Below, piece after piece: positions 1-64,000 of a stretch of DNA of 64,000 bases; the first letter of the stretch is position 1, and each line of letters starts with the position of its first letter. The notes beneath the pieces are model-generated. The model did not search any database and had not been told where the DNA came from. It saw nothing but the letters and a program-made list of their open reading frames with translations. This stretch comes from an uncultured Prevotella sp. Its GTDB lineage: Bacteria; Bacteroidota; Bacteroidia; Bacteroidales; Bacteroidaceae. The position numbers and the translations under genes are program-made. The stretch lies in the NCBI RefSeq assembly GCF_937863835.1, contig NZ_CALMHT010000072.1:26028-90027 (forward strand), read 5' to 3'.

Positions 1-429
1 AAGTATAATGGTGATTTGGAAGAACGGATGAGAAGTATTCTAAATGCTATTGATATAGATAGTAATACGTTATTGCCCAGTATTGAAGTTTTATGTAATG
101 ATGACGAACAATATAGTAAACTGGAAGAACACTTGAACCATAAATACAGACTCATAAGAGGAAAAACAATTGAAGATGATATTCTGATATTCCTCAATAC
201 AGATATTTCAGCTATTATTATAACCCCGGATATTGATTTTCAAGAAGCGAGTCGCTTTGTTGATGCAATAAGAAATACGACACAGGACGTACCCGTAATT
301 CGTTTGTTAAATATTGGAGATAGTATAGCTGGTAATTATACTAAGTTACTATATAACCCGGTAAAGGCAAAGGATTGGGATGATTTATTAAAGAACTTGC
401 AGATAGAAAAAGAAATGAACATAAAATAA
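1..429 (+). CDS. C-terminal fragment of a hypothetical protein, possibly receiver-like; truncated by the window edge
   Basis: Frame is open from base 1 (K-Y-N-G-D-L-E-E-R-M...) to the stop at 429, so the track's start at 16 (TTG) is probably not the true start. Confidence 0.5.
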   Translation, partial: KYNGDLEERMRSILNAIDIDSNTLLPSIEVLCNDDEQYSKLEEHLNHKYRLIRGKTIEDDILIFLNTDISAIIITPDIDFQEASRFVDAIRNTTQDVPVIRLLNIGDSIAGNYTKLLYNPVKAKDWDDLLKNLQIEKEMNIK

Positions 430-455
430 AACCCTGCCTCTTGCGAGAACAGGGC
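423..455 (-). terminator. Rho-independent terminator downstream of tRNA-Phe (minus strand)
   Basis: Minus strand reads GCCCTGTTCTC-GCAA-GAGGCAGGG followed by TTTTATTTT. Confidence 0.7.
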
Positions 456-470
456 TAATGAAAGGAGGAG

Positions 471-543
471 TGGTACCACCAGGAATCGAACCGGGGACAC
501 AAGGATTTTCAGTCCTTTGCTCTACCAACTGAGCTATGGCACC
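471..543 (-). tRNA. tRNA-Phe (anticodon GAA)
   Basis: Reverse complement GGTGCCATAGCTCAGTTGGTAGAGCAAAGGACTGAAAATCCTTGTGTCCCCGGTTCGATTCCTGGTGGTACCA; complementary acceptor stem, GGTTCGATTCC T-arm, CTGAAAA anticodon loop; CCA not encoded. Confidence 0.95.
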
Positions 544-621
544 ATTTTTTGTTTTGCGGGTGCAAAGGTACAAATAATCTTTGAGCCCGCAAAACTTTTT
601 ATTAAAATTATTATATAATCT

Positions 622-1692
622 TTACTTTTCAAGTGGATTCCAGCCTTGCGCTTTCAATTCGAATTCATTACCGTCGCGAGTGGTAAGCATACAACCGAAC
701 TTTTCTTCAGTGATATGACCTATCAATTTTACATCTTCCATATCCTTGATTTTATCAAGGTCTCCTATGGGGACAGTAAACAACAGTTCATAATCTTCTC
801 CGCCATTGAGTGCGCAGGTCGTAACATTCATATTCATTTCTTCGGCCATCACTGCTGTCTGATAATCGATAGGGATATTCTTTTCATATAGGCGGCATCC
901 GCAATGACTTTGTTTGCAAATGTGCAGAATTTCGCTGCTCAGACCGTCACTGATATCCATCATTGATGTGGGATGAATGTCAGCCCCCCTCAGTTTTTCA
1001 AGAATATCACCACGGGCTTCCGGTTTTAATTGACGTTGCAGCAGGTATTCCTTACCGGCGAAATCCGGTTGGAAATGTGACAGTTCATCCAGTTCTTTCT
1101 GATTGCCCTTCTTTTTGGCTTCTTCTACCTGTTGATAATAGACGCTCTTTTCCCGTTCAAGAAGTTGCAGTCCCATGTATGCGGCTCCGAGGTCTCCGCT
1201 TACGCATATCAGGTCGGTATCTTTGGCACCGTGCCTGTATATTATCTTGTCCTTTTCACATTCACCTATACATGTGATGCTGATGGCCAGTCCTGTGAAT
1301 GAAGAGGTGGTGTCTCCACCTACGATATCCACATTCCATTTTTCGCAAGCCATTTTCAGACCATCGTAGAATGCATCCATGTCTTCTATCGTAAACCGTT
1401 TGCTCAAGGCAATGCTGACGACCATTTGCCGGGGGGTGCCGTTCATGGCAAAGATATCACTGATATTAACCATGGCGGCCTTATAACCAAGATGTTGCAT
1501 ATCGATATAAGTAAGGTCGAAATGCACACCCTCCATAAGCAGGTCGTTCGTAACCAGTACTTCCTTGTCAGGATAATGCATGACGGCACAGTCGTCGCCT
1601 ACGCCATAAACACTTGAATCATTCTTTAATTTTATGTCTTCTGTCAGGCGGTCGATCAAGCCAAACTCGCCAAGTTTTGATATTGCTGTCAT
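622..1692 (-). CDS. thiL: Thiamine-monophosphate kinase
   Basis: 356 aa; N-terminal GEFGLIDRL...VGDDCAV, TNDLLMEGVHFDL and ISDGLSSE motifs typical of ThiL. Confidence 0.9.
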   Translation of the reverse strand: MTAISKLGEFGLIDRLTEDIKLKNDSSVYGVGDDCAVMHYPDKEVLVTNDLLMEGVHFDLTYIDMQHLGYKAAMVNISDIFAMNGTPRQMVVSIALSKRFTIEDMDAFYDGLKMACEKWNVDIVGGDTTSSFTGLAISITCIGECEKDKIIYRHGAKDTDLICVSGDLGAAYMGLQLLEREKSVYYQQVEEAKKKGNQKELDELSHFQPDFAGKEYLLQRQLKPEARGDILEKLRGADIHPTSMMDISDGLSSEILHICKQSHCGCRLYEKNIPIDYQTAVMAEEMNMNVTTCALNGGEDYELLFTVPIGDLDKIKDMEDVKLIGHITEEKFGCMLTTRDGNEFELKAQGWNPLEK

Positions 1693-2502
1693 TTATGCTC
1701 TTTTTATCATTTCTCTCATTATTTCTGTCATAAGCGGTTGCGCCTTATTGGCAGCGATCTGAACCTCTTCATGACTTACCTCTACGGGACTGCCTTCTAT
1801 GCCCAGGTCGGTAATGATACTGATACCGAATGTCTTAATACCGCAATGATGAGCGACAATGACTTCGGGTACGGTACTCATTCCTACGGCATCTGCACCC
1901 AGACGGTGGTACATCCTATATTCTGCAGGTGTCTCGAATGTCGGTCCTTGTACACCTATATATATGCCATGTACCACACGTATGTCTTTCTCTTTGGCTA
2001 TTTCATCAGCTTCTGCTATAAGAGCTTTGTCGTAGGCTTCGTGCATATCCGGGAAACGTGGTCCGGTGGGAAAATTCTTACCTCTCAAAGGATGTTCAGG
2101 GAAGAAATTGATATGATCTGTTATGATCATCAGATCGCCGATTCTGAATTCAGGGTTCATTCCACCTGATGCGTTGGATACAAACAGAGTCTTGATGCCC
2201 AATTCGTACATGACGCGAATAGGGAATGTAACCTCTTTCATGGAATAACCTTCATAAAAATGGAATCGGCCTTCCATAGCCATAATATCCTTACCGCCCA
2301 GTTTACCGAAAATCAGTTTGCCGGCATGGCCTTCCACCGTAGATACAGGGAAATTAGGTATATCCTTGTATGCGAATTCGTATGTATCAGTTATTTCTGA
2401 AGCTAATTGTCCCAATCCTGTTCCCAGTATGATTGCTGTTTGGGGACTTGTGCTCATCCGTTTTTTTAGCCAGGATGCTGTTTCTTGAATTTTTTCGTAC
2501 AT
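1693..2502 (-). CDS. punA: Purine-nucleoside phosphorylase (PNP family 2)
   Basis: 269 aa; ILGTGLG, VEGHAGKL, SNASGGMNP, GVQGPTFETPAEYR and VGMSTVPEV motifs. Confidence 0.92.
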   Translation of the reverse strand: MYEKIQETASWLKKRMSTSPQTAIILGTGLGQLASEITDTYEFAYKDIPNFPVSTVEGHAGKLIFGKLGGKDIMAMEGRFHFYEGYSMKEVTFPIRVMYELGIKTLFVSNASGGMNPEFRIGDLMIITDHINFFPEHPLRGKNFPTGPRFPDMHEAYDKALIAEADEIAKEKDIRVVHGIYIGVQGPTFETPAEYRMYHRLGADAVGMSTVPEVIVAHHCGIKTFGISIITDLGIEGSPVEVSHEEVQIAANKAQPLMTEIMREMIKRA

Positions 2503-3556
2503 ATCCTATAATATTTTCGTTAAACGTATCTTCTTGTCCTAACATAAACTCTACTTCAACAGGTAGTGTATAGATGTTATGCCTTACTTCTTCACTGAGA
2601 CCTTCGTGTCCAAATATGCGTGTGGCATCTTTTTCAGTTGTGATGATTAATTTGGGTGATGGCAAGGCGGCGTACCGGTTGTTGATGTCCTCTATATCAT
2701 CATCGGTAAATTGATGATGATCGCGGTAACGCATCTGTATAATTCGTTGAGTATGAGGTTTGAGATCTTCTATTATTTGTTCGGGAGATGCAATTCCTGT
2801 AAGTAACAGGATGTTGTCTTCTTGTCCGATAGAGTCGAGCGTCTTTTCTTCGCCACAGTAAATAGGTTGAAGATTTCCATAAACCAGTGTCGTAAAATAC
2901 AATTGCTGATATGGATACAAGTCCATAGCTTTTATCATGACCCTGAATTCCATGGGCTTGATGTCTTTCGGACATTTTGTTACTATTACTATATCAGCCC
3001 GTGATTTACCTTCTTTGGGTTCCCTTAGTCTTCCGGCTGGTAATAATTTATCGGCATTAATCATTCTGTGATAGTCGACCAGTAAAATATTTATTCCGGG
3101 TTTTACGTAGCGATGCTGGTAGGCATCGTCTAGTAATATAACATCTGTATATTTCGTCTTTTTGTTATTGCAGATTTGTTCAATTCCGTTACATCTGTTT
3201 TTATCTACCGCTACGGCGATGTTGGGAAACTTTTGTTTCATCTGATACGGTTCATCACCAATGGTTCTCATTCGCGTGTCTTCGTCAGCCAGAACAAATC
3301 CTTTGCTTTTGCGTTTGTATCCTCGGCTAAGTACCGCAATGTTGAATTTGTCTTGAAGCAATCTGATAAGATACTCAACATGTGGGGTTTTGCCTGTTCC
3401 GCCTACTGTGATGTTGCCGACAGATATTACCGGAATATCGAAACTTCGACTTTTCAGTATTCCTATATTAAATAGAAAATTGCGTATTTCCACCCCTAAG
3501 CCGTATAACCAACTGAATGGAAGCAGACTATTGTTTATCTTGATAAAATCATCCAT
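2387..3556 (-). CDS. lpxK: Tetraacyldisaccharide 4'-kinase
   Basis: 389 aa; VGNITVGGTGKTPH P-loop, DDAYQHRYV, VTKCP motifs. Overlaps the 5' end of punA. Confidence 0.92.
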   Translation of the reverse strand: MDDFIKINNSLLPFSWLYGLGVEIRNFLFNIGILKSRSFDIPVISVGNITVGGTGKTPHVEYLIRLLQDKFNIAVLSRGYKRKSKGFVLADEDTRMRTIGDEPYQMKQKFPNIAVAVDKNRCNGIEQICNNKKTKYTDVILLDDAYQHRYVKPGINILLVDYHRMINADKLLPAGRLREPKEGKSRADIVIVTKCPKDIKPMEFRVMIKAMDLYPYQQLYFTTLVYGNLQPIYCGEEKTLDSIGQEDNILLLTGIASPEQIIEDLKPHTQRIIQMRYRDHHQFTDDDIEDINNRYAALPSPKLIITTEKDATRIFGHEGLSEEVRHNIYTLPVEVEFMLGQEDTFNENIIGYVRKNSRNSILAKKTDEHKSPNSNHTGNRIGTISFRNN

Positions 3557-3582
3557 ATCTTCAGGTTAATCTATCCGGTCGC

Positions 3583-5358
3583 TTATTTGATGTTGACGGA
3601 ATATGGAATTCTAGCTTGTACTCTGTCTTGTCTGCCCATACTCTTGAGAAGGATGAGTGGCTCATAATAGTCACCTAAAGTCTCTTTAAGTTGATCGTCT
3701 AAGTAATTATTGCCAGAACTGAGCGATTTATCCAATATTTGGTCTATCCAACTGACTTTTGCAGGGTAACTTTCCGTATAATAATGATCTTTTTTGATTT
3801 TAGCCAACTGTGCTGCTTTTTCTATAGCAACATTCAGTCCGCCCAATTGATCGACAAGGTGCAACTTGATTGCTGTTTCGCCCAACCATACGTGGCCTTG
3901 CGCAACCTTTTCAACATCTTCAACTTTCATCTTGCGTCCAGCGGCTACACGTGAGCGGAAAAGGACATAGCCTCTGTTAACACTAGCTTGGAACGCATTG
4001 GTTTCGTCTACATTGAAAGGACGGCCTAATGAACCGAAATCACTTGACTTGTTGGTCTTTTCCACATCAAACTTTATACCTAATTTTTGAGTCAGCAGTC
4101 CACTGACATCAGGAACCATGCCAAATATACCGATGCTTCCTGTCAATGTAGTCGGTTCGGCAACTATCCAGTTGGCGACACAACTGAGATAATATGCTCC
4201 GGATGCAGCCAGACCGCCCATTGAGACAACGACAGGTTTCTTTGATTTAAGCATCTCTACCGCATGCCATAACTGTTCTGAGGCAAAAGAACTTCCTCCG
4301 CCTGAGTTAACTCTGATGACAACGGCTTTTACGTCATCGTCGTTCATAAGACTCTCTAAATCTTTGTCAACAACAACTGAATTGATCGTATGACCGCTGA
4401 CATCTTCAATGTTTGAACTTACAATATTACCGTAAGCATAATATACAGCTATTTTATCTCCGTCTTTTTTGTCTTCTTCCACATTATTCATTTGGGAAAG
4501 GGACAACTGATTGATACTCTCATCTTTGTCAATCTTAAGAAGTTTCTTGATTTCAGTTTTGATCTGATCATTATATAGCAGTCCATCCACCATCTTATCT
4601 TTTAAAAGATCTTTCGCATCAGCCAAAAAGGTATAATTGTCTGCGTATCTATTGAGTTGACTGATACTGAGTCCTCTGCTGGCAGATACATCTTTACATA
4701 TCGTATTCCAAATACCGCCTATATAAGCCTTCACCTGTAAACGGTTTGCATCGCTCATCTTATCAGCGGTATATGTATCAGGCATACTTTTGTATGTTCC
4801 TACTTTAAACAGTTGGACTTTTACGCCAAATTTGGCTAACATGTCTTTGAGATAATACGGTTGGGCGGCAAGTCCATGCCAGTCGATAATGCCAACAGGG
4901 TTAAGATAAACCTTGTCGGCCACAGAACAAACATAATAAGCACCCTGTGTGTAGATGTCCCCATAAGCGACAATCCATTTACCACTTTTTTTGAAGTCCT
5001 TTAAGGCATCGCGTATAGCTTGTAATGAAGCATGAGAATCAGGATTAAATGTTCCAGCTTCTATGTATATACCTTTTATATTATCATTGTTTTTTGCTTT
5101 TTCTATTGCGTTTAGAATATCATCCAGTCCGATAGTGCTTATATCATCCGATATCTGAGACATCAGATTATTGTCAGCTCTTTCTTCCAAGACGCCGGAT
5201 AACTTAAGGACAAATACCGAGTTGTCTTTTACTGTTTGGGTGGCTTCACTGGTGGAAATCATTCCCACAATACTGATAACTCCGAATATCCCGGTAATTA
5301 CGAGGAATAGCACGATTCCTGTGATAGTGGCAAGGGTGTACTTAAAGAATTCTTTCAT
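3583..5358 (-). CDS. sppA: Signal peptide peptidase SppA, 67K type
   Basis: 591 aa; N-terminal TM segment, VVIRVNSGGGSSFASEQLW and PVVVSMGGLAASGAYYLSC motifs, duplicated ClpP-like fold. Confidence 0.92.
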   Translation of the reverse strand: MKEFFKYTLATITGIVLFLVITGIFGVISIVGMISTSEATQTVKDNSVFVLKLSGVLEERADNNLMSQISDDISTIGLDDILNAIEKAKNNDNIKGIYIEAGTFNPDSHASLQAIRDALKDFKKSGKWIVAYGDIYTQGAYYVCSVADKVYLNPVGIIDWHGLAAQPYYLKDMLAKFGVKVQLFKVGTYKSMPDTYTADKMSDANRLQVKAYIGGIWNTICKDVSASRGLSISQLNRYADNYTFLADAKDLLKDKMVDGLLYNDQIKTEIKKLLKIDKDESINQLSLSQMNNVEEDKKDGDKIAVYYAYGNIVSSNIEDVSGHTINSVVVDKDLESLMNDDDVKAVVIRVNSGGGSSFASEQLWHAVEMLKSKKPVVVSMGGLAASGAYYLSCVANWIVAEPTTLTGSIGIFGMVPDVSGLLTQKLGIKFDVEKTNKSSDFGSLGRPFNVDETNAFQASVNRGYVLFRSRVAAGRKMKVEDVEKVAQGHVWLGETAIKLHLVDQLGGLNVAIEKAAQLAKIKKDHYYTESYPAKVSWIDQILDKSLSSGNNYLDDQLKETLGDYYEPLILLKSMGRQDRVQARIPYSVNIK

Positions 5359-5483
5359 TTTAGCTTATACATTTATGTTATATCTTGTCGTTAACAAGAT
5401 GCAAATATAATATTTTTAATCATAAATGCCAAATATTCGAGTCTTTTGAACAATTATTTAATTTATAATTGTCTAAAATACCC

Positions 5484-5491
5484 TAATTTTG
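5484..5491 (+). promoter_or_regulatory. Bacteroidetes-type -7 box (TAATTTTG) for the first PUL operon
   Basis: TAnnTTTG match 31 nt upstream of the ATG at 5523; no clear -33 TTTG. Confidence 0.4.
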
Positions 5492-5522
5492 CCCTCGAAT
5501 CAAACTGCTATTAATCTTATAT

Positions 5523-8500
5523 ATGAAGTACAAATATCTATTAATGATAATGTGTGTTGTGACAACCAAAACCTTATGTATGTCTGCCGAAAAGAAATCA
5601 TGGCAAGGTATACATATTCCTTCTGTATATGAGATTAAGGAACATTTTGCGAATCCACCTTCCGAGTATGCCAGTCATGTGATTTGGGGATTGGAGGGCA
5701 ATATAACAAAACAAGTCATCCAACATGATCTGGATTCTATAAAGGCCAGGGGATTCAGGGCCGTGATTCTTGAAGCAGGGTATAATCTTCCTTGTAAGTA
5801 TTTGTCGGACGAATGGTTTAAGTTGATAAGACAAATAGTAAATGAGGCAAAGAAACGTTCATTAAAGGTTTGGATCATAGATGAAGGCAAATATCCAAGT
5901 GGTTTTGCAGGAGGAAAATTTTCTGAAGAACGTCCGGAGCTTCGAATGAAGGCACTTGTTAATGTTGATAACATAAATGTGAAGCCAGGAGATGTGTTGA
6001 AAGATTATCCGGTTGACAATGAAGTGATTAGTGCTGTTGCGGTCAATACGGCACGCAACAAGAATACCTATATTAAGATTGTCGATCACAAAATATCTTT
6101 TGTGGCAGGTCTGGACAATTGGACAATCCTGCTGGTAAAACCGGATTTCCGCACAGGACAGACAAGAAGTGTAAATAATCCGACAAGAGCAAAGGATACT
6201 AAGAATTCACAGATGGATTATCTTAATCCTATGGCTGTAAGACAATATATAGAATGGACCCATGAACAATACAAAAAATATATCGGCAACGAATTCGGAA
6301 AGACTGTATTAGGTTTCAGAGGTGATGAACCGGATTATTCGCATCTGCCGTTTACTCAAGCTTTACTTGATTCCTTTAAGGTAATGAAAGGTTATGAACC
6401 GACATTGATGCTTTCATCAATGTTTTCACCGATACAGACAATTGCCGAAAAACGATTTAAGGCTGATTATTGGGATGTTTGGTCGCGTCTGTTTGCCAAT
6501 AACTATTTTAAACAGGTGGCAGACTGGTGTGAAGCTAACAAATTGGCACATATTACGCATTTAAACAATGATCATAACATGCCTGTATGTGTCAAGGCGG
6601 AAGGCAATTTGTTCAGAGACTTGAGTAAGGTACAGATACCTGGTGTAGATGCGATATGGAATCAGATATGGCCTGATACTGTCAATGATTTTCCTAAATT
6701 TGCTTCATCTGTTGCCCATGTGTATGGCAAGCCACGTTCTTTCAGTGAGAGTTTTGCCGCTTATTATAGTACGCCGACGATTGCAGAAGCTAAATATGTA
6801 GTTGATTATCAGATGATACGGGGTATAAATTTCTTCGAGTTTATGTTCTGGATGGCTGGTAGTAAAGACCAGGGTTGGATGTCACAACCGGGAATGAAAC
6901 AATTGAATGATTATACGAACCGTACTGCCTATCTTCTTACCCAAGGTTCGCCGGGTGCTCGTATAGCCATGTATTATCCCACTAGCTCATTATGGATGGA
7001 TGATAATAATGTTGCGGAAAGAATAAAGAAAATATCACATCTGTTATTACAGCATCAGCGTGATTTCGATTATGTAGATGACGATGCCTTTTCTGAAGCA
7101 CTTTCAGTGAAATATAGTCGTCTTGAAAATAAAAGTGGGCAACGTTATTCCACATTGATAATACCTTCTTCAGATGCCATTTCAGTTAAAGCCTGGAGTA
7201 TGATCAGCCAATTTGAAAAACAAGGGGGTAAAGTGCTCTTTTGGGGGAATGTTCCGAGATATTTGGTAGATAAGACTTATACCAGTCTCACACCATTCGT
7301 ATTGGAAGATCATTCTTTGATCGAACCAACAGATGAGTATACATCGAATGTACAGGCTGCGATGCCGAATGCGGAAATTGTTGTAAATAATTTGCAACAA
7401 TTTGAACCGAACAACGCTCCAAGGCGTAGCGGTGATCCCAAACGTTTGCCTTTTGATCAGACTCTAGATATAAGATATACCCGAAGAATATTGCCGGAAG
7501 GTGAATTCTACTTCATTTTCAATGAAGGTCACCATAATCAGAAAATAACCATAGGAATGGATGCCATAGGCAATGTGTCAAAATGGAATACGCTGACAGG
7601 GGAGATTATGCCTATCCAATCTTTCGTAAAAGATAATCGCACATGGGTGAATCTTGAAATGAAGGAATATGAGACGGTCATGCTGAGCGTATCCTGTAAT
7701 GATAGGAAATATCTTGTGACCGATTACGGTGCTGTGGGGGATGGCGTGACCGTAAATACGAAATGTTTGCAAGCGACTATTGACAGTATATATTATCATG
7801 GTGGTGGAACAATGGTCGTACCAAGAGGTAACTTTGTAACAGGGGCTTTGTTTTTTCGGCAAGGAGTCAACCTATACTTGGAAAAAGATTCAAGACTGAC
7901 ATCCACTATCGTTGAAACAGATTTCCCCCTGATACCGACACGTTTTGAAGGTATAGAACAAGTTTGGAAGAGTGCACTCCTTAATTTTACAGATTGTAAA
8001 GGAGTGAGAGTCGAAGGTCAGGGTATGATAGATGGAAAAGGAGTGGAATGGAAATCACATCCTTTTGGAACAAGTGGTAGACCACGATTGATTTGCTTTA
8101 CACGCTGTGATGGAGGACAATTAAGAGGACTGAATCTTAAAGATCAGGCTTCATGGTGTATACATATACTCTATACCGATAGTTTTACAGTTGACGGAAC
8201 CGTTATACGTGCCGAACATACGATTCCGAGCTCAGATGGAATAGATATTGATTCATCGAAAGGTGTTGTAGTTAGAAATGCTGATATAGAAGATAATGAC
8301 GACTGTATATCAATCAAGTCGGGTAAGGATGATGATGGTCGCAGGGTAGGACGTCCATCCGAAAATATTCTCATAGAGAATTGCCGTTTTGGTTACGGTC
8401 ACAGTGGTGTAGATATAGGAAGTGAAGTGTCTGGCGACATCCGCAATGTTCTGGTACAGAATTGTCTGATGGACAAAGACAATGCAGGGAGTATCAGAAT

Positions 8501-8834
8501 CAAATCGCAACCAAGCAGGGGAGGGGTTATTGAAAACATCACATTCAGGGATATAACGCTCAATAATCCACGGCTAGTGTTTGATATAAATATGCGTTGG
8601 CGAATGGTCCCACCGATAGCACCGACTGCTGATAAATTGACCGAATTGAAGAACCTCCAGATTATCAATGTAAAAGGAACTTGTCGTTCGATGGGAGAAA
8701 TAAAAGGTTATGAACAATCCCCTATCACAGGAATCCTATTTAAGAATTGTGACATCAAAACGGAGAAAAATCTGATATTGACTAATACAGAAAATATAAA
8801 TCTGGAAGGATTGAAAGTTGATGTGAAATACTGA
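5523..8834 (+). CDS. Two-domain glycosidase: N-terminal GH106-like alpha-L-rhamnosidase module plus C-terminal GH28 polygalacturonase/rhamnogalacturonase module
   Basis: 1103 aa with signal peptide. N-terminus FANPPSEYASHVIWGLEGNITKQVIQHDLDSIKARGF, EWFKLIRQIVNEAKKRSLKVWI, GFRGDEPDY, FSESF resembles GH106. C-terminus YLVTDYGAVGDG...SSDGIDIDSS...DNDDCISIKSG...GYGHSGVDIGSE...SIRIKS is GH28. Confidence 0.78.
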   Translation: MKYKYLLMIMCVVTTKTLCMSAEKKSWQGIHIPSVYEIKEHFANPPSEYASHVIWGLEGNITKQVIQHDLDSIKARGFRAVILEAGYNLPCKYLSDEWFKLIRQIVNEAKKRSLKVWIIDEGKYPSGFAGGKFSEERPELRMKALVNVDNINVKPGDVLKDYPVDNEVISAVAVNTARNKNTYIKIVDHKISFVAGLDNWTILLVKPDFRTGQTRSVNNPTRAKDTKNSQMDYLNPMAVRQYIEWTHEQYKKYIGNEFGKTVLGFRGDEPDYSHLPFTQALLDSFKVMKGYEPTLMLSSMFSPIQTIAEKRFKADYWDVWSRLFANNYFKQVADWCEANKLAHITHLNNDHNMPVCVKAEGNLFRDLSKVQIPGVDAIWNQIWPDTVNDFPKFASSVAHVYGKPRSFSESFAAYYSTPTIAEAKYVVDYQMIRGINFFEFMFWMAGSKDQGWMSQPGMKQLNDYTNRTAYLLTQGSPGARIAMYYPTSSLWMDDNNVAERIKKISHLLLQHQRDFDYVDDDAFSEALSVKYSRLENKSGQRYSTLIIPSSDAISVKAWSMISQFEKQGGKVLFWGNVPRYLVDKTYTSLTPFVLEDHSLIEPTDEYTSNVQAAMPNAEIVVNNLQQFEPNNAPRRSGDPKRLPFDQTLDIRYTRRILPEGEFYFIFNEGHHNQKITIGMDAIGNVSKWNTLTGEIMPIQSFVKDNRTWVNLEMKEYETVMLSVSCNDRKYLVTDYGAVGDGVTVNTKCLQATIDSIYYHGGGTMVVPRGNFVTGALFFRQGVNLYLEKDSRLTSTIVETDFPLIPTRFEGIEQVWKSALLNFTDCKGVRVEGQGMIDGKGVEWKSHPFGTSGRPRLICFTRCDGGQLRGLNLKDQASWCIHILYTDSFTVDGTVIRAEHTIPSSDGIDIDSSKGVVVRNADIEDNDDCISIKSGKDDDGRRVGRPSENILIENCRFGYGHSGVDIGSEVSGDIRNVLVQNCLMDKDNAGSIRIKSQPSRGGVIENITFRDITLNNPRLVFDINMRWRMVPPIAPTADKLTELKNLQIINVKGTCRSMGEIKGYEQSPITGILFKNCDIKTEKNLILTNTENINLEGLKVDVKY

Positions 8835-8872
8835 TAACGAATAACATAATTACTAACTAAAAGAAAAAAGAC

Positions 8873-11800
8873 ATGGAAGACAATGTTAAAACAAGTCTAT
8901 CTAATCAAAGGAGTATTATCCAGCGATTAATGTTTTTTGTTCTGTTCGCATTTTGTACAATAAGTACGTTTGCGCAGGGCAAAGTTACTGGAACCGTAGT
9001 AGATGCAACAGGTGAACCTGTCATCGGAGCTAGTGTCCTGGTAAGAGGAACGTCAAATGGTACAGTGACCGATCTGAATGGTAACTTTACTATTTCCAAT
9101 GCACAGAAGAATTCGACAATTGTCGTTTCTTATGTAGGTTACAAATCAGAAATTGTAGCTCTTTCCGGTCGCCAGGATGTTAAGATTACACTACAAGAGG
9201 ACAAAAAAGTACTTGACGAAATTGTAGTAGTAGGTTACGGTACAATGAAAAAATCGGATGTAACCGGTGCTATGGCGCGCGTGGGTGAGAAGGAACTGAA
9301 TGCTATGCCTGTTAAAGATGCTTTACAGGCTATGCAGGGAAAAACAGCCGGTGTCGACATTACATCAAGTCAACGTCCTGGTGAAACTGGAGGAATAAAC
9401 ATTCGTGGTGTGCGTTCATTGAATGCAAATCAAGGACCTTTGTATGTAGTAGATGGTATGGTATTGCAAAATTCTGACGGTATAAGTAATCTGAACCCTC
9501 AAGATATTGAGTCTATTGATGTGTTGAAAGATGCTTCAGCTACTGCTATATATGGTTCGCGTGGTGCCAATGGCGTAATCTTGGTTACGACGAAACATGG
9601 TAAAGATGGCAGAATGTCTTTGAACTATTCAGGTTCTGTTACTTTCGAAAAAATGTATTCTGTAGAAGATCAGATGAGTGCAGCGGAGTGGTTACAGTAT
9701 GCGCGTCTGGCTAAATATAATATGGGTACATACAAGTCAACAATCGGTAGTGACGGTTATGTGGTCCCGTCATTGACAGCTGACCAGTCTGTTTGGGGAT
9801 CTGTAACAGCTTCTTTTGCTAATATAGCACAAGCTTATGATTCGGATGGCAACTATGATGCCAGCAAAGTGGGTAGTTACGACTGGACATCTCTTGGTAA
9901 ACAAACAGGTATCACTCAAGAACATACGATTAGTGCAGCAGGTGGCACGGATAAATTCCAAGGTTATGGTTCTTTCGGATATCTGAAACAAAGAGGAACA
10001 CAACCTGGTCAGAATTATACACGATATACGGCCAAGGTAACATTCGACGGCTCTCCAAAACCATATTTTAAGATGGGAACGTCTATCAATGCTACTTATG
10101 GTGACCAGGATTATGGTTATAGTTTCCAGAAGTCTACGACAGGTTCCGGTGACTATTATAGTGCATTGCAGGCTATGTTACCATGGACTGTTCCTTATGA
10201 TGAAAATGGCGCATATATACGTAACCCGGCAGCAGGCGACGTCAATATCATCAACCCGATTAGTGAATTAAGTTATACAACTAATAACCGCAAGAATTTC
10301 AATGTAAGTGGAAGTTTCTATGGTCAATTGGATTTTGGTAAGATATGGGAGCCATTAGACGGTTTGAAGTATCGTATACAATTCGGTCCAGAGTTTAAAT
10401 TCTATCAGACAGGAACATTCTGGGATGGTGATGGTATAAATGGTGATGGCAATAATACTGCTAAATGGAATCATTATACGACACGTGCATGGACATTGGA
10501 TAACCTTGTATATTATGATAAGACAATAGCAAAAGATCATAAAATCGGTCTTACATTAATGCAATCTGCTTCCGGATATCATTATGATTATAGTACATCT
10601 TCAAGTGTTGGTGTGGCAATGGATACAGAATTATGGTATAACATGTCTTCTGGTACATATACATTAGGCACAGGATATTCTGAAAACCAGATGAGTTCAT
10701 ATATGATTCGTGCCAATTACGGTTATAAAGACAAATATATGTTGACAGCTTCTGTTCGTTGGGATGGTAGTTCCGTCTTAGCTGAAGGTCATAAATGGGC
10801 AAGTTTCCCATCAATGGCTTTAGCATGGCGTGCAGATCAGGAGAGCTTCTTAAGAAATGTTTCATGGCTCAGTCAGTTAAAGCTCCGTTTAGGTGTCGGT
10901 GTAACAGGTAACTCTGCAATCAGTGCATTTGGTACGAAAGGTGCAATCCAAGGTTTGTACTACAATTGGGGTACGACATCGTCATCCCTTGGTTATGTTG
11001 GATCTGATGCTTCATCTGCATCGCCTAATAAGATGCAGAACAATTCATTGGGTTGGGAACGTACAACGCAGTATAACCTCGGTCTAGATTATGGATTCCT
11101 GAATAGTAGAATTAATGGTAGTATTGATATCTATAAAACAAAGACGAAAGACTTGCTTATGTCAATGGTTATTCCAAGTATGACAGGTTATACAAGTACT
11201 TATGCCAATGTTGGTAAAACAAAAGGTTGGGGTATCGATTTCCAACTGAATGCGATTCCTGTTCAGACAAAAGATTTAACATGGACATTAGGGCTGACTT
11301 GGTCAAAGGATAAGAGTGAAATCGTTGAACTGTCAAATGGAAATACGCAAGACCTCACTAACAGATGGTTCGTAGGAGAAGAAATAGGTGTTTACTATGA
11401 TTATGTATATGATGGTATATGGAAAACATCTGAATCTGAAGAAGCTGCTACATACAATCGTAAACCAGGACAGATCAAAGTGAAGGATATTGATGGTGAC
11501 GGTAAAATAACGACTAGCGATAAAGCTATTGTAGGAACAGTTCGCCCAACATGGTCTGGTGGTATCACAAGTACTTTGAATTATAAGAATTGGGAATTCT
11601 CATTCTTCGTATATTCTCGTTGGGGATTCACCGTACCTAATGGTTCTTTGACTCTTGACGGTCGCTATATGCAACGTAAGATAGATTATTGGGTTGCAAA
11701 TGTTAATGAGAATGCGTATTATTATTCTCCAGGTATCAATGGTGAGTCAGCAGATGCATATCAGTCTTCTATGAATTATCAGGATGGTTCGTTCATTAAG

Positions 11801-12022
11801 TTGCGTAATGTATCATTAGGATATACGTTTACAAGTAAGCAATTGAAAGGAACTGGTATAAATAACCTGAAGGTATATGTTCAGGCAATGAATCCATGGA
11901 GAATATATTCTAAGTGTGATTATTTGGATACTGACTTGTTGAATTATTCCAATAATACAACAAACTATGGTTCAGAGACATCTTCACGTTCATTTGTTAT
12001 AGGACTTAATGTTGGATTTTAA
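8873..12022 (+). CDS. SusC/RagA-family TonB-linked outer membrane protein (pair 1)
   Basis: 1049 aa; GTVVDATGEPVIGASVLVRGT...GTVTDLNGNF carboxypeptidase-like domain, DEIVVVGYGTMKKSDVTGA, KDASATAIYGSRGANGVILVTTK plug motif, C-terminal aromatic residue. Confidence 0.97.
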   Translation: MEDNVKTSLSNQRSIIQRLMFFVLFAFCTISTFAQGKVTGTVVDATGEPVIGASVLVRGTSNGTVTDLNGNFTISNAQKNSTIVVSYVGYKSEIVALSGRQDVKITLQEDKKVLDEIVVVGYGTMKKSDVTGAMARVGEKELNAMPVKDALQAMQGKTAGVDITSSQRPGETGGINIRGVRSLNANQGPLYVVDGMVLQNSDGISNLNPQDIESIDVLKDASATAIYGSRGANGVILVTTKHGKDGRMSLNYSGSVTFEKMYSVEDQMSAAEWLQYARLAKYNMGTYKSTIGSDGYVVPSLTADQSVWGSVTASFANIAQAYDSDGNYDASKVGSYDWTSLGKQTGITQEHTISAAGGTDKFQGYGSFGYLKQRGTQPGQNYTRYTAKVTFDGSPKPYFKMGTSINATYGDQDYGYSFQKSTTGSGDYYSALQAMLPWTVPYDENGAYIRNPAAGDVNIINPISELSYTTNNRKNFNVSGSFYGQLDFGKIWEPLDGLKYRIQFGPEFKFYQTGTFWDGDGINGDGNNTAKWNHYTTRAWTLDNLVYYDKTIAKDHKIGLTLMQSASGYHYDYSTSSSVGVAMDTELWYNMSSGTYTLGTGYSENQMSSYMIRANYGYKDKYMLTASVRWDGSSVLAEGHKWASFPSMALAWRADQESFLRNVSWLSQLKLRLGVGVTGNSAISAFGTKGAIQGLYYNWGTTSSSLGYVGSDASSASPNKMQNNSLGWERTTQYNLGLDYGFLNSRINGSIDIYKTKTKDLLMSMVIPSMTGYTSTYANVGKTKGWGIDFQLNAIPVQTKDLTWTLGLTWSKDKSEIVELSNGNTQDLTNRWFVGEEIGVYYDYVYDGIWKTSESEEAATYNRKPGQIKVKDIDGDGKITTSDKAIVGTVRPTWSGGITSTLNYKNWEFSFFVYSRWGFTVPNGSLTLDGRYMQRKIDYWVANVNENAYYYSPGINGESADAYQSSMNYQDGSFIKLRNVSLGYTFTSKQLKGTGINNLKVYVQAMNPWRIYSKCDYLDTDLLNYSNNTTNYGSETSSRSFVIGLNVGF

Positions 12023-12038
12023 TTAAATAAGAATTATT

Positions 12039-14132
12039 ATGAATATTAATAAATATATAATCGGCACATTGTTGCTCGGTTCTACAGGAATAGGCTTGAC
12101 ATCCTGTAGTGACAGTTTTCTGGATGAAACGCAGGTTAACGCGTACAACACAGAATATTTTAAGACTCAGGCAGGTCTTGACGATTTAATAACGGGAACC
12201 TATTCAGGACTGAAGTTCCAGTTTAATTATATTTGGGCATGTGAGTTGTATACAATGGGTGTAGATGAATTTACAGATGCAAATAATCAGATTCCTGCAT
12301 ATAATGGTTACAGTTCTGTATTGAATTCTGATGAAACAGGTGCCAATAAACCATTGTGGGATAATATGTATAATCGTATAGAGAGTGCAAATACTGCTAT
12401 TCAGAATATTCCATTATACTATAGTTCTACAGCATCAACATATAACACCCGTTTGGGAGAAGCTTATTTTTTGAGAGCTTACTTCTATTTCCAATTGGTT
12501 AAACAATACGGAGGGGTACCATTGAAACTGACTCCTTCCAATGGCGTGTTGACTACTTATTATACTAGGAATTCACAAGAAGAATGTTTCGCACAAATCA
12601 TTTCTGACTTAGAAGAAGCATATACTTTATTGCCAACTACGGCTGCGGAAACAGGACGAATTACAAAGTATGCTGCTGCCCATTATTTGGCTAAGGCACA
12701 TCTGTTCCGTGCAAGTGAATTGTATTCCAGCTGGAATTCTAGTTACAAAGATGCAGATTTGGCTGCTGTGATCAAATACGGTAGTGAAGTGGTAACAGCT
12801 TGTCCTTTATGCACAGATTATAGTGCACTGTGGGATTATCAGAAAGCTAATGGCGATAATGAAAAAGTATCAGAGGTCGTTCTTGCTGCGCAGTTCTCTG
12901 ACGATCAGACTACATGGGGACGTTACGGAAACCAAATGCATTTGTATTATCCTTCGGTATATCAAGACTTAGCCGGTACTGTTCGTGATATATCAGGAGG
13001 ACGTGAATTCAGTTATGATCGCGCCACCAATTATACAATGGATGTATTTGATAGAGTTAACGATTCCCGTTTCTGGAAATCATTTATAACTTGTTATGGA
13101 TGTAACTCTACAGCAAAGGCTCCTACATGGACAGCTGCACAGTCAACTGCTGGTATATTGCCAAGTGGAGCGACTGTAGGCGGAAAACGTTTCTCAGGTA
13201 GTGAACTGGCCATAAAATATATTGTAAATGATGCCGGTGATACCCGTTATGCTGCTGTCTCAGGAGATGCAACAGGAGTAACGAAAAATGGAACGATGGA
13301 AAATACTCATACTTTTGTCCGCTATTTTAAAGGTGAAAATGACGCTTTCGTAGGACAGCATGGAAATGAAGGTTATTATGGAGTCCAAAAACGTTCTGTC
13401 GCATTGTCAAAATATCGCGATGGTTATCGTATAGCTATTGCCAGTCAGTTTGGTACCCGCGATGCTATATGTGCACGTTCAGCTGAGGATGTCCTGATGG
13501 TAGCCGAGGCTTATGCCCGTCAGAAAGATTATACGAACGCTATTACATATCTTAATAAGATACGAGATAGGGCCGCATTTACAGAAGGTGAAGATCGTAG
13601 CATAAGTATTGATGGTGGTCAGGCGTATAAGAATAATACTTATTGTACGGGTAAAGGTGGCGGATATTCTGCAGACGGAGCAATCTATTGGGGAAAGAAT
13701 ACATATTATGAATCCAATAATATGGAAGGAAGTGTGACAACAGCATCAACCAAGACTTCTATGCATTTGAATTCAATAAATGATATCCTGAATTCTGCAG
13801 TCGATAATAAGATATATAATGCATTAACGACAGCTACAGGTTACACTTCGAGTGGTGACGTTACTTATGATAAAGTAATGAACTTTATTCTAGATGAGCG
13901 TACCCGTGAATTATGTGGCGAATTATATCGTTGGGAAGATTTAGCACGAACAAAGACTTTACAGGCTCGTTTTAATGCTTTCAATGATGGAAATGGTCGT
14001 GAAGGAACATTTGATCCCGCAACACATTATTTCCGTCCTATACCACAGTCGTTCTTGGACGGTATAACAAATGAATCTGGCGCTAATCTGACAGATGAAG
14101 AAAAGGCTGCAATGCAGAACCCAGGATACTAA
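12039..14132 (+). CDS. SusD/RagB-family glycan-binding lipoprotein (pair 1)
   Basis: 697 aa; lipobox-like GLTSCSDSFLDE, RAYFYFQLVKQYGGVPL, KIRDRAAF, DERTRELCGELYRWEDLAR motifs. Confidence 0.95.
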   Translation: MNINKYIIGTLLLGSTGIGLTSCSDSFLDETQVNAYNTEYFKTQAGLDDLITGTYSGLKFQFNYIWACELYTMGVDEFTDANNQIPAYNGYSSVLNSDETGANKPLWDNMYNRIESANTAIQNIPLYYSSTASTYNTRLGEAYFLRAYFYFQLVKQYGGVPLKLTPSNGVLTTYYTRNSQEECFAQIISDLEEAYTLLPTTAAETGRITKYAAAHYLAKAHLFRASELYSSWNSSYKDADLAAVIKYGSEVVTACPLCTDYSALWDYQKANGDNEKVSEVVLAAQFSDDQTTWGRYGNQMHLYYPSVYQDLAGTVRDISGGREFSYDRATNYTMDVFDRVNDSRFWKSFITCYGCNSTAKAPTWTAAQSTAGILPSGATVGGKRFSGSELAIKYIVNDAGDTRYAAVSGDATGVTKNGTMENTHTFVRYFKGENDAFVGQHGNEGYYGVQKRSVALSKYRDGYRIAIASQFGTRDAICARSAEDVLMVAEAYARQKDYTNAITYLNKIRDRAAFTEGEDRSISIDGGQAYKNNTYCTGKGGGYSADGAIYWGKNTYYESNNMEGSVTTASTKTSMHLNSINDILNSAVDNKIYNALTTATGYTSSGDVTYDKVMNFILDERTRELCGELYRWEDLARTKTLQARFNAFNDGNGREGTFDPATHYFRPIPQSFLDGITNESGANLTDEEKAAMQNPGY

Positions 14133-14166
14133 TTGTATTAAATTAGGTTATTATTAATGTTAAAAT

Positions 14167-14198
14167 CAGACTCGCAGTTATGCGGGTCTGATTTGTTT
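14167..14198 (+). terminator. Rho-independent terminator after SusD pair 1
   Basis: CAGACTCGC-AGTTAT-GCGGGTCTG followed by ATTTGTTTTTTT. Confidence 0.8.
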
Positions 14199-14363
14199 TT
14201 TTATCATTTTACATCCATTGATAATATTGTAACATATACATTCTGTAGGCTAGTGGATGAATAATTTATATGAATGATATGTTAAACAGGAAAATTAACT
14301 TATAATTGTACAATTTTCGCATAAAATGAACGAAATTACCACAATTTATATATTAAAAGACGA

Positions 14364-14371
14364 TAAATTTG
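14364..14371 (+). promoter_or_regulatory. Bacteroidetes-type -7 box (TAAATTTG) for the second operon
   Basis: TAnnTTTG about 28 nt upstream of the ATG at 14400, after the terminator at 14167-14198. Confidence 0.4.
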
Positions 14372-14399
14372 CAGCATAAATTAACGAATTCAAACATCT

Positions 14400-15728
14400 A
14401 TGAAACTAAAACTGATACTGTTAACTGTATTGTTAATTTCATGTACAGCTAATGCTAAGAAGAAACAACAATTGTTTCCTGATGGCTCTGTAGTACCTGA
14501 ATGGTTTAATGATACAGCCAAGGTAGATATAACAAATCTAGGGAAAAAATACGTTATTACCGATTACGGAGTCAAGGACGATTCTACTATTGTACAAACA
14601 GAAGCAATACAGAAAGTTATTGATACAGCTGCTGCTGATGGCGGAGGTGTAATCGTAATACCTAAAGGAACATTCCTTAGTGGTTCTATATTCTTCAAAC
14701 AGGGCACACATCTCTATCTTTCAGAAGAAGCTACATTGAAAGGAATAGATGCCATCAAATATTATAAAATACTTCGAACGAGACTGGAAGGTAATACAAT
14801 CGATTATTTTGCAGCTTTGGTTAATGCTGACGGACTTGATGGTTTTACAATTTCAGGTAAAGGAACAATCAATGGTAACGGCACCCGTTTTTGGGAGGAA
14901 TTCTGGATACGTCGCAGAATAAATAAGGATTGTACCAATTTGGAAGCGATGCGTCCACGTCTGACTTATATATCCAACTGTAAAAATGTACAGGTACAGG
15001 ATGTTCACCTTATTAACAGCTCATTTTGGACGAATCATATTTATCGCAGTAATCATGTGAAATTCATAGATTGTTATATCTATGCACCTACATCAGGTAT
15101 TAAGGCACCAAGCAGTGATGCGATTGATATAGACTATTGTCACGATGTATTGGTACATGGATGTTATATGAGTGTGAACGATGATGCTGTTGTACTAAAA
15201 GGAGGAAAGGGAACTTGGGCAGATAAAGATACGACAAACGGTCCCAATTACAATGTCATAGTAGAGGATTGTAAATATGGTGTCGTTCATGGATGTCTGA
15301 CATTCGGTAGTGAATCTCTTAATGATCGTAATATCATATTTCGTCGTTGCGATGTTCACAATGCCAATCGTGTGATTTGGTTGAAAATGCGTCCAGATAC
15401 GCCTCAGCATTATGAATATCTTTCTGTTGAAGATGTAACAGGCGACTGTAGCAGTTTCTTGGTAGTACGTCCATGGACTCAATTCTATAATCTGGAAAAA
15501 AGAGATGATATGCCTATGTCAATGTGTAATAACATCAACTTTAAGAATATTAAGGTGAAAAGTGAAAATTTCATGGATGTAGGCAAATCCGATAAGTATA
15601 TTCTGCGAGACTTTCATTTTGAAAACTGCAATATCCAGAACGAAGCAGATTTATTAGAAGAAGGTACGATCCAGAATATGACATTGAAGAATGTCAAGAT
15701 GAATGGTAAGAAAGTCGAGAAATTTTAA
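14400..15728 (+). CDS. GH28-family glycoside hydrolase (variant active-site motifs)
   Basis: 442 aa, signal peptide; YVITDYGVKDDST, SSDAIDIDYC, NDDAVVLKGG, LTFGSES right-handed beta-helix signature; WLKM in place of canonical RIK. Confidence 0.85.
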   Translation: MKLKLILLTVLLISCTANAKKKQQLFPDGSVVPEWFNDTAKVDITNLGKKYVITDYGVKDDSTIVQTEAIQKVIDTAAADGGGVIVIPKGTFLSGSIFFKQGTHLYLSEEATLKGIDAIKYYKILRTRLEGNTIDYFAALVNADGLDGFTISGKGTINGNGTRFWEEFWIRRRINKDCTNLEAMRPRLTYISNCKNVQVQDVHLINSSFWTNHIYRSNHVKFIDCYIYAPTSGIKAPSSDAIDIDYCHDVLVHGCYMSVNDDAVVLKGGKGTWADKDTTNGPNYNVIVEDCKYGVVHGCLTFGSESLNDRNIIFRRCDVHNANRVIWLKMRPDTPQHYEYLSVEDVTGDCSSFLVVRPWTQFYNLEKRDDMPMSMCNNINFKNIKVKSENFMDVGKSDKYILRDFHFENCNIQNEADLLEEGTIQNMTLKNVKMNGKKVEKF

Positions 15729-15758
15729 AATATTAATATTATCTATTAACTTTAAATT

Positions 15759-18700
15759 ATGAATAAACAATTAACTAAGAAAACGATCCTGTCGATTGCC
15801 ATATTATTTATGGTAGTGGCGTTCCTGTCTTTCTTTAGTATCCAGTCTGCAAAGGCTGAAACTAATGAACTGCAACAGCAAAGCGTTTTAACAGGAACAG
15901 TTGTTGACGGCCATGGCGATCCTGTCATTGGCGCAACCGTAACGGTTGTTGGTGGTAGTGCCTCTCAAGGAACTATTACAGATTTTGATGGAGTTTTTAA
16001 GATTAAGGCCAAAGTTGGTGCCAAATTAAAAATTACGTATGTAGGTTATGATACACAGACAGTATCTGCACGCAACGGAATGAAAGTAACGTTGGCTGAA
16101 AACAGTACGATGTTACAGGGCGTAGAAGTCGTAGCTTATGGTGTACAAAAGAAAGTGACTGTCACCGGAGCTCTTTCGAGCGTTAAGGGTGAAGAACTGA
16201 CACGTACCCCGGTAAGTTCAGTCAATAACATCTTGGCTGGTCAGTTGAGTGGTATCACTTCCGTACAGTATTCTGGTGAACCTGGAAATGATGCAGCCAG
16301 CATATTTGTCCGTGGTCAAGCTACTTTTAATAATTCAGAGCCTCTCGTACAGGTTGATGGTGTAGAACGTTCTATGAGCGACATCAATCCAAACGAAATC
16401 GAAAGTATTACAGTATTGAAAGATGCTTCAGCTACTGCTGTATTCGGTGTCCGTGGTGCGAATGGCGTTATCCTGATAACGACCAAACGTGGTCAGGAAG
16501 GAAAAGCCAAGATATCGGCATCGACCAATTTTAGTATATTGACTCCTACAAAGATGGTGGAACAGGCAAATTCTTATGAATATGCTACATTCTACAATCA
16601 GATGCTTGCCAATGATGGTCAAAACCCGGCATTCTCGGATGTTGTACTTCAGAAATTTAAAGATCATTCAGATCCAATCCGTTATCCGGATACTAAATGG
16701 GATGATTATATCATGAAGAAATCAACACTGCAGACACAAAATGATATTAGTATATCAGGAGGAACAAAAAGTACACGCTATTTTATTAGTTTAGGTTATT
16801 TTACCCAAGGCGGTCTGTTTAAGGAATTTGGATTGCCATTTGATTACGGTTATCAATATAACAGGTTCAATTATCGTAGTAACTTGGATATAGACATCAC
16901 CAAAACTACAACGATTTCATTCAATGTCGCAGGTAATGTAAGCACTGGTAATCGTCCATTGACAAGTGGAGGAGCTTCCGGTCTTATTAAAGCGATGTAT
17001 CAGGCTACACCTTTCTCTAGTCCGGGACTGGTAGATGGAAGACTGGTTACCACAGCCACCGATTATACTGATATGGGTACAGACCAGTTGCCTTTTGTTG
17101 GAGGATCGGGTATGACATATTATGCGTATTCTGGAAGTCGTGCCGGCTTTACCCAGACTAATACCAATAAGAGTCAGATGGACTTGCAGTTGACACAAAA
17201 GTTAGATTTCCTTACTAAGGGCTTGAGCTTTAAAATAAAAGGTTCATACAACAGTACATATTATGTGTATAAGAGTGGAACGCTTGAAAGAGCGACATAT
17301 ACTCCTGTCTTACTTTCAAACGGAACGCTCGGTTATAAGAAGTCTGGTACAGACGGAACTCAGATCAATTATAGTGATGAGGATACAGGTAAAGCGCGTG
17401 ACTGGTATTTCGAGACATCTCTTAATTATGCCCGCTCTTTCGGAGCTCATAATGTTTCCGCTTTATTATTGTACAACCAGAGTAAAACGTATTATCCTTC
17501 AGCATATTCAGATATACCTCATGGATATGTCGGATTGGTTGGACGTGTCACTTATGACTGGAAAAGCCGTTATTTAGCTGAATTTAATATAGGACATAAT
17601 GGTTCGGAAAACTTTGCTGAAGGCAAACGCTTCGGAACATTCCCAGCTGGTTCTGTTGGATGGATTGCCAGTGAGGAACCTTTCTGGAAGCCGATTAAGA
17701 AATATGTCAGTTTCTTGAAATTGCGTGCTAGCTGGGGTCTTGTCGGTAATGACCAATATGGTAGTGACAACTCAACACGTTTCATGTATTTGGCAGATCC
17801 TTATTATGTTAACAGCGGTAGTTATATATCTCGTGGCGGATACGCTTATAACTTCGGTGTGAATAACAGTACTGCTACGAAAGGTGCTTACGAGGGAACA
17901 AAAAACAACCCGAATGTAACATGGGAAAAAGCCTTCAAACAAGATTATGGTATTGATATCAATTTCTTAGATGATCGTCTGCGTGGCACATTTGATTATT
18001 ATCATGAACATCGTACGGATATCCTTCTTAATGACTATACAGCACCAAGCATCATCGGATTTACTGTACCATTGGCTAATCTTGGTTCTGTGAATAGTTG
18101 GGGATGGGAACTGTCTTTGAAGTGGCAGGATAAGATAGGAAAAGATTTCCGTTATTGGATAGGTGCAAATATTTCATACAACCAGAACAAAGTGTTGGAA
18201 GAGAAAGAAAGACCGTATGCCAATGAATATCAATATAATAAGGGACATCGTATAGGTGCCCGTAGCCAATATTTGTTCTTTGAATATTACGAAGAAGCCT
18301 CAGGTAACAACATCGGAACGGCAGGTCGCTACAAAGCAAAATATGGAACCGATATGCCGACACAGCTTGTGTCAGACCTTAAACCAGGTGATTGTGTTTA
18401 TGTGGATCTTGACAAGGACGGTAAAATATCACCAGATGATATGAGTAAGGATTATGGACGTACTGATGATCCTGAATATATGGCTGGTTTTAATCTGGGA
18501 TTCTCATGGAACCATTGGTCATTTAATACACAGTGGACAGCTGCTTGGAATGTCAGCCGCATGCTTTCAGACGTATTTATGCAACCGTTCTTCAGTGCGT
18601 CAAATACGACACAGGGTGGACTCCTGAAATATCAAGTGGAACATACATGGACTACAGCGAATCCGTCTCAAGATGCAGAATATCCACGTGCTACATGGAC

Positions 18701-18965
18701 GAATGCCTCTCAGAACTATGTCGCTTCTACATTATATGAAAAAGATTCCAAATACTTACGACTTAAAACTTTGCAGATTGCTTATGATTTCCAACTTCCG
18801 ATTATGAAAACACTTGGACTGAGTCAATTGCAAGTTGCTCTCAGCGGTTATAACCTCTTGACATTCACTCCTTATTTGTGGGGTGATCCAGAGACAAGAT
18901 CTAGTAGTTCTCCTTCATATCCATTACAGAGAACATACACAATAAGTCTAAAGGTCGGTTTCTAA
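15759..18965 (+). CDS. SusC/RagA-family TonB-linked outer membrane protein (pair 2)
   Basis: 1068 aa; GTVVDGHGDPVIGATVTVVGG, KDASATAVFGVRGANGVILITTKRG. Confidence 0.97.
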   Translation: MNKQLTKKTILSIAILFMVVAFLSFFSIQSAKAETNELQQQSVLTGTVVDGHGDPVIGATVTVVGGSASQGTITDFDGVFKIKAKVGAKLKITYVGYDTQTVSARNGMKVTLAENSTMLQGVEVVAYGVQKKVTVTGALSSVKGEELTRTPVSSVNNILAGQLSGITSVQYSGEPGNDAASIFVRGQATFNNSEPLVQVDGVERSMSDINPNEIESITVLKDASATAVFGVRGANGVILITTKRGQEGKAKISASTNFSILTPTKMVEQANSYEYATFYNQMLANDGQNPAFSDVVLQKFKDHSDPIRYPDTKWDDYIMKKSTLQTQNDISISGGTKSTRYFISLGYFTQGGLFKEFGLPFDYGYQYNRFNYRSNLDIDITKTTTISFNVAGNVSTGNRPLTSGGASGLIKAMYQATPFSSPGLVDGRLVTTATDYTDMGTDQLPFVGGSGMTYYAYSGSRAGFTQTNTNKSQMDLQLTQKLDFLTKGLSFKIKGSYNSTYYVYKSGTLERATYTPVLLSNGTLGYKKSGTDGTQINYSDEDTGKARDWYFETSLNYARSFGAHNVSALLLYNQSKTYYPSAYSDIPHGYVGLVGRVTYDWKSRYLAEFNIGHNGSENFAEGKRFGTFPAGSVGWIASEEPFWKPIKKYVSFLKLRASWGLVGNDQYGSDNSTRFMYLADPYYVNSGSYISRGGYAYNFGVNNSTATKGAYEGTKNNPNVTWEKAFKQDYGIDINFLDDRLRGTFDYYHEHRTDILLNDYTAPSIIGFTVPLANLGSVNSWGWELSLKWQDKIGKDFRYWIGANISYNQNKVLEEKERPYANEYQYNKGHRIGARSQYLFFEYYEEASGNNIGTAGRYKAKYGTDMPTQLVSDLKPGDCVYVDLDKDGKISPDDMSKDYGRTDDPEYMAGFNLGFSWNHWSFNTQWTAAWNVSRMLSDVFMQPFFSASNTTQGGLLKYQVEHTWTTANPSQDAEYPRATWTNASQNYVASTLYEKDSKYLRLKTLQIAYDFQLPIMKTLGLSQLQVALSGYNLLTFTPYLWGDPETRSSSSPSYPLQRTYTISLKVGF

Positions 18966-19002
18966 GATGTTTTTCATTTGGAATATTAAAATAAAATATG
19001 AT

Positions 19003-21015
19003 ATGAAACTAAATAAATTTTTTATCGGAGCTGTCATGGCTACAGCAACATGTATTGGACTCGGTTCCTGTACAGATACTATAGCTTTTGGAAATTCTTT
19101 CTTGGAAAAAGCTCCTGGTGGAACAGTAACAGAAGATACTGTTTTCAATAATCCAGAATATACTCGCCAATTCCTAGCAGGTGTATATTCTTTACAATAT
19201 TATGGTTTACCTTGGCGTAGTTCTTCTTCCTCTCCTCTTACAGCCAGTTATTGGAATGGTGAAGTGGAAGCCCTTTCAGATTGTTTCCAATTATATTTCC
19301 AGAGTTCTGTCTTGTATAAGCAGTATTATACAGGTGCGTTTACTGCGTCTACTGGCGGCGGTGTATATGGATTCCTGACAGAAAACACATGGGAGTTGGT
19401 ACGTAGAGCATACAAACTAATAGAGAATGTAAGTAAGGTCCCTAATATGGAACAGACAGAGAAAGACCGCTTGGTAGCAGAGGCAAAATGTCTTATAGCT
19501 TCTACCTATTTCAATATGTTCCGCCATTATGGAGGTCTGCCTATTATCACAGGTTCTTTCTCTGGCTTGGATGGGTCTTATAATTTGCCACGTGCTTCAG
19601 TAGAGAATACAGTTAAGTTTATGGTTGGTTTATTAGATGATGCTTCTAAGACGAGCTCTTTACCTTGGTCCTTTACAAGTGATGAAGCTACTTCGGAAGT
19701 AGGTCATTGGACAAAGGCAGGCGCAATGGCATTAAAGTGTAAAATACTTCAATTTGCCGCTTCACCATTGTTTAATGCCGACCAAGGATATTATGGAGGT
19801 ACCACAGATGCTGAAAAAGACAGTCTTGTATGGTATGGAGGTTATGATAAGAGTCGTTGGACAGCATGTAAGACAGCATGTAAAGCCTTTTTTGACGCCC
19901 TTGCTGCAAACGGTGGTTACAGTCTTGTACAACCCACAGCAAATACACAAGAGGCATATCGTTATGCATACCGTTCTGCATATTGGAATGAGAACAGTTC
20001 TGAAATACTGCATTCAGTACGTGTAACCAATTCTACCCGTGATTCAAAATATCAGTGGTTGTATTTGAGAGGTAATGACCGTCTGTCATATTGTCTGACT
20101 GAGGAGTATGCAGAGATGTTCCCTTGGGCAGATGGTACACCATTTGATTGGGATGAGGCTGAAAAAGCTGGTAAATTAGACCAGATGTTTGTCAAGGGAG
20201 ATACAGTTGCCAAACAGCAACTTTTGCAAAATCGTGTATACACCCGTGATCCCCGTCTATATGAAACAGCTGATGTCAATGGTGCATTGCAGGTTATTAA
20301 TGATGCGGATGGTTCCACATCTGGTGCCAATTATGAAATATGGGTAGGAGGTACTCAGGGTGGTACAAGTCAGAAGAATGAATCCGGCGCGTATGCGACA
20401 AGTTATCGTCTCAACAAATATGTTGTTGGCGACCTCATGTATACATCAATGCATTATCCACAATGGGATGTACTACGCCTGTCAGACCTCTATCTGGTCT
20501 ATGCCGAAGCTTTATTACAATCTGATGATAATAACACAGAAGCTCTTAAATATGTAGATGCAGTTCGTGCCCGTGTAGGACTTAAAGGTCTTGCAGCCAG
20601 CAACCCATCTAAGAATTTAACATCCAATAAAGCAAATCTTTTAGAGGAGATCTTGCGTGAACGTGCCTGTGAATTAGGTTTTGAAGATACACGCTATTTT
20701 GATATGATCCGTTATAAACGTACAGACCTGTTCAAAAAAGAACTACATGGATTGCGTATTTACCGTTTGGTCAAAAATACGACGACAGGTGTTTGGGAAA
20801 GATCGGCGACACAATGGTATAATGGTGACAGAAAAACTGCAAAACAGGGACAACCCTCATATTATGAACCGTCTCATTTTGATTATGAGAAATTTGTAAT
20901 CGCAAATGGTACCCGTGCGTGGTGGACGGATTATGATAATAAATGGTTGTTACAACCATTCCCTACGACTGAACTGAATAAGGGATATGGACTCATACAG
21001 AATCCTGGTTGGTGA
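19003..21015 (+). CDS. SusD/RagB-family lipoprotein (pair 2)
   Basis: Lipobox GLGSCTD; AKCLIASTYFNMFRHYGGLPI; LREILRERACELGFEDTRYFDMIRYK-like SusD C-terminus. ATG at 19003 (MKLNKFF) preferred over the track start at 18967. Confidence 0.93.
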   Translation: MKLNKFFIGAVMATATCIGLGSCTDTIAFGNSFLEKAPGGTVTEDTVFNNPEYTRQFLAGVYSLQYYGLPWRSSSSSPLTASYWNGEVEALSDCFQLYFQSSVLYKQYYTGAFTASTGGGVYGFLTENTWELVRRAYKLIENVSKVPNMEQTEKDRLVAEAKCLIASTYFNMFRHYGGLPIITGSFSGLDGSYNLPRASVENTVKFMVGLLDDASKTSSLPWSFTSDEATSEVGHWTKAGAMALKCKILQFAASPLFNADQGYYGGTTDAEKDSLVWYGGYDKSRWTACKTACKAFFDALAANGGYSLVQPTANTQEAYRYAYRSAYWNENSSEILHSVRVTNSTRDSKYQWLYLRGNDRLSYCLTEEYAEMFPWADGTPFDWDEAEKAGKLDQMFVKGDTVAKQQLLQNRVYTRDPRLYETADVNGALQVINDADGSTSGANYEIWVGGTQGGTSQKNESGAYATSYRLNKYVVGDLMYTSMHYPQWDVLRLSDLYLVYAEALLQSDDNNTEALKYVDAVRARVGLKGLAASNPSKNLTSNKANLLEEILRERACELGFEDTRYFDMIRYKRTDLFKKELHGLRIYRLVKNTTTGVWERSATQWYNGDRKTAKQGQPSYYEPSHFDYEKFVIANGTRAWWTDYDNKWLLQPFPTTELNKGYGLIQNPGW

Positions 21016-21060
21016 TAATATGTTTGAAGTCGAAATACATTCAATAAAACGATAAAATAT

Positions 21061-23883
21061 ATGAAAAGAAATAATATCATAGTGTTTGCAGTATTAGCAG
21101 GTTTCTGTCTGCCTGCTGCAGCACAGCAATATAAAGATTCACTTAAAAATGATCGATTTGAAGATCAACTGATCGATGTTGGTGCAAACAGGACATTCAA
21201 GCTTAGTGAATCTACCGCATCTGTTTCTCTGATAACCAACAAGGAAACAGATAAGCGCAGTGCAAAAAATATAGGCAATTCCATTCTGGGACAAGGTCTG
21301 GGACTTATATCCTTGCAGAATTCAGGTAATTATGCAGCTGCTAATCCCACTTTCTATGTACGTGGATTACAGAGTCTCTCTGGTAGTACACCTTTAATAT
21401 TAGTAGACGGAATAGAACGTAGTATAGACAACATTACACCTGAAGAAGTTGAAAATGTTCAGATACTGAAAGATGCCGCAGCTGTATCTCTGTATGGATA
21501 TAAAGGTGCCAACGGTGCTGTTCTTATTACGACAAAACGAGGAAAATACAATTCTAAGTCGATAACAGTAACATTAGACCATGTCTTTAATTTTATGGCC
21601 AACAAACCAAAGTTTGTTGATGCTTCAACTTATGCGAAAGCGATGAATGAAGCTTATGCGAACGATGGTTACGGGAATAATTATCGTTATTCGGATAATG
21701 AGATATCTGCTTTCCAAAGTGGTCAATACCCATATTATTATCCAAATGTTGATTGGGTAAATGAAACATTCAAGGATAATGCCGCCACGAACAAAATTAA
21801 CGCCCAGTTTACTGGTGGTGGTCAGAAGTTCCGTTATTATGCAATGATAGACCTTTTGTCAGATAAAGGTTTTATCAAGAACCCTAATGAGAATGATGGT
21901 TATTCGACACAGAATAAGTATGTCAAAGGCAACATGCGTGCAAACATTGATGTAGATTTGACACCTACAACCAAAATTACAGCCAATATCCTTGGCGTAC
22001 TTCTTGAAACAAGTCGTCCAGGTTCTAATGTAGATCTTTGGGATATGATATATTCTACGCCTTCTGCTGCATATCCGATCAAGTCGGAAAGTGGAAACTG
22101 GGGTGGTAGTAATACATGGGCTGGAACTTCAAACCCTGTCGCACAATCGGTTGGAGCCGCTTATTATAAGAATCATACCCGTAGCTTGTTCTCTGATTTG
22201 ACTCTCCGTCAGGATCTTTCCGGATGGGTAAAAGGTTTGGCTGCCCAAGCTCGCGCCAGTTATGATAATACATCTAACATATATGAAAACCATAGTAAGA
22301 CATATATATACAACGTGACCGTTCCGACATGGGCTGCCGATGCTACTGAACCTACAGCTACTGTAAGCACTTATGGAACTGACTCTGAAATGGGTACAGG
22401 AGCAGATGTAAATACATTCTCACGCCGTTTCCATTTTGATTTCGGTTTCGATTATCAGAACAAATTCGGAGACCATTCTATATATAGTCAGTTAAAATGG
22501 GATTATGAATACGAAGAAGCCAATGGTTATAATACAACAATTTATCGCCAGAATTTCTCATGGTTCAATCATTATGGATATAAAGAGCGCTATTTTGCAG
22601 ACCTTTCACTTGTATACTCAGGTTCTAGTAGATTAGCTCCTAGTACGAAGTGGAGTTTTTCTCCAACAGTTTCAGCTGCATGGGTGATCTCAAAAGAAAA
22701 TTTCATGAAAAATATTTCATGGGTCGATTTCTTGAAACTTCGTGCATCTTTTGGTATCATCAATCAAGACTTACTTCCTAACAGCACATGGACATACTAC
22801 GTTCAGCAGTATCAGGTATCCGGTGGTACATATCCATTCAATTCAGGATGGGGATCAGATTTCGGACGTACCTATCTTGACCGTCTTGCTACGACAAATC
22901 CATCTCATGAAAAAGCTTACAAATATAATGTCGGTGTAGATGCTACCTTGTTCCATGGTCTTAATGTTACGATCGATGGATATTATCAGCGCCGTTCTGA
23001 TATTTGGGTTGAAGCATCAGGTAAATATACAGCACTCGTCGGTGTAGATGCACCTTATGAGAACGCAGGTATAGTAGACAGTTGGGGCGCAGAATTAGGA
23101 TTGGACTATTCTAAACAGATAGGACAGGTTACATTCAATGTAGGAGGAAATCTTAATTATAATAGAAATAAGATTAAGGAACAGTTGGAAGAGCCCCGTC
23201 TATACAGCAATTTAGTACAGACAGGAAACTCATTGAATCAGATATATGGTCTGAAAGCAATCGGTTTCTTCAAGGACGATGCCGATATAGCCAATAGTCC
23301 TACTCAGACATTCTCTACAGTAAAGCCGGGTGATATCAAGTATGAAGATGTCAATGGTGATAATACAATTGATGCCAATGACAAAGTAGCAATCGGATAT
23401 TCTACAGTAGCACCTCAGTTGTATTATTCTATTCATCTGGGTGCTGAATGGAAGGGCTTCGGTATTGATATGATGTTCCAGGGAACAGGACGTTATTCAG
23501 CAATCCTGAATACAAAGAGTATGTATTGGCCACTTATTAATAATACGACCATTTCCCAGTATTATTATGACAATCGTTGGACATCAGACAACCAGAATGC
23601 AAAATTTCCACGTTTAAGTTCTGTAAGCAATGCGAACAACTATCAGACTAATACAATCTGGTTGGCCGACCGTTCTTTCTTAAAACTGCGCAATGTGGAA
23701 GTTTACTATAATTTTGCAAAGTGTTTGTTGCAGAAAACGAAAGTCGTAAATGCTGCGAAGATTTATGTTCGTGGAACAGATTTGTTCTGTATAGATCATC
23801 TGGATGTTTCTGATCCTGAATCTTATGGAGCTACGAACCCGCTTACACGTAGTGTTGTAGTAGGACTCTCTGTTACTTTCTAA
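21061..23883 (+). CDS. SusC/RagA-family TonB-dependent receptor without the N-terminal carboxypeptidase-like domain (pair 3)
   Basis: 940 aa; signal peptide then directly plug region FYVRGLQSLSGSTPLILVDGIERSIDNITPEEVENVQILKDAAAVSLYGYKGANGAVLITTKRG. Confidence 0.94.
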   Translation: MKRNNIIVFAVLAGFCLPAAAQQYKDSLKNDRFEDQLIDVGANRTFKLSESTASVSLITNKETDKRSAKNIGNSILGQGLGLISLQNSGNYAAANPTFYVRGLQSLSGSTPLILVDGIERSIDNITPEEVENVQILKDAAAVSLYGYKGANGAVLITTKRGKYNSKSITVTLDHVFNFMANKPKFVDASTYAKAMNEAYANDGYGNNYRYSDNEISAFQSGQYPYYYPNVDWVNETFKDNAATNKINAQFTGGGQKFRYYAMIDLLSDKGFIKNPNENDGYSTQNKYVKGNMRANIDVDLTPTTKITANILGVLLETSRPGSNVDLWDMIYSTPSAAYPIKSESGNWGGSNTWAGTSNPVAQSVGAAYYKNHTRSLFSDLTLRQDLSGWVKGLAAQARASYDNTSNIYENHSKTYIYNVTVPTWAADATEPTATVSTYGTDSEMGTGADVNTFSRRFHFDFGFDYQNKFGDHSIYSQLKWDYEYEEANGYNTTIYRQNFSWFNHYGYKERYFADLSLVYSGSSRLAPSTKWSFSPTVSAAWVISKENFMKNISWVDFLKLRASFGIINQDLLPNSTWTYYVQQYQVSGGTYPFNSGWGSDFGRTYLDRLATTNPSHEKAYKYNVGVDATLFHGLNVTIDGYYQRRSDIWVEASGKYTALVGVDAPYENAGIVDSWGAELGLDYSKQIGQVTFNVGGNLNYNRNKIKEQLEEPRLYSNLVQTGNSLNQIYGLKAIGFFKDDADIANSPTQTFSTVKPGDIKYEDVNGDNTIDANDKVAIGYSTVAPQLYYSIHLGAEWKGFGIDMMFQGTGRYSAILNTKSMYWPLINNTTISQYYYDNRWTSDNQNAKFPRLSSVSNANNYQTNTIWLADRSFLKLRNVEVYYNFAKCLLQKTKVVNAAKIYVRGTDLFCIDHLDVSDPESYGATNPLTRSVVVGLSVTF

Positions 23884-23922
23884 TGAGGAAAGATTATATA
23901 AAGAAAGAAAAAATTCAAAATA

Positions 23923-25680
23923 ATGAATATTATGAAACTAAATAAAATAATAGGCGTTGGTCTTGGAGTTTTAGCTCTTGCTTCATGTAATGACAAGATG
24001 GACTACAAAGAATATAACGCATACGATAAGGATTATGTCAGTTCAAGTATGACTTATGTAGGCAACTTGATGACTGATATATATAATTATGCAGATTATG
24101 ATTTCGGACAGAATTTCGGTGGAGCTATTTTAGGTTCTGCTACGGATGAGAGCGAGTTTGCTACATCAGGTAACTCTATACAGGATCTTTATGATGGTGC
24201 ATGGAGTCCAACCAATGCCCATAGTACAATGTGGACTAACATGTATTCGGGTATTGCCGACTGTAATCTCGTGCTGCACGAGTTCCAAGGCTTGACATTC
24301 TCTGCAGACTCGCTTAACAGTGATTATGAACAGCAGATATATCGCTATCAGAACTACAAATGGGAATCACGTTTCTGGAGAGCATATTTCTATTTTAATC
24401 TTGTTCGCCAGTATGGGGCTGTACCTTTGATAACAAAGAGTGTCGTTGGAGGGAATGCTGATGAGATCAATAGTATGTCAAGAACATCGTCCGATTCCAT
24501 ATACAAATTTATCATGGACGAATGTGACATCGTAAAGGATTCTATCATAGCGGATTATAGTAATCTTGGAAATATGGCTTTACCAAGTAGTGCCGCAGAA
24601 ACAGGTAGAGCGGATAAGTTGGCTGTACTAGCCTTACGTGCGCGTGCCGCTTTATATTGGGCGAGTCCTCTGTTTAATACTTCAAATGATAAACAACGCT
24701 ATCATACAGCTGCCCTGTATACAAAGGAATTGTTGGATGCATGTGATGCACGTGGTAAGAAGTTGGCAGCAGATTATTCATCATTATGGGCTACTGATAA
24801 CTGGAGTAACGCCTCTGTTACATGTGAAATCATATTTGGTCGCCGTATTTACGGAACCGGTACCGGTGGTACATCTGCAGTTTTCGAAAAATACAATTAT
24901 CCAATAGGCATTGAAGGCGGAGCAGGTGGAAACTGTCCGACCCAGAATCTTGTTGATGCTTATGAAATGCAGAAGACAGGTTTGGGTATCAATGAGTCTG
25001 GTAGTGGATATAAAGAAAGTGATCCATATACTGGCCGTGATCCAAGATTTACAGCCACTGTAGCAAAGAACGGTGATACATGGCCTACTGTATATAAGAC
25101 TGCGTTGCAGACTTATTATGGAGGAACTAATGGAGAACCTGTTGCCAGTGCCACTCCTACAGGATATTATGTTAAGAAACTCTGTCATGGAGCCATCAAT
25201 TTAGCTGCAAATTCTAAGTATGCTGCCGATAACCATACATGGATAACTTTCCGTCTAGGTGAGTTCTATCTGAATATGGCAGAGGCATTGTATAAATATC
25301 TTGGTTCTCCTACGGCTACAAGTTCTGAGTTCCCTACATCCGCGATTGAATATATCAACAAGGTGCGTGCACGTGTTAGTATGCCAAACTTCCCGACAAC
25401 GCTGAGTAATGATGCTTTTTGGGCAAAATATACAAATGAGCGAATGGTCGAATTAGCTTTTGAAGGACATCGTTTTTGGGATGTTCGTCGCTGGAAGGAA
25501 GCTGACAAGTATTTCAAGAGCATACAGGAAATGAAACTTACGAAGAATGATGACGGAACAATCACATACACCCGTAAAACTGTCAGTCGTCAGTGGGCAG
25601 ATAAAATGTATCTGTTCCCTATACCACAGACTGAGATAATGAAAAACAAGAATCTGACCCAGAATACCGGTTGGGAATAA
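23923..25680 (+). CDS. SusD/RagB-family lipoprotein (pair 3)
   Basis: 585 aa; LASCNDKMDY lipobox, RAYFYFNLVRQYGAVPLI, ERMVELAFEGHRFWDVRRWKEADKYF. Confidence 0.95.
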   Translation: MNIMKLNKIIGVGLGVLALASCNDKMDYKEYNAYDKDYVSSSMTYVGNLMTDIYNYADYDFGQNFGGAILGSATDESEFATSGNSIQDLYDGAWSPTNAHSTMWTNMYSGIADCNLVLHEFQGLTFSADSLNSDYEQQIYRYQNYKWESRFWRAYFYFNLVRQYGAVPLITKSVVGGNADEINSMSRTSSDSIYKFIMDECDIVKDSIIADYSNLGNMALPSSAAETGRADKLAVLALRARAALYWASPLFNTSNDKQRYHTAALYTKELLDACDARGKKLAADYSSLWATDNWSNASVTCEIIFGRRIYGTGTGGTSAVFEKYNYPIGIEGGAGGNCPTQNLVDAYEMQKTGLGINESGSGYKESDPYTGRDPRFTATVAKNGDTWPTVYKTALQTYYGGTNGEPVASATPTGYYVKKLCHGAINLAANSKYAADNHTWITFRLGEFYLNMAEALYKYLGSPTATSSEFPTSAIEYINKVRARVSMPNFPTTLSNDAFWAKYTNERMVELAFEGHRFWDVRRWKEADKYFKSIQEMKLTKNDDGTITYTRKTVSRQWADKMYLFPIPQTEIMKNKNLTQNTGWE

Positions 25681-25732
25681 ATAACATACTTTAGTTGTTA
25701 ATAGTTAATTGTTATTCAGTATGATTATTGCG

Positions 25733-25761
25733 CCCGTAACACTCTCCATGAGTGTTACGGG
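25733..25761 (+). terminator. Strong intergenic hairpin (terminator or processing signal) after SusD pair 3
   Basis: CCCGTAACACTC-TCCAT-GAGTGTTACGGG, a perfect 12 bp stem; no clear U-tract follows. Confidence 0.5.
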
Positions 25762-25821
25762 TATGCTATATAAGATGTAGTGAAGAACGGCTCAAAATCT
25801 AATAAACAATCATTAATAAAA

Positions 25822-27237
25822 ATGGAATCTGCACATAAAATTATTGTTGCTGTCTGCATCATGATTATACAAAGTATAAGCATGACAGCTCGTGAATATA
25901 ATGTTCGTGACTTCGGTGCTGTAGGTGACGGTCGTGCGCTCGACAGTAAAGCTATCAACAAAGCTATTGACGCATGTGTAGCTGATGGCGGTGGCAAAGT
26001 GGAAATACCTGCCGGCACCTTTCTTTGTGGTAGCATCAGACTGAAGAGCAATATAGAATTGCATCTGGAGGCAGGTGCTAAAATTCTTGCTGCCCCTGCC
26101 GGTATGAATGTTTATGATGAAAGCGAGAAGTTTGAAGGCAAGCAATATCAGGATGGAGGACATACGTTTTTTCATAACAGTCTGATATGGGCCGACGGTC
26201 AGCGCAATATCTCTATTACAGGTCATGGTATGATTGATGGCGAGGGCTTGACAAAGAAGGATAACGAACATGCAGGTATCGTGGATGGTGGCAGTATCGG
26301 AACAGGTGACAAGACTATCGCTATGAAACTTTGTCAGAATGTCACGATCAGAGATATTACTATTTTTCGCGGAGGACACTTTGGAATCATTATAACAGGT
26401 TGCGATATCGTCAATATAGATAATGTCATTGTTGACACCAATCGTGATGGCATAGATATTGATTGTTGTAAGTATGTGACAGTTAGCAATACAAAAGTGA
26501 ATACACCTCATGATGATGCCATCGTGATAAAAAGTTCTTATGCACTCAACCGTCCTGTGCCTTCTGAACATATCCTTGTAACCAACTGTATCGTGACAGG
26601 GTACCAGCTTGGCACTTTTCTTGATGGGACTTATAAACCGGAACCGGTCAATTGGGTGTGTGGAAGGATTAAACTAGGTACTGAGAGTAACGGCGGATAT
26701 AGGGACATTGCCATCAGTAATTGTACCTGCATTTGGAGCAGTGGCCTTGCTTTTGAAACAGTAGACGGAGGTTTGATGGAGAATATCGTAGTATCCAATA
26801 TTACTATGAATCACGTTCATCATTATCCGATATACATTACGACCGGTTGCCGAAACCGCGGTCCTGTTGCTGATGTCGTTTCCCGTGCAGAGAATATATC
26901 TATCAATAATGTGATGGCCACGGATGTCGATTCTCTAGCTGGAATCATTGTGACAGGTATGCCGAATCAGCCATTAAGGAATATTTCGTTGAGTAATATT
27001 ACTGTCGAATACCGTGGCGGGGGGACAAAAGATCTGTCAACACGTAAATACAGAGAACAGGGTACGAATTACCCTGAACCCCGTTGGGCTGGACCGACAC
27101 CAGCTTATGGCATTTATGCCCGCCATGTGAATGGCCTGCGTCTCCGTGATATACATCTAACAACAATCAAGCCCGAGGCCCGACCGATGATAATTACCGA
27201 TGATGTCCATAATCTGGATTCGACCTATGTACAATAA
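25822..27237 (+). CDS. GH28-family glycoside hydrolase
   Basis: YNVRDFGAVGDGRALDSKAINKAIDACVADGGGKVEIPAGTFLCGSI...NRDGIDIDCC...HDDAIVIKSS...IKLGTESNGG. ATG at 25822 gives a cleaner signal peptide than the track's GTG at 25780. Confidence 0.9.
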   Translation: MESAHKIIVAVCIMIIQSISMTAREYNVRDFGAVGDGRALDSKAINKAIDACVADGGGKVEIPAGTFLCGSIRLKSNIELHLEAGAKILAAPAGMNVYDESEKFEGKQYQDGGHTFFHNSLIWADGQRNISITGHGMIDGEGLTKKDNEHAGIVDGGSIGTGDKTIAMKLCQNVTIRDITIFRGGHFGIIITGCDIVNIDNVIVDTNRDGIDIDCCKYVTVSNTKVNTPHDDAIVIKSSYALNRPVPSEHILVTNCIVTGYQLGTFLDGTYKPEPVNWVCGRIKLGTESNGGYRDIAISNCTCIWSSGLAFETVDGGLMENIVVSNITMNHVHHYPIYITTGCRNRGPVADVVSRAENISINNVMATDVDSLAGIIVTGMPNQPLRNISLSNITVEYRGGGTKDLSTRKYREQGTNYPEPRWAGPTPAYGIYARHVNGLRLRDIHLTTIKPEARPMIITDDVHNLDSTYVQ

Positions 27238-27664
27238 GATGTTTTTTTAAAAAATAACGTCACAATATCGCGGTCGGTCTGTTTATCGATGGTTCAAGGT
27301 GTTGACAACCCCACATATTATCATCGGAACATCACAAGAGTTGTATGCTTTTACTAGAGATGAAAAGTATCTGCCCATTGGTTTTGAACAAAATTTAGGC
27401 CTAAATTTGTATCAATCTCAGTGCTTTCGCAGTGCATTTCCATTGGTTTGGCATCAAATTTAGGCCTAAATCTTGTTCGAAAACAGTGGATTTGTTATTC
27501 AAAACCACTGCTTTTGAAATAGAGGCGGACGATTGTGGAGATATAAATGTTAAAATAAGAATGAACTGGTGGCGTTTCTGCCATTTTTTGTGGTGATATA
27601 AACAGTCAGAACCCCAGTAAAGATGAGGGCTGCGATATTGTGACGTTGTTTTTCAAAAAAAATC
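27238..27664. mobile_element. MITE-like element with imperfect terminal inverted repeats and no ORF
   Basis: Left end GATGTTTTTTTAAAAAATAACGTCACAATATCGC (27238-27271) matches the reverse complement of the right end GCGATATTGTGACGTTGTTTTTCAAAAAAAATC (27632-27664); TAA flanks both ends. Confidence 0.6.
27375..27471. repeat. Two direct repeats each containing the palindrome ATTTAGGCCTAAAT
   Basis: CCATTGGTTTTGAACAAAATTTAGGCCTAAAT (from 27375) and CCATTGGTTTGGCATCAAATTTAGGCCTAAAT (from 27440), offset about 65 bp. Confidence 0.85.
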
Positions 27665-27768
27665 TAAGTAGATGTAATATTCCTTCTACTTTTTCCTAAT
27701 AAAAGGGAGCAGTCGGATGTAATGCAAAAAAAATACATCATAATTTTTTTTCTTCTAACAAAACCTAT

Positions 27769-27776
27769 TATCTTTG
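27769..27776 (+). promoter_or_regulatory. Bacteroidetes-type -7 box (TATCTTTG) upstream of GH2
   Basis: TAnnTTTG match about 62 nt upstream of the ATG at 27839. Confidence 0.45.
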
Positions 27777-27838
27777 CATTTTCAAATGCCTTTTTACTAA
27801 AATAATATACTAAAACAAATTACTAAAACAAACAAGTT

Positions 27839-30712
27839 ATGAAGAAATATTTGATCACGATTTTGTTCGCGCTGATGATAGCGGGAACTCATGCGCAAAT
27901 AATGGATGCATTCAAAGGTGTCTTACCTGTAACGGATAAGTCGGATGTCGTCAGTCTGAACGGAACATGGAAATTCATGCTCATACGCGGGCTTGACTAT
28001 AGCCGTTGTGGGGATTTTTATCAAAACAGTTATGATGATAGTTCATGGAATACAATTCATGTCCCTGCCAATTGGGATGCCATAGGACTGACGGAACCTA
28101 AATATGGAAGTCCTGACAGTCTGACGGGATTACATCGCACTACATTTATTGTACCTCGTCAATGGAAAGGACAACATACGTTTCTTAGGTTTGACGGCGT
28201 ATTGTATGGTTATGATGTTTGGGTAAACGGAAAATATGCCGGTAAATGGGAATCCGCTTTCAATACATGCCTGTTTGATGTTACTCGTTTTGTTGACTAT
28301 GATACGGTTAACACTCTTGCCGTCAGGGTATATACGAAATGTAAAGGTTCTGATTTTGATTGTAATGATGACTGGGCACCAGTTGGAATCTTCAGGGATG
28401 TTACGATGTTTCCGATACCTGATCTGCATTTTAGTGATATCACTATACGCACAGACCAACTCGGTCGGAACAGTGCCACGGTATCTTACGATTTGAAAAT
28501 ATCTTCGTTTGATAAACAGAAAATTCGCAATGCAAATGTAGAAGCTTCCATTTTTGATAAAGAAGGTCGAAAGGTGGGGACCTTTAATATTCCTATAAAA
28601 GATACTGTTACAATGCATAAGGAACTGGTATTTACAGATCCGCATTTATGGACAGCCGAAACACCATATCTGTACAATCTGGAACTTACACTGTATAGTG
28701 GCAACAAATCCATACAGAGGGTAACAAAGAAATTCGGTATAAGGAAGACGACCATTGAGGGGAGAGTATTCAAGCTCAATGGCATCGCTTTTAAAATACA
28801 TGGCGTAACATTCCATTCCACAGATCCTATGACAGGTAAAGTAATCAGCGAGGCTTCACTAAAAAAAGACTTAAAAATGATGAAAGCAGCGAACGTAAAC
28901 TATATTCGCACATCTCATTATCCACAGCCTCCAATATTTTATGACTTGTGCGATTCTCTTGGAATGTATGTGATAGATGAAGTTCCTTTCGGATATGGGG
29001 ACAAGAATCTTTCTGATTCTACCTATCAGGATATACTGCTCACACGTGCCAAGGCTACGGTAGAGAGAGACAAGAATCATCCCTGCGTTATCGTCTGGAG
29101 CATAGGTAATGAAAACCCTCTTACTCCGATTTCGGAAGTCACAGGACAATATGTGAAAAAAATAGATCCTTCTCGTCCTATCTGTTATCCGATGGTAGGT
29201 AGCTATTTCGCCAAACGGAATTTTGATATGCCTTCTTTTATCGATATATATTCACCACATTATCCATCTGCTGATAAGATAACACAATATGATAAAAAGA
29301 CGACGAAACCAATAATCTTTACAGAATACAGTCATTCTTTGGGACAATCTTTTGAAGATCACAAACCTCGTTGGGAGGCTATGTATGCAGCTACGGCGGT
29401 AACCGGTGGCAGTGTCTGGGAATGGGTTGACCAAGGAATGCCATTCAAGGCGAAGAGAACGGATTTTTACCAATGGACCGATAGCGTCTGGACTAGTACG
29501 GAAGGCGGATTTATGATGTGTGGAAATAAGGGTACTGATGGCATATTATATGCAGACAGAACACCGTTACCTAATTATTATGAATTGCAGCGTAATTATG
29601 CACAAGCTCAGGTAGTAGATTCTGTTTTCACGATAGCATCTGATAATCGCTCCATACCTATTACGATAAGGAACAGATATGATTTTATCAATTTGAAAAA
29701 TAATATCAGATTCAATTGGTTCTTGACAGCAGATAATGATACAATACAGAATGGCACTTTTACGACCGATTGTATGCCTCACGACCTGGTTACATACAAT
29801 ATAAAATTGAATGCTGACAGAATACCTTCGCAAAAATTGATGATGTTACATGTTGATGTTATAAATCATGATGGACTAAAACTCAATAATCAAGTATTGA
29901 TGATGTCAGGTAACTCTTCTGTGACAGAGCGACTTCTGTCTTCCGGTGTTGGCAGTGCCTCGCCATTTGACTATATACAAAGAGGACCGTTAATGAGAGT
30001 CGGCCGTAAAAGTACCATAGCTGAGGATATAACGACGAAAGGCAAGCGATTGACCAAATATCTGATGGATATAAAATCCAAAGATAAATCTCATTATGTG
30101 TATGAGAATGATTCTATTAAAATAAGTGGTATCGTGAATTGTACTAAGTACAAAAAGACTGTCAAAGTGGACTATAAATTAATACCTGAAAAATCAAAGA
30201 ATCTGTTATTGGAAACGGGTTTGGCATTCCTTTTAGATAAAAATCTGTCGAAAGTACAGTGGATTGGTTATGGTCCTTATGCTTCATATCCTGGTAAGAT
30301 GTGCTCGAACAGTTATGGATTCCATTCTATGCAGGAGGGAGACTTATACTTTGAAGGTAACAGAATGGGGGTAGATGCTGCAATTATTACAGATGACAAT
30401 GGTAACGGTATCATGATAATATGTAAGGATGGAAAAATTAACTTTGAACAGACAGACAAAGGTATTGTATTGACTTATAATTCTTATGTTTCAGGTCTGG
30501 GACCTAAATCGGGTCTTACTCATTATGCTGTTTATGCAGATAAGTTAAAGGAGATATCTGGTTCTTTTTATCTTTGTAAAATAAATAGTATGGATATACT
30601 GAAGTTAAAGGGATTGTTTGTTAACCCACAACAAGTGAAAAAGGTTTTCAATCCGTTCCGTTCTCAGTATGACACATACTTATTGAAATTCAATAATATT
30701 TTGAGTGAATAA
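27839..30712 (+). CDS. GH2-family glycoside hydrolase, beta-galactosidase-like
   Basis: 957 aa; LNGTWKFM, HVPANWD, RFDGVLYGYDVWVNGKYAGK, RTSHYPQPP, IVWSIGNENPL acid/base region, PIIFTEYSHSLG nucleophile region. Confidence 0.9.
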   Translation: MKKYLITILFALMIAGTHAQIMDAFKGVLPVTDKSDVVSLNGTWKFMLIRGLDYSRCGDFYQNSYDDSSWNTIHVPANWDAIGLTEPKYGSPDSLTGLHRTTFIVPRQWKGQHTFLRFDGVLYGYDVWVNGKYAGKWESAFNTCLFDVTRFVDYDTVNTLAVRVYTKCKGSDFDCNDDWAPVGIFRDVTMFPIPDLHFSDITIRTDQLGRNSATVSYDLKISSFDKQKIRNANVEASIFDKEGRKVGTFNIPIKDTVTMHKELVFTDPHLWTAETPYLYNLELTLYSGNKSIQRVTKKFGIRKTTIEGRVFKLNGIAFKIHGVTFHSTDPMTGKVISEASLKKDLKMMKAANVNYIRTSHYPQPPIFYDLCDSLGMYVIDEVPFGYGDKNLSDSTYQDILLTRAKATVERDKNHPCVIVWSIGNENPLTPISEVTGQYVKKIDPSRPICYPMVGSYFAKRNFDMPSFIDIYSPHYPSADKITQYDKKTTKPIIFTEYSHSLGQSFEDHKPRWEAMYAATAVTGGSVWEWVDQGMPFKAKRTDFYQWTDSVWTSTEGGFMMCGNKGTDGILYADRTPLPNYYELQRNYAQAQVVDSVFTIASDNRSIPITIRNRYDFINLKNNIRFNWFLTADNDTIQNGTFTTDCMPHDLVTYNIKLNADRIPSQKLMMLHVDVINHDGLKLNNQVLMMSGNSSVTERLLSSGVGSASPFDYIQRGPLMRVGRKSTIAEDITTKGKRLTKYLMDIKSKDKSHYVYENDSIKISGIVNCTKYKKTVKVDYKLIPEKSKNLLLETGLAFLLDKNLSKVQWIGYGPYASYPGKMCSNSYGFHSMQEGDLYFEGNRMGVDAAIITDDNGNGIMIICKDGKINFEQTDKGIVLTYNSYVSGLGPKSGLTHYAVYADKLKEISGSFYLCKINSMDILKLKGLFVNPQQVKKVFNPFRSQYDTYLLKFNNILSE

Positions 30713-30723
30713 GACATATTGAC

Positions 30724-30823
30724 TTCACCGTCGCGCGGGGGAATTTTCCTTGAAGGGAAATTTTTTATTCTTCAAGGGAATTTTATTTCCCTTGAGCGCA
30801 ATTTTTCTCGCACGACGGTGGAA
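30724..30823. repeat. Compound palindromic repeat between convergent genes
   Basis: Outer arms TTCACCGTCGCGCG and CGCACGACGGTGGAA; inner perfect hairpin CAAGGGAA-TTTTAT-TTCCCTTG at 30773-30794 plus a further CTTGAAGGGAA copy. Confidence 0.75.
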
Positions 30824-30829
30824 TTTTTT

Positions 30830-32419
30830 TTATTGTTTTATCAGTGTAAAACAGTCTATATCAGGCGCGAAGCAATAAGGACTGCCCATTTCTATCGTAT
30901 TATCACCTTTGACCAATTTTACATTCAGCGTAACAGATGCAATGCCTTTGTTATAGGGAAGAGTATCGAACTTGAAAATACGACCGTTTACAGAAACGGT
31001 CAGTTTTCGACCTTCTTTAGGTACATAATGGATGGTCATCATATAGTTACCGCCATCTATGCTGTACACATTGTCCCATTTGGCGATATTGTCTTTCTCA
31101 CCACCCAGGTTTATTACCCCCATACCACCGGATGCACCTTCGATAGGTGCGTATAGAACAGGTCTTTTTTTCTTACTGATATCATTATAGCAAGGCAGAT
31201 AAGCATTCTCTGCTTCGTATATAACCGGTTCTATGAGATATTCACCTTCTGCCTTCAATATCATTACACTTCTTGCCGGTAAGTCGGTAACGAGATTTTT
31301 CTTTATCGTTTTCAGATTCTTATGATGTATAAGGTCGCGCAATTTGATTTTGCCTCCTAAGCCGATTCTGTCAGTAGGGACAGAAAAATGACAGATTGTG
31401 TCAGAAGGATTGTAAAGGGCTATAGCGCGGATGGATCCGTGCCGATGAATGATATCTTTAGCCAATACATATCCATTTCCTACATGTTGTACGACATTGG
31501 CTTGCAATCCCAACGTGTCCTGATCGATGGCTATGAGTTCATTGTTCTTTAGCAGGGTAAGCGACGATGGTGAAATGCTTGTCAGGTCGCAACCGATGAG
31601 TAGGGGAGAACTCATGATGCACCACATTCCGAAATGCACTTCTTCTTCGTTCTGACTCAGACCGCGACCAATCTCAAGCATATCCATATCATTATAATGC
31701 CCGTCTTTGGCATAAGCGGAAAGATATAGGTTCTTATCAATGATATATTTTACAGAACTCCATTTGTTGCTTATATCTGAACTGATTCTCCATGAACTGG
31801 CGATGTCTTTAGCCCATGTTCCGGGGAAAGCCCAACGACAGATGTTAATCTGCACACCATTGCATCCTACCTTATTGATAACATTCCTTATTTCGGTATA
31901 TCTGCGCTGCTCATCCAGTTCTAGTTCTTGACCGGCTCCGCAATAGTCTATCTTGATAAAGTCGAACCCCCAGTCTTTGAAATACAATATGGCATCCTGC
32001 TCCTCATGACCATATAGTCCGGAACCTACACCGTTTTTATCCTTATCCCAAATAGAGCCGCACGTATTGCTTCCCGCATCTGAATAGATGCCAGCTTTGA
32101 GTCCGAGACGATGTATGTAATCAGCTACCGGTTTCATTCCGTCAGGAAAACGTTGCGGATGTGAATGCATGATACCAAGACTGTCGCGCCAACCGAAAAA
32201 ACCGTCATCAATATTGATGTATTTATATCCAAAATCCTTCAGTCCTGTATTGATGATGACATCAGCCTGCTTTCTGATTAAAGAGTCACTGATGTTTACC
32301 CTATAGGTGTTCCATGAACTCCATCCCATGATGGGGTGATTGGTTACGGAATACATAACAGTGGAAACGTATAATCCAGGTGTAAACAGCATCAGCAAAA
32401 AAAATCGTTTTACATTCAT
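30830..32419 (-). CDS. GH27-family alpha-galactosidase with C-terminal accessory beta-sandwich region
   Basis: PIMGWSSWNTYRVNISDSLIRKQADVIINTGLKDFGYKYINIDDGFFG, FIKIDYCGAG, CDLTSISPSSLTLLKNNELIAIDQD. Start at MNVKRFFL preferred over the track start. Confidence 0.92.
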   Translation of the reverse strand: MNVKRFFLLMLFTPGLYVSTVMYSVTNHPIMGWSSWNTYRVNISDSLIRKQADVIINTGLKDFGYKYINIDDGFFGWRDSLGIMHSHPQRFPDGMKPVADYIHRLGLKAGIYSDAGSNTCGSIWDKDKNGVGSGLYGHEEQDAILYFKDWGFDFIKIDYCGAGQELELDEQRRYTEIRNVINKVGCNGVQINICRWAFPGTWAKDIASSWRISSDISNKWSSVKYIIDKNLYLSAYAKDGHYNDMDMLEIGRGLSQNEEEVHFGMWCIMSSPLLIGCDLTSISPSSLTLLKNNELIAIDQDTLGLQANVVQHVGNGYVLAKDIIHRHGSIRAIALYNPSDTICHFSVPTDRIGLGGKIKLRDLIHHKNLKTIKKNLVTDLPARSVMILKAEGEYLIEPVIYEAENAYLPCYNDISKKKRPVLYAPIEGASGGMGVINLGGEKDNIAKWDNVYSIDGGNYMMTIHYVPKEGRKLTVSVNGRIFKFDTLPYNKGIASVTLNVKLVKGDNTIEMGSPYCFAPDIDCFTLIKQ

Positions 32420-32644
32420 GTCAGTAGTATTTATGTGTAGTAAGTATGTCAATCAATAGATTTTATAGATATTCTTTTCAGTGACAAATATAATCATAAA
32501 AAGTATAGCGTTTTCATGAAAGTAGGAAAATATCGTTTTCATAGTGCAAATTTAGCTCCTTATATATATTCAGATTAGCATTTTTATACAAGGATTTGTA
32601 TTTTCGTTCGAAAAAAGGTTGTGCATTCATCTAATACAAAAGTT

Positions 32645-32700
32645 GACCTTGCCAATAGACTATCAGTTTTGTAAAGTGATGTAAGTCCACTAGCAAGGTC
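32645..32700 (-). terminator. Long imperfect hairpin downstream of GH2 (32723-35602, minus strand)
   Basis: Minus strand GACCTTGCTAGTGGAC ... GTCTATTGGCAAGGTC gives a 16 bp stem with G-U pairs and a 24 nt loop, then AACTTTT. Confidence 0.4.
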
Positions 32701-32722
32701 TGTAATTCGTATGCTATGTTAT

Positions 32723-35602
32723 TTATTTGTTCGTTTTGCAGATAAACTGTGTCTCTGTTATTCTCAGATTATAGTTTCCTTTGTGAATCTTGTCATTGTT
32801 ATGCGAATCAACTTCTGTGATTGTCCCGAATGCATCGCCTGTTGTCGATGACCCCGACATCTTGATGGTGAATTTCCTAGCCTTTATTCCTTTGACAGGA
32901 ATATGGATGTAACCTAATGATTTAGGTGTAAATCCTTCCCAAATTTTTCTCCCTTCAGCCAAAACCGTTATGGGATAACTACGATAACGGAAGTCTACCA
33001 TTTTCAGACATATATTATCAATACAATTTTCTTCTGCCAATGTGTATGTTACCCATGCGTTCTCTATTTCCCCGTCACTGTTCCAACTGGAGAGCTCGTT
33101 TCCGTCATAAACATTGCTTGCAGTTTCTTGATTACTTCCAGCTTCTACCGACGCGATGGGAACATCCCTTCCACTTTGTATGAATGAAGGTGTATTAGGA
33201 GTTTCACCTTTATCAAGAATGCATTTTAATCCGTCGGCAGGGAAAGAACGACTAAGTCCGTCAATTGTTTTTACCGCAATTGTGTGTAAGGAGATAGACT
33301 CTTTTTGAAGTCCTTCGGCTGTTGCCGATAGCATGATATTACCGGCTTTTTTTGTGGAGCGCAACATCACTCTGTTGATACCGGATTCCACTGGTAGGGT
33401 GTCGCATAAGACATGATTCCATTTCCCTTGCGCTATACCACCGCGCCATTCTGCGTTACCCTTCAACGAAAACTTGATAAGACGATTGTCTAACGGACAG
33501 CGATATCCATTTTTATCGACTACCTCTACTTGTATAAGAGCAACATCGGCACCATCAGCTTTCCATCCAGTGGGGTTCTCTATCTTTGTTAGTTTCAGAT
33601 GATCAGGCTCACCTGCTGTGTGTAATGTGTATTGAGATACTTCGTCTCCGTTCGCATTATAACTGATAGCTGTCAATTCTCCACTCTCATAATTGACATT
33701 ATCAAATTCGTATAAGAATTTATATTGATGGATAGGTTTCTTGTATACTTGTATGCCGTTAAGAAACAGTTGGACGCTGTCGCTATTGGATACAACATAC
33801 ACTTTAGGTATAGTTTCACCTCTTTTGTAATTCCAATGTCCACAAATGTAAGTATGGGGTTTCAAATCATCAACCCATCCATCCCACATCACTTGATGAG
33901 CGAAAAATGCGTCTTTCTCTATTCTCATAGGGTCTACAACTCCACTTACCCTGTAGTTTTCAGCACTGCGGCCGTAAGTTTGCGTATCGCTGAATACAAT
34001 TTTCACACCGCCAGAGTTAACCTTAGTACCTGTACCAGGACGTTCCATCCAATAGTCGTACCAACGACGGATCAGTTCTACAGAGAATTCATCAGAATTA
34101 TGGTTGTAACTATCTGCTGGCTGACCTTTGTGAAGAGGACCGTCACCTTCTTTGTGATAAGGATAACTCCATGAATTCCAGTATTTCCTCAGTCCTTCGT
34201 CGCGGCAGTATTCCATCATCCACATCGGCTTCGTTTCGCTCTTGTTAATATATAACATTTCTCCACCATATTCGCTTTCCGGTATATCCAGCATCTCACG
34301 GCATCCTATGGCGCGTCCACCGTTAGGATCATACATATCCCTAATAGTTTTCATCTCTACCATGTGCTCCTTGGTAATGCTTTCGTTACCGCTTTCAATA
34401 AATATCACACTGGGATTATTCCTGTTATATATAATAGCGTCACGCATGAGGGCTACACGCTGATTCCATCGCTCCCCCTTGACGTCGCCTTCTCCGTCAC
34501 CGGCAGGCATCGCTTCTATCAGTCCTACGCGGTCGCAACTTTCGACATCTTGTTTCCATGGGGTGACATGCATCCATCTTACCACATTGCCACCACTTTT
34601 AACTTCCAAATTGTTTGAATAGTCACTCAGCCATGCTGGTGCAGACATCCCTATTCCCGGCCATTCGTTACTGGTGCGCTGAGCATAACCGTGAACCATC
34701 ATTACTCGGTCGTTCAGATAAAACATTCCATCAGAGAAGGCTGTTTTACGAAATCCTGTTACGGTCGTAACTGTGTCGTTGTTTATTATCGTTTTCACTC
34801 GATATAGATAACCATATCCCCAACTCCAAAAGTGTAGTCCGCCCATTGGCTTTTGGGTCTTCAATGTTACAGTCGAACCAGCTTTAATCATATAGTTGTT
34901 GTCTCCAAACCTCGCAATCTGTCTACCGTCATATTCTTCTATAATAACCGTATATTTAACATTCAGGTCTTTGCCGGATGTGTTTTTTATCTGACTTTCG
35001 GCATGCACTGTGGCTTTGTGTCCTTTGATGTCGTAATCGGTACCATACACATACACTCCTGTTGTTCCTAGATTGCTAAATAGAGGAAGTGTCTGATGAA
35101 TTGGCGGACATACATGCAACCATACGTTTTTAGGTAAACCACCGTAATTGGCATTGAATGCATTATTGTTCCATTGGTATGCCGAACCTGTTTCAATTGA
35201 TTTGTATTTCCAGTTGTTGTCTGTGCGGACTTCCAATAGGTTATCCCCCTTTTTTATATAAGGAGTAAGTTCAAATCCGAAAGCCATTACACCATTTTCA
35301 CTGATTCCCAGACGATGTCCGTTCAGCCATACTTCTGCAGCTTGTCTTGCGCCTTCGAATTCTATATATACCACTTGGCCATAGGCTGCTTTCGGCAACT
35401 TGAATTTTTTACGATACCAGACAATGGAGTCTGACATCTCATTTATTCTTACTTTGAACGATTCATCTTCGTTCCATGCATGTGGTAAGGTTACTTCCTT
35501 CTTGTTGTCAATAACCCATCCGCTGTTGAAATTGAAAGTAGTTCGCGCTTTTATTCCTATAACAGCAAAAAGGAATAGTGCAGCTAAAAGTGTTCTTTTC
35601 AT
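32723..35602 (-). CDS. GH2-family glycoside hydrolase, divergent
   Basis: 959 aa; signal peptide, FEGARQAAEVWLNGHRLG, MVHGYAQRTSNEWPG, VIFIESGNESI, KPMWMMEYCRDEG. Confidence 0.85.
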   Translation of the reverse strand: MKRTLLAALFLFAVIGIKARTTFNFNSGWVIDNKKEVTLPHAWNEDESFKVRINEMSDSIVWYRKKFKLPKAAYGQVVYIEFEGARQAAEVWLNGHRLGISENGVMAFGFELTPYIKKGDNLLEVRTDNNWKYKSIETGSAYQWNNNAFNANYGGLPKNVWLHVCPPIHQTLPLFSNLGTTGVYVYGTDYDIKGHKATVHAESQIKNTSGKDLNVKYTVIIEEYDGRQIARFGDNNYMIKAGSTVTLKTQKPMGGLHFWSWGYGYLYRVKTIINNDTVTTVTGFRKTAFSDGMFYLNDRVMMVHGYAQRTSNEWPGIGMSAPAWLSDYSNNLEVKSGGNVVRWMHVTPWKQDVESCDRVGLIEAMPAGDGEGDVKGERWNQRVALMRDAIIYNRNNPSVIFIESGNESITKEHMVEMKTIRDMYDPNGGRAIGCREMLDIPESEYGGEMLYINKSETKPMWMMEYCRDEGLRKYWNSWSYPYHKEGDGPLHKGQPADSYNHNSDEFSVELIRRWYDYWMERPGTGTKVNSGGVKIVFSDTQTYGRSAENYRVSGVVDPMRIEKDAFFAHQVMWDGWVDDLKPHTYICGHWNYKRGETIPKVYVVSNSDSVQLFLNGIQVYKKPIHQYKFLYEFDNVNYESGELTAISYNANGDEVSQYTLHTAGEPDHLKLTKIENPTGWKADGADVALIQVEVVDKNGYRCPLDNRLIKFSLKGNAEWRGGIAQGKWNHVLCDTLPVESGINRVMLRSTKKAGNIMLSATAEGLQKESISLHTIAVKTIDGLSRSFPADGLKCILDKGETPNTPSFIQSGRDVPIASVEAGSNQETASNVYDGNELSSWNSDGEIENAWVTYTLAEENCIDNICLKMVDFRYRSYPITVLAEGRKIWEGFTPKSLGYIHIPVKGIKARKFTIKMSGSSTTGDAFGTITEVDSHNNDKIHKGNYNLRITETQFICKTNK

Positions 35603-35790
35603 ATTGTACGTTTATTAAACTGTGCAAAATTACATCTTTTGATTTATTATAATGGGTGGAAAATCGGTCTGCGGGGATGGGTAAATTCGGCTTTTTTATG
35701 AAAAAGACAGGTTAGGATAGACATTTTGGGCGTTTTTGTTTCCTACGAAAAGATTTTATACCTATCTTTGTTTTCAAACTTTTATACGAA

Positions 35791-38700
35791 ATGAGAAGAC
35801 TTGTAGCGCAATCATATTTAGTATTATTTTTATTGATGATATTTGTCGTCCCTGTCAATGCTTATCAGTTCGAACATCTGGGAATGGAAGATGGACTCTC
35901 TAATGGTTATGTCACCTCCATCGCCCAGGATGACAGAGGACAGATTTGGGTGGCAACAGTCATGGGATTGAATAGATTTGATGGACATACTTTTACCAGT
36001 TTTAATACTGATAATTCCAATATACCTGAAAATTATATATTAAATATCTGTCCAGACAAGACGGGACGCCTATGGATGTGTACGGAGAAGGGACTATTGT
36101 GTTATTATGATAATAAGACCATGAAGATTGTTATACCCAAGTGGCAGTTTGGACTAGGCGGGAAACCGTCTTTCATTAAGATATCCCCTGCATCTGATGG
36201 TGGATTGTGGTTTTTACGAACATCAGATTCTCCTGTCCATTATGATTTGCGAACGGGGGCGTTTAAATCTCTGTCTATTGAAAATAAGAAGGTATTCAAA
36301 GGATTTAAACAAAGTATTTTGGATGATGGAAAGGGACATTTGTGGATTGGATATGGAAAGTTGGGAGGACTTTGTGTCGTAAATATTAAATCAGGCCGTG
36401 TCCTGAGATATCGTCATAACAAGTTGGAAGCGGGTAGTCTGCCTGGTGACAATGTCTATACAATATTCAAAGATAAATCGGGTAATATATGGTTGGGAAC
36501 AAATCACGGTCTTGCGCTTTTTTTAAGCGGATCCCAACGCTTTATGACATACATACATCATGAAACAATGCCATTCTCGATTATGTCCGATCATATTTTC
36601 AGTATATCACAGTCTGCTGACGGCAAACTCTGGATAGGCTCTGATATAGGTGGCGTAAGTGTACTGGATATGCGCAACGGGGTGTGGCGAAATCCGCAAA
36701 AGGCCATTTTTAATAATATAACAGCGGGCATAGGTAACAAATGTTTATCTTCCCGTAATATCCATAGATTGTTTATAGATAACTTTGGTAATACATGGGT
36801 CGGCAATTTTGGCACAGGTCTTGATGTCATCAGACATCAGATGAGTCCTTTTGATTATCTTGGTACACAAGGAAATAGGTCTGGCGCACAAATGAAAGGT
36901 GATATTTGGAGTTTGTGCAGAGATGCAAATAATAATGTATGGGTGGGCGGTGAGAATGTCATATCCATGTTTTCTTTTGACCGTTTAAAACAGACTATAG
37001 ATTTGTCGAATTATCTTTCTCGTAGTTTTGCACAGGTGAGGACTTTATTGGATGATGGGGAAGGAAATTTATGGATAGGACTATATGACGACGGACTGCT
37101 GAAGATGAATCTGCCGACACATAAAATATCTCGTATGGGAATGCCGAAGTCCAATCTTGATGTCAATTGTATTAGTAAAGACAGGCGAGGCGTGATATGG
37201 ATAGGACATGAATATGGCATCATATCGTATCGTCAAGGTAGACAGAATAAAGAGGTTTATATAAATAAAATATTAGGTAATACAGCCGTATTTGGAATTC
37301 AATGCGACAAGACCGACAGACTATGGGTCGCAACATTGCAGAATGGTATATATATATTCGATAAGAATGGTACAATTCTGGAACACAAAACTGCCGGTAG
37401 AGGTCTCTCGGACAATAAAATATTCAATTTAAGTCAAGACAGATATGGTAGGATGTGGGCTTGTACCGACAAGGGACTCGATTGTTTTAGAAATTTGCAT
37501 CGGATACATGTCTATAATCTCAGGAATTCGCTAAGTAGCAACCATGTCTATGGGATTCAGGAAGACATGAACGGCGTGATGTGGGTGAGCACAGCAGATG
37601 GTATTTCGTCAGTTGATATACGTAAAGGTAAAGTCGTGAATTATGATCGGCGTTATGGCATACCGCAGAGCAGTTATGTAGATGGTAACGTAAAGTCGTG
37701 TATCACATCGGATGGAAAAATATATTTCGGATTGCGTGACGCCGTTGTTAGTTTCAACCCTGATATTGTGTTAGGTGTGAAGAATAATATTTCACCTTTC
37801 TTTATTACAGATTGTCGTATAATGAATCTGAAAGATGGAGAATATAGTATCATACCAAATATGGAAATAGGTGACAGTCCAGTTATAAAATTGGATTACA
37901 ATGAAAATACTATTAAGATTTCATTTAATATGTCAGACTTTTCGCAGAAGAATGGAGTTGAATATGCATATAAGATGGAAGGGTTGGGCGACTTATGGAC
38001 AAATATACATAATGAGAACAGTGTCGTTTTCCGCAACCTTCGATTTGGTGAATATACATTATATGTGAGGGCTCGGTTGAATGGTCAGTCTTGGAATAAT
38101 GTCAGAACGACATCTGTTCGCATAATTGTTTCTCCTCCATGGTGGTATGCCTGGTATTCTTGGCTGTTGTATGTAGTCGTTGTTATATTTGTTGTTTATT
38201 TTGTTTTTAAATTTTATCTTAAGAAAGTTCGATTGGAGGATTCTCTGCAGAAGGAAATAGATGAAAATCGTATACGACAGCAGCTTCATGAGGAAAAAAT
38301 GAACTTTTACACAAATATCGCCCATGAACTACGTACACCGCTTACGCTTATTCTAGGTCCTCTGGAAGACATCAAAGATGATTCGGAAATTGGTGGTAAG
38401 TTACAACGCAAAATAAAGTTGATTTACAACAGTGCCCTACGCTTGTCGACTCTTATTAATCAATTGATGGAATTCAGAAAATCAGAAACACATAACAGGC
38501 AGATAACCGTGCGTCGGGGAAATCTTTCTAGACTGGTAACAGATGTCGTTTCACATTATTCGGACATGAATAATAATGAAAATGTGAACGTAATTCTGAA
38601 GATAGAAGATGATTATGCCGTTTGTCTTTTTGATCCGGAGGTCGTTACTATTATTTTAGATAATCTGATATCTAATGCGTTAAAATATACCCCATACGGG

Positions 38701-39861
38701 ACCATATCCATCAAACTTACAGATGTATATGATGCCGATCATCAGGAAATGTATGAAATCACAGTAGAAGACACAGGGTATGGTATTCAAAAAGATGCAT
38801 TGCCGTTAATCTTCGACAGGTATTATCAGGTAGGCGGTAAGCATCAGGTATCAGGCTCCGGTATCGGTCTTTCTCTCGTCAAGTCGCTCGTTACTCTTCA
38901 CGAAGGCGTTATAACCGTCGACAGTGAACCAGGCAAGGGAACAATATTCCATTTTTCCTTATATAAAGAAAACCAATATATCAATGCACTGCATGACGAT
39001 GCTATAGTAAAAGAGGATGTTGTTATGTGTCAGGATCATATTCCGGATAAGGATACCAATACTAAACCTATATTGGCTATAGTAGAGGATAATACGGATA
39101 TACGTAATTATATTAAGGAGTCGCTTCAAGATGATTTTATCATCATTGAGGCACCGGATGGAGAAAAAGGATGGGATATTATTGAAAATAATGTCCCCGA
39201 TATTATTATCAGTGATATTATGATGCCACTGATGAATGGTGTGGAATTATGCAGAAAGATAAAAAGAAATGTATACACATCGCATATACCAGTGATTCTT
39301 CTTACGGCTAAGGATACGATAGCAGATAAAGAAGAGGGTTATGAAAGTGGCGCGGATTCATATCTTACGAAACCCTTTAGTGCGAAATTGTTAAAGGTCC
39401 GAGTTAGAAATATTATGGAGCAGAGACTTCTTATAATGCGTAAATATATAGAGTCTGCTGTGAATGACAGGCATGACGCGGATAATGGAGAGTCATTCTC
39501 TGCTTCCATTCAACAAACAAATCTTGGGATAAATAAACTTGATAGTGAGTTCATAACCAAGTTGACATCAGTTATAAAAGAGAATTTGGCAAGTGATAAA
39601 CTCAAAGTGGATTTCCTAGCAGACAAGATGTGTATGAGTCATTCTGCCTTCTATCGCAAAGTAAAATCCATGACAGGTAAATCTGCAAATGAATATATAC
39701 GAAAGGTTCGTCTACACAGGGCTATGGAATTGTTGGAACGAACGTCCAATAACGTGACCGAGGCCGCTTATATGACGGGCTTTGGTGATTTGGCATATTT
39801 CCGTGCTTGTTTTAAGTCTGAATTCGGGATTAATCCATCTGAAGTGGTGAAGCAAAAATAA
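35791..39861 (+). CDS. Hybrid two-component system sensor/regulator (HTCS 1)
   Basis: 1356 aa; two-bladed propeller repeats (GNIWLGTNHGLALF), Y_Y_Y-like domain, TM, FYTNIAHELRTPLTLI His kinase, GSGIGLSLVKSL, receiver (IISDIMMPLMNG), C-terminal AraC HTH. Confidence 0.96.
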   Translation: MRRLVAQSYLVLFLLMIFVVPVNAYQFEHLGMEDGLSNGYVTSIAQDDRGQIWVATVMGLNRFDGHTFTSFNTDNSNIPENYILNICPDKTGRLWMCTEKGLLCYYDNKTMKIVIPKWQFGLGGKPSFIKISPASDGGLWFLRTSDSPVHYDLRTGAFKSLSIENKKVFKGFKQSILDDGKGHLWIGYGKLGGLCVVNIKSGRVLRYRHNKLEAGSLPGDNVYTIFKDKSGNIWLGTNHGLALFLSGSQRFMTYIHHETMPFSIMSDHIFSISQSADGKLWIGSDIGGVSVLDMRNGVWRNPQKAIFNNITAGIGNKCLSSRNIHRLFIDNFGNTWVGNFGTGLDVIRHQMSPFDYLGTQGNRSGAQMKGDIWSLCRDANNNVWVGGENVISMFSFDRLKQTIDLSNYLSRSFAQVRTLLDDGEGNLWIGLYDDGLLKMNLPTHKISRMGMPKSNLDVNCISKDRRGVIWIGHEYGIISYRQGRQNKEVYINKILGNTAVFGIQCDKTDRLWVATLQNGIYIFDKNGTILEHKTAGRGLSDNKIFNLSQDRYGRMWACTDKGLDCFRNLHRIHVYNLRNSLSSNHVYGIQEDMNGVMWVSTADGISSVDIRKGKVVNYDRRYGIPQSSYVDGNVKSCITSDGKIYFGLRDAVVSFNPDIVLGVKNNISPFFITDCRIMNLKDGEYSIIPNMEIGDSPVIKLDYNENTIKISFNMSDFSQKNGVEYAYKMEGLGDLWTNIHNENSVVFRNLRFGEYTLYVRARLNGQSWNNVRTTSVRIIVSPPWWYAWYSWLLYVVVVIFVVYFVFKFYLKKVRLEDSLQKEIDENRIRQQLHEEKMNFYTNIAHELRTPLTLILGPLEDIKDDSEIGGKLQRKIKLIYNSALRLSTLINQLMEFRKSETHNRQITVRRGNLSRLVTDVVSHYSDMNNNENVNVILKIEDDYAVCLFDPEVVTIILDNLISNALKYTPYGTISIKLTDVYDADHQEMYEITVEDTGYGIQKDALPLIFDRYYQVGGKHQVSGSGIGLSLVKSLVTLHEGVITVDSEPGKGTIFHFSLYKENQYINALHDDAIVKEDVVMCQDHIPDKDTNTKPILAIVEDNTDIRNYIKESLQDDFIIIEAPDGEKGWDIIENNVPDIIISDIMMPLMNGVELCRKIKRNVYTSHIPVILLTAKDTIADKEEGYESGADSYLTKPFSAKLLKVRVRNIMEQRLLIMRKYIESAVNDRHDADNGESFSASIQQTNLGINKLDSEFITKLTSVIKENLASDKLKVDFLADKMCMSHSAFYRKVKSMTGKSANEYIRKVRLHRAMELLERTSNNVTEAAYMTGFGDLAYFRACFKSEFGINPSEVVKQK

Positions 39862-40046
39862 GATATATCTTTCAATCCTTCTGAGGCGATGACCTAAAGT
39901 AGAGTAAAACAATAACTTTTCGAACAAATGTTTTATTAATAGGACAAATTTACCAAGTATTATAGGGGTAATCATCATACTTTTGTAGCAGATTAATAAT
40001 CTGAATACAGAAATCGATAAAACTATTTTTAATACTATATGCTATC

Positions 40047-43000
40047 ATGAAAAGAATTCTACTAATCCTTCTTGCCGTAATACCTTTGCATAATGCAGCT
40101 CAGCGACTCCAACAAGCAATGGACCGCAGTGTAGTGGCTGTACACAGAGGAACAAATGTGACGGTTACATGGCGGAAACTGATACAAGACCCTGACAGTT
40201 GTACGTACAATCTGTTTATAAGGAATGTGGGAGGTTCTGATTATACGAAAGTAAACGCATCTCCACTGAAAGGTACCAATCTTGTATCCAACTTGTCCGT
40301 TATTCCATATAATTCTGAATTGTCGGTATCTACTGTCAATAAGGACGGAACCGAAAATGTGAAAAGTGCCCCGTTCCTGTTCAAACAGCAAACATATAAC
40401 AATGCTTTTGTGGATATCAACTTTGAGACCAAAGTGTTGACTCCGGATAAGTACAGGGCATCATACGTGTGGCCCGCCGATCTGAACGGAGATGGTCTGA
40501 TGAATGAATATGTAGTAGACCGTAAGTATCGAGATTCGATAGCGACGGATAATAAAAATTCGATGCTACAGGCATATTCCGCAGACGGCACTTGTCTGTG
40601 GACGGTGGATATGGGACCGAATGTAAATATAGATACCGGTCAGAATGACATGGTCGAGGTTTATGATATCAATTGTGACGGTAAGGCGGAAGTGATGGTA
40701 AAGAGCAGTGATGGTACCAGATTCTGGAACTCGTCTACAAAGGATTGGGGCACTTATGTTTTTGGCAAGACGATCCCTGATATAGATAATGATGGAATAA
40801 CCGATTATACGGTCAGTGGTCTGAAACGAAATCCTCCGTTTTATATTTCAGTGATTAATGGTATGACAGGAGAAGAGATGGTCTCATCGGAACTGGACTA
40901 TTCTCAGGTGCATGACGGTGCAGACCAATATACACGTGACAACCGCGCAGACTATATGGACGATGATTATTATACCATGGGCGGACATTTCGCCATTTGT
41001 TATTTTGATGGCATACATCCTTCTCTGGTCATGGAATGTTTGGATCGTACCAAATCAGACCAAGTACACCATAATTATGTATTTGCTTTCGGATATGACT
41101 GGGATGGTAATACGCCTTCAAATTTCCACCATTATTATACGTGGAGCCGTAATGACAAGACACCGTGGCCGGCAGAATTTCATCAGTTGAGAGTGTGTGA
41201 TGTCGACGGCAACGGTATAGATGAGATGCTGCAGGGTGGGTATGGCGTCAATGCGAAAGAGGGTATGGTGTTCAGTGCGGGCATAGGTCATGGAGACCGT
41301 TTCCGTGTGAGCGACATAGATCCGAACCGTCCTGGACTTGAAACCTATGCCATACAGCAGAGCGATCTGTTAGGACAGTTGTTGTACGAATCCGCCACAG
41401 GTAAACATATTAAAGAGTGGTATCTGCCCAGTGTTACCGATGTAGGGCGTGGAGAATGTATGGATGTGGATCCGTCCCATAAGGGATATGAGATATACAG
41501 TACGATGGCTAATTTGTACGACTGCGAGGGCAATGTAGTTAAATCTTACGATGCAGGTGCCGGTGCATTCCCTTATGAAGGAATATGGTGGGACGGCGAC
41601 CTGGGTAGGGAGACTCTTGCTTCTAACGGTGGCAGCGGTTATGCCACGAATATGCTTGTATCCAATTATGATGAGGTGAAAAGTTATAATCGCATGATCG
41701 AATTTTCTAAAGAAAGCAGTTGGGATATTCATGGTACAAACGGAGCCAGACCTGGATTTATAGGCGATATGACGGGAGACTGGAGAGAAGAGGTAATCCT
41801 GTTTAAGCAAGATGCTTCTTCAAGTACCGGATTTGTGGGGTATTCCACCGACATAGCTACCGATTACAATTTGTATTGTCTGCAACAAGATGCTCATTAT
41901 CGTCTTGACTGTACGACAAGAGGTTATTATCAGAGTCCTAATACGGATTTCTATCTGGGATATGATATGCCTGCACCGCCATTGCCTCCTTCTGTGGTTA
42001 CAGACCTGAGATGGAAAAAAGGTGCGAACATATCGAAATCTTCGTCAGGTTTTACCTCTTTTGATATGGGTAGCGATGAAAACTTTGCAGACGGGAAGAG
42101 TCTGATGTTCGATATATCCGGTGATAATTCACAGACTATAAATATATCCGACGAACTTAAACCGTCATCAGTCTATCTGATGACACCTAAAAACCATGAT
42201 TATGCATTCACCATATCAGGGAAATTGTCAGGTACGATGAATCTTTATAAGTCTATGCAGGGTACGGCTACGATTAACGGGAATCTGGATTATACGGGCA
42301 GTACCGTAATAAGTGAGGGTACTCTTGATGTGAACGGTTCCATTGCCGGTCGTGTACGACTGATGGCGAAAGGTTCGCTAAGTGGCAATGCAGTAGTAAA
42401 TGATATTGCATTCGAAGGTGGACTTAATTATGAAGGGTGTAGACTGATGCCGGGCGACGATACCAATTATGGCAAGATTACAATATCCAGATCAGTAACG
42501 ATGCCAGGTAATGTATATACGCAGTTGAAAGTCAATGCCACTACGGGGCAACAAGACTTTCTGACTGTGCAAGGCGACCTCGTATATAAGGGTAATAACA
42601 CTTTCACGATTGTCAATAAGGGTAGTGCCATGACACAAGGATCGTATATTCTGGCTCAATGCACAGGTAGTATGACTGTTAATACAGACAGTATCACGAT
42701 ACGTGGACTTGTCGGAATTCCGTATACCGTAAAAGCAGATGGTAATAAACTGCTGTTGGTCGTTAATGAGACTCGTAAGGCTTCCGATTATGTACGTTGG
42801 ATAGGAAACGTAAGTACATTATGGGACTTCCATACAAACAATTTCGTACTGGGTACGACTGCTACTCCTTTCGTTTCGGGCGATATAATCACTTTCGGCG
42901 ATGAGGCCAAGCAACGCAATATCCTATTGAATGAACAGATTATAGCCAAATCGGTGATATTTGATTTCGACCAAGGGAATTACAATCTTTCAGGCACTGG

Positions 43001-44426
43001 CTTGATCAGTGATTCGACAGTCTTATATAAGAGAGGTAAGGGTGAGCTGACTCTGGACCTTGCTAAAAATAATTATTTTGGGAAAACAGTCATAGAAGAT
43101 GGTATATTGACTGTAAACACATTGTCCAATGCGGGTTCTGCCAGTGACATAGGTGCTGCAACTGATGCGGCTTCGAACTTTACAATAGCCAAAGGAACCT
43201 TGAAAACATTGGCGTTGAACATGGCAACGGATCATGAAATCTTATTGACCGACTCGGCTACAATCAATGTTGGTAATGAGAAGGGAGCTTTGTCGCTTAC
43301 CGGACAACTTACCGGGCAGGGCTATCTGATCAAGGACGGACCAGGTCAACTGAACCTGACATACGCAGGTGAAAATACCTATTCGGGTACGATATTACGC
43401 GCAGGTACCATAGCCCAAGGCAACTGGCAGACAACTTTCGGGAAATCCGGGTCAGTCATGCGTATGCAGGGAGGAAAGTTGTTGCTTGTAGCCAATAAAG
43501 GAATGACAACTATACCTGTTTATGATTATGTCACGGTGGTCGATTCTGCAACCGAAAGCACAATTATAGGTAGTTTCCGTTCTAAAATTGGCGGTAGTTT
43601 TTCAGGTCAAGGCTCACTCGTTATCCAGTCGGGCGGAGACAGATGTGATGTCCAGTCTGATTTTACAGGATTTAGGGGTACACTGCATGCCACCGGTGAA
43701 AACTTCAGACTGGTGCCTGCTACAAGTGATATGCCGAATACCACTCTCGTGATAGCATCGGGAACAAAGGTAGGTCATTATAAAGCTCAGTCGGCTACAG
43801 CACTTACTACGCAGATCAGAAAAATAGGAGCGTTGGCATCAAGTGCGTCTGATGCCGAATTGACTAACGGTTATTATGAAATCGGTTATAATAATACGGA
43901 TACACTCTTTGCCGGTAAACTTACTGCTCAGAAGGTCAGTAAGTATGGTACAGGTTCATGGACTATTACAGGCACTGAAAGCACGAGTCCTCTATATGTG
44001 GAAGAAGGTACGCTGTATTCTAAGAATGCGAAGACGACAGGTACTGTTACTGTTGATAAATCAGCGGTGTTCGCAGGTACTATCAGTTGTGGAAATGTAA
44101 CTCTCGACCATGCTGTCCTTCGTCCTGAACTGTCGGGCAGTGTCAGTACAGATTACGAATATAAGATGTTCAATACGTCCGGTACGATCACTGGTACATA
44201 TACTGTCGATGGAAATGGGTATGTATGGAATGATGACGAACTGCTTTCACGGGGAGTCTTGAAAATGATTTCTACAGATATTCATAATATCAGTGCTGAT
44301 ATAAACGTTAATGTGTATACGGTAAGTGGTATTCTTCTCCGTTCAAATGTGGCAAAAGACAAGGCTTTGGATAATCTTCCTGCCGGAATTTATATAGTCA
44401 ATGGTAAAAATGTAATTAAGAAATAA
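40047..44426 (+). CDS. PL11-like rhamnogalacturonan lyase with long autotransporter-type beta-repeat region and T9SS-like C-terminal domain
   Basis: 1459 aa. N-terminal part: RSVVAVHRGTNVTVTWRKL, YVWPADLNGDGLMNEYVVDR, DINCDGKAEVMVKSSDGTRF, GDMTGDWREEVIL. C-terminal part: TVISEGTLDVNGS, KGELTLDLAKNNYFGKTVIEDGILTVN, NTYSGTILRAGTI; end VNVYTVSGILLRSN...NLPAGIYIVNGKNVIKK. Confidence 0.88.
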   Translation: MKRILLILLAVIPLHNAAQRLQQAMDRSVVAVHRGTNVTVTWRKLIQDPDSCTYNLFIRNVGGSDYTKVNASPLKGTNLVSNLSVIPYNSELSVSTVNKDGTENVKSAPFLFKQQTYNNAFVDINFETKVLTPDKYRASYVWPADLNGDGLMNEYVVDRKYRDSIATDNKNSMLQAYSADGTCLWTVDMGPNVNIDTGQNDMVEVYDINCDGKAEVMVKSSDGTRFWNSSTKDWGTYVFGKTIPDIDNDGITDYTVSGLKRNPPFYISVINGMTGEEMVSSELDYSQVHDGADQYTRDNRADYMDDDYYTMGGHFAICYFDGIHPSLVMECLDRTKSDQVHHNYVFAFGYDWDGNTPSNFHHYYTWSRNDKTPWPAEFHQLRVCDVDGNGIDEMLQGGYGVNAKEGMVFSAGIGHGDRFRVSDIDPNRPGLETYAIQQSDLLGQLLYESATGKHIKEWYLPSVTDVGRGECMDVDPSHKGYEIYSTMANLYDCEGNVVKSYDAGAGAFPYEGIWWDGDLGRETLASNGGSGYATNMLVSNYDEVKSYNRMIEFSKESSWDIHGTNGARPGFIGDMTGDWREEVILFKQDASSSTGFVGYSTDIATDYNLYCLQQDAHYRLDCTTRGYYQSPNTDFYLGYDMPAPPLPPSVVTDLRWKKGANISKSSSGFTSFDMGSDENFADGKSLMFDISGDNSQTINISDELKPSSVYLMTPKNHDYAFTISGKLSGTMNLYKSMQGTATINGNLDYTGSTVISEGTLDVNGSIAGRVRLMAKGSLSGNAVVNDIAFEGGLNYEGCRLMPGDDTNYGKITISRSVTMPGNVYTQLKVNATTGQQDFLTVQGDLVYKGNNTFTIVNKGSAMTQGSYILAQCTGSMTVNTDSITIRGLVGIPYTVKADGNKLLLVVNETRKASDYVRWIGNVSTLWDFHTNNFVLGTTATPFVSGDIITFGDEAKQRNILLNEQIIAKSVIFDFDQGNYNLSGTGLISDSTVLYKRGKGELTLDLAKNNYFGKTVIEDGILTVNTLSNAGSASDIGAATDAASNFTIAKGTLKTLALNMATDHEILLTDSATINVGNEKGALSLTGQLTGQGYLIKDGPGQLNLTYAGENTYSGTILRAGTIAQGNWQTTFGKSGSVMRMQGGKLLLVANKGMTTIPVYDYVTVVDSATESTIIGSFRSKIGGSFSGQGSLVIQSGGDRCDVQSDFTGFRGTLHATGENFRLVPATSDMPNTTLVIASGTKVGHYKAQSATALTTQIRKIGALASSASDAELTNGYYEIGYNNTDTLFAGKLTAQKVSKYGTGSWTITGTESTSPLYVEEGTLYSKNAKTTGTVTVDKSAVFAGTISCGNVTLDHAVLRPELSGSVSTDYEYKMFNTSGTITGTYTVDGNGYVWNDDELLSRGVLKMISTDIHNISADINVNVYTVSGILLRSNVAKDKALDNLPAGIYIVNGKNVIKK

Positions 44427-44427
44427 T

Positions 44428-46779
44428 ATGAATAAGAATCAAATCATCTTTCTGCTTGTTCTTTTATCATCAGTTGCCATGAGTGCATCGGATGTAGTAT
44501 GGTACGATGGCGCTACCCCTGTAACCTACTCGTTATGCAGTGGGCGTTCGTTGGTGGTGAATACGGCCTTGGATATGTTTAAGGGCGATATTTATGCAGT
44601 AACCGGCAACAGTCCTAAGGAAATTGAAAATGGTAAAGCTGACATTCTAATCTATGAGATGGATAAAATGTCGCCAAGAACCAAGAGTAAACTGCTCAAG
44701 TGTCATGTGCCGCTAGACAAACTGCAAGGGAAATCTGATGCTTTTTATATTTGTGTGTTCAATCATCAAATCATGATAACCGGAAGTAACGGCAGAGGTA
44801 CAGCTTATGGCTTGTTGGAGTTGTCGCGTATGGCAGGGGTATCACCTTGGATATGGTGGGGAGATGTAAAACCGGAGCGTAAACGACGTCTGACTATTGA
44901 TTCCGACTTCACTACGCTGCAGTGCCCATCGGTTGAATATAGAGGCATTTTCCTTAATGATGAGGATTGGAGCGTACGTCCATGGAGTTACAAAACATTC
45001 GAAAAAGGGAATAGAGAAGGTATGATTGGTGCAAAAACCTACAAGGAGATATTCAAATTGTTGTTACGCCTTCGTGCCAATGCTATATGGCCGGGTATGC
45101 ATACGGGCACCATTCCGTTTTTTATGACTCCTGGTGCAAAGGAGATGGCTGACAGTTGTGGCATTATCGTAGGTTCTTCCCATTGCGAACCTCTGTTGCG
45201 CAACAATGTGGGTGAATGGGATGTAAAACAGCGTGGGGCTTATAACTTTATCACCAACCGTGATTCTGTATTGGCTTATTGGACAGAACGGTTGCGAGAG
45301 ACCAGTCATGGCGACTACCTCTATACGATAGGTATGCGTGGCATACACGACGGTTCGATGGAGGGCGTGAAAACGATGAAAGAGAAGACCGACGGTTTGC
45401 AGGCGGCCATAGATGCGCAACGTATATTATTAGCCAAATACCTGAAAAAAGATATAACCCAAGTACCGCAAGTTTTCGTGCCATATAAGGAAGTATTGGA
45501 GATTATGGAAAACGGGCTTCGTGTACCTGACGATGTGACACTGATGTGGTGTGATGACAATTACGGATATCTGACACGTCTCAGCGACAGTCTGCAACAG
45601 AAACGTAGTGGTGGCGCGGGTGTGTATTATCATCTGAGTTACTGGGGACGCCCCCACGATTATTTATGGTTGACCACTACCCAACCGGGACTGATATACA
45701 GTGAGATGAAACAGGCTTACGACAACAACGCCCGTAAATTGTGGATTGTGAATGTGCACGACCCCAAGGTGGCTGCTTATGATCTGCAACTGTTTCTGGA
45801 TATGGCATGGAATATAAACAGTGTATCGCCAACAACGATAGACAGGCATCTCGACAATTGGTTGTGTTCGCAGTTTGGTAAAGAAGCCGGAACACGTCTG
45901 TTGCCGGTTATGACTGAATATTATCGTCTGTGCGGTATAAGGAAACCCGAATTTATGGGATGGTCGCAAACCGAACTCGACAAGAAAAAGTATCCACGTG
46001 GGTTGTCACCTGTACAGAAGTCGGACTTTACTCCGTCAGAGATCAATGACTATTTGTCTTCTTATCGTAAACTGAAGGATGCAGTTGCTGATATAGAGAG
46101 ATGCATCAGTCCGCAATTGCGTGATGCTTATTTCGCAGCAATCAAGTATCCGGTATTTGCGGCAGCCGATATGAGTATCAAACTGCTTGACAGCAAAAAT
46201 GCGATGACTGCATACAATGAGATTATGAGTATGACGGATTATTATAATCATCAGTTGGCCGGCGGTAAATGGGAAAACATCTTATGTGCTTCACCAAGAG
46301 ATTTGCCAGTATTTGATTCCCCGGCTGATATGCCAGCATTAAAGGATACGGTACAGACAGTAAAAGAACATTCCCCTTATTATAAGATTATAAACGCATC
46401 CAACTATGCATCGGCTAGCACAGGCGTTCAACCCATACAGATGCTGGGATACAGTATGAATGCCGTATCCTTACCTAAAAATGGAGAATTGTCATATCTC
46501 ATAGATTACCCTGCTAATCAAGATGCATCCCTGAAGATAGCCCTGATACCTACCCAACCGAATGATAAAGGTGATATCAGATTCAGTGTTAGTATCGATG
46601 GGGGCGAATCAACAATATTCTCTATCAAGGAACCATTCCGCTCGGAGCAATGGAAACGGAATGTACTTAGTGGACAGGCTGTGAAAGAAATAAAGGTGAG
46701 ATGGACAAAAGGTCTTCATCATGTTGTAATCAAGGCATTGGATAACCATATTGTCGTGGATCAACTGACAATAGAATGA
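44428..46779 (+). CDS. GH115-family alpha-glucuronidase-like protein
   Basis: 783 aa; YRGIFLNDEDWSVRPW, LRANAIWPGMHTGTIPFF, GIIVGSSHCEPLLRNNVGEWD, YTIGMRGIHDGSMEG, YYHLSYWGRPHDYLWL. Confidence 0.9.
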   Translation: MNKNQIIFLLVLLSSVAMSASDVVWYDGATPVTYSLCSGRSLVVNTALDMFKGDIYAVTGNSPKEIENGKADILIYEMDKMSPRTKSKLLKCHVPLDKLQGKSDAFYICVFNHQIMITGSNGRGTAYGLLELSRMAGVSPWIWWGDVKPERKRRLTIDSDFTTLQCPSVEYRGIFLNDEDWSVRPWSYKTFEKGNREGMIGAKTYKEIFKLLLRLRANAIWPGMHTGTIPFFMTPGAKEMADSCGIIVGSSHCEPLLRNNVGEWDVKQRGAYNFITNRDSVLAYWTERLRETSHGDYLYTIGMRGIHDGSMEGVKTMKEKTDGLQAAIDAQRILLAKYLKKDITQVPQVFVPYKEVLEIMENGLRVPDDVTLMWCDDNYGYLTRLSDSLQQKRSGGAGVYYHLSYWGRPHDYLWLTTTQPGLIYSEMKQAYDNNARKLWIVNVHDPKVAAYDLQLFLDMAWNINSVSPTTIDRHLDNWLCSQFGKEAGTRLLPVMTEYYRLCGIRKPEFMGWSQTELDKKKYPRGLSPVQKSDFTPSEINDYLSSYRKLKDAVADIERCISPQLRDAYFAAIKYPVFAAADMSIKLLDSKNAMTAYNEIMSMTDYYNHQLAGGKWENILCASPRDLPVFDSPADMPALKDTVQTVKEHSPYYKIINASNYASASTGVQPIQMLGYSMNAVSLPKNGELSYLIDYPANQDASLKIALIPTQPNDKGDIRFSVSIDGGESTIFSIKEPFRSEQWKRNVLSGQAVKEIKVRWTKGLHHVVIKALDNHIVVDQLTIE

Positions 46780-46787
46780 TTCGGAAA

Positions 46788-49763
46788 TCATTGTAGTGTG
46801 ACAGCCATCAATCCGATTACCACATCATTAGACAGGGTACGAAGACACATATTCCGTAGTTTCTTATCAGGATTTAGATTCATCTTGATAACCTCCGCGG
46901 CACCTCCGGGTATGATGCGGTTGGCACCTTTGATACCCAAACTATCACTGAGGTCACGACTTATGATACCTGTGCTGAGTCCTATGCGGTAAGGACGAGG
47001 CACGGATGTGTAGAAAGCCTTGCCGTCAACAAAATAATCCTGTTCGATGGGACACCAGTTGTCAGGATTAACCAGTTGCAGACTATCTGTGGTACCATCC
47101 GTATATGTTACCGTTATCACCCCGTTGGCAATACGGCTCTGCATGGGGTTCGTGCTGCCAGCCATAAGCAGATATGCGGCAGATGCCTTGCCTTTCAACG
47201 GTACGACTATGCTGTCGGGATAATTGTCCCAAAGAGAAGTATATAAAATGTTTCTCCCCTCGGCAGGTGTGCGGAAGGGAATGTTGCCTGCATAGAATAT
47301 TTCGTTCTTTATCATTGAACGGAATACAGAATCGTTGATAACCGGTTTGACGTTCGGGCTGCACCATTGGCCTACGCCATTCACAGGAATGCTCAGTGTG
47401 GTATAAGGAGAACGGGGCGTGAGATATTTATTCTTGAAAATATCCGTTACGTCCGCATTATATTTCTTGATATTGACAGTAGTAAACTTGTTTCCTTTTT
47501 CGAAAATATCAAATGAATGAGCGCAAATAGTTTCCTGTCTTTGATTGAATGCCGGGATCTGATGTACAATGGTATCGCCCTGCCATTCTATCATCACATC
47601 CAGATGTCTTTCGACAGGCGTATCAAAATCCACATAAGCGTCTGTATCGGACAATCTTATTATTCTCCAAGATATATACTGACCATTGACACATACATCC
47701 TTAACCTGTGAATAAGGCAAGTGAATGCGCAAGTTCATACTGAGCAACTGCTTGAAGTTCTGATCAATCACGTAAAGGTCTTTTTTGTCTTTTCTGTGAA
47801 AAGAGTAATTGATATAGGGCGTGGACAGAGAAGCCTCTCTCCAGTGGCTAGGAAATCCCGGTTGCAGAATACATTTCCCGTAGAGCGCATCTGGTCTTAC
47901 CCCAAACAGTCCGCAGAGCAATGTGCGCGAGGAAATGCCTACCATATCCCCGAAATCCCTATAACATTCACCAAGAGCAGCATCATATTCAGAAATTTGT
48001 CCGAAGTTGGCAGGACTCTGTCCGAGATACATCCCGTCCATGATCATTCCTTTCATCAGTCTGAATCCCTCATCGTTGCGTCCTGCCTCATAATAAGCCA
48101 GTGCCGTATGCATCACCTCAGCCTGAGCCACATTATTGATACTCCAGTCGTAAGGCATCCAGTTGGAAGTGGCTATCGTATATAAATGTTCGTCGGGAAT
48201 GGTATCATTGTTGATGGCAACAGGGATGTGAGGTATATGGTTGTCTACATATTGTGTAGCCTGATATGCTTGTTCGGGTGTGCATGCACTACAGTCGATA
48301 GGCGTGTAGATACTCCAAAGGGCAGCACTTTCGTGTCTGCGTTTCAGTCCCATGAAATCCTTGTATTCAGCCCAATGACCTTTGTCTTTCAGCCACAGTT
48401 GACTATCCATGGCTTTTAATATCTTATCAGCTTCTTTGCGATATGGTCTTGGGTCTTCACCAATCAGTTCTGCAATACGTGCAGCCAGCAGATTACCACG
48501 ATAATTATACGCCGATGAATGGGTGCCGCCACCGCTGTTATAATATAGTGCATCGCTTGCCCAGATACAGCAATAGGCATCATATAGTCCGTCATCATCA
48601 GGGTCCCAATTGCGCTTTTCCCATTCCAGATGCAGTTTGATGGTTGGCCACATCTTTCGCATATATGTAATATCGGCATCATAACAGAAATGCCAAAGCA
48701 GTTCATCAATATAATTGAGATTCATATCATAGTGATTGAACTGATGATTGTTGTAAGGATTGCGGCATATATATCCGTTGCTGTACATCTGAGTGCCCCA
48801 TTTGTAGACACCTCTTGAAAGAGCATTGGCAGAATCCTGTGAAGGGTGGGGTATAATCGGTTCCACGTTTGTTACCTGACTGGCAGCATAAGCGTCGAAG
48901 TGGGTTACCGCTCTGTCGTTCTTCCCTATCACATCACCCAGAAAACCGGCTCTCCAACCTGGTAGTGGCATTCGCCATCCGATGGCACCGTGCAACCATG
49001 TCTGTCCGTCCCATACGCCATCGGCAGCTGCACATAGGGCACCACCTAGCGTATTGATATAGGGATCGGGCGTATGGAAAACGATACTTCCAACAATTGA
49101 TTTTCTCTCTTCTTCCGTTTTATCGAATGACCGTTCCCCATTGGCTTCCACATTGATGTCCTGATTTTCCAGTGATATATAAGAAACATTGTTAGTAGCA
49201 TCCCATACGATTGATTTCAGTCGTTTGGGATTGGCAGGTGCCTCAAAACTGCCAGGATTCTCTACCCCCATATCCCCCATCCGTCTCAGTTTGGAGTTGG
49301 TAATCTCACAGATCAGTCCTTCCAGTTTCACATTACCTACAAAACCTTCTGTGTGGAATTTCCATATCGCGCCATCCTTATTATAATAAGCGAGAACAGA
49401 AATATGTAGTTTGCCACCTTTCCATCTGCTGTCGCTCAATGTATAATCGCGCCTTCCGCCGATATATTCCGCCTTGCAATAAGCTGTTGAGTCAAGAACG
49501 GTTCTGTTCCCATTGTATGTAAGGCAAAAACGTATATTTTTGTTATCTGTTTTGTTATAAGCGGCGAAAACAGGACGGTCGCTTGTCTCTATTCTGAAAA
49601 GAGTGTGACCGCCATACAACGCACGGGTGAATCTGTTATTGCCGTTTACACTTACGAACGAATCTCCTTCAGGAAAATACTGAAGTGGACGACTGTCGTT
49701 TTGAGCCATGACGTTGACAGACACCAAAAAGCTTATGCATGCAAATACAATTGTTTTCATCAA
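46788..49763 (-). CDS. Secreted six-hairpin-type putative glycosidase, DUF4450-like
   Basis: 991 aa; signal peptide; FPEGDSFVSVNGNNRFTRALYGGHTLFRIETSDRPVFA; (alpha/alpha)6-like central region WPTIKLHLEWEKRNWDPDDDGLYDAYCCIWASDALYYNSGGGTHSSAYNYRGN. Family recalled by motif, not searched. Confidence 0.6.
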   Translation of the reverse strand: MMKTIVFACISFLVSVNVMAQNDSRPLQYFPEGDSFVSVNGNNRFTRALYGGHTLFRIETSDRPVFAAYNKTDNKNIRFCLTYNGNRTVLDSTAYCKAEYIGGRRDYTLSDSRWKGGKLHISVLAYYNKDGAIWKFHTEGFVGNVKLEGLICEITNSKLRRMGDMGVENPGSFEAPANPKRLKSIVWDATNNVSYISLENQDINVEANGERSFDKTEEERKSIVGSIVFHTPDPYINTLGGALCAAADGVWDGQTWLHGAIGWRMPLPGWRAGFLGDVIGKNDRAVTHFDAYAASQVTNVEPIIPHPSQDSANALSRGVYKWGTQMYSNGYICRNPYNNHQFNHYDMNLNYIDELLWHFCYDADITYMRKMWPTIKLHLEWEKRNWDPDDDGLYDAYCCIWASDALYYNSGGGTHSSAYNYRGNLLAARIAELIGEDPRPYRKEADKILKAMDSQLWLKDKGHWAEYKDFMGLKRRHESAALWSIYTPIDCSACTPEQAYQATQYVDNHIPHIPVAINNDTIPDEHLYTIATSNWMPYDWSINNVAQAEVMHTALAYYEAGRNDEGFRLMKGMIMDGMYLGQSPANFGQISEYDAALGECYRDFGDMVGISSRTLLCGLFGVRPDALYGKCILQPGFPSHWREASLSTPYINYSFHRKDKKDLYVIDQNFKQLLSMNLRIHLPYSQVKDVCVNGQYISWRIIRLSDTDAYVDFDTPVERHLDVMIEWQGDTIVHQIPAFNQRQETICAHSFDIFEKGNKFTTVNIKKYNADVTDIFKNKYLTPRSPYTTLSIPVNGVGQWCSPNVKPVINDSVFRSMIKNEIFYAGNIPFRTPAEGRNILYTSLWDNYPDSIVVPLKGKASAAYLLMAGSTNPMQSRIANGVITVTYTDGTTDSLQLVNPDNWCPIEQDYFVDGKAFYTSVPRPYRIGLSTGIISRDLSDSLGIKGANRIIPGGAAEVIKMNLNPDKKLRNMCLRTLSNDVVIGLMAVTLQ

Positions 49764-49973
49764 TTTATTCTTTGATTATAACATTAGTTTAGTAGATCTT
49801 TGTTATGGTCGCAAATGTACAAAAATATATCAATATAAGCAATTCCATTGCTAACATATTATCTTTTTAGTTATTAAAAAAATGCTATTCGTTGATTTTT
49901 TAGATCAAGTAAAAACTAAGTTCGTTAATTTCGCAACGTAAAACAAAAAAGAAAATTTAAAATCTATAGAATT

Positions 49974-51683
49974 ATGAAGTATTTATTATTTACACTTTTG
50001 TTTGTTTGGGGAGTGATGAATTTGTCTGCTCAACCAAGTGGTGGTCCTTCGGGAGGAAGTTCAACTAGTGGAGTATCTTCACCTTACACCTTCAAAAAGG
50101 CAATTAATGGTTTGTGGCAGTATAATTCCAGTGCAGATGTCTATTATATTGTTGGTATTCAATACTGTTCTAGTCCAGCCAGTTCGTCTTATGAACAGAT
50201 GGGCATATTTGTTCCAGCTAAATATATGGATGCAACAAGCAATTCCGATGGTACATATACATGTACATTAAACATAGGTAACACAGTCAATGGTTATTCA
50301 GCCAGTACAGCTCCAATAGTTGTTCCTGTCAACACGCCTGGTTATTCAGCCCAATCCGCTCCCAGCGGATATTCAAGCGATGCGGCAACATATACAGCAA
50401 AAGGATTTATCTATTTGTGGGCAGGTTGCCGTGGTAGAGATGCTGGTGCACCTTTAGGTGTTACCGACTTGAAAGCAGCCATAAGATATTATCGATATTT
50501 ACAGGCAGAACAGAATGCTGTGCCTGGGAATGTAAATTGTATATTCTCTTTCGGACATAGCGGTGGTGGAGCGCAAAGTTCTTTGTTAGGCGCTTCCGGC
50601 AACAGCTCCCTGTATAACGATTATTTGAATGCCATTGGTGCCTTGACAGGTTATAAAGATAATGTATTGGGTAGTCAATGTTGGTGTCCTATAACGAATC
50701 TTGATCAGGCTGATGCTGCTTATGAATGGAATATGGGACTAACACGTAGCGGACTAAGTTCTGCCGATCAAAGTATCAGTAAAGGTCTAACTTCTGAATA
50801 TGCAGATTATATCAATGCGATTGGTCTGAAAGATCCTTCTACTGGTAATAAACTTACACTGGAATCAACATCTGACGGTTATTATCAAGGTGGTTCTTAT
50901 TACCAATATATAATGGCTGTTATCAATGATGCGGTAACTAGATATAATAAGTATAACAGTGCGAGTGTTTCCACTTATTCTACGACGGATGCTTCAGCTC
51001 TTAATTCATTTAGTTCGACATACAAAAATGCAAGTAAAGGACTTGGTGCCTTTGATGATTATGATACGAAAGGACAGGCGGAAAATACATTGATGGGTGT
51101 AGCTGGGACTGCAGGCCATTTCGATAAATATTTGGCACTTTTAATTAATACATACGCATCCAGTTATTATTCATCGTTCATTTCTGATTTGTCATCAAAC
51201 AATGTAGATGCTGTGGGTAAAACAGTAGATTACCGACTTATGATGTATACTCCGCTCTACTATTTGATTGATAACTCTACATACTATTCCGGTGGTGGTA
51301 GTGGCTCCAGCGATGTGGCCTCTTATTGGCGTATTCGAACAGGTATAGATCAAGGTGATACCTCTTTGGGCACAGAGACTAATCTGGCTTTGGCTTTACA
51401 GAATTATAATGGTGTGAAAAGTGTTGATTTCGAAACAATATGGGGACTAGGACATACAGAGGCTGAAGATACCGGCACGGCTTCCGATAATTTCATATCA
51501 TGGGTTGAGAATTGCATGAATACATATACGACAGGTATAGAAACGGTGAACAGTTCTTCAGACACGAATGCCACTATATCTTCTATATATTCAATTAATG
51601 GTACACAATTGCAAACAATGCAGCAAGGTATTAATATTGTGAAATACGGCAATGGTACTGTGAAGAAAACCATATTAAAATGA
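49974..51683 (+). CDS. Tannase/feruloyl-esterase-like alpha/beta hydrolase with T9SS-like C-terminal sorting domain
   Basis: 569 aa; nucleophile elbow FGHSGGGAQSSLLGASGNSS, WRIRTGIDQGDTSLGTETNLAL (Asp region), FETIWGLGHTEAEDTG (His region); terminal IYSINGTQLQTMQQGINIVKYGNGTVKKTILK. Confidence 0.68.
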   Translation: MKYLLFTLLFVWGVMNLSAQPSGGPSGGSSTSGVSSPYTFKKAINGLWQYNSSADVYYIVGIQYCSSPASSSYEQMGIFVPAKYMDATSNSDGTYTCTLNIGNTVNGYSASTAPIVVPVNTPGYSAQSAPSGYSSDAATYTAKGFIYLWAGCRGRDAGAPLGVTDLKAAIRYYRYLQAEQNAVPGNVNCIFSFGHSGGGAQSSLLGASGNSSLYNDYLNAIGALTGYKDNVLGSQCWCPITNLDQADAAYEWNMGLTRSGLSSADQSISKGLTSEYADYINAIGLKDPSTGNKLTLESTSDGYYQGGSYYQYIMAVINDAVTRYNKYNSASVSTYSTTDASALNSFSSTYKNASKGLGAFDDYDTKGQAENTLMGVAGTAGHFDKYLALLINTYASSYYSSFISDLSSNNVDAVGKTVDYRLMMYTPLYYLIDNSTYYSGGGSGSSDVASYWRIRTGIDQGDTSLGTETNLALALQNYNGVKSVDFETIWGLGHTEAEDTGTASDNFISWVENCMNTYTTGIETVNSSSDTNATISSIYSINGTQLQTMQQGINIVKYGNGTVKKTILK

Positions 51684-51686
51684 TAT

Positions 51687-54600
51687 TTATTCTTTACCGT
51701 ATTTACTGGGCACCACACCATATTTTGTTTTGAAGCATTTGTTGAAATACGAGGCATCCTGTATTCCTACTTTGTAACTGATTTCGGACACTGACAATTC
51801 ACTTTCCAATAATAGTTCCGCAGCAATGCGCATACGTTCGTTGGATAAATACTTATTAGGAGAAACTCCAGTCAGTTCACGCATCTTACCGTAAAATTTG
51901 GTGCGTCCCATATTCATCATTGATGCCAATGTATCAACATTAAACTCGGTATCGCTGATATGTTGGGAAATGATATGTTGCACTTTGTCTTTAAAGACCT
52001 TGTCAGCCTTACTCGTGATGATGATATCAGTAGCGGGTTGTTGCCGTACGATATCTTTAGGCTTATCAGCAGTCAGATTGTTGTCAGTTTGTAACTTAAT
52101 AGACCATTTTATTAGTTGAATGGCCCTTACGATTAAGACACGGAAATTGCATGGTTTAACCATGTAGTCGTCTGCACCTGCTTCATATCCCTTGATTTGA
52201 TGGTTCTCATCATCGAGGGCCGTAAGCATGATGACAGGTATATGACGTGTCAGGTCATCTTGTCTGATTTTCTTGACAATATCATAACCGCTCATATCTG
52301 GTAACATGACGTCGCATATAAGCAATACCGGATGTTTACTTAGTATACCTTCATATCCGTCCTTGCCGTTCATGTAAGTGTCAACATTGAAGTATATGCT
52401 CAGTTCGTTTTTGATCTGTTCCATCATATCAGGGTCGTCTTCTATGACAGCGACCGTGTAATCATTGATGGACAGAGGCATCATTTCACGTATCTGTATA
52501 TCTGTTTTATCATCCATGACCTCACTCGATTCTACTGCCATATTACTCTTGTAATCTTCCTGTTCGTAGACGCTTTCATCATCAGGCAAAACAAAAGAGA
52601 AAATAGAACCTCCACGGGTGTTGACACGTTGATAAGATAAAGAACCTTTGTGTGTTTTAGCCATATTGTAGGCGGTATATAGCCCAATGCCCATGCCACC
52701 ACTTGACACATAACCATGCATGAACGGTTCAAATAAGTTTTTCATCTGATTTTCACCAATACCTGGACCATTGTCTTCACAGAGGAAACAGATTTTACGG
52801 TACTGCTCGTCTTTGATAATCTTAACACTCACGCAACCTTTTTCAGGGGCGTATTTTACAGCATTGCTTATAATATTGTATACAATCGTTTCGACCAGAT
52901 GTTTGTCAAACAGCATCTCGTATTTCTTGTCGAATGGGACAAATGTGATGGATATGTCTTTTTGTTTTGTAATAGCCCAGAAATCCTGATATATATCACG
53001 TACGAATGATATAATATCTGCACGTTCCACATTCAGTTTGACATTCTTTGTACTTACCTTTCTGAATTCCATCAGCTGGTTGACCAGACGCAACAGACGT
53101 TTGGTGCCTCTGTTGGCTGTCTGTATGGCACTCCTTGATACATTTTGGGCATCGCTGTTGCTCAGTTTATCCACAGCACCTTGAATAATGGCAAGAGGAG
53201 TACGGAACTCATGGGCGATATGGGTGAAGAAATTAAGGCGGAAATCAGTGAGCTGTCTGTCTACTTCAAGTTGTTGGTGCAGTCTGAATCGTTCTTTCCA
53301 TCCTTTGTAGAAATAATAACCTATCGCATAAGCGATGATCATATAAATAGTCCAAGCCCACCAAGTGTTATACCATGGTTCATCTATAATAATATCAAGT
53401 GTCGTCTCATCGCTCCATTTGTTATTCCCTTTTAATGTCCGTAGATGAAAAACATAATGACCGGGTGATAAACTGTTGTAGTTGACTTTGTTGGCAGTCG
53501 TAGCAGGACGCCATTCTGACGACAGACCTTCCAGATAGTATTGATATAAAGATGTCCTTATACTATTGTAATTGAAATTGGAGAAATTTATTTCTATCGT
53601 ATTCTCTTTGTGATTGAGTGTGATACTGCTCATATAATTTAGAGCTTCATCTATGCGCTCATCGCCATCTTCTTTGTCATAAAGTGATTTCCCGTTAATC
53701 TTTACGTCTGTGACACAAGCTTTCGACTCGTTTTGCTTATGTGGCTGAATTTCCTTCTCTGGTGTGATTTCGGTAAGTCCGTAATTAGTTCCGAAAAGCA
53801 GATTCCCGTTTTTCAGTTTGACGGCACAGTCTTCACTGTATACATTACCCTGTAATACATTGCTGAACTGATATGTCTTGATGCTATAGTCACGACCGTT
53901 GATTCTTGAGATACCTTCCTCTGTACCTGCCCAGATATCTCCGTTGTTGTCCTCAATGATTGAATTGACATTGTTGTTCACCAGTCCCTCGTTGGTTGTT
54001 ATGGCTCTATATCTTAATGATTTATAATCTTTACTGAATGTGCATTCTACAGCTCCTGATCCCAACGCACCAATCCATAATACACCTTTGCTAGTATGTT
54101 CAAGACATATAATCTCGTCATTAGGGAGTTGTCGATTCGCCCTGTTGTAACAGATAAAAGACCGATCGCTGATGTTACGTTTGTTGACATCAACATAATA
54201 CAGACCGTTATTTGTTGCAGCCAATAGTTCGCCGTTATCACTCAGTTCAATATCATGTATACGCCGTTCTTTAAAACTGCGGTTAAGATAATGGTTGAAA
54301 TGAAGCGGTTTGCCAGATTTATATTTTGTCATTAGCAGACCGCCGTCCCAAGTGGCTATCCATATACGACCATATTTGTCTTCTGCAAAATCATAAAAAT
54401 CATTTACAGGAACGTTGTATGTCTTATCCTTCTTTGAATATTTGACACCATCAACATACAGACCGCCTCCGCGTGTGCCAATCCATGTATGACCTTTGCT
54501 GTCTTTCATATATGCATATACGCAGGCATCCATCTCCTTTCTGAATGTGATCGATATACTTGAAGGCCTGTATTCGTACAACTTGTTTTCCTTGGTGCTA

Positions 54601-55976
54601 ATAATAAAACTATTGTCATCGTTTTTATAAATGTGACGTACGTAGTTGGCCCAGTCATCTTTGTGCTGAGATTCAGGATAAATGAAGTTGGCTGATGCAC
54701 TGCCTACAGAAGAAATACAAGATACACCGGCTGTTTCAGTACTTACCCATATACATCCGCTCCTGTCTATCATAATATCCAATAGAAAGTTAGAATAAAT
54801 GATAGGTCGGGCATCGCTCGGAGTATGATGAGTCATAGTCCCGTCTTTCGGATTATAGACGAAAAGGCCATTGCCATAAGTGGCTATATACAGAAGACCA
54901 TATTGGTCTTTTACAATATTGAACATACCATCTCTGGCCTTGGTGTATTTGTTGTTTGGAATGAGATTAAATTTCTTAAACGTTCCGTTATCAGAAAAAA
55001 TCCATAGATTTCCATTGTCATCGGAAATAAAACGATATCCGATGGCAGACCAGCGTTCTCTACCGTTCTTGATCTGGATATCCGACGGTTTTGAAAAAAC
55101 ACCGGTTTTGATATCCATTGTATAAGTTTCCCCATCAGTGAAAATATACCATTTCCCCTTTAGTATTAAACTGCTGGTTATGTTGTTTATATATCCCATC
55201 ATGGAAGGTAATGTACCTTTCGTGACAAGTTGATAATTGTTATCTAAAACAAAGGCTTCATTCTTTGCAGTGATAAAAGTAATATATTTGTCTTGAATTC
55301 TACTGCCTATAATATCTTCACCTTTCGAAAACATTCTCTGTCGTCCATGTCTGTCAATCATCATTGCTCCTTTGGTGGTGAACATCCAAATGTTCTTATT
55401 GCCGTCTTCCCTGATGGAGTGTATTTCATCGGTGGGCAGGGATCGGTTTTCCTTTGTATAATCCCTTTTTATATAATTCCCGTTTTCGTATTTCACATGT
55501 CGGGCGCCGAAACTGCTGTCGTATAACCACATACCATCGGATGACAGAAAACGGTTCTTGAATTCCCTGGATTCATCTTTACATCCTGTGTAGTCTACAA
55601 ACTTGGCTTTTTTCAAGTCATAACAGGCAAGGGAATGTTGAGATGTGTATATCCACAGCAACTTGTTCTTGTCATCATTGAATAATAACGCCACGTGTGA
55701 ATCTGCATTCTCGGAAGTCTGACTGCCTATTTTATGGAAATTCATAAATGAATAACCGTCATAGCGGCACAATCCATTAGATGTTCCCATCCAGATATAT
55801 CCATAATCGTCCTGAGCAATATCATTGATGGTATTGCAAGTGAGTCCGTCTGTTGTCGATATTCTTTTGCTCTCGTATGAAACGGATGCGAATAGCGGCA
55901 CGGAGAAAACGCAAAGTATGGATATCAGTGACGTTTTAATGATTTTCGTAGGCATTTTATGTAAAGTTTGGCGCAA
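51687..55976 (-). CDS. Hybrid two-component system sensor/regulator (HTCS 2)
   Basis: 1429 aa; propeller repeats (DDYGYIWMGTSNGLCRYDGYSF), FFTHIAHEFRTPLAIIQGAVDKL, GGMGIGLYTAYNMAK, LLICDVMLPDMSGYDIVKKI, C-terminal AraC HTH. Confidence 0.96.
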   Translation of the reverse strand: MRQTLHKMPTKIIKTSLISILCVFSVPLFASVSYESKRISTTDGLTCNTINDIAQDDYGYIWMGTSNGLCRYDGYSFMNFHKIGSQTSENADSHVALLFNDDKNKLLWIYTSQHSLACYDLKKAKFVDYTGCKDESREFKNRFLSSDGMWLYDSSFGARHVKYENGNYIKRDYTKENRSLPTDEIHSIREDGNKNIWMFTTKGAMMIDRHGRQRMFSKGEDIIGSRIQDKYITFITAKNEAFVLDNNYQLVTKGTLPSMMGYINNITSSLILKGKWYIFTDGETYTMDIKTGVFSKPSDIQIKNGRERWSAIGYRFISDDNGNLWIFSDNGTFKKFNLIPNNKYTKARDGMFNIVKDQYGLLYIATYGNGLFVYNPKDGTMTHHTPSDARPIIYSNFLLDIMIDRSGCIWVSTETAGVSCISSVGSASANFIYPESQHKDDWANYVRHIYKNDDNSFIISTKENKLYEYRPSSISITFRKEMDACVYAYMKDSKGHTWIGTRGGGLYVDGVKYSKKDKTYNVPVNDFYDFAEDKYGRIWIATWDGGLLMTKYKSGKPLHFNHYLNRSFKERRIHDIELSDNGELLAATNNGLYYVDVNKRNISDRSFICYNRANRQLPNDEIICLEHTSKGVLWIGALGSGAVECTFSKDYKSLRYRAITTNEGLVNNNVNSIIEDNNGDIWAGTEEGISRINGRDYSIKTYQFSNVLQGNVYSEDCAVKLKNGNLLFGTNYGLTEITPEKEIQPHKQNESKACVTDVKINGKSLYDKEDGDERIDEALNYMSSITLNHKENTIEINFSNFNYNSIRTSLYQYYLEGLSSEWRPATTANKVNYNSLSPGHYVFHLRTLKGNNKWSDETTLDIIIDEPWYNTWWAWTIYMIIAYAIGYYFYKGWKERFRLHQQLEVDRQLTDFRLNFFTHIAHEFRTPLAIIQGAVDKLSNSDAQNVSRSAIQTANRGTKRLLRLVNQLMEFRKVSTKNVKLNVERADIISFVRDIYQDFWAITKQKDISITFVPFDKKYEMLFDKHLVETIVYNIISNAVKYAPEKGCVSVKIIKDEQYRKICFLCEDNGPGIGENQMKNLFEPFMHGYVSSGGMGIGLYTAYNMAKTHKGSLSYQRVNTRGGSIFSFVLPDDESVYEQEDYKSNMAVESSEVMDDKTDIQIREMMPLSINDYTVAVIEDDPDMMEQIKNELSIYFNVDTYMNGKDGYEGILSKHPVLLICDVMLPDMSGYDIVKKIRQDDLTRHIPVIMLTALDDENHQIKGYEAGADDYMVKPCNFRVLIVRAIQLIKWSIKLQTDNNLTADKPKDIVRQQPATDIIITSKADKVFKDKVQHIISQHISDTEFNVDTLASMMNMGRTKFYGKMRELTGVSPNKYLSNERMRIAAELLLESELSVSEISYKVGIQDASYFNKCFKTKYGVVPSKYGKE

Positions 55977-56085
55977 AAATAGTAAAAAATATCTGAATAT
56001 CTGCGATTTTATCGTTTTTCAGACAAAAATCACAGCGTATTTATCAGATAATTGGTATCATCCTGTCACATAGTAGAATGTATAT

Positions 56086-57402
56086 CTATCGAAGTATGTG
56101 GGTAGATTTCATTCTGGTAACCGAGAACGACTGTCTGTGAAATATGAATATTGGTATGACACATCCTACTACCATCCCGAACATGACCAAGACAGTCAAC
56201 ATGCCGAAATGGAAAAACTGATTGACATATTCTGCTGTATAATTTTCAGATGTCCTTACCATATTGATCAGGGCAATAACAGATTTATAAGCAAACATAC
56301 CAGGTACCATAGGCAGTAATGATGGGAATGCAAAACATTCCGATGGACAATGAATATGAGTGCCAAACTGGACAGCAAGGAGGCCGATGGCAAATGCAGC
56401 TATTGTTGAAGCCATTGCCTGATCCATCATAATGTTACTGTTGTGCATCAGAAAATATCGAATCGCATGGCCAACACAAGCCAGTAGGGCTGATATAAAT
56501 AAAGCTTTACGAGGAGGATTGCTTATAATGGCGAATCCAGTACCGGCGATGGCTGCAAACAGTCCGTCTGCAACGCTTGCCAAAAGCAGATTAGGTCGTA
56601 CCACCTTCGTAAAGGTTGTAGCATCAATACCAGTGATAAGTAATGTGATGGAGAGTCCCAACGCTATACATATAATAAGTAAACAAGCGTTGGTAAGACG
56701 TGCAATGCCATTTAGTACATGATGGTCAATGATATCCATTACTCCGTTTATCAACGGCACACCGGGTATAAGATATAACATACTAGTACCCAAAGACATG
56801 TCTTCTGTTCCACCGTGAACAAACAGATAATCAGTGGCACCTATCATCGTTGAGACAAAAGCGCATATAATGAATACTGCAAGAGCGCTCCACTTCATCT
56901 TTGTGAGTTGCTGGCGAATATAGAATCCGACAAATGTAGCAATCCATACAATAATCATAGAGGTGAGATTTCCATCAAAAAGACGACAAAAACATGCATT
57001 GGCAAAGGAAACCAGAAATAAGACTGTCCACGGACTCTCTCTCTTCTCACTGATAATCTTTTTATATTCATTCCATAAAGCGTCAAGTGAAAGGTGCTCA
57101 TCGAAAGCGCGCCACGACAATTTGGAAAGTTCCATGTTAGTGCGGAAACTCAATGGCATATTAGCTGTCTGTTTGACATACGTGTATGAATGATTATGGC
57201 TTTTGTCGTGGAGGGTGATGCTCAGAGTCCTTGGGAATATAAGAATATTGGCATGATATTCGAAAGATACCGCTATACGTTCTGTGTTACGGCATACACG
57301 AGATGTCTGAACACCTACTGCCATCAACGTAGCAGCATATTCGGCTAAAAAAATAGTAGTTTCCTTTAAACTCTGATGGATATCGTTCTGTTGTATTTGC
57401 AT
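56086..57402 (-). CDS. ThrE-family threonine/serine exporter, fused two-domain form
   Basis: ETTIFLAEYAATLMAVGVQTSRVCRNTERIA N-terminal region and multi-TM body with YLIPGVPLINGVMDI and LPMVPGMFAYKSV. ATG at residue 28 of the track ORF (MQIQQND) is the more likely start. Confidence 0.85.
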   Translation of the reverse strand: MQIQQNDIHQSLKETTIFLAEYAATLMAVGVQTSRVCRNTERIAVSFEYHANILIFPRTLSITLHDKSHNHSYTYVKQTANMPLSFRTNMELSKLSWRAFDEHLSLDALWNEYKKIISEKRESPWTVLFLVSFANACFCRLFDGNLTSMIIVWIATFVGFYIRQQLTKMKWSALAVFIICAFVSTMIGATDYLFVHGGTEDMSLGTSMLYLIPGVPLINGVMDIIDHHVLNGIARLTNACLLIICIALGLSITLLITGIDATTFTKVVRPNLLLASVADGLFAAIAGTGFAIISNPPRKALFISALLACVGHAIRYFLMHNSNIMMDQAMASTIAAFAIGLLAVQFGTHIHCPSECFAFPSLLPMVPGMFAYKSVIALINMVRTSENYTAEYVNQFFHFGMLTVLVMFGMVVGCVIPIFIFHRQSFSVTRMKSTHILR

Positions 57403-57492
57403 CCTTTTACCTCTCTTATATAATGTTCTTGTTAGTTTATTCTTAGCGGGTGCAAAATTAATAATTATTCTTTGAACTTGCAATTAAATATA

Positions 57493-57557
57493 TGACAAAT
57501 TTGTCAGTATGACACTGACATAATTGGCAAACGATATGTTTTGGCACAGTTTTGGTA
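57493..57557 (+). promoter_or_regulatory. Dyad-rich regulatory region upstream of groES
   Basis: TGACAAATTTGTCA (57493-57506), TGTCAG-N7-CTGACA (57502-57520), then TTGGCACAGTTTTGGTA (57541-57557). Confidence 0.5.
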
Positions 57558-57627
57558 TATTAATTGGCGTAGGCGTCACTGAATGCTTACGTCATAATAT
57601 TAATATAAACATTAAAAATAATAGATT

Positions 57628-57900
57628 ATGAAAATTAGACCATTAGCAGACAGAGTACTTGTACTTCCTGCACCAGCTGAAGAGAAAGTTGGCGGTATCA
57701 TCATTCCTGATACTGCAAAGGAAAAACCATTACACGGACAGATTGTTGCCACAGGTAATGGAACAAAAGATGAAGAGATGATTCTAAAAGAAGGCGATGA
57801 AGTGCTTTATGGTAAATATTCCGGTACAGAACTGGAATACGAAGGCACAAAGTATATCATGATGCGTCAGAGCGATGTTCTCGCTAAGATTGACAAATAA
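57628..57900 (+). CDS. groES: Co-chaperonin GroES
   Basis: 90 aa; [43 protein letters not shown]. Confidence 0.98.
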
Positions 57901-57931
57901 TCAGTTTAATGAAGTATTCAATTATAAATAG

Positions 57932-59569
<1,638 letters not shown>

Positions 59570-59590
59570 GTTGTAACCTAGAGATAACAA

Positions 59591-59632
59591 AAAAAGTGGA
59601 TGAATGATAAATTCATCCACTTTTTATATTTT
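59591..59632 (+). terminator. Rho-independent terminator after groEL
   Basis: AAAAAGTGGATGAAT-GATAA-ATTCATCCACTTTTT, a 15 bp stem, then T-rich sequence. Confidence 0.9.
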
Positions 59633-59665
59633 TTATAGAAAAAAACAGAAAAAATGAAAGAAAAA

Positions 59666-59697
59666 TTTGGAACTTACTTTAAAACTTCATATCTTTG
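59666..59697 (+). promoter_or_regulatory. Consensus-like Bacteroidetes promoter
   Basis: TTTG (59666-59669), 20 nt spacer, TATCTTTG (59690-59697). Confidence 0.7.
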
Positions 59698-59703
59698 CAT
59701 TCG

Positions 59704-59826
59704 TAAAAAGATAAGAAAGTATTGGAGTAAATCCAAAAAAGATATTTTTTTGATTTGTTTTAGTAGATTAGTTTTTAAGTAGTTTGTTTTTGAAAATCGG
59801 TTATCGTGAGATAATCGATTTTTTTT
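59704..59826 (+). ncRNA. Candidate ~120 nt small RNA
   Basis: Lies between the promoter at 59666-59697 and hairpin AAAATCGGTTATC-GTGA-GATAATCGATTTTTTTT (59793-59826); no ORF of useful length inside. Confidence 0.45.
59793..59826 (+). terminator. Rho-independent terminator
   Basis: 13 bp stem (one G-U pair), GTGA loop, U-tract. Confidence 0.75.
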
Positions 59827-59844
59827 ATTAACTTTGCACTCATT

Positions 59845-60024
59845 ATGATAGAAAAAATTAAAATTTCACATGTTATAGTACTAGTTATTGTAGCAGTTGG
59901 GTTGTTGTTTATCACCGACTCATGGTTTATGTCTATGGGTATAATGATTATACTTGTAATAGTGGACGTACTTTTGAGAGAATACTCAAAAAAGAAAGAA
60001 AACGAGAATGAACCAAAAGAATGA
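59845..60024 (+). CDS. Small two-TM-like membrane protein, 59 aa (below the ORF-track cutoff)
   Basis: ATG at 59845, TGA at 60022-60024: MIEKIKISHVIVLVIVAVGLLFITDSWFMSMGIMIILVIVDVLLREYSKKKENENEPKE. Confidence 0.65.
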   Translation: MIEKIKISHVIVLVIVAVGLLFITDSWFMSMGIMIILVIVDVLLREYSKKKENENEPKE

Positions 60025-60085
60025 AACAAAAATATTTTGTCTTTTACTCTCTATTGTTCGATTTTTGCAGTAACTTTGCAGCGAA

Positions 60086-61624
60086 ATGCAGAAGCTTATA
60101 GAATTATATAAGAAATGGAGTGGCGAAGAGCCGGCAAATGTGCAGAAACTTCCTGGCGCAGGAAGTAATCGTGAGTATTACAGAATTACCGGTCAAGATG
60201 GTGGTACCACCGTTGGGGCAATTGGCACCAGTCGTGATGAAGACCATGCTTTCATTTATTTGGCAGAGCATTTTACCAAACGTAAGCTTCCTGTTCCGAG
60301 AATCCTTGCCGTAAGTGATGATGAACTGTGTTATCTGCAGTCGGACTTGGGAAATGTTTCTCTGTTCGATGCTCTCAGCGGCGGTCGTGAGGCAGGTGGT
60401 CGATATAATGTGAAGGAAAAGGAACTGCTTGTCAAGACAATACGTGAATTGCCTAATATTCAGATAAGGGGGGCTAGAGGACTTGATTTCTCTAATTGTT
60501 ATCCACAACCGGAATTTGATACGGATAATGTGTTGTTCGATCTTAATTATTTCAAATATTGTTTCTTGAAAGCTACTGAATTGGATTTTCATGAATTGAA
60601 GTTGGAAGCTAACTTTCGCCTATTTGCAAAAGACCTCACATCTGAGAAAATAGACAGTTTTATGTATCGTGATTTTCAAGCGCGCAACATAATGTTAGAT
60701 AATGTCGGCAATCCATATTTTATTGATTTTCAGGGTGGACGTAAAGGACCGTTTTATTACGATCTGGCCTCTTTTTTATGGCAGGCTTCCGCGCAATATT
60801 CAAATAAGTTGCGCCGCGATTTGGTTTACGAATATTACAACTCTCTGAAAAATTATACTGAAGTTCCATCCGTACGCCATTTTGTAGAGAGACTTAGTCT
60901 TTTCGTTTTGTTCCGTACCTTACAGGTACTTGGCGCTTATGGTTTCAGAGGATATTTTGAACACAAGAAGCATTTCATAAACAGTATACCACCGGCAATT
61001 GATAATCTTAGGGAATTGCTGAAACTGAATTGTTTCCCATATCCTTATATGATTAATATGCTGAAAAGGCTGACTGAATTACCACAGTTTGCCCATATAG
61101 AAACACCAGCATTGAATCGTACCGACGGATTCCGTACGACCGACGACCCTTTGTATAAGTCACACCCACAGGACGGACCGGCAACATTTTCACAATTTGA
61201 TAATAAAGGTCCTTTGATTATAAGGGTATTCAGTTTCTCTTTCCGTAAGGGTATACCCGAAGATGAATCAGGTAACGGCGGCGGATATGTGTTCGATTGC
61301 AGAAGTACACACAATCCCGGACGATATGAACCGTACAAGAAACTGACTGGTCTTGATGAACCGGTCATCCGTTTTTTAGAGGACGACGGAGAAATACTTG
61401 TGTTTCTTGACAGTGTATATAAATTGGCTGATGCCCATGTGCGCAGATATATCCAAAGAGGATTCACAGATTTGATGTTTTGTTTCGGTTGTACAGGAGG
61501 TCAGCATCGTAGTGTTTATTCTGCACAGCATCTGGCGGAACATCTCAATGAAAAATTCGGTGTAGAGGTACGTGTTGTGCATAGGGAGCAGAATATATCA
61601 TCAGTATTAAAAGCTAAGAAGTAA
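60086..61624 (+). CDS. Sugar-kinase-like (AmgK/APH fold) protein fused to a RapZ C-terminal domain
   Basis: 512 aa; N-terminal APH signature (PGAGSNREYYRI, FMYRDFQARNIMLD, FIDFQGGRKGPFYYDLASFLW); C-terminal SFSFRKGIPEDESGNGGGYVFDCRSTHNPGRYEPYKKLTGLDEPV...FCFGCTGGQHRSVYSAQHLAEHL matches RapZ. Confidence 0.88.
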   Translation: MQKLIELYKKWSGEEPANVQKLPGAGSNREYYRITGQDGGTTVGAIGTSRDEDHAFIYLAEHFTKRKLPVPRILAVSDDELCYLQSDLGNVSLFDALSGGREAGGRYNVKEKELLVKTIRELPNIQIRGARGLDFSNCYPQPEFDTDNVLFDLNYFKYCFLKATELDFHELKLEANFRLFAKDLTSEKIDSFMYRDFQARNIMLDNVGNPYFIDFQGGRKGPFYYDLASFLWQASAQYSNKLRRDLVYEYYNSLKNYTEVPSVRHFVERLSLFVLFRTLQVLGAYGFRGYFEHKKHFINSIPPAIDNLRELLKLNCFPYPYMINMLKRLTELPQFAHIETPALNRTDGFRTTDDPLYKSHPQDGPATFSQFDNKGPLIIRVFSFSFRKGIPEDESGNGGGYVFDCRSTHNPGRYEPYKKLTGLDEPVIRFLEDDGEILVFLDSVYKLADAHVRRYIQRGFTDLMFCFGCTGGQHRSVYSAQHLAEHLNEKFGVEVRVVHREQNISSVLKAKK

Positions 61625-62355
61625 TGCAGACAATGATTTTCGCAGCAGGACTGGGTACGCGATTGAAACCGCTTACCGATATGATGCCAAAAGCCCTTGT
61701 TAGGGTAGGGGGTAAACCGCTGCTGGAACATGTTATTACAAAACTGAAAGATGCTGGTGCCGACAGAATTGTCGTAAACGTGCATCATTTTGCATATCAG
61801 ATAATAGATTATCTTAAAGATCATGATAATTTCGGGCTAGACATCCGTATAAGTGACGAGTCGGATATGTTGCTTGATACCGGTGGAGGAATAAAGAACG
61901 CTGCATCGCTATTTGATGACGGTGCTCCTATATTGATACATAATGTGGATATATTGAGTAATGTTAATATCCGGGAATTTTATGATTCCAATATAGACAA
62001 TGATGCAACATTACTGGTAAGTGACAGAAAAACCAAGCGTTATCTGTTATTCGATGATAACATGCGACTGGTAGGATGGACAAATATAGAAACAGGAGAA
62101 GTCAAAAGTCCGTATCCTGATATAAAACCGTCAGCATGCAGAATGTACGCCTTTTCCGGTATACACATATTTTCTCCCCGCTTATTTCCATATATGCATG
62201 AGTTTCCTGAAAAATTTGGTATCATGGATTTTTATCTGAGAATCTGCGATAAAGTCAATATCCGGGGCTATGTGAAAGATGATCTACATCTGATGGATGT
62301 AGGAAAACTCGACACTTTGTCGATTGCTGAGGAATTTATAAACAAACAAATATAA
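61624..62355 (+). CDS. Sugar nucleotidyltransferase, MurU-like
   Basis: 243 aa; MIFAAGLGTRLKPLTDMMPKALVRVGGKPLLEHVI; start overlaps the upstream stop (TAATG). Confidence 0.85.
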   Translation: MQTMIFAAGLGTRLKPLTDMMPKALVRVGGKPLLEHVITKLKDAGADRIVVNVHHFAYQIIDYLKDHDNFGLDIRISDESDMLLDTGGGIKNAASLFDDGAPILIHNVDILSNVNIREFYDSNIDNDATLLVSDRKTKRYLLFDDNMRLVGWTNIETGEVKSPYPDIKPSACRMYAFSGIHIFSPRLFPYMHEFPEKFGIMDFYLRICDKVNIRGYVKDDLHLMDVGKLDTLSIAEEFINKQI

Positions 62356-62361
62356 GTATTT

Positions 62362-63906
62362 ATGCAACAGAAGATTATTATTCTCGATTTCGGTTCTCAG
62401 ACCACCCAACTTATTGGTCGCAGAGTACGTGAACTGGATACCTTCTGCGAGATTTTACCTTACAACAAGTTTCCACAGAACGACCCTGACATTATAGGTG
62501 TTATTCTTAGTGGTTCACCTTATTCTGTACATGATAAGGAAGCGTTCAAGACTGATTTGAGTCAGTTTGTAGGTAAATATCCTGTATTAGGAATCTGCTA
62601 TGGTGCCCAGTTTATCTCCAATACGTGTGGCGGTAAGGTGGAAAAGACAAATACACGTGAATATGGACGTGCCAATCTACAGAGCTTTGATTCAAAGAAT
62701 CCACTGTTTAAGGGATTCTCAGATAATTCACAAGTTTGGATGAGTCATGGTGATACGATTACAGCTATCCCTGAAGATTGTCATGTGATAGCCTCTACAC
62801 AGGATGTAAAGTTTGCTGCTTATGCAAGTGATACAAATCCTCTATGGGCTGTGCAGTTTCATCCAGAGGTCTTTCATACGTCGCAAGGAACACAATTGCT
62901 GAAAAATTTTGTTGTTGATATTTGCGGTAGTAAACAGGGCTGGAGCGCTGCTTCGTTCGTTGATACTACCGTTGCAGAATTGAAACAACAACTTGGTAAC
63001 GATCGTGTCATATTAGGACTTAGCGGTGGTGTCGATTCTTCTGTTTGCGCAACATTGCTCAATCGTGCCATCGGCAAGAATCTGACATGTATATTCGTTG
63101 ATCACGGAATGCTTCGCAAAAACGAATTCAGTAAGGTGATGGAAGCTTATTCAGGATTAGGACTCAATGTTATTGGGGTAGATGCAAGCGAGAAGTTCTT
63201 CAAAGATCTCGAAGGTGTTACTGATCCGGAAAAGAAACGTAAGATTATCGGTCGTGATTTTGTAGAAGTATTCAATGCTGAGGCTAAGAAAATAACTGAT
63301 GCAAGATGGCTGGCACAGGGTACCATCTATCCTGACCGTATAGAGAGTCTGAGTATTACAGGTATGACCATCAAGAGTCATCATAATGTAGGCGGACTCC
63401 CAAAAGAGATGAAACTACAATTGTGCGAACCTCTGAAATGGTTATTCAAAGATGAAGTCCGCAGGGTTGGGCACCAGTTGCAAATGCCAGAACGTCTTAT
63501 CAACCGTCATCCTTTCCCGGGTCCAGGTCTTGCTGTTCGTATTCTCGGTGATATCACACGTGAAAAAGTCCGTATCCTGCAAGATGCCGACGACATCTAT
63601 ATAGAAGAAATGCACAATTATATATGTGAAGACGGTGTGGCTCTTTACGATAAAATCTGGCAAGCCGGAACGGTGCTACTTTCTACTATCCGCAGTGTAG
63701 GTGTTATGGGTGATGAACGTACTTATGAACATCCTGTAGCATTGCGTGCCGTTACGAGTATGGATGCTATGACAGCCGACTGGGCACATCTTCCTTACGA
63801 CTTTATGGCCAAAGTATCTAATGAGATAATTAATAAAGTGAAAGGCGTAAACAGAGTATGTTACGATATATCTTCAAAACCACCTTCGACTATCGAATGG
63901 GAATAA
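62362..63906 (+). CDS. guaA: GMP synthase (glutamine-hydrolysing)
   Basis: 514 aa; GATase motif [39 protein letters not shown], terminal KPPSTIEWE. Confidence 0.98.
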
Positions 63907-63944
63907 AAAAGAAAGGCAACCGATTGGTTGCCTTTCTTTTTTTA
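63906..63944. terminator. Bidirectional rho-independent terminator between guaA and mscL
   Basis: AAAAAAGAAAGGCAACC-GATT-GGTTGCCTTTCTTTTTTT. Confidence 0.9.
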
Positions 63945-63947
63945 ATT

Positions 63948-64000
63948 CTATTTGTCTTTCAGTAAATCGCGAATTTCTGCCAACAGAATTTCTTCCTTGC
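63948..64000 (-). CDS. mscL: 3' end of large-conductance mechanosensitive channel (partial)
   Basis: Minus strand ends ...KEEILLAEIRDLLKDK*, matching the conserved MscL C-terminal helix. Confidence 0.8.
   Translation of the reverse strand, partial: KEEILLAEIRDLLKDK

Follow-up and report, generated by a model that had tools for sequence, protein, structure and literature searches.

The window, a 64,000-nucleotide stretch of DNA from an uncultured Prevotella sp., encodes a GH106 module and a GH28 module in one polypeptide, a fusion that is genuine and conserved in many Bacteroidales relatives. Rhamnogalacturonan-I (RG-I) is the pectin backbone of alternating Rha and GalA, and its breakdown is usually pictured as the work of separate rhamnosidases and galacturonidases acting in turn; the fused protein is probably a periplasmic two-headed exo-glycosidase that removes Rha and GalA in alternation from RG-I oligosaccharides and that arose by fusion of an operon pair.

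The fused reading frame and its distribution

The two modules occupy a single 1103-aa ORF at 5523-8834 (+), in one frame with one terminal stop. As the earlier note had proposed, a GH106 and a complete GH28 are joined in one exported protein: Pfam Glyco_hydro_106 (PF17132) matches residues 198-699 with 132.2 bits against a cut-off of 29 (E 3.1e-38; profile positions 240-740 out of 743), Glyco_hydro_28 (PF00295) matches residues 808-1087 with 131.6 bits against a cut-off of 22.9 (E 4.6e-38), and the protein begins with an N-terminal signal helix. The window protein and its relatives have a signal peptide and no obvious lipobox, which points to a periplasmic location. The Bacteroidota -7 promoter consensus is TAnnTTTG, and TAATTTTG at 5484-5491 (+), about 32 bases upstream of the start codon, is a candidate promoter by sequence match to it.

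The GH106 module comprises residues 38-724 (5634-7694, +) and the GH28 module residues 728-1099 (7704-8819, +); the boundary lies at about residue 724/728, in a junction of roughly seven residues (721-727; 7683-7703, +). Both modules are delimited by Pfam, by Foldseek and by an AlphaFold2 model of the full chain (input, a 35-sequence alignment; mean pLDDT 86.1, pTM 0.83), and the model shows a GH106 barrel and a right-handed GH28 beta-helix, with Foldseek matches to both families. In the model the GH106 beta-sandwich ends at residue 724 and the GH28 beta-helix starts at 729, leaving almost no linker, and block pLDDT is above 90 across the junction; junction length is 7-9 residues in the window's group and 13-17 in the Prevotellaceae group. 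The modelled GH106 half consists of a (beta/alpha)8 barrel with a beta insertion past strand 3, an alpha/beta domain (~481-620) and the beta-sandwich (~650-724); in a Foldseek search, this half of the two-module chain matches rhamnosidase 6q2f (E 1.5e-29) and 5mqm (BT0986; E 1.3e-27). The first ~200 residues can also be assigned to GH106, because the N-terminus of 5mqm aligns with residues 36-118 and the NCBIfam BT4145 model with residues 91-726.

A full-length fusion is present in 6 of 399 same-family genomes, the window's own included, and is thus sporadic; the five further copies show 57-71% identity. A scan of species genomes for the GH106 module gave 80 loci, and our GH28 tree holds 43 fused entries (roughly 41 different proteins), which come from Bacteroidales wherever named. 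Carriers include Phocaeicola vulgatus ATCC 8482, Bacteroides ilei, Segatella baroniae B14 and uncultured Prevotella, and mean column identity is 48% across the 35 aligned fusions. The five further full-length copies and the roughly 41 distinct fused proteins rule out misassembly, a frame artefact or chance. Copies broken over two frames occur in P. sartorii (L096) and in one Rikenellaceae (L034).

Active sites of the two halves

All of the motifs that had been named as candidates are present, with NPPSEY (44-49), GDEPDY (267-272) and FSESF (407-411) in the GH106 half and SDGID (904-908), DDC (926-928), GHS (959-961) and RIK (992-994) in the GH28 half. When aligned to 5mqm, the pair D268-E269, where barrel strand 4 ends (6324-6329), takes the places of BT0986 D458 and S459; H346 (6558-6560) takes that of E538, D376 (6648-6650) that of E561, and E409 on strand 7 (6747-6749; all +) that of the general base E593. 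The last equation was judged by eye from the ungapped YGK-x5-E spacing against 5mqm, the HMM alignment being gapped at strand 7, and it agrees with PMC6828813. All five residues are invariant in the 35 fusions, the GH106 active-site residues are identical between fusions and stand-alone relatives, and D268-E269 is found in all full-length stand-alone relatives aligned. Position 271, the place of BT0986 E461, is not conserved (D, E or A in fusions), and the D-S-x-E of the BT0986/BT4145 type, with the acid E461 at strand 4, is absent, the fusion having D-E-P-D instead. Because D-E-P at strand 4 occurs with E409 at strand 7, E269 is likely the general acid.

As described in PMC6828813, Ram106B and the Niabella GH106 keep the BT0986 base E593, with D-E in place of D458-S459, H in place of E538 and D in place of E561; the Ram106B/GH106_dist proteins (Thermotoga, Caldicellulosiruptor, Thermoclostridium, Niabella) have the same D-E, H, D, E pattern as the fusion. 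D268-E269, H346 and D376 fit this description, and by the published residue pattern the GH106 half carries the active-site signature of that subgroup. In GDEPDY and FSESF, which the earlier note named as candidate catalytic regions, the predicted catalytic residues are present and invariant, but the pattern of this half is D-E, H and D and not the D-S-x-E of BT0986/BT4145. The Ram106B/GH106_dist enzymes are described in PMC6828813 as stand-alone and were assayed on pNP-rhamnoside, whereas the fusion module is joined to GH28. BT4145, the RG-I alpha-L-rhamnosidase of B. thetaiotaomicron, shares its Pfam family and proposed reaction with the fusion GH106, but the BT4145 model (NF049897) gives the latter 90.5 bits against an equivalog cut-off of 1300. 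The window genome's own BT4145-type protein differs from the fusion in having NDSYEV instead of GDEPD at strand 4 and in ending with a jelly-roll domain; four other long GH106 proteins likewise have NDSYEV at strand 4.

The GH28 signature is complete, with three catalytic Asp, the GH motif and RIK. D905 in SDGID (8235-8237) and the catalytic pair D926-D927 (8298-8303) are invariant in the 35 fusions, as are R992 and K994 of the substrate-binding motif R992-I-K994 (8496-8504), and H960 in GHS/GHG (8400-8402; all +) is present in 33 of 35. The closest solved structures by Foldseek are 5olp, a galacturonidase, and 3jur, an exo-polygalacturonase of T. maritima, suggesting that the modelled GH28 half is exo-acting. 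The galacturonidases BT4153, BT4146 and BT4155 have the same fold and catalytic motifs, and the BT4153-type model (NF049899) spans most of the module, but these are stand-alone proteins and the fusion GH28 is far under each equivalog cut-off, with 195.3 bits against 650 for BT4153 and 197 bits against 800 for BT4155, two models that tie for the window's GH28. The module is matched by the polygalacturonase models PglA and PglB as well. The NCBIfam cut-offs rule out membership of the fusion modules in the BT4145 or BT4153 groups, and because both modules lie so far below them a substrate is not transferable from BT4145, BT4153 or BT4155.

Modular enzymes with a single catalytic half, the other serving substrate binding or protein stability, occur in general; such a division is very improbable here, given that the residues of both active sites vary little or not at all in 35 divergent fusions and that those of GH106 are the same in stand-alone relatives.

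The RG-I locus and the proposed reaction

The fusion gene heads an RG-I utilization locus, where it opens a run of + strand genes spaced by 38, 16, 267, 30, 1, 45, 39 and 99 bp. Directly downstream, across gaps of 38 and 16 bp, is a first SusC/SusD pair (8873-14132, identified by Pfam), then a GH28 rhamnogalacturonidase of the BT4153 type (14400-15728; 705 bits, cut-off 650), two further SusC/SusD pairs (15759-25680, by profile matches) and a GH28 rhamnogalacturonidase of the BT4146 type (25780-27237; 548 bits, cut-off 500), with a GH2 enzyme of the same locus at 27839-30712 (all +). Past this series come GH2 genes, an alpha-galactosidase-type gene, hybrid two-component regulators, a PL11 rhamnogalacturonan lyase (40047-44426, +; 1459 aa) and a GH115. 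The PL11 protein has a long C-terminal extension, some 800 residues beyond the lyase domain, with only weak PATR and bactofilin-like matches; adjoining the GH115, 46788-49763 encodes a protein of 991 aa that contains a DUF4450 domain and weakly matches an MGH1-like glycoside hydrolase. A pooled Pfam scan of 72 neighbours in nine fused loci gave a modest enrichment (GH2 4, GH88/105 3, SusD 3, PL11 1).

The P. vulgatus orthologue, 57% identical, lies between PL11 and GH105 and two genes downstream of PvCE15, in the series SusC, SusD, GH78-type, CE15, PL11, fusion, GH88/105; the CE15 of this locus matches PvCE15 (PDB 8q6s), and the locus is apparently pectin-targeting according to the accessible text of PMC10807430. 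That text lists both GH28 and GH106 for loci of this kind and makes no mention of a GH106-GH28 fusion. It cites OtCE15C, a CE15-GH106 fusion in which GH106 is likewise joined to a pectin-related catalytic domain, but the partner there is an esterase and not, as GH28 is here, an enzyme acting on the next sugar of the backbone. OtCE15C is the only GH106 fusion mentioned in the accessible text of the papers examined, and no description or biochemistry of a GH106-GH28 fusion was found in that of the open papers searched; the families are known, and their arrangement and partner relationship appear undescribed. Because P. vulgatus carries the fusion gene, an entry for the two modules together is probable in CAZy or PULDB.

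The most economical role for the fusion would be exo-removal of Rha and GalA. PL11 lyase would cut RG-I and the SusC/D pairs would take up the fragments; with the unsaturated end sugar removed, Rha would become the non-reducing terminus, the GH106 half would hydrolyse the terminal alpha-L-Rha-(1,4)-GalA bond to expose GalA, and the GH28 half would hydrolyse alpha-D-GalA-(1,2)-Rha to expose the next Rha, so that a single periplasmic polypeptide would run the two steps in repeated cycles. We infer both activities, the exact substrate, the location and the alternation. The two-step trimming is favoured by the invariance of the predicted catalytic residues of both halves in 35 fusions, by the matches of the model to GH106 rhamnosidases and GH28 galacturonidases, and by the scheme for B. 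thetaiotaomicron, in which GH106 BT4145 and GH28 BT4146, BT4153 and BT4149 act one after another to finish RG-I oligosaccharides (PMC8002723). RG-I as the target is favoured by the BT4153- and BT4146-type rhamnogalacturonidases, three SusC/D pairs and PL11 of the window locus, by the PL11 and GH105 flanking the fusion in the P. vulgatus locus described as pectin-targeting (PMC10807430), and by the best match of stand-alone partner GH28s to the BT4153 model; the reading as a whole is also favoured by the sister relationship of the fused GH28 clade to same-strand GH28s near stand-alone GH106 genes.

Besides the low scores against the equivalog models, three observations count against the RG-I exo-enzyme reading. 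Each of the two steps already has an enzyme of its own in this genome; the fused GH106 clade includes eight members without GH28, one of them cut by a contig end; and the GH28 family includes exo-polygalacturonases, one of which (3jur) the GH28 half resembles. Both halves might instead be active in a non-alternating way, GH106 trimming Rha and GH28 serving as an exo-polygalacturonase on homogalacturonan stretches, with fragments from RG-I/homogalacturonan junctions as the target of the protein. The nearest structures (5olp and 3jur) and the PglA and PglB matches accord with this; we regard it as unlikely, as the window and P. vulgatus loci are RG-I-like (PL11, GH105, rhamnogalacturonidases) and the partner stand-alone GH28s best fit the BT4153 rhamnogalacturonidase model.

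As to the separate enzymes, the window genome has stand-alone BT4145, BT4153 and BT4146 equivalogs, to whose backbone-trimming set the fusion is thus an addition; the BT4145-type GH106 is encoded elsewhere in the genome, with genes for a PcRGLX-type lyase and a GDSL esterase as neighbours, and GH88/105-family genes are also present elsewhere in it. The retention of the fusion next to these equivalogs would be explained if its target were another pectic structure that contains Rha and GalA, side chains of RG-II for example, or RG-I ends whose decoration or acetylation puts them beyond the reach of BT4145/BT4153-type enzymes, and GDSL esterase domains fused to a partner GH28 in L094 are in keeping with this; with neighbour genes that are RG-I enzymes rather than RG-II ones, it is quite improbable. 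Under the favoured RG-I reading, the fusion may be suited to short or decorated fragments, alongside the separate enzymes. It is conceivable, although doubtful, that the modelled active sites are held rigidly enough to pass an RG-I chain end between them without release, with GH106 chemistry unlike that of BT0986; the short junction, its high-confidence modelling and its conserved length in the window's group are compatible with such channelling.

A conserved fusion in common gut Bacteroidales, together with its source operon pair, names the likely partner of each half. According to PMC6828813, the natural substrate of Ram106B-type rhamnosidases is still to be found, and the fusion supplies a concrete substrate hypothesis for rhamnosidases with this type of active site. 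It is also a direct test case for whether joined exo-enzymes trim an alternating polymer faster, and a possible single-protein tool for RG-I saccharification.

A second pectin fusion is encoded in the same genome (L118:165-2696, G000:C43), an 843-aa ORF with GH28 (208-432) and GH88/105 (474-840).

Origin of the fusion

Quick LG+G4 trees were made for both modules. In the GH106 tree every fused row falls within one 49-member clade (support 97), in which eight unfused rows are nested. In the GH28 tree the fused modules form one clade (99), and its sister (98 together) consists of 17 GH28 genes, each with a stand-alone short GH106 gene in the vicinity; Hymenobacter, Mucilaginibacter, Proteiniphilum and KSB1 are among the carriers. 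All 17 pairs are same-strand, with gaps from -4 to 6016 bp (below 100 bp in 8 of 17), and 9 have the GH106-then-GH28 order of the fusion, as in Hymenobacter cavernae (gap 39 bp) and Mucilaginibacter galii (151 bp). The best score of the stand-alone partner GH28s is with the BT4153 rhamnogalacturonidase model, and the surroundings of the unfused pairs hold pectin enzymes (GH28, GDSL esterases, PL11). Because the sister of the fused GH28 clade is a set of separate GH28s near stand-alone short GH106 genes, the fusion most simply joined two genes of an existing operon pair, once, in Bacteroidales.

Several independent fusions were considered, since the GH106 tree needs 7 label changes, but one gain with several losses is preferred because the fused GH28 modules form a single clade. 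The partner GH28 was not found in the fetched stretch around six of the nested unfused GH106 genes (L030, L033, L035, L037, L045 and L047), which suggests that the GH28 module was later lost in these members.

The earlier note had placed GH28 where GH106 enzymes carry C-terminal beta-sandwich domains. As history this fails: the stand-alone GH106 proteins outside the fused clade are mostly ~700-730 aa and stop at the endpoint of the fused module, and a sandwich (650-724) remains before GH28, so a swap of sandwich domains for GH28 is ruled out and the short GH106 form preceded the fusion. The deep outgroup GH106 rows are longer (849-925 aa).

Two further arrangements were seen among the relatives. 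In a Tidjanibacter MAG (L043:9887-15591) a stand-alone short GH106 lies directly before a fused GH106-GH28, the two belonging to different tree branches; in a Bacteroidia MAG (L094:7182-9896) a GDSL esterase region, matched in two stretches, is fused to a partner-clade GH28, in an ORF that overlaps a stand-alone GH106 gene by 4 bases.
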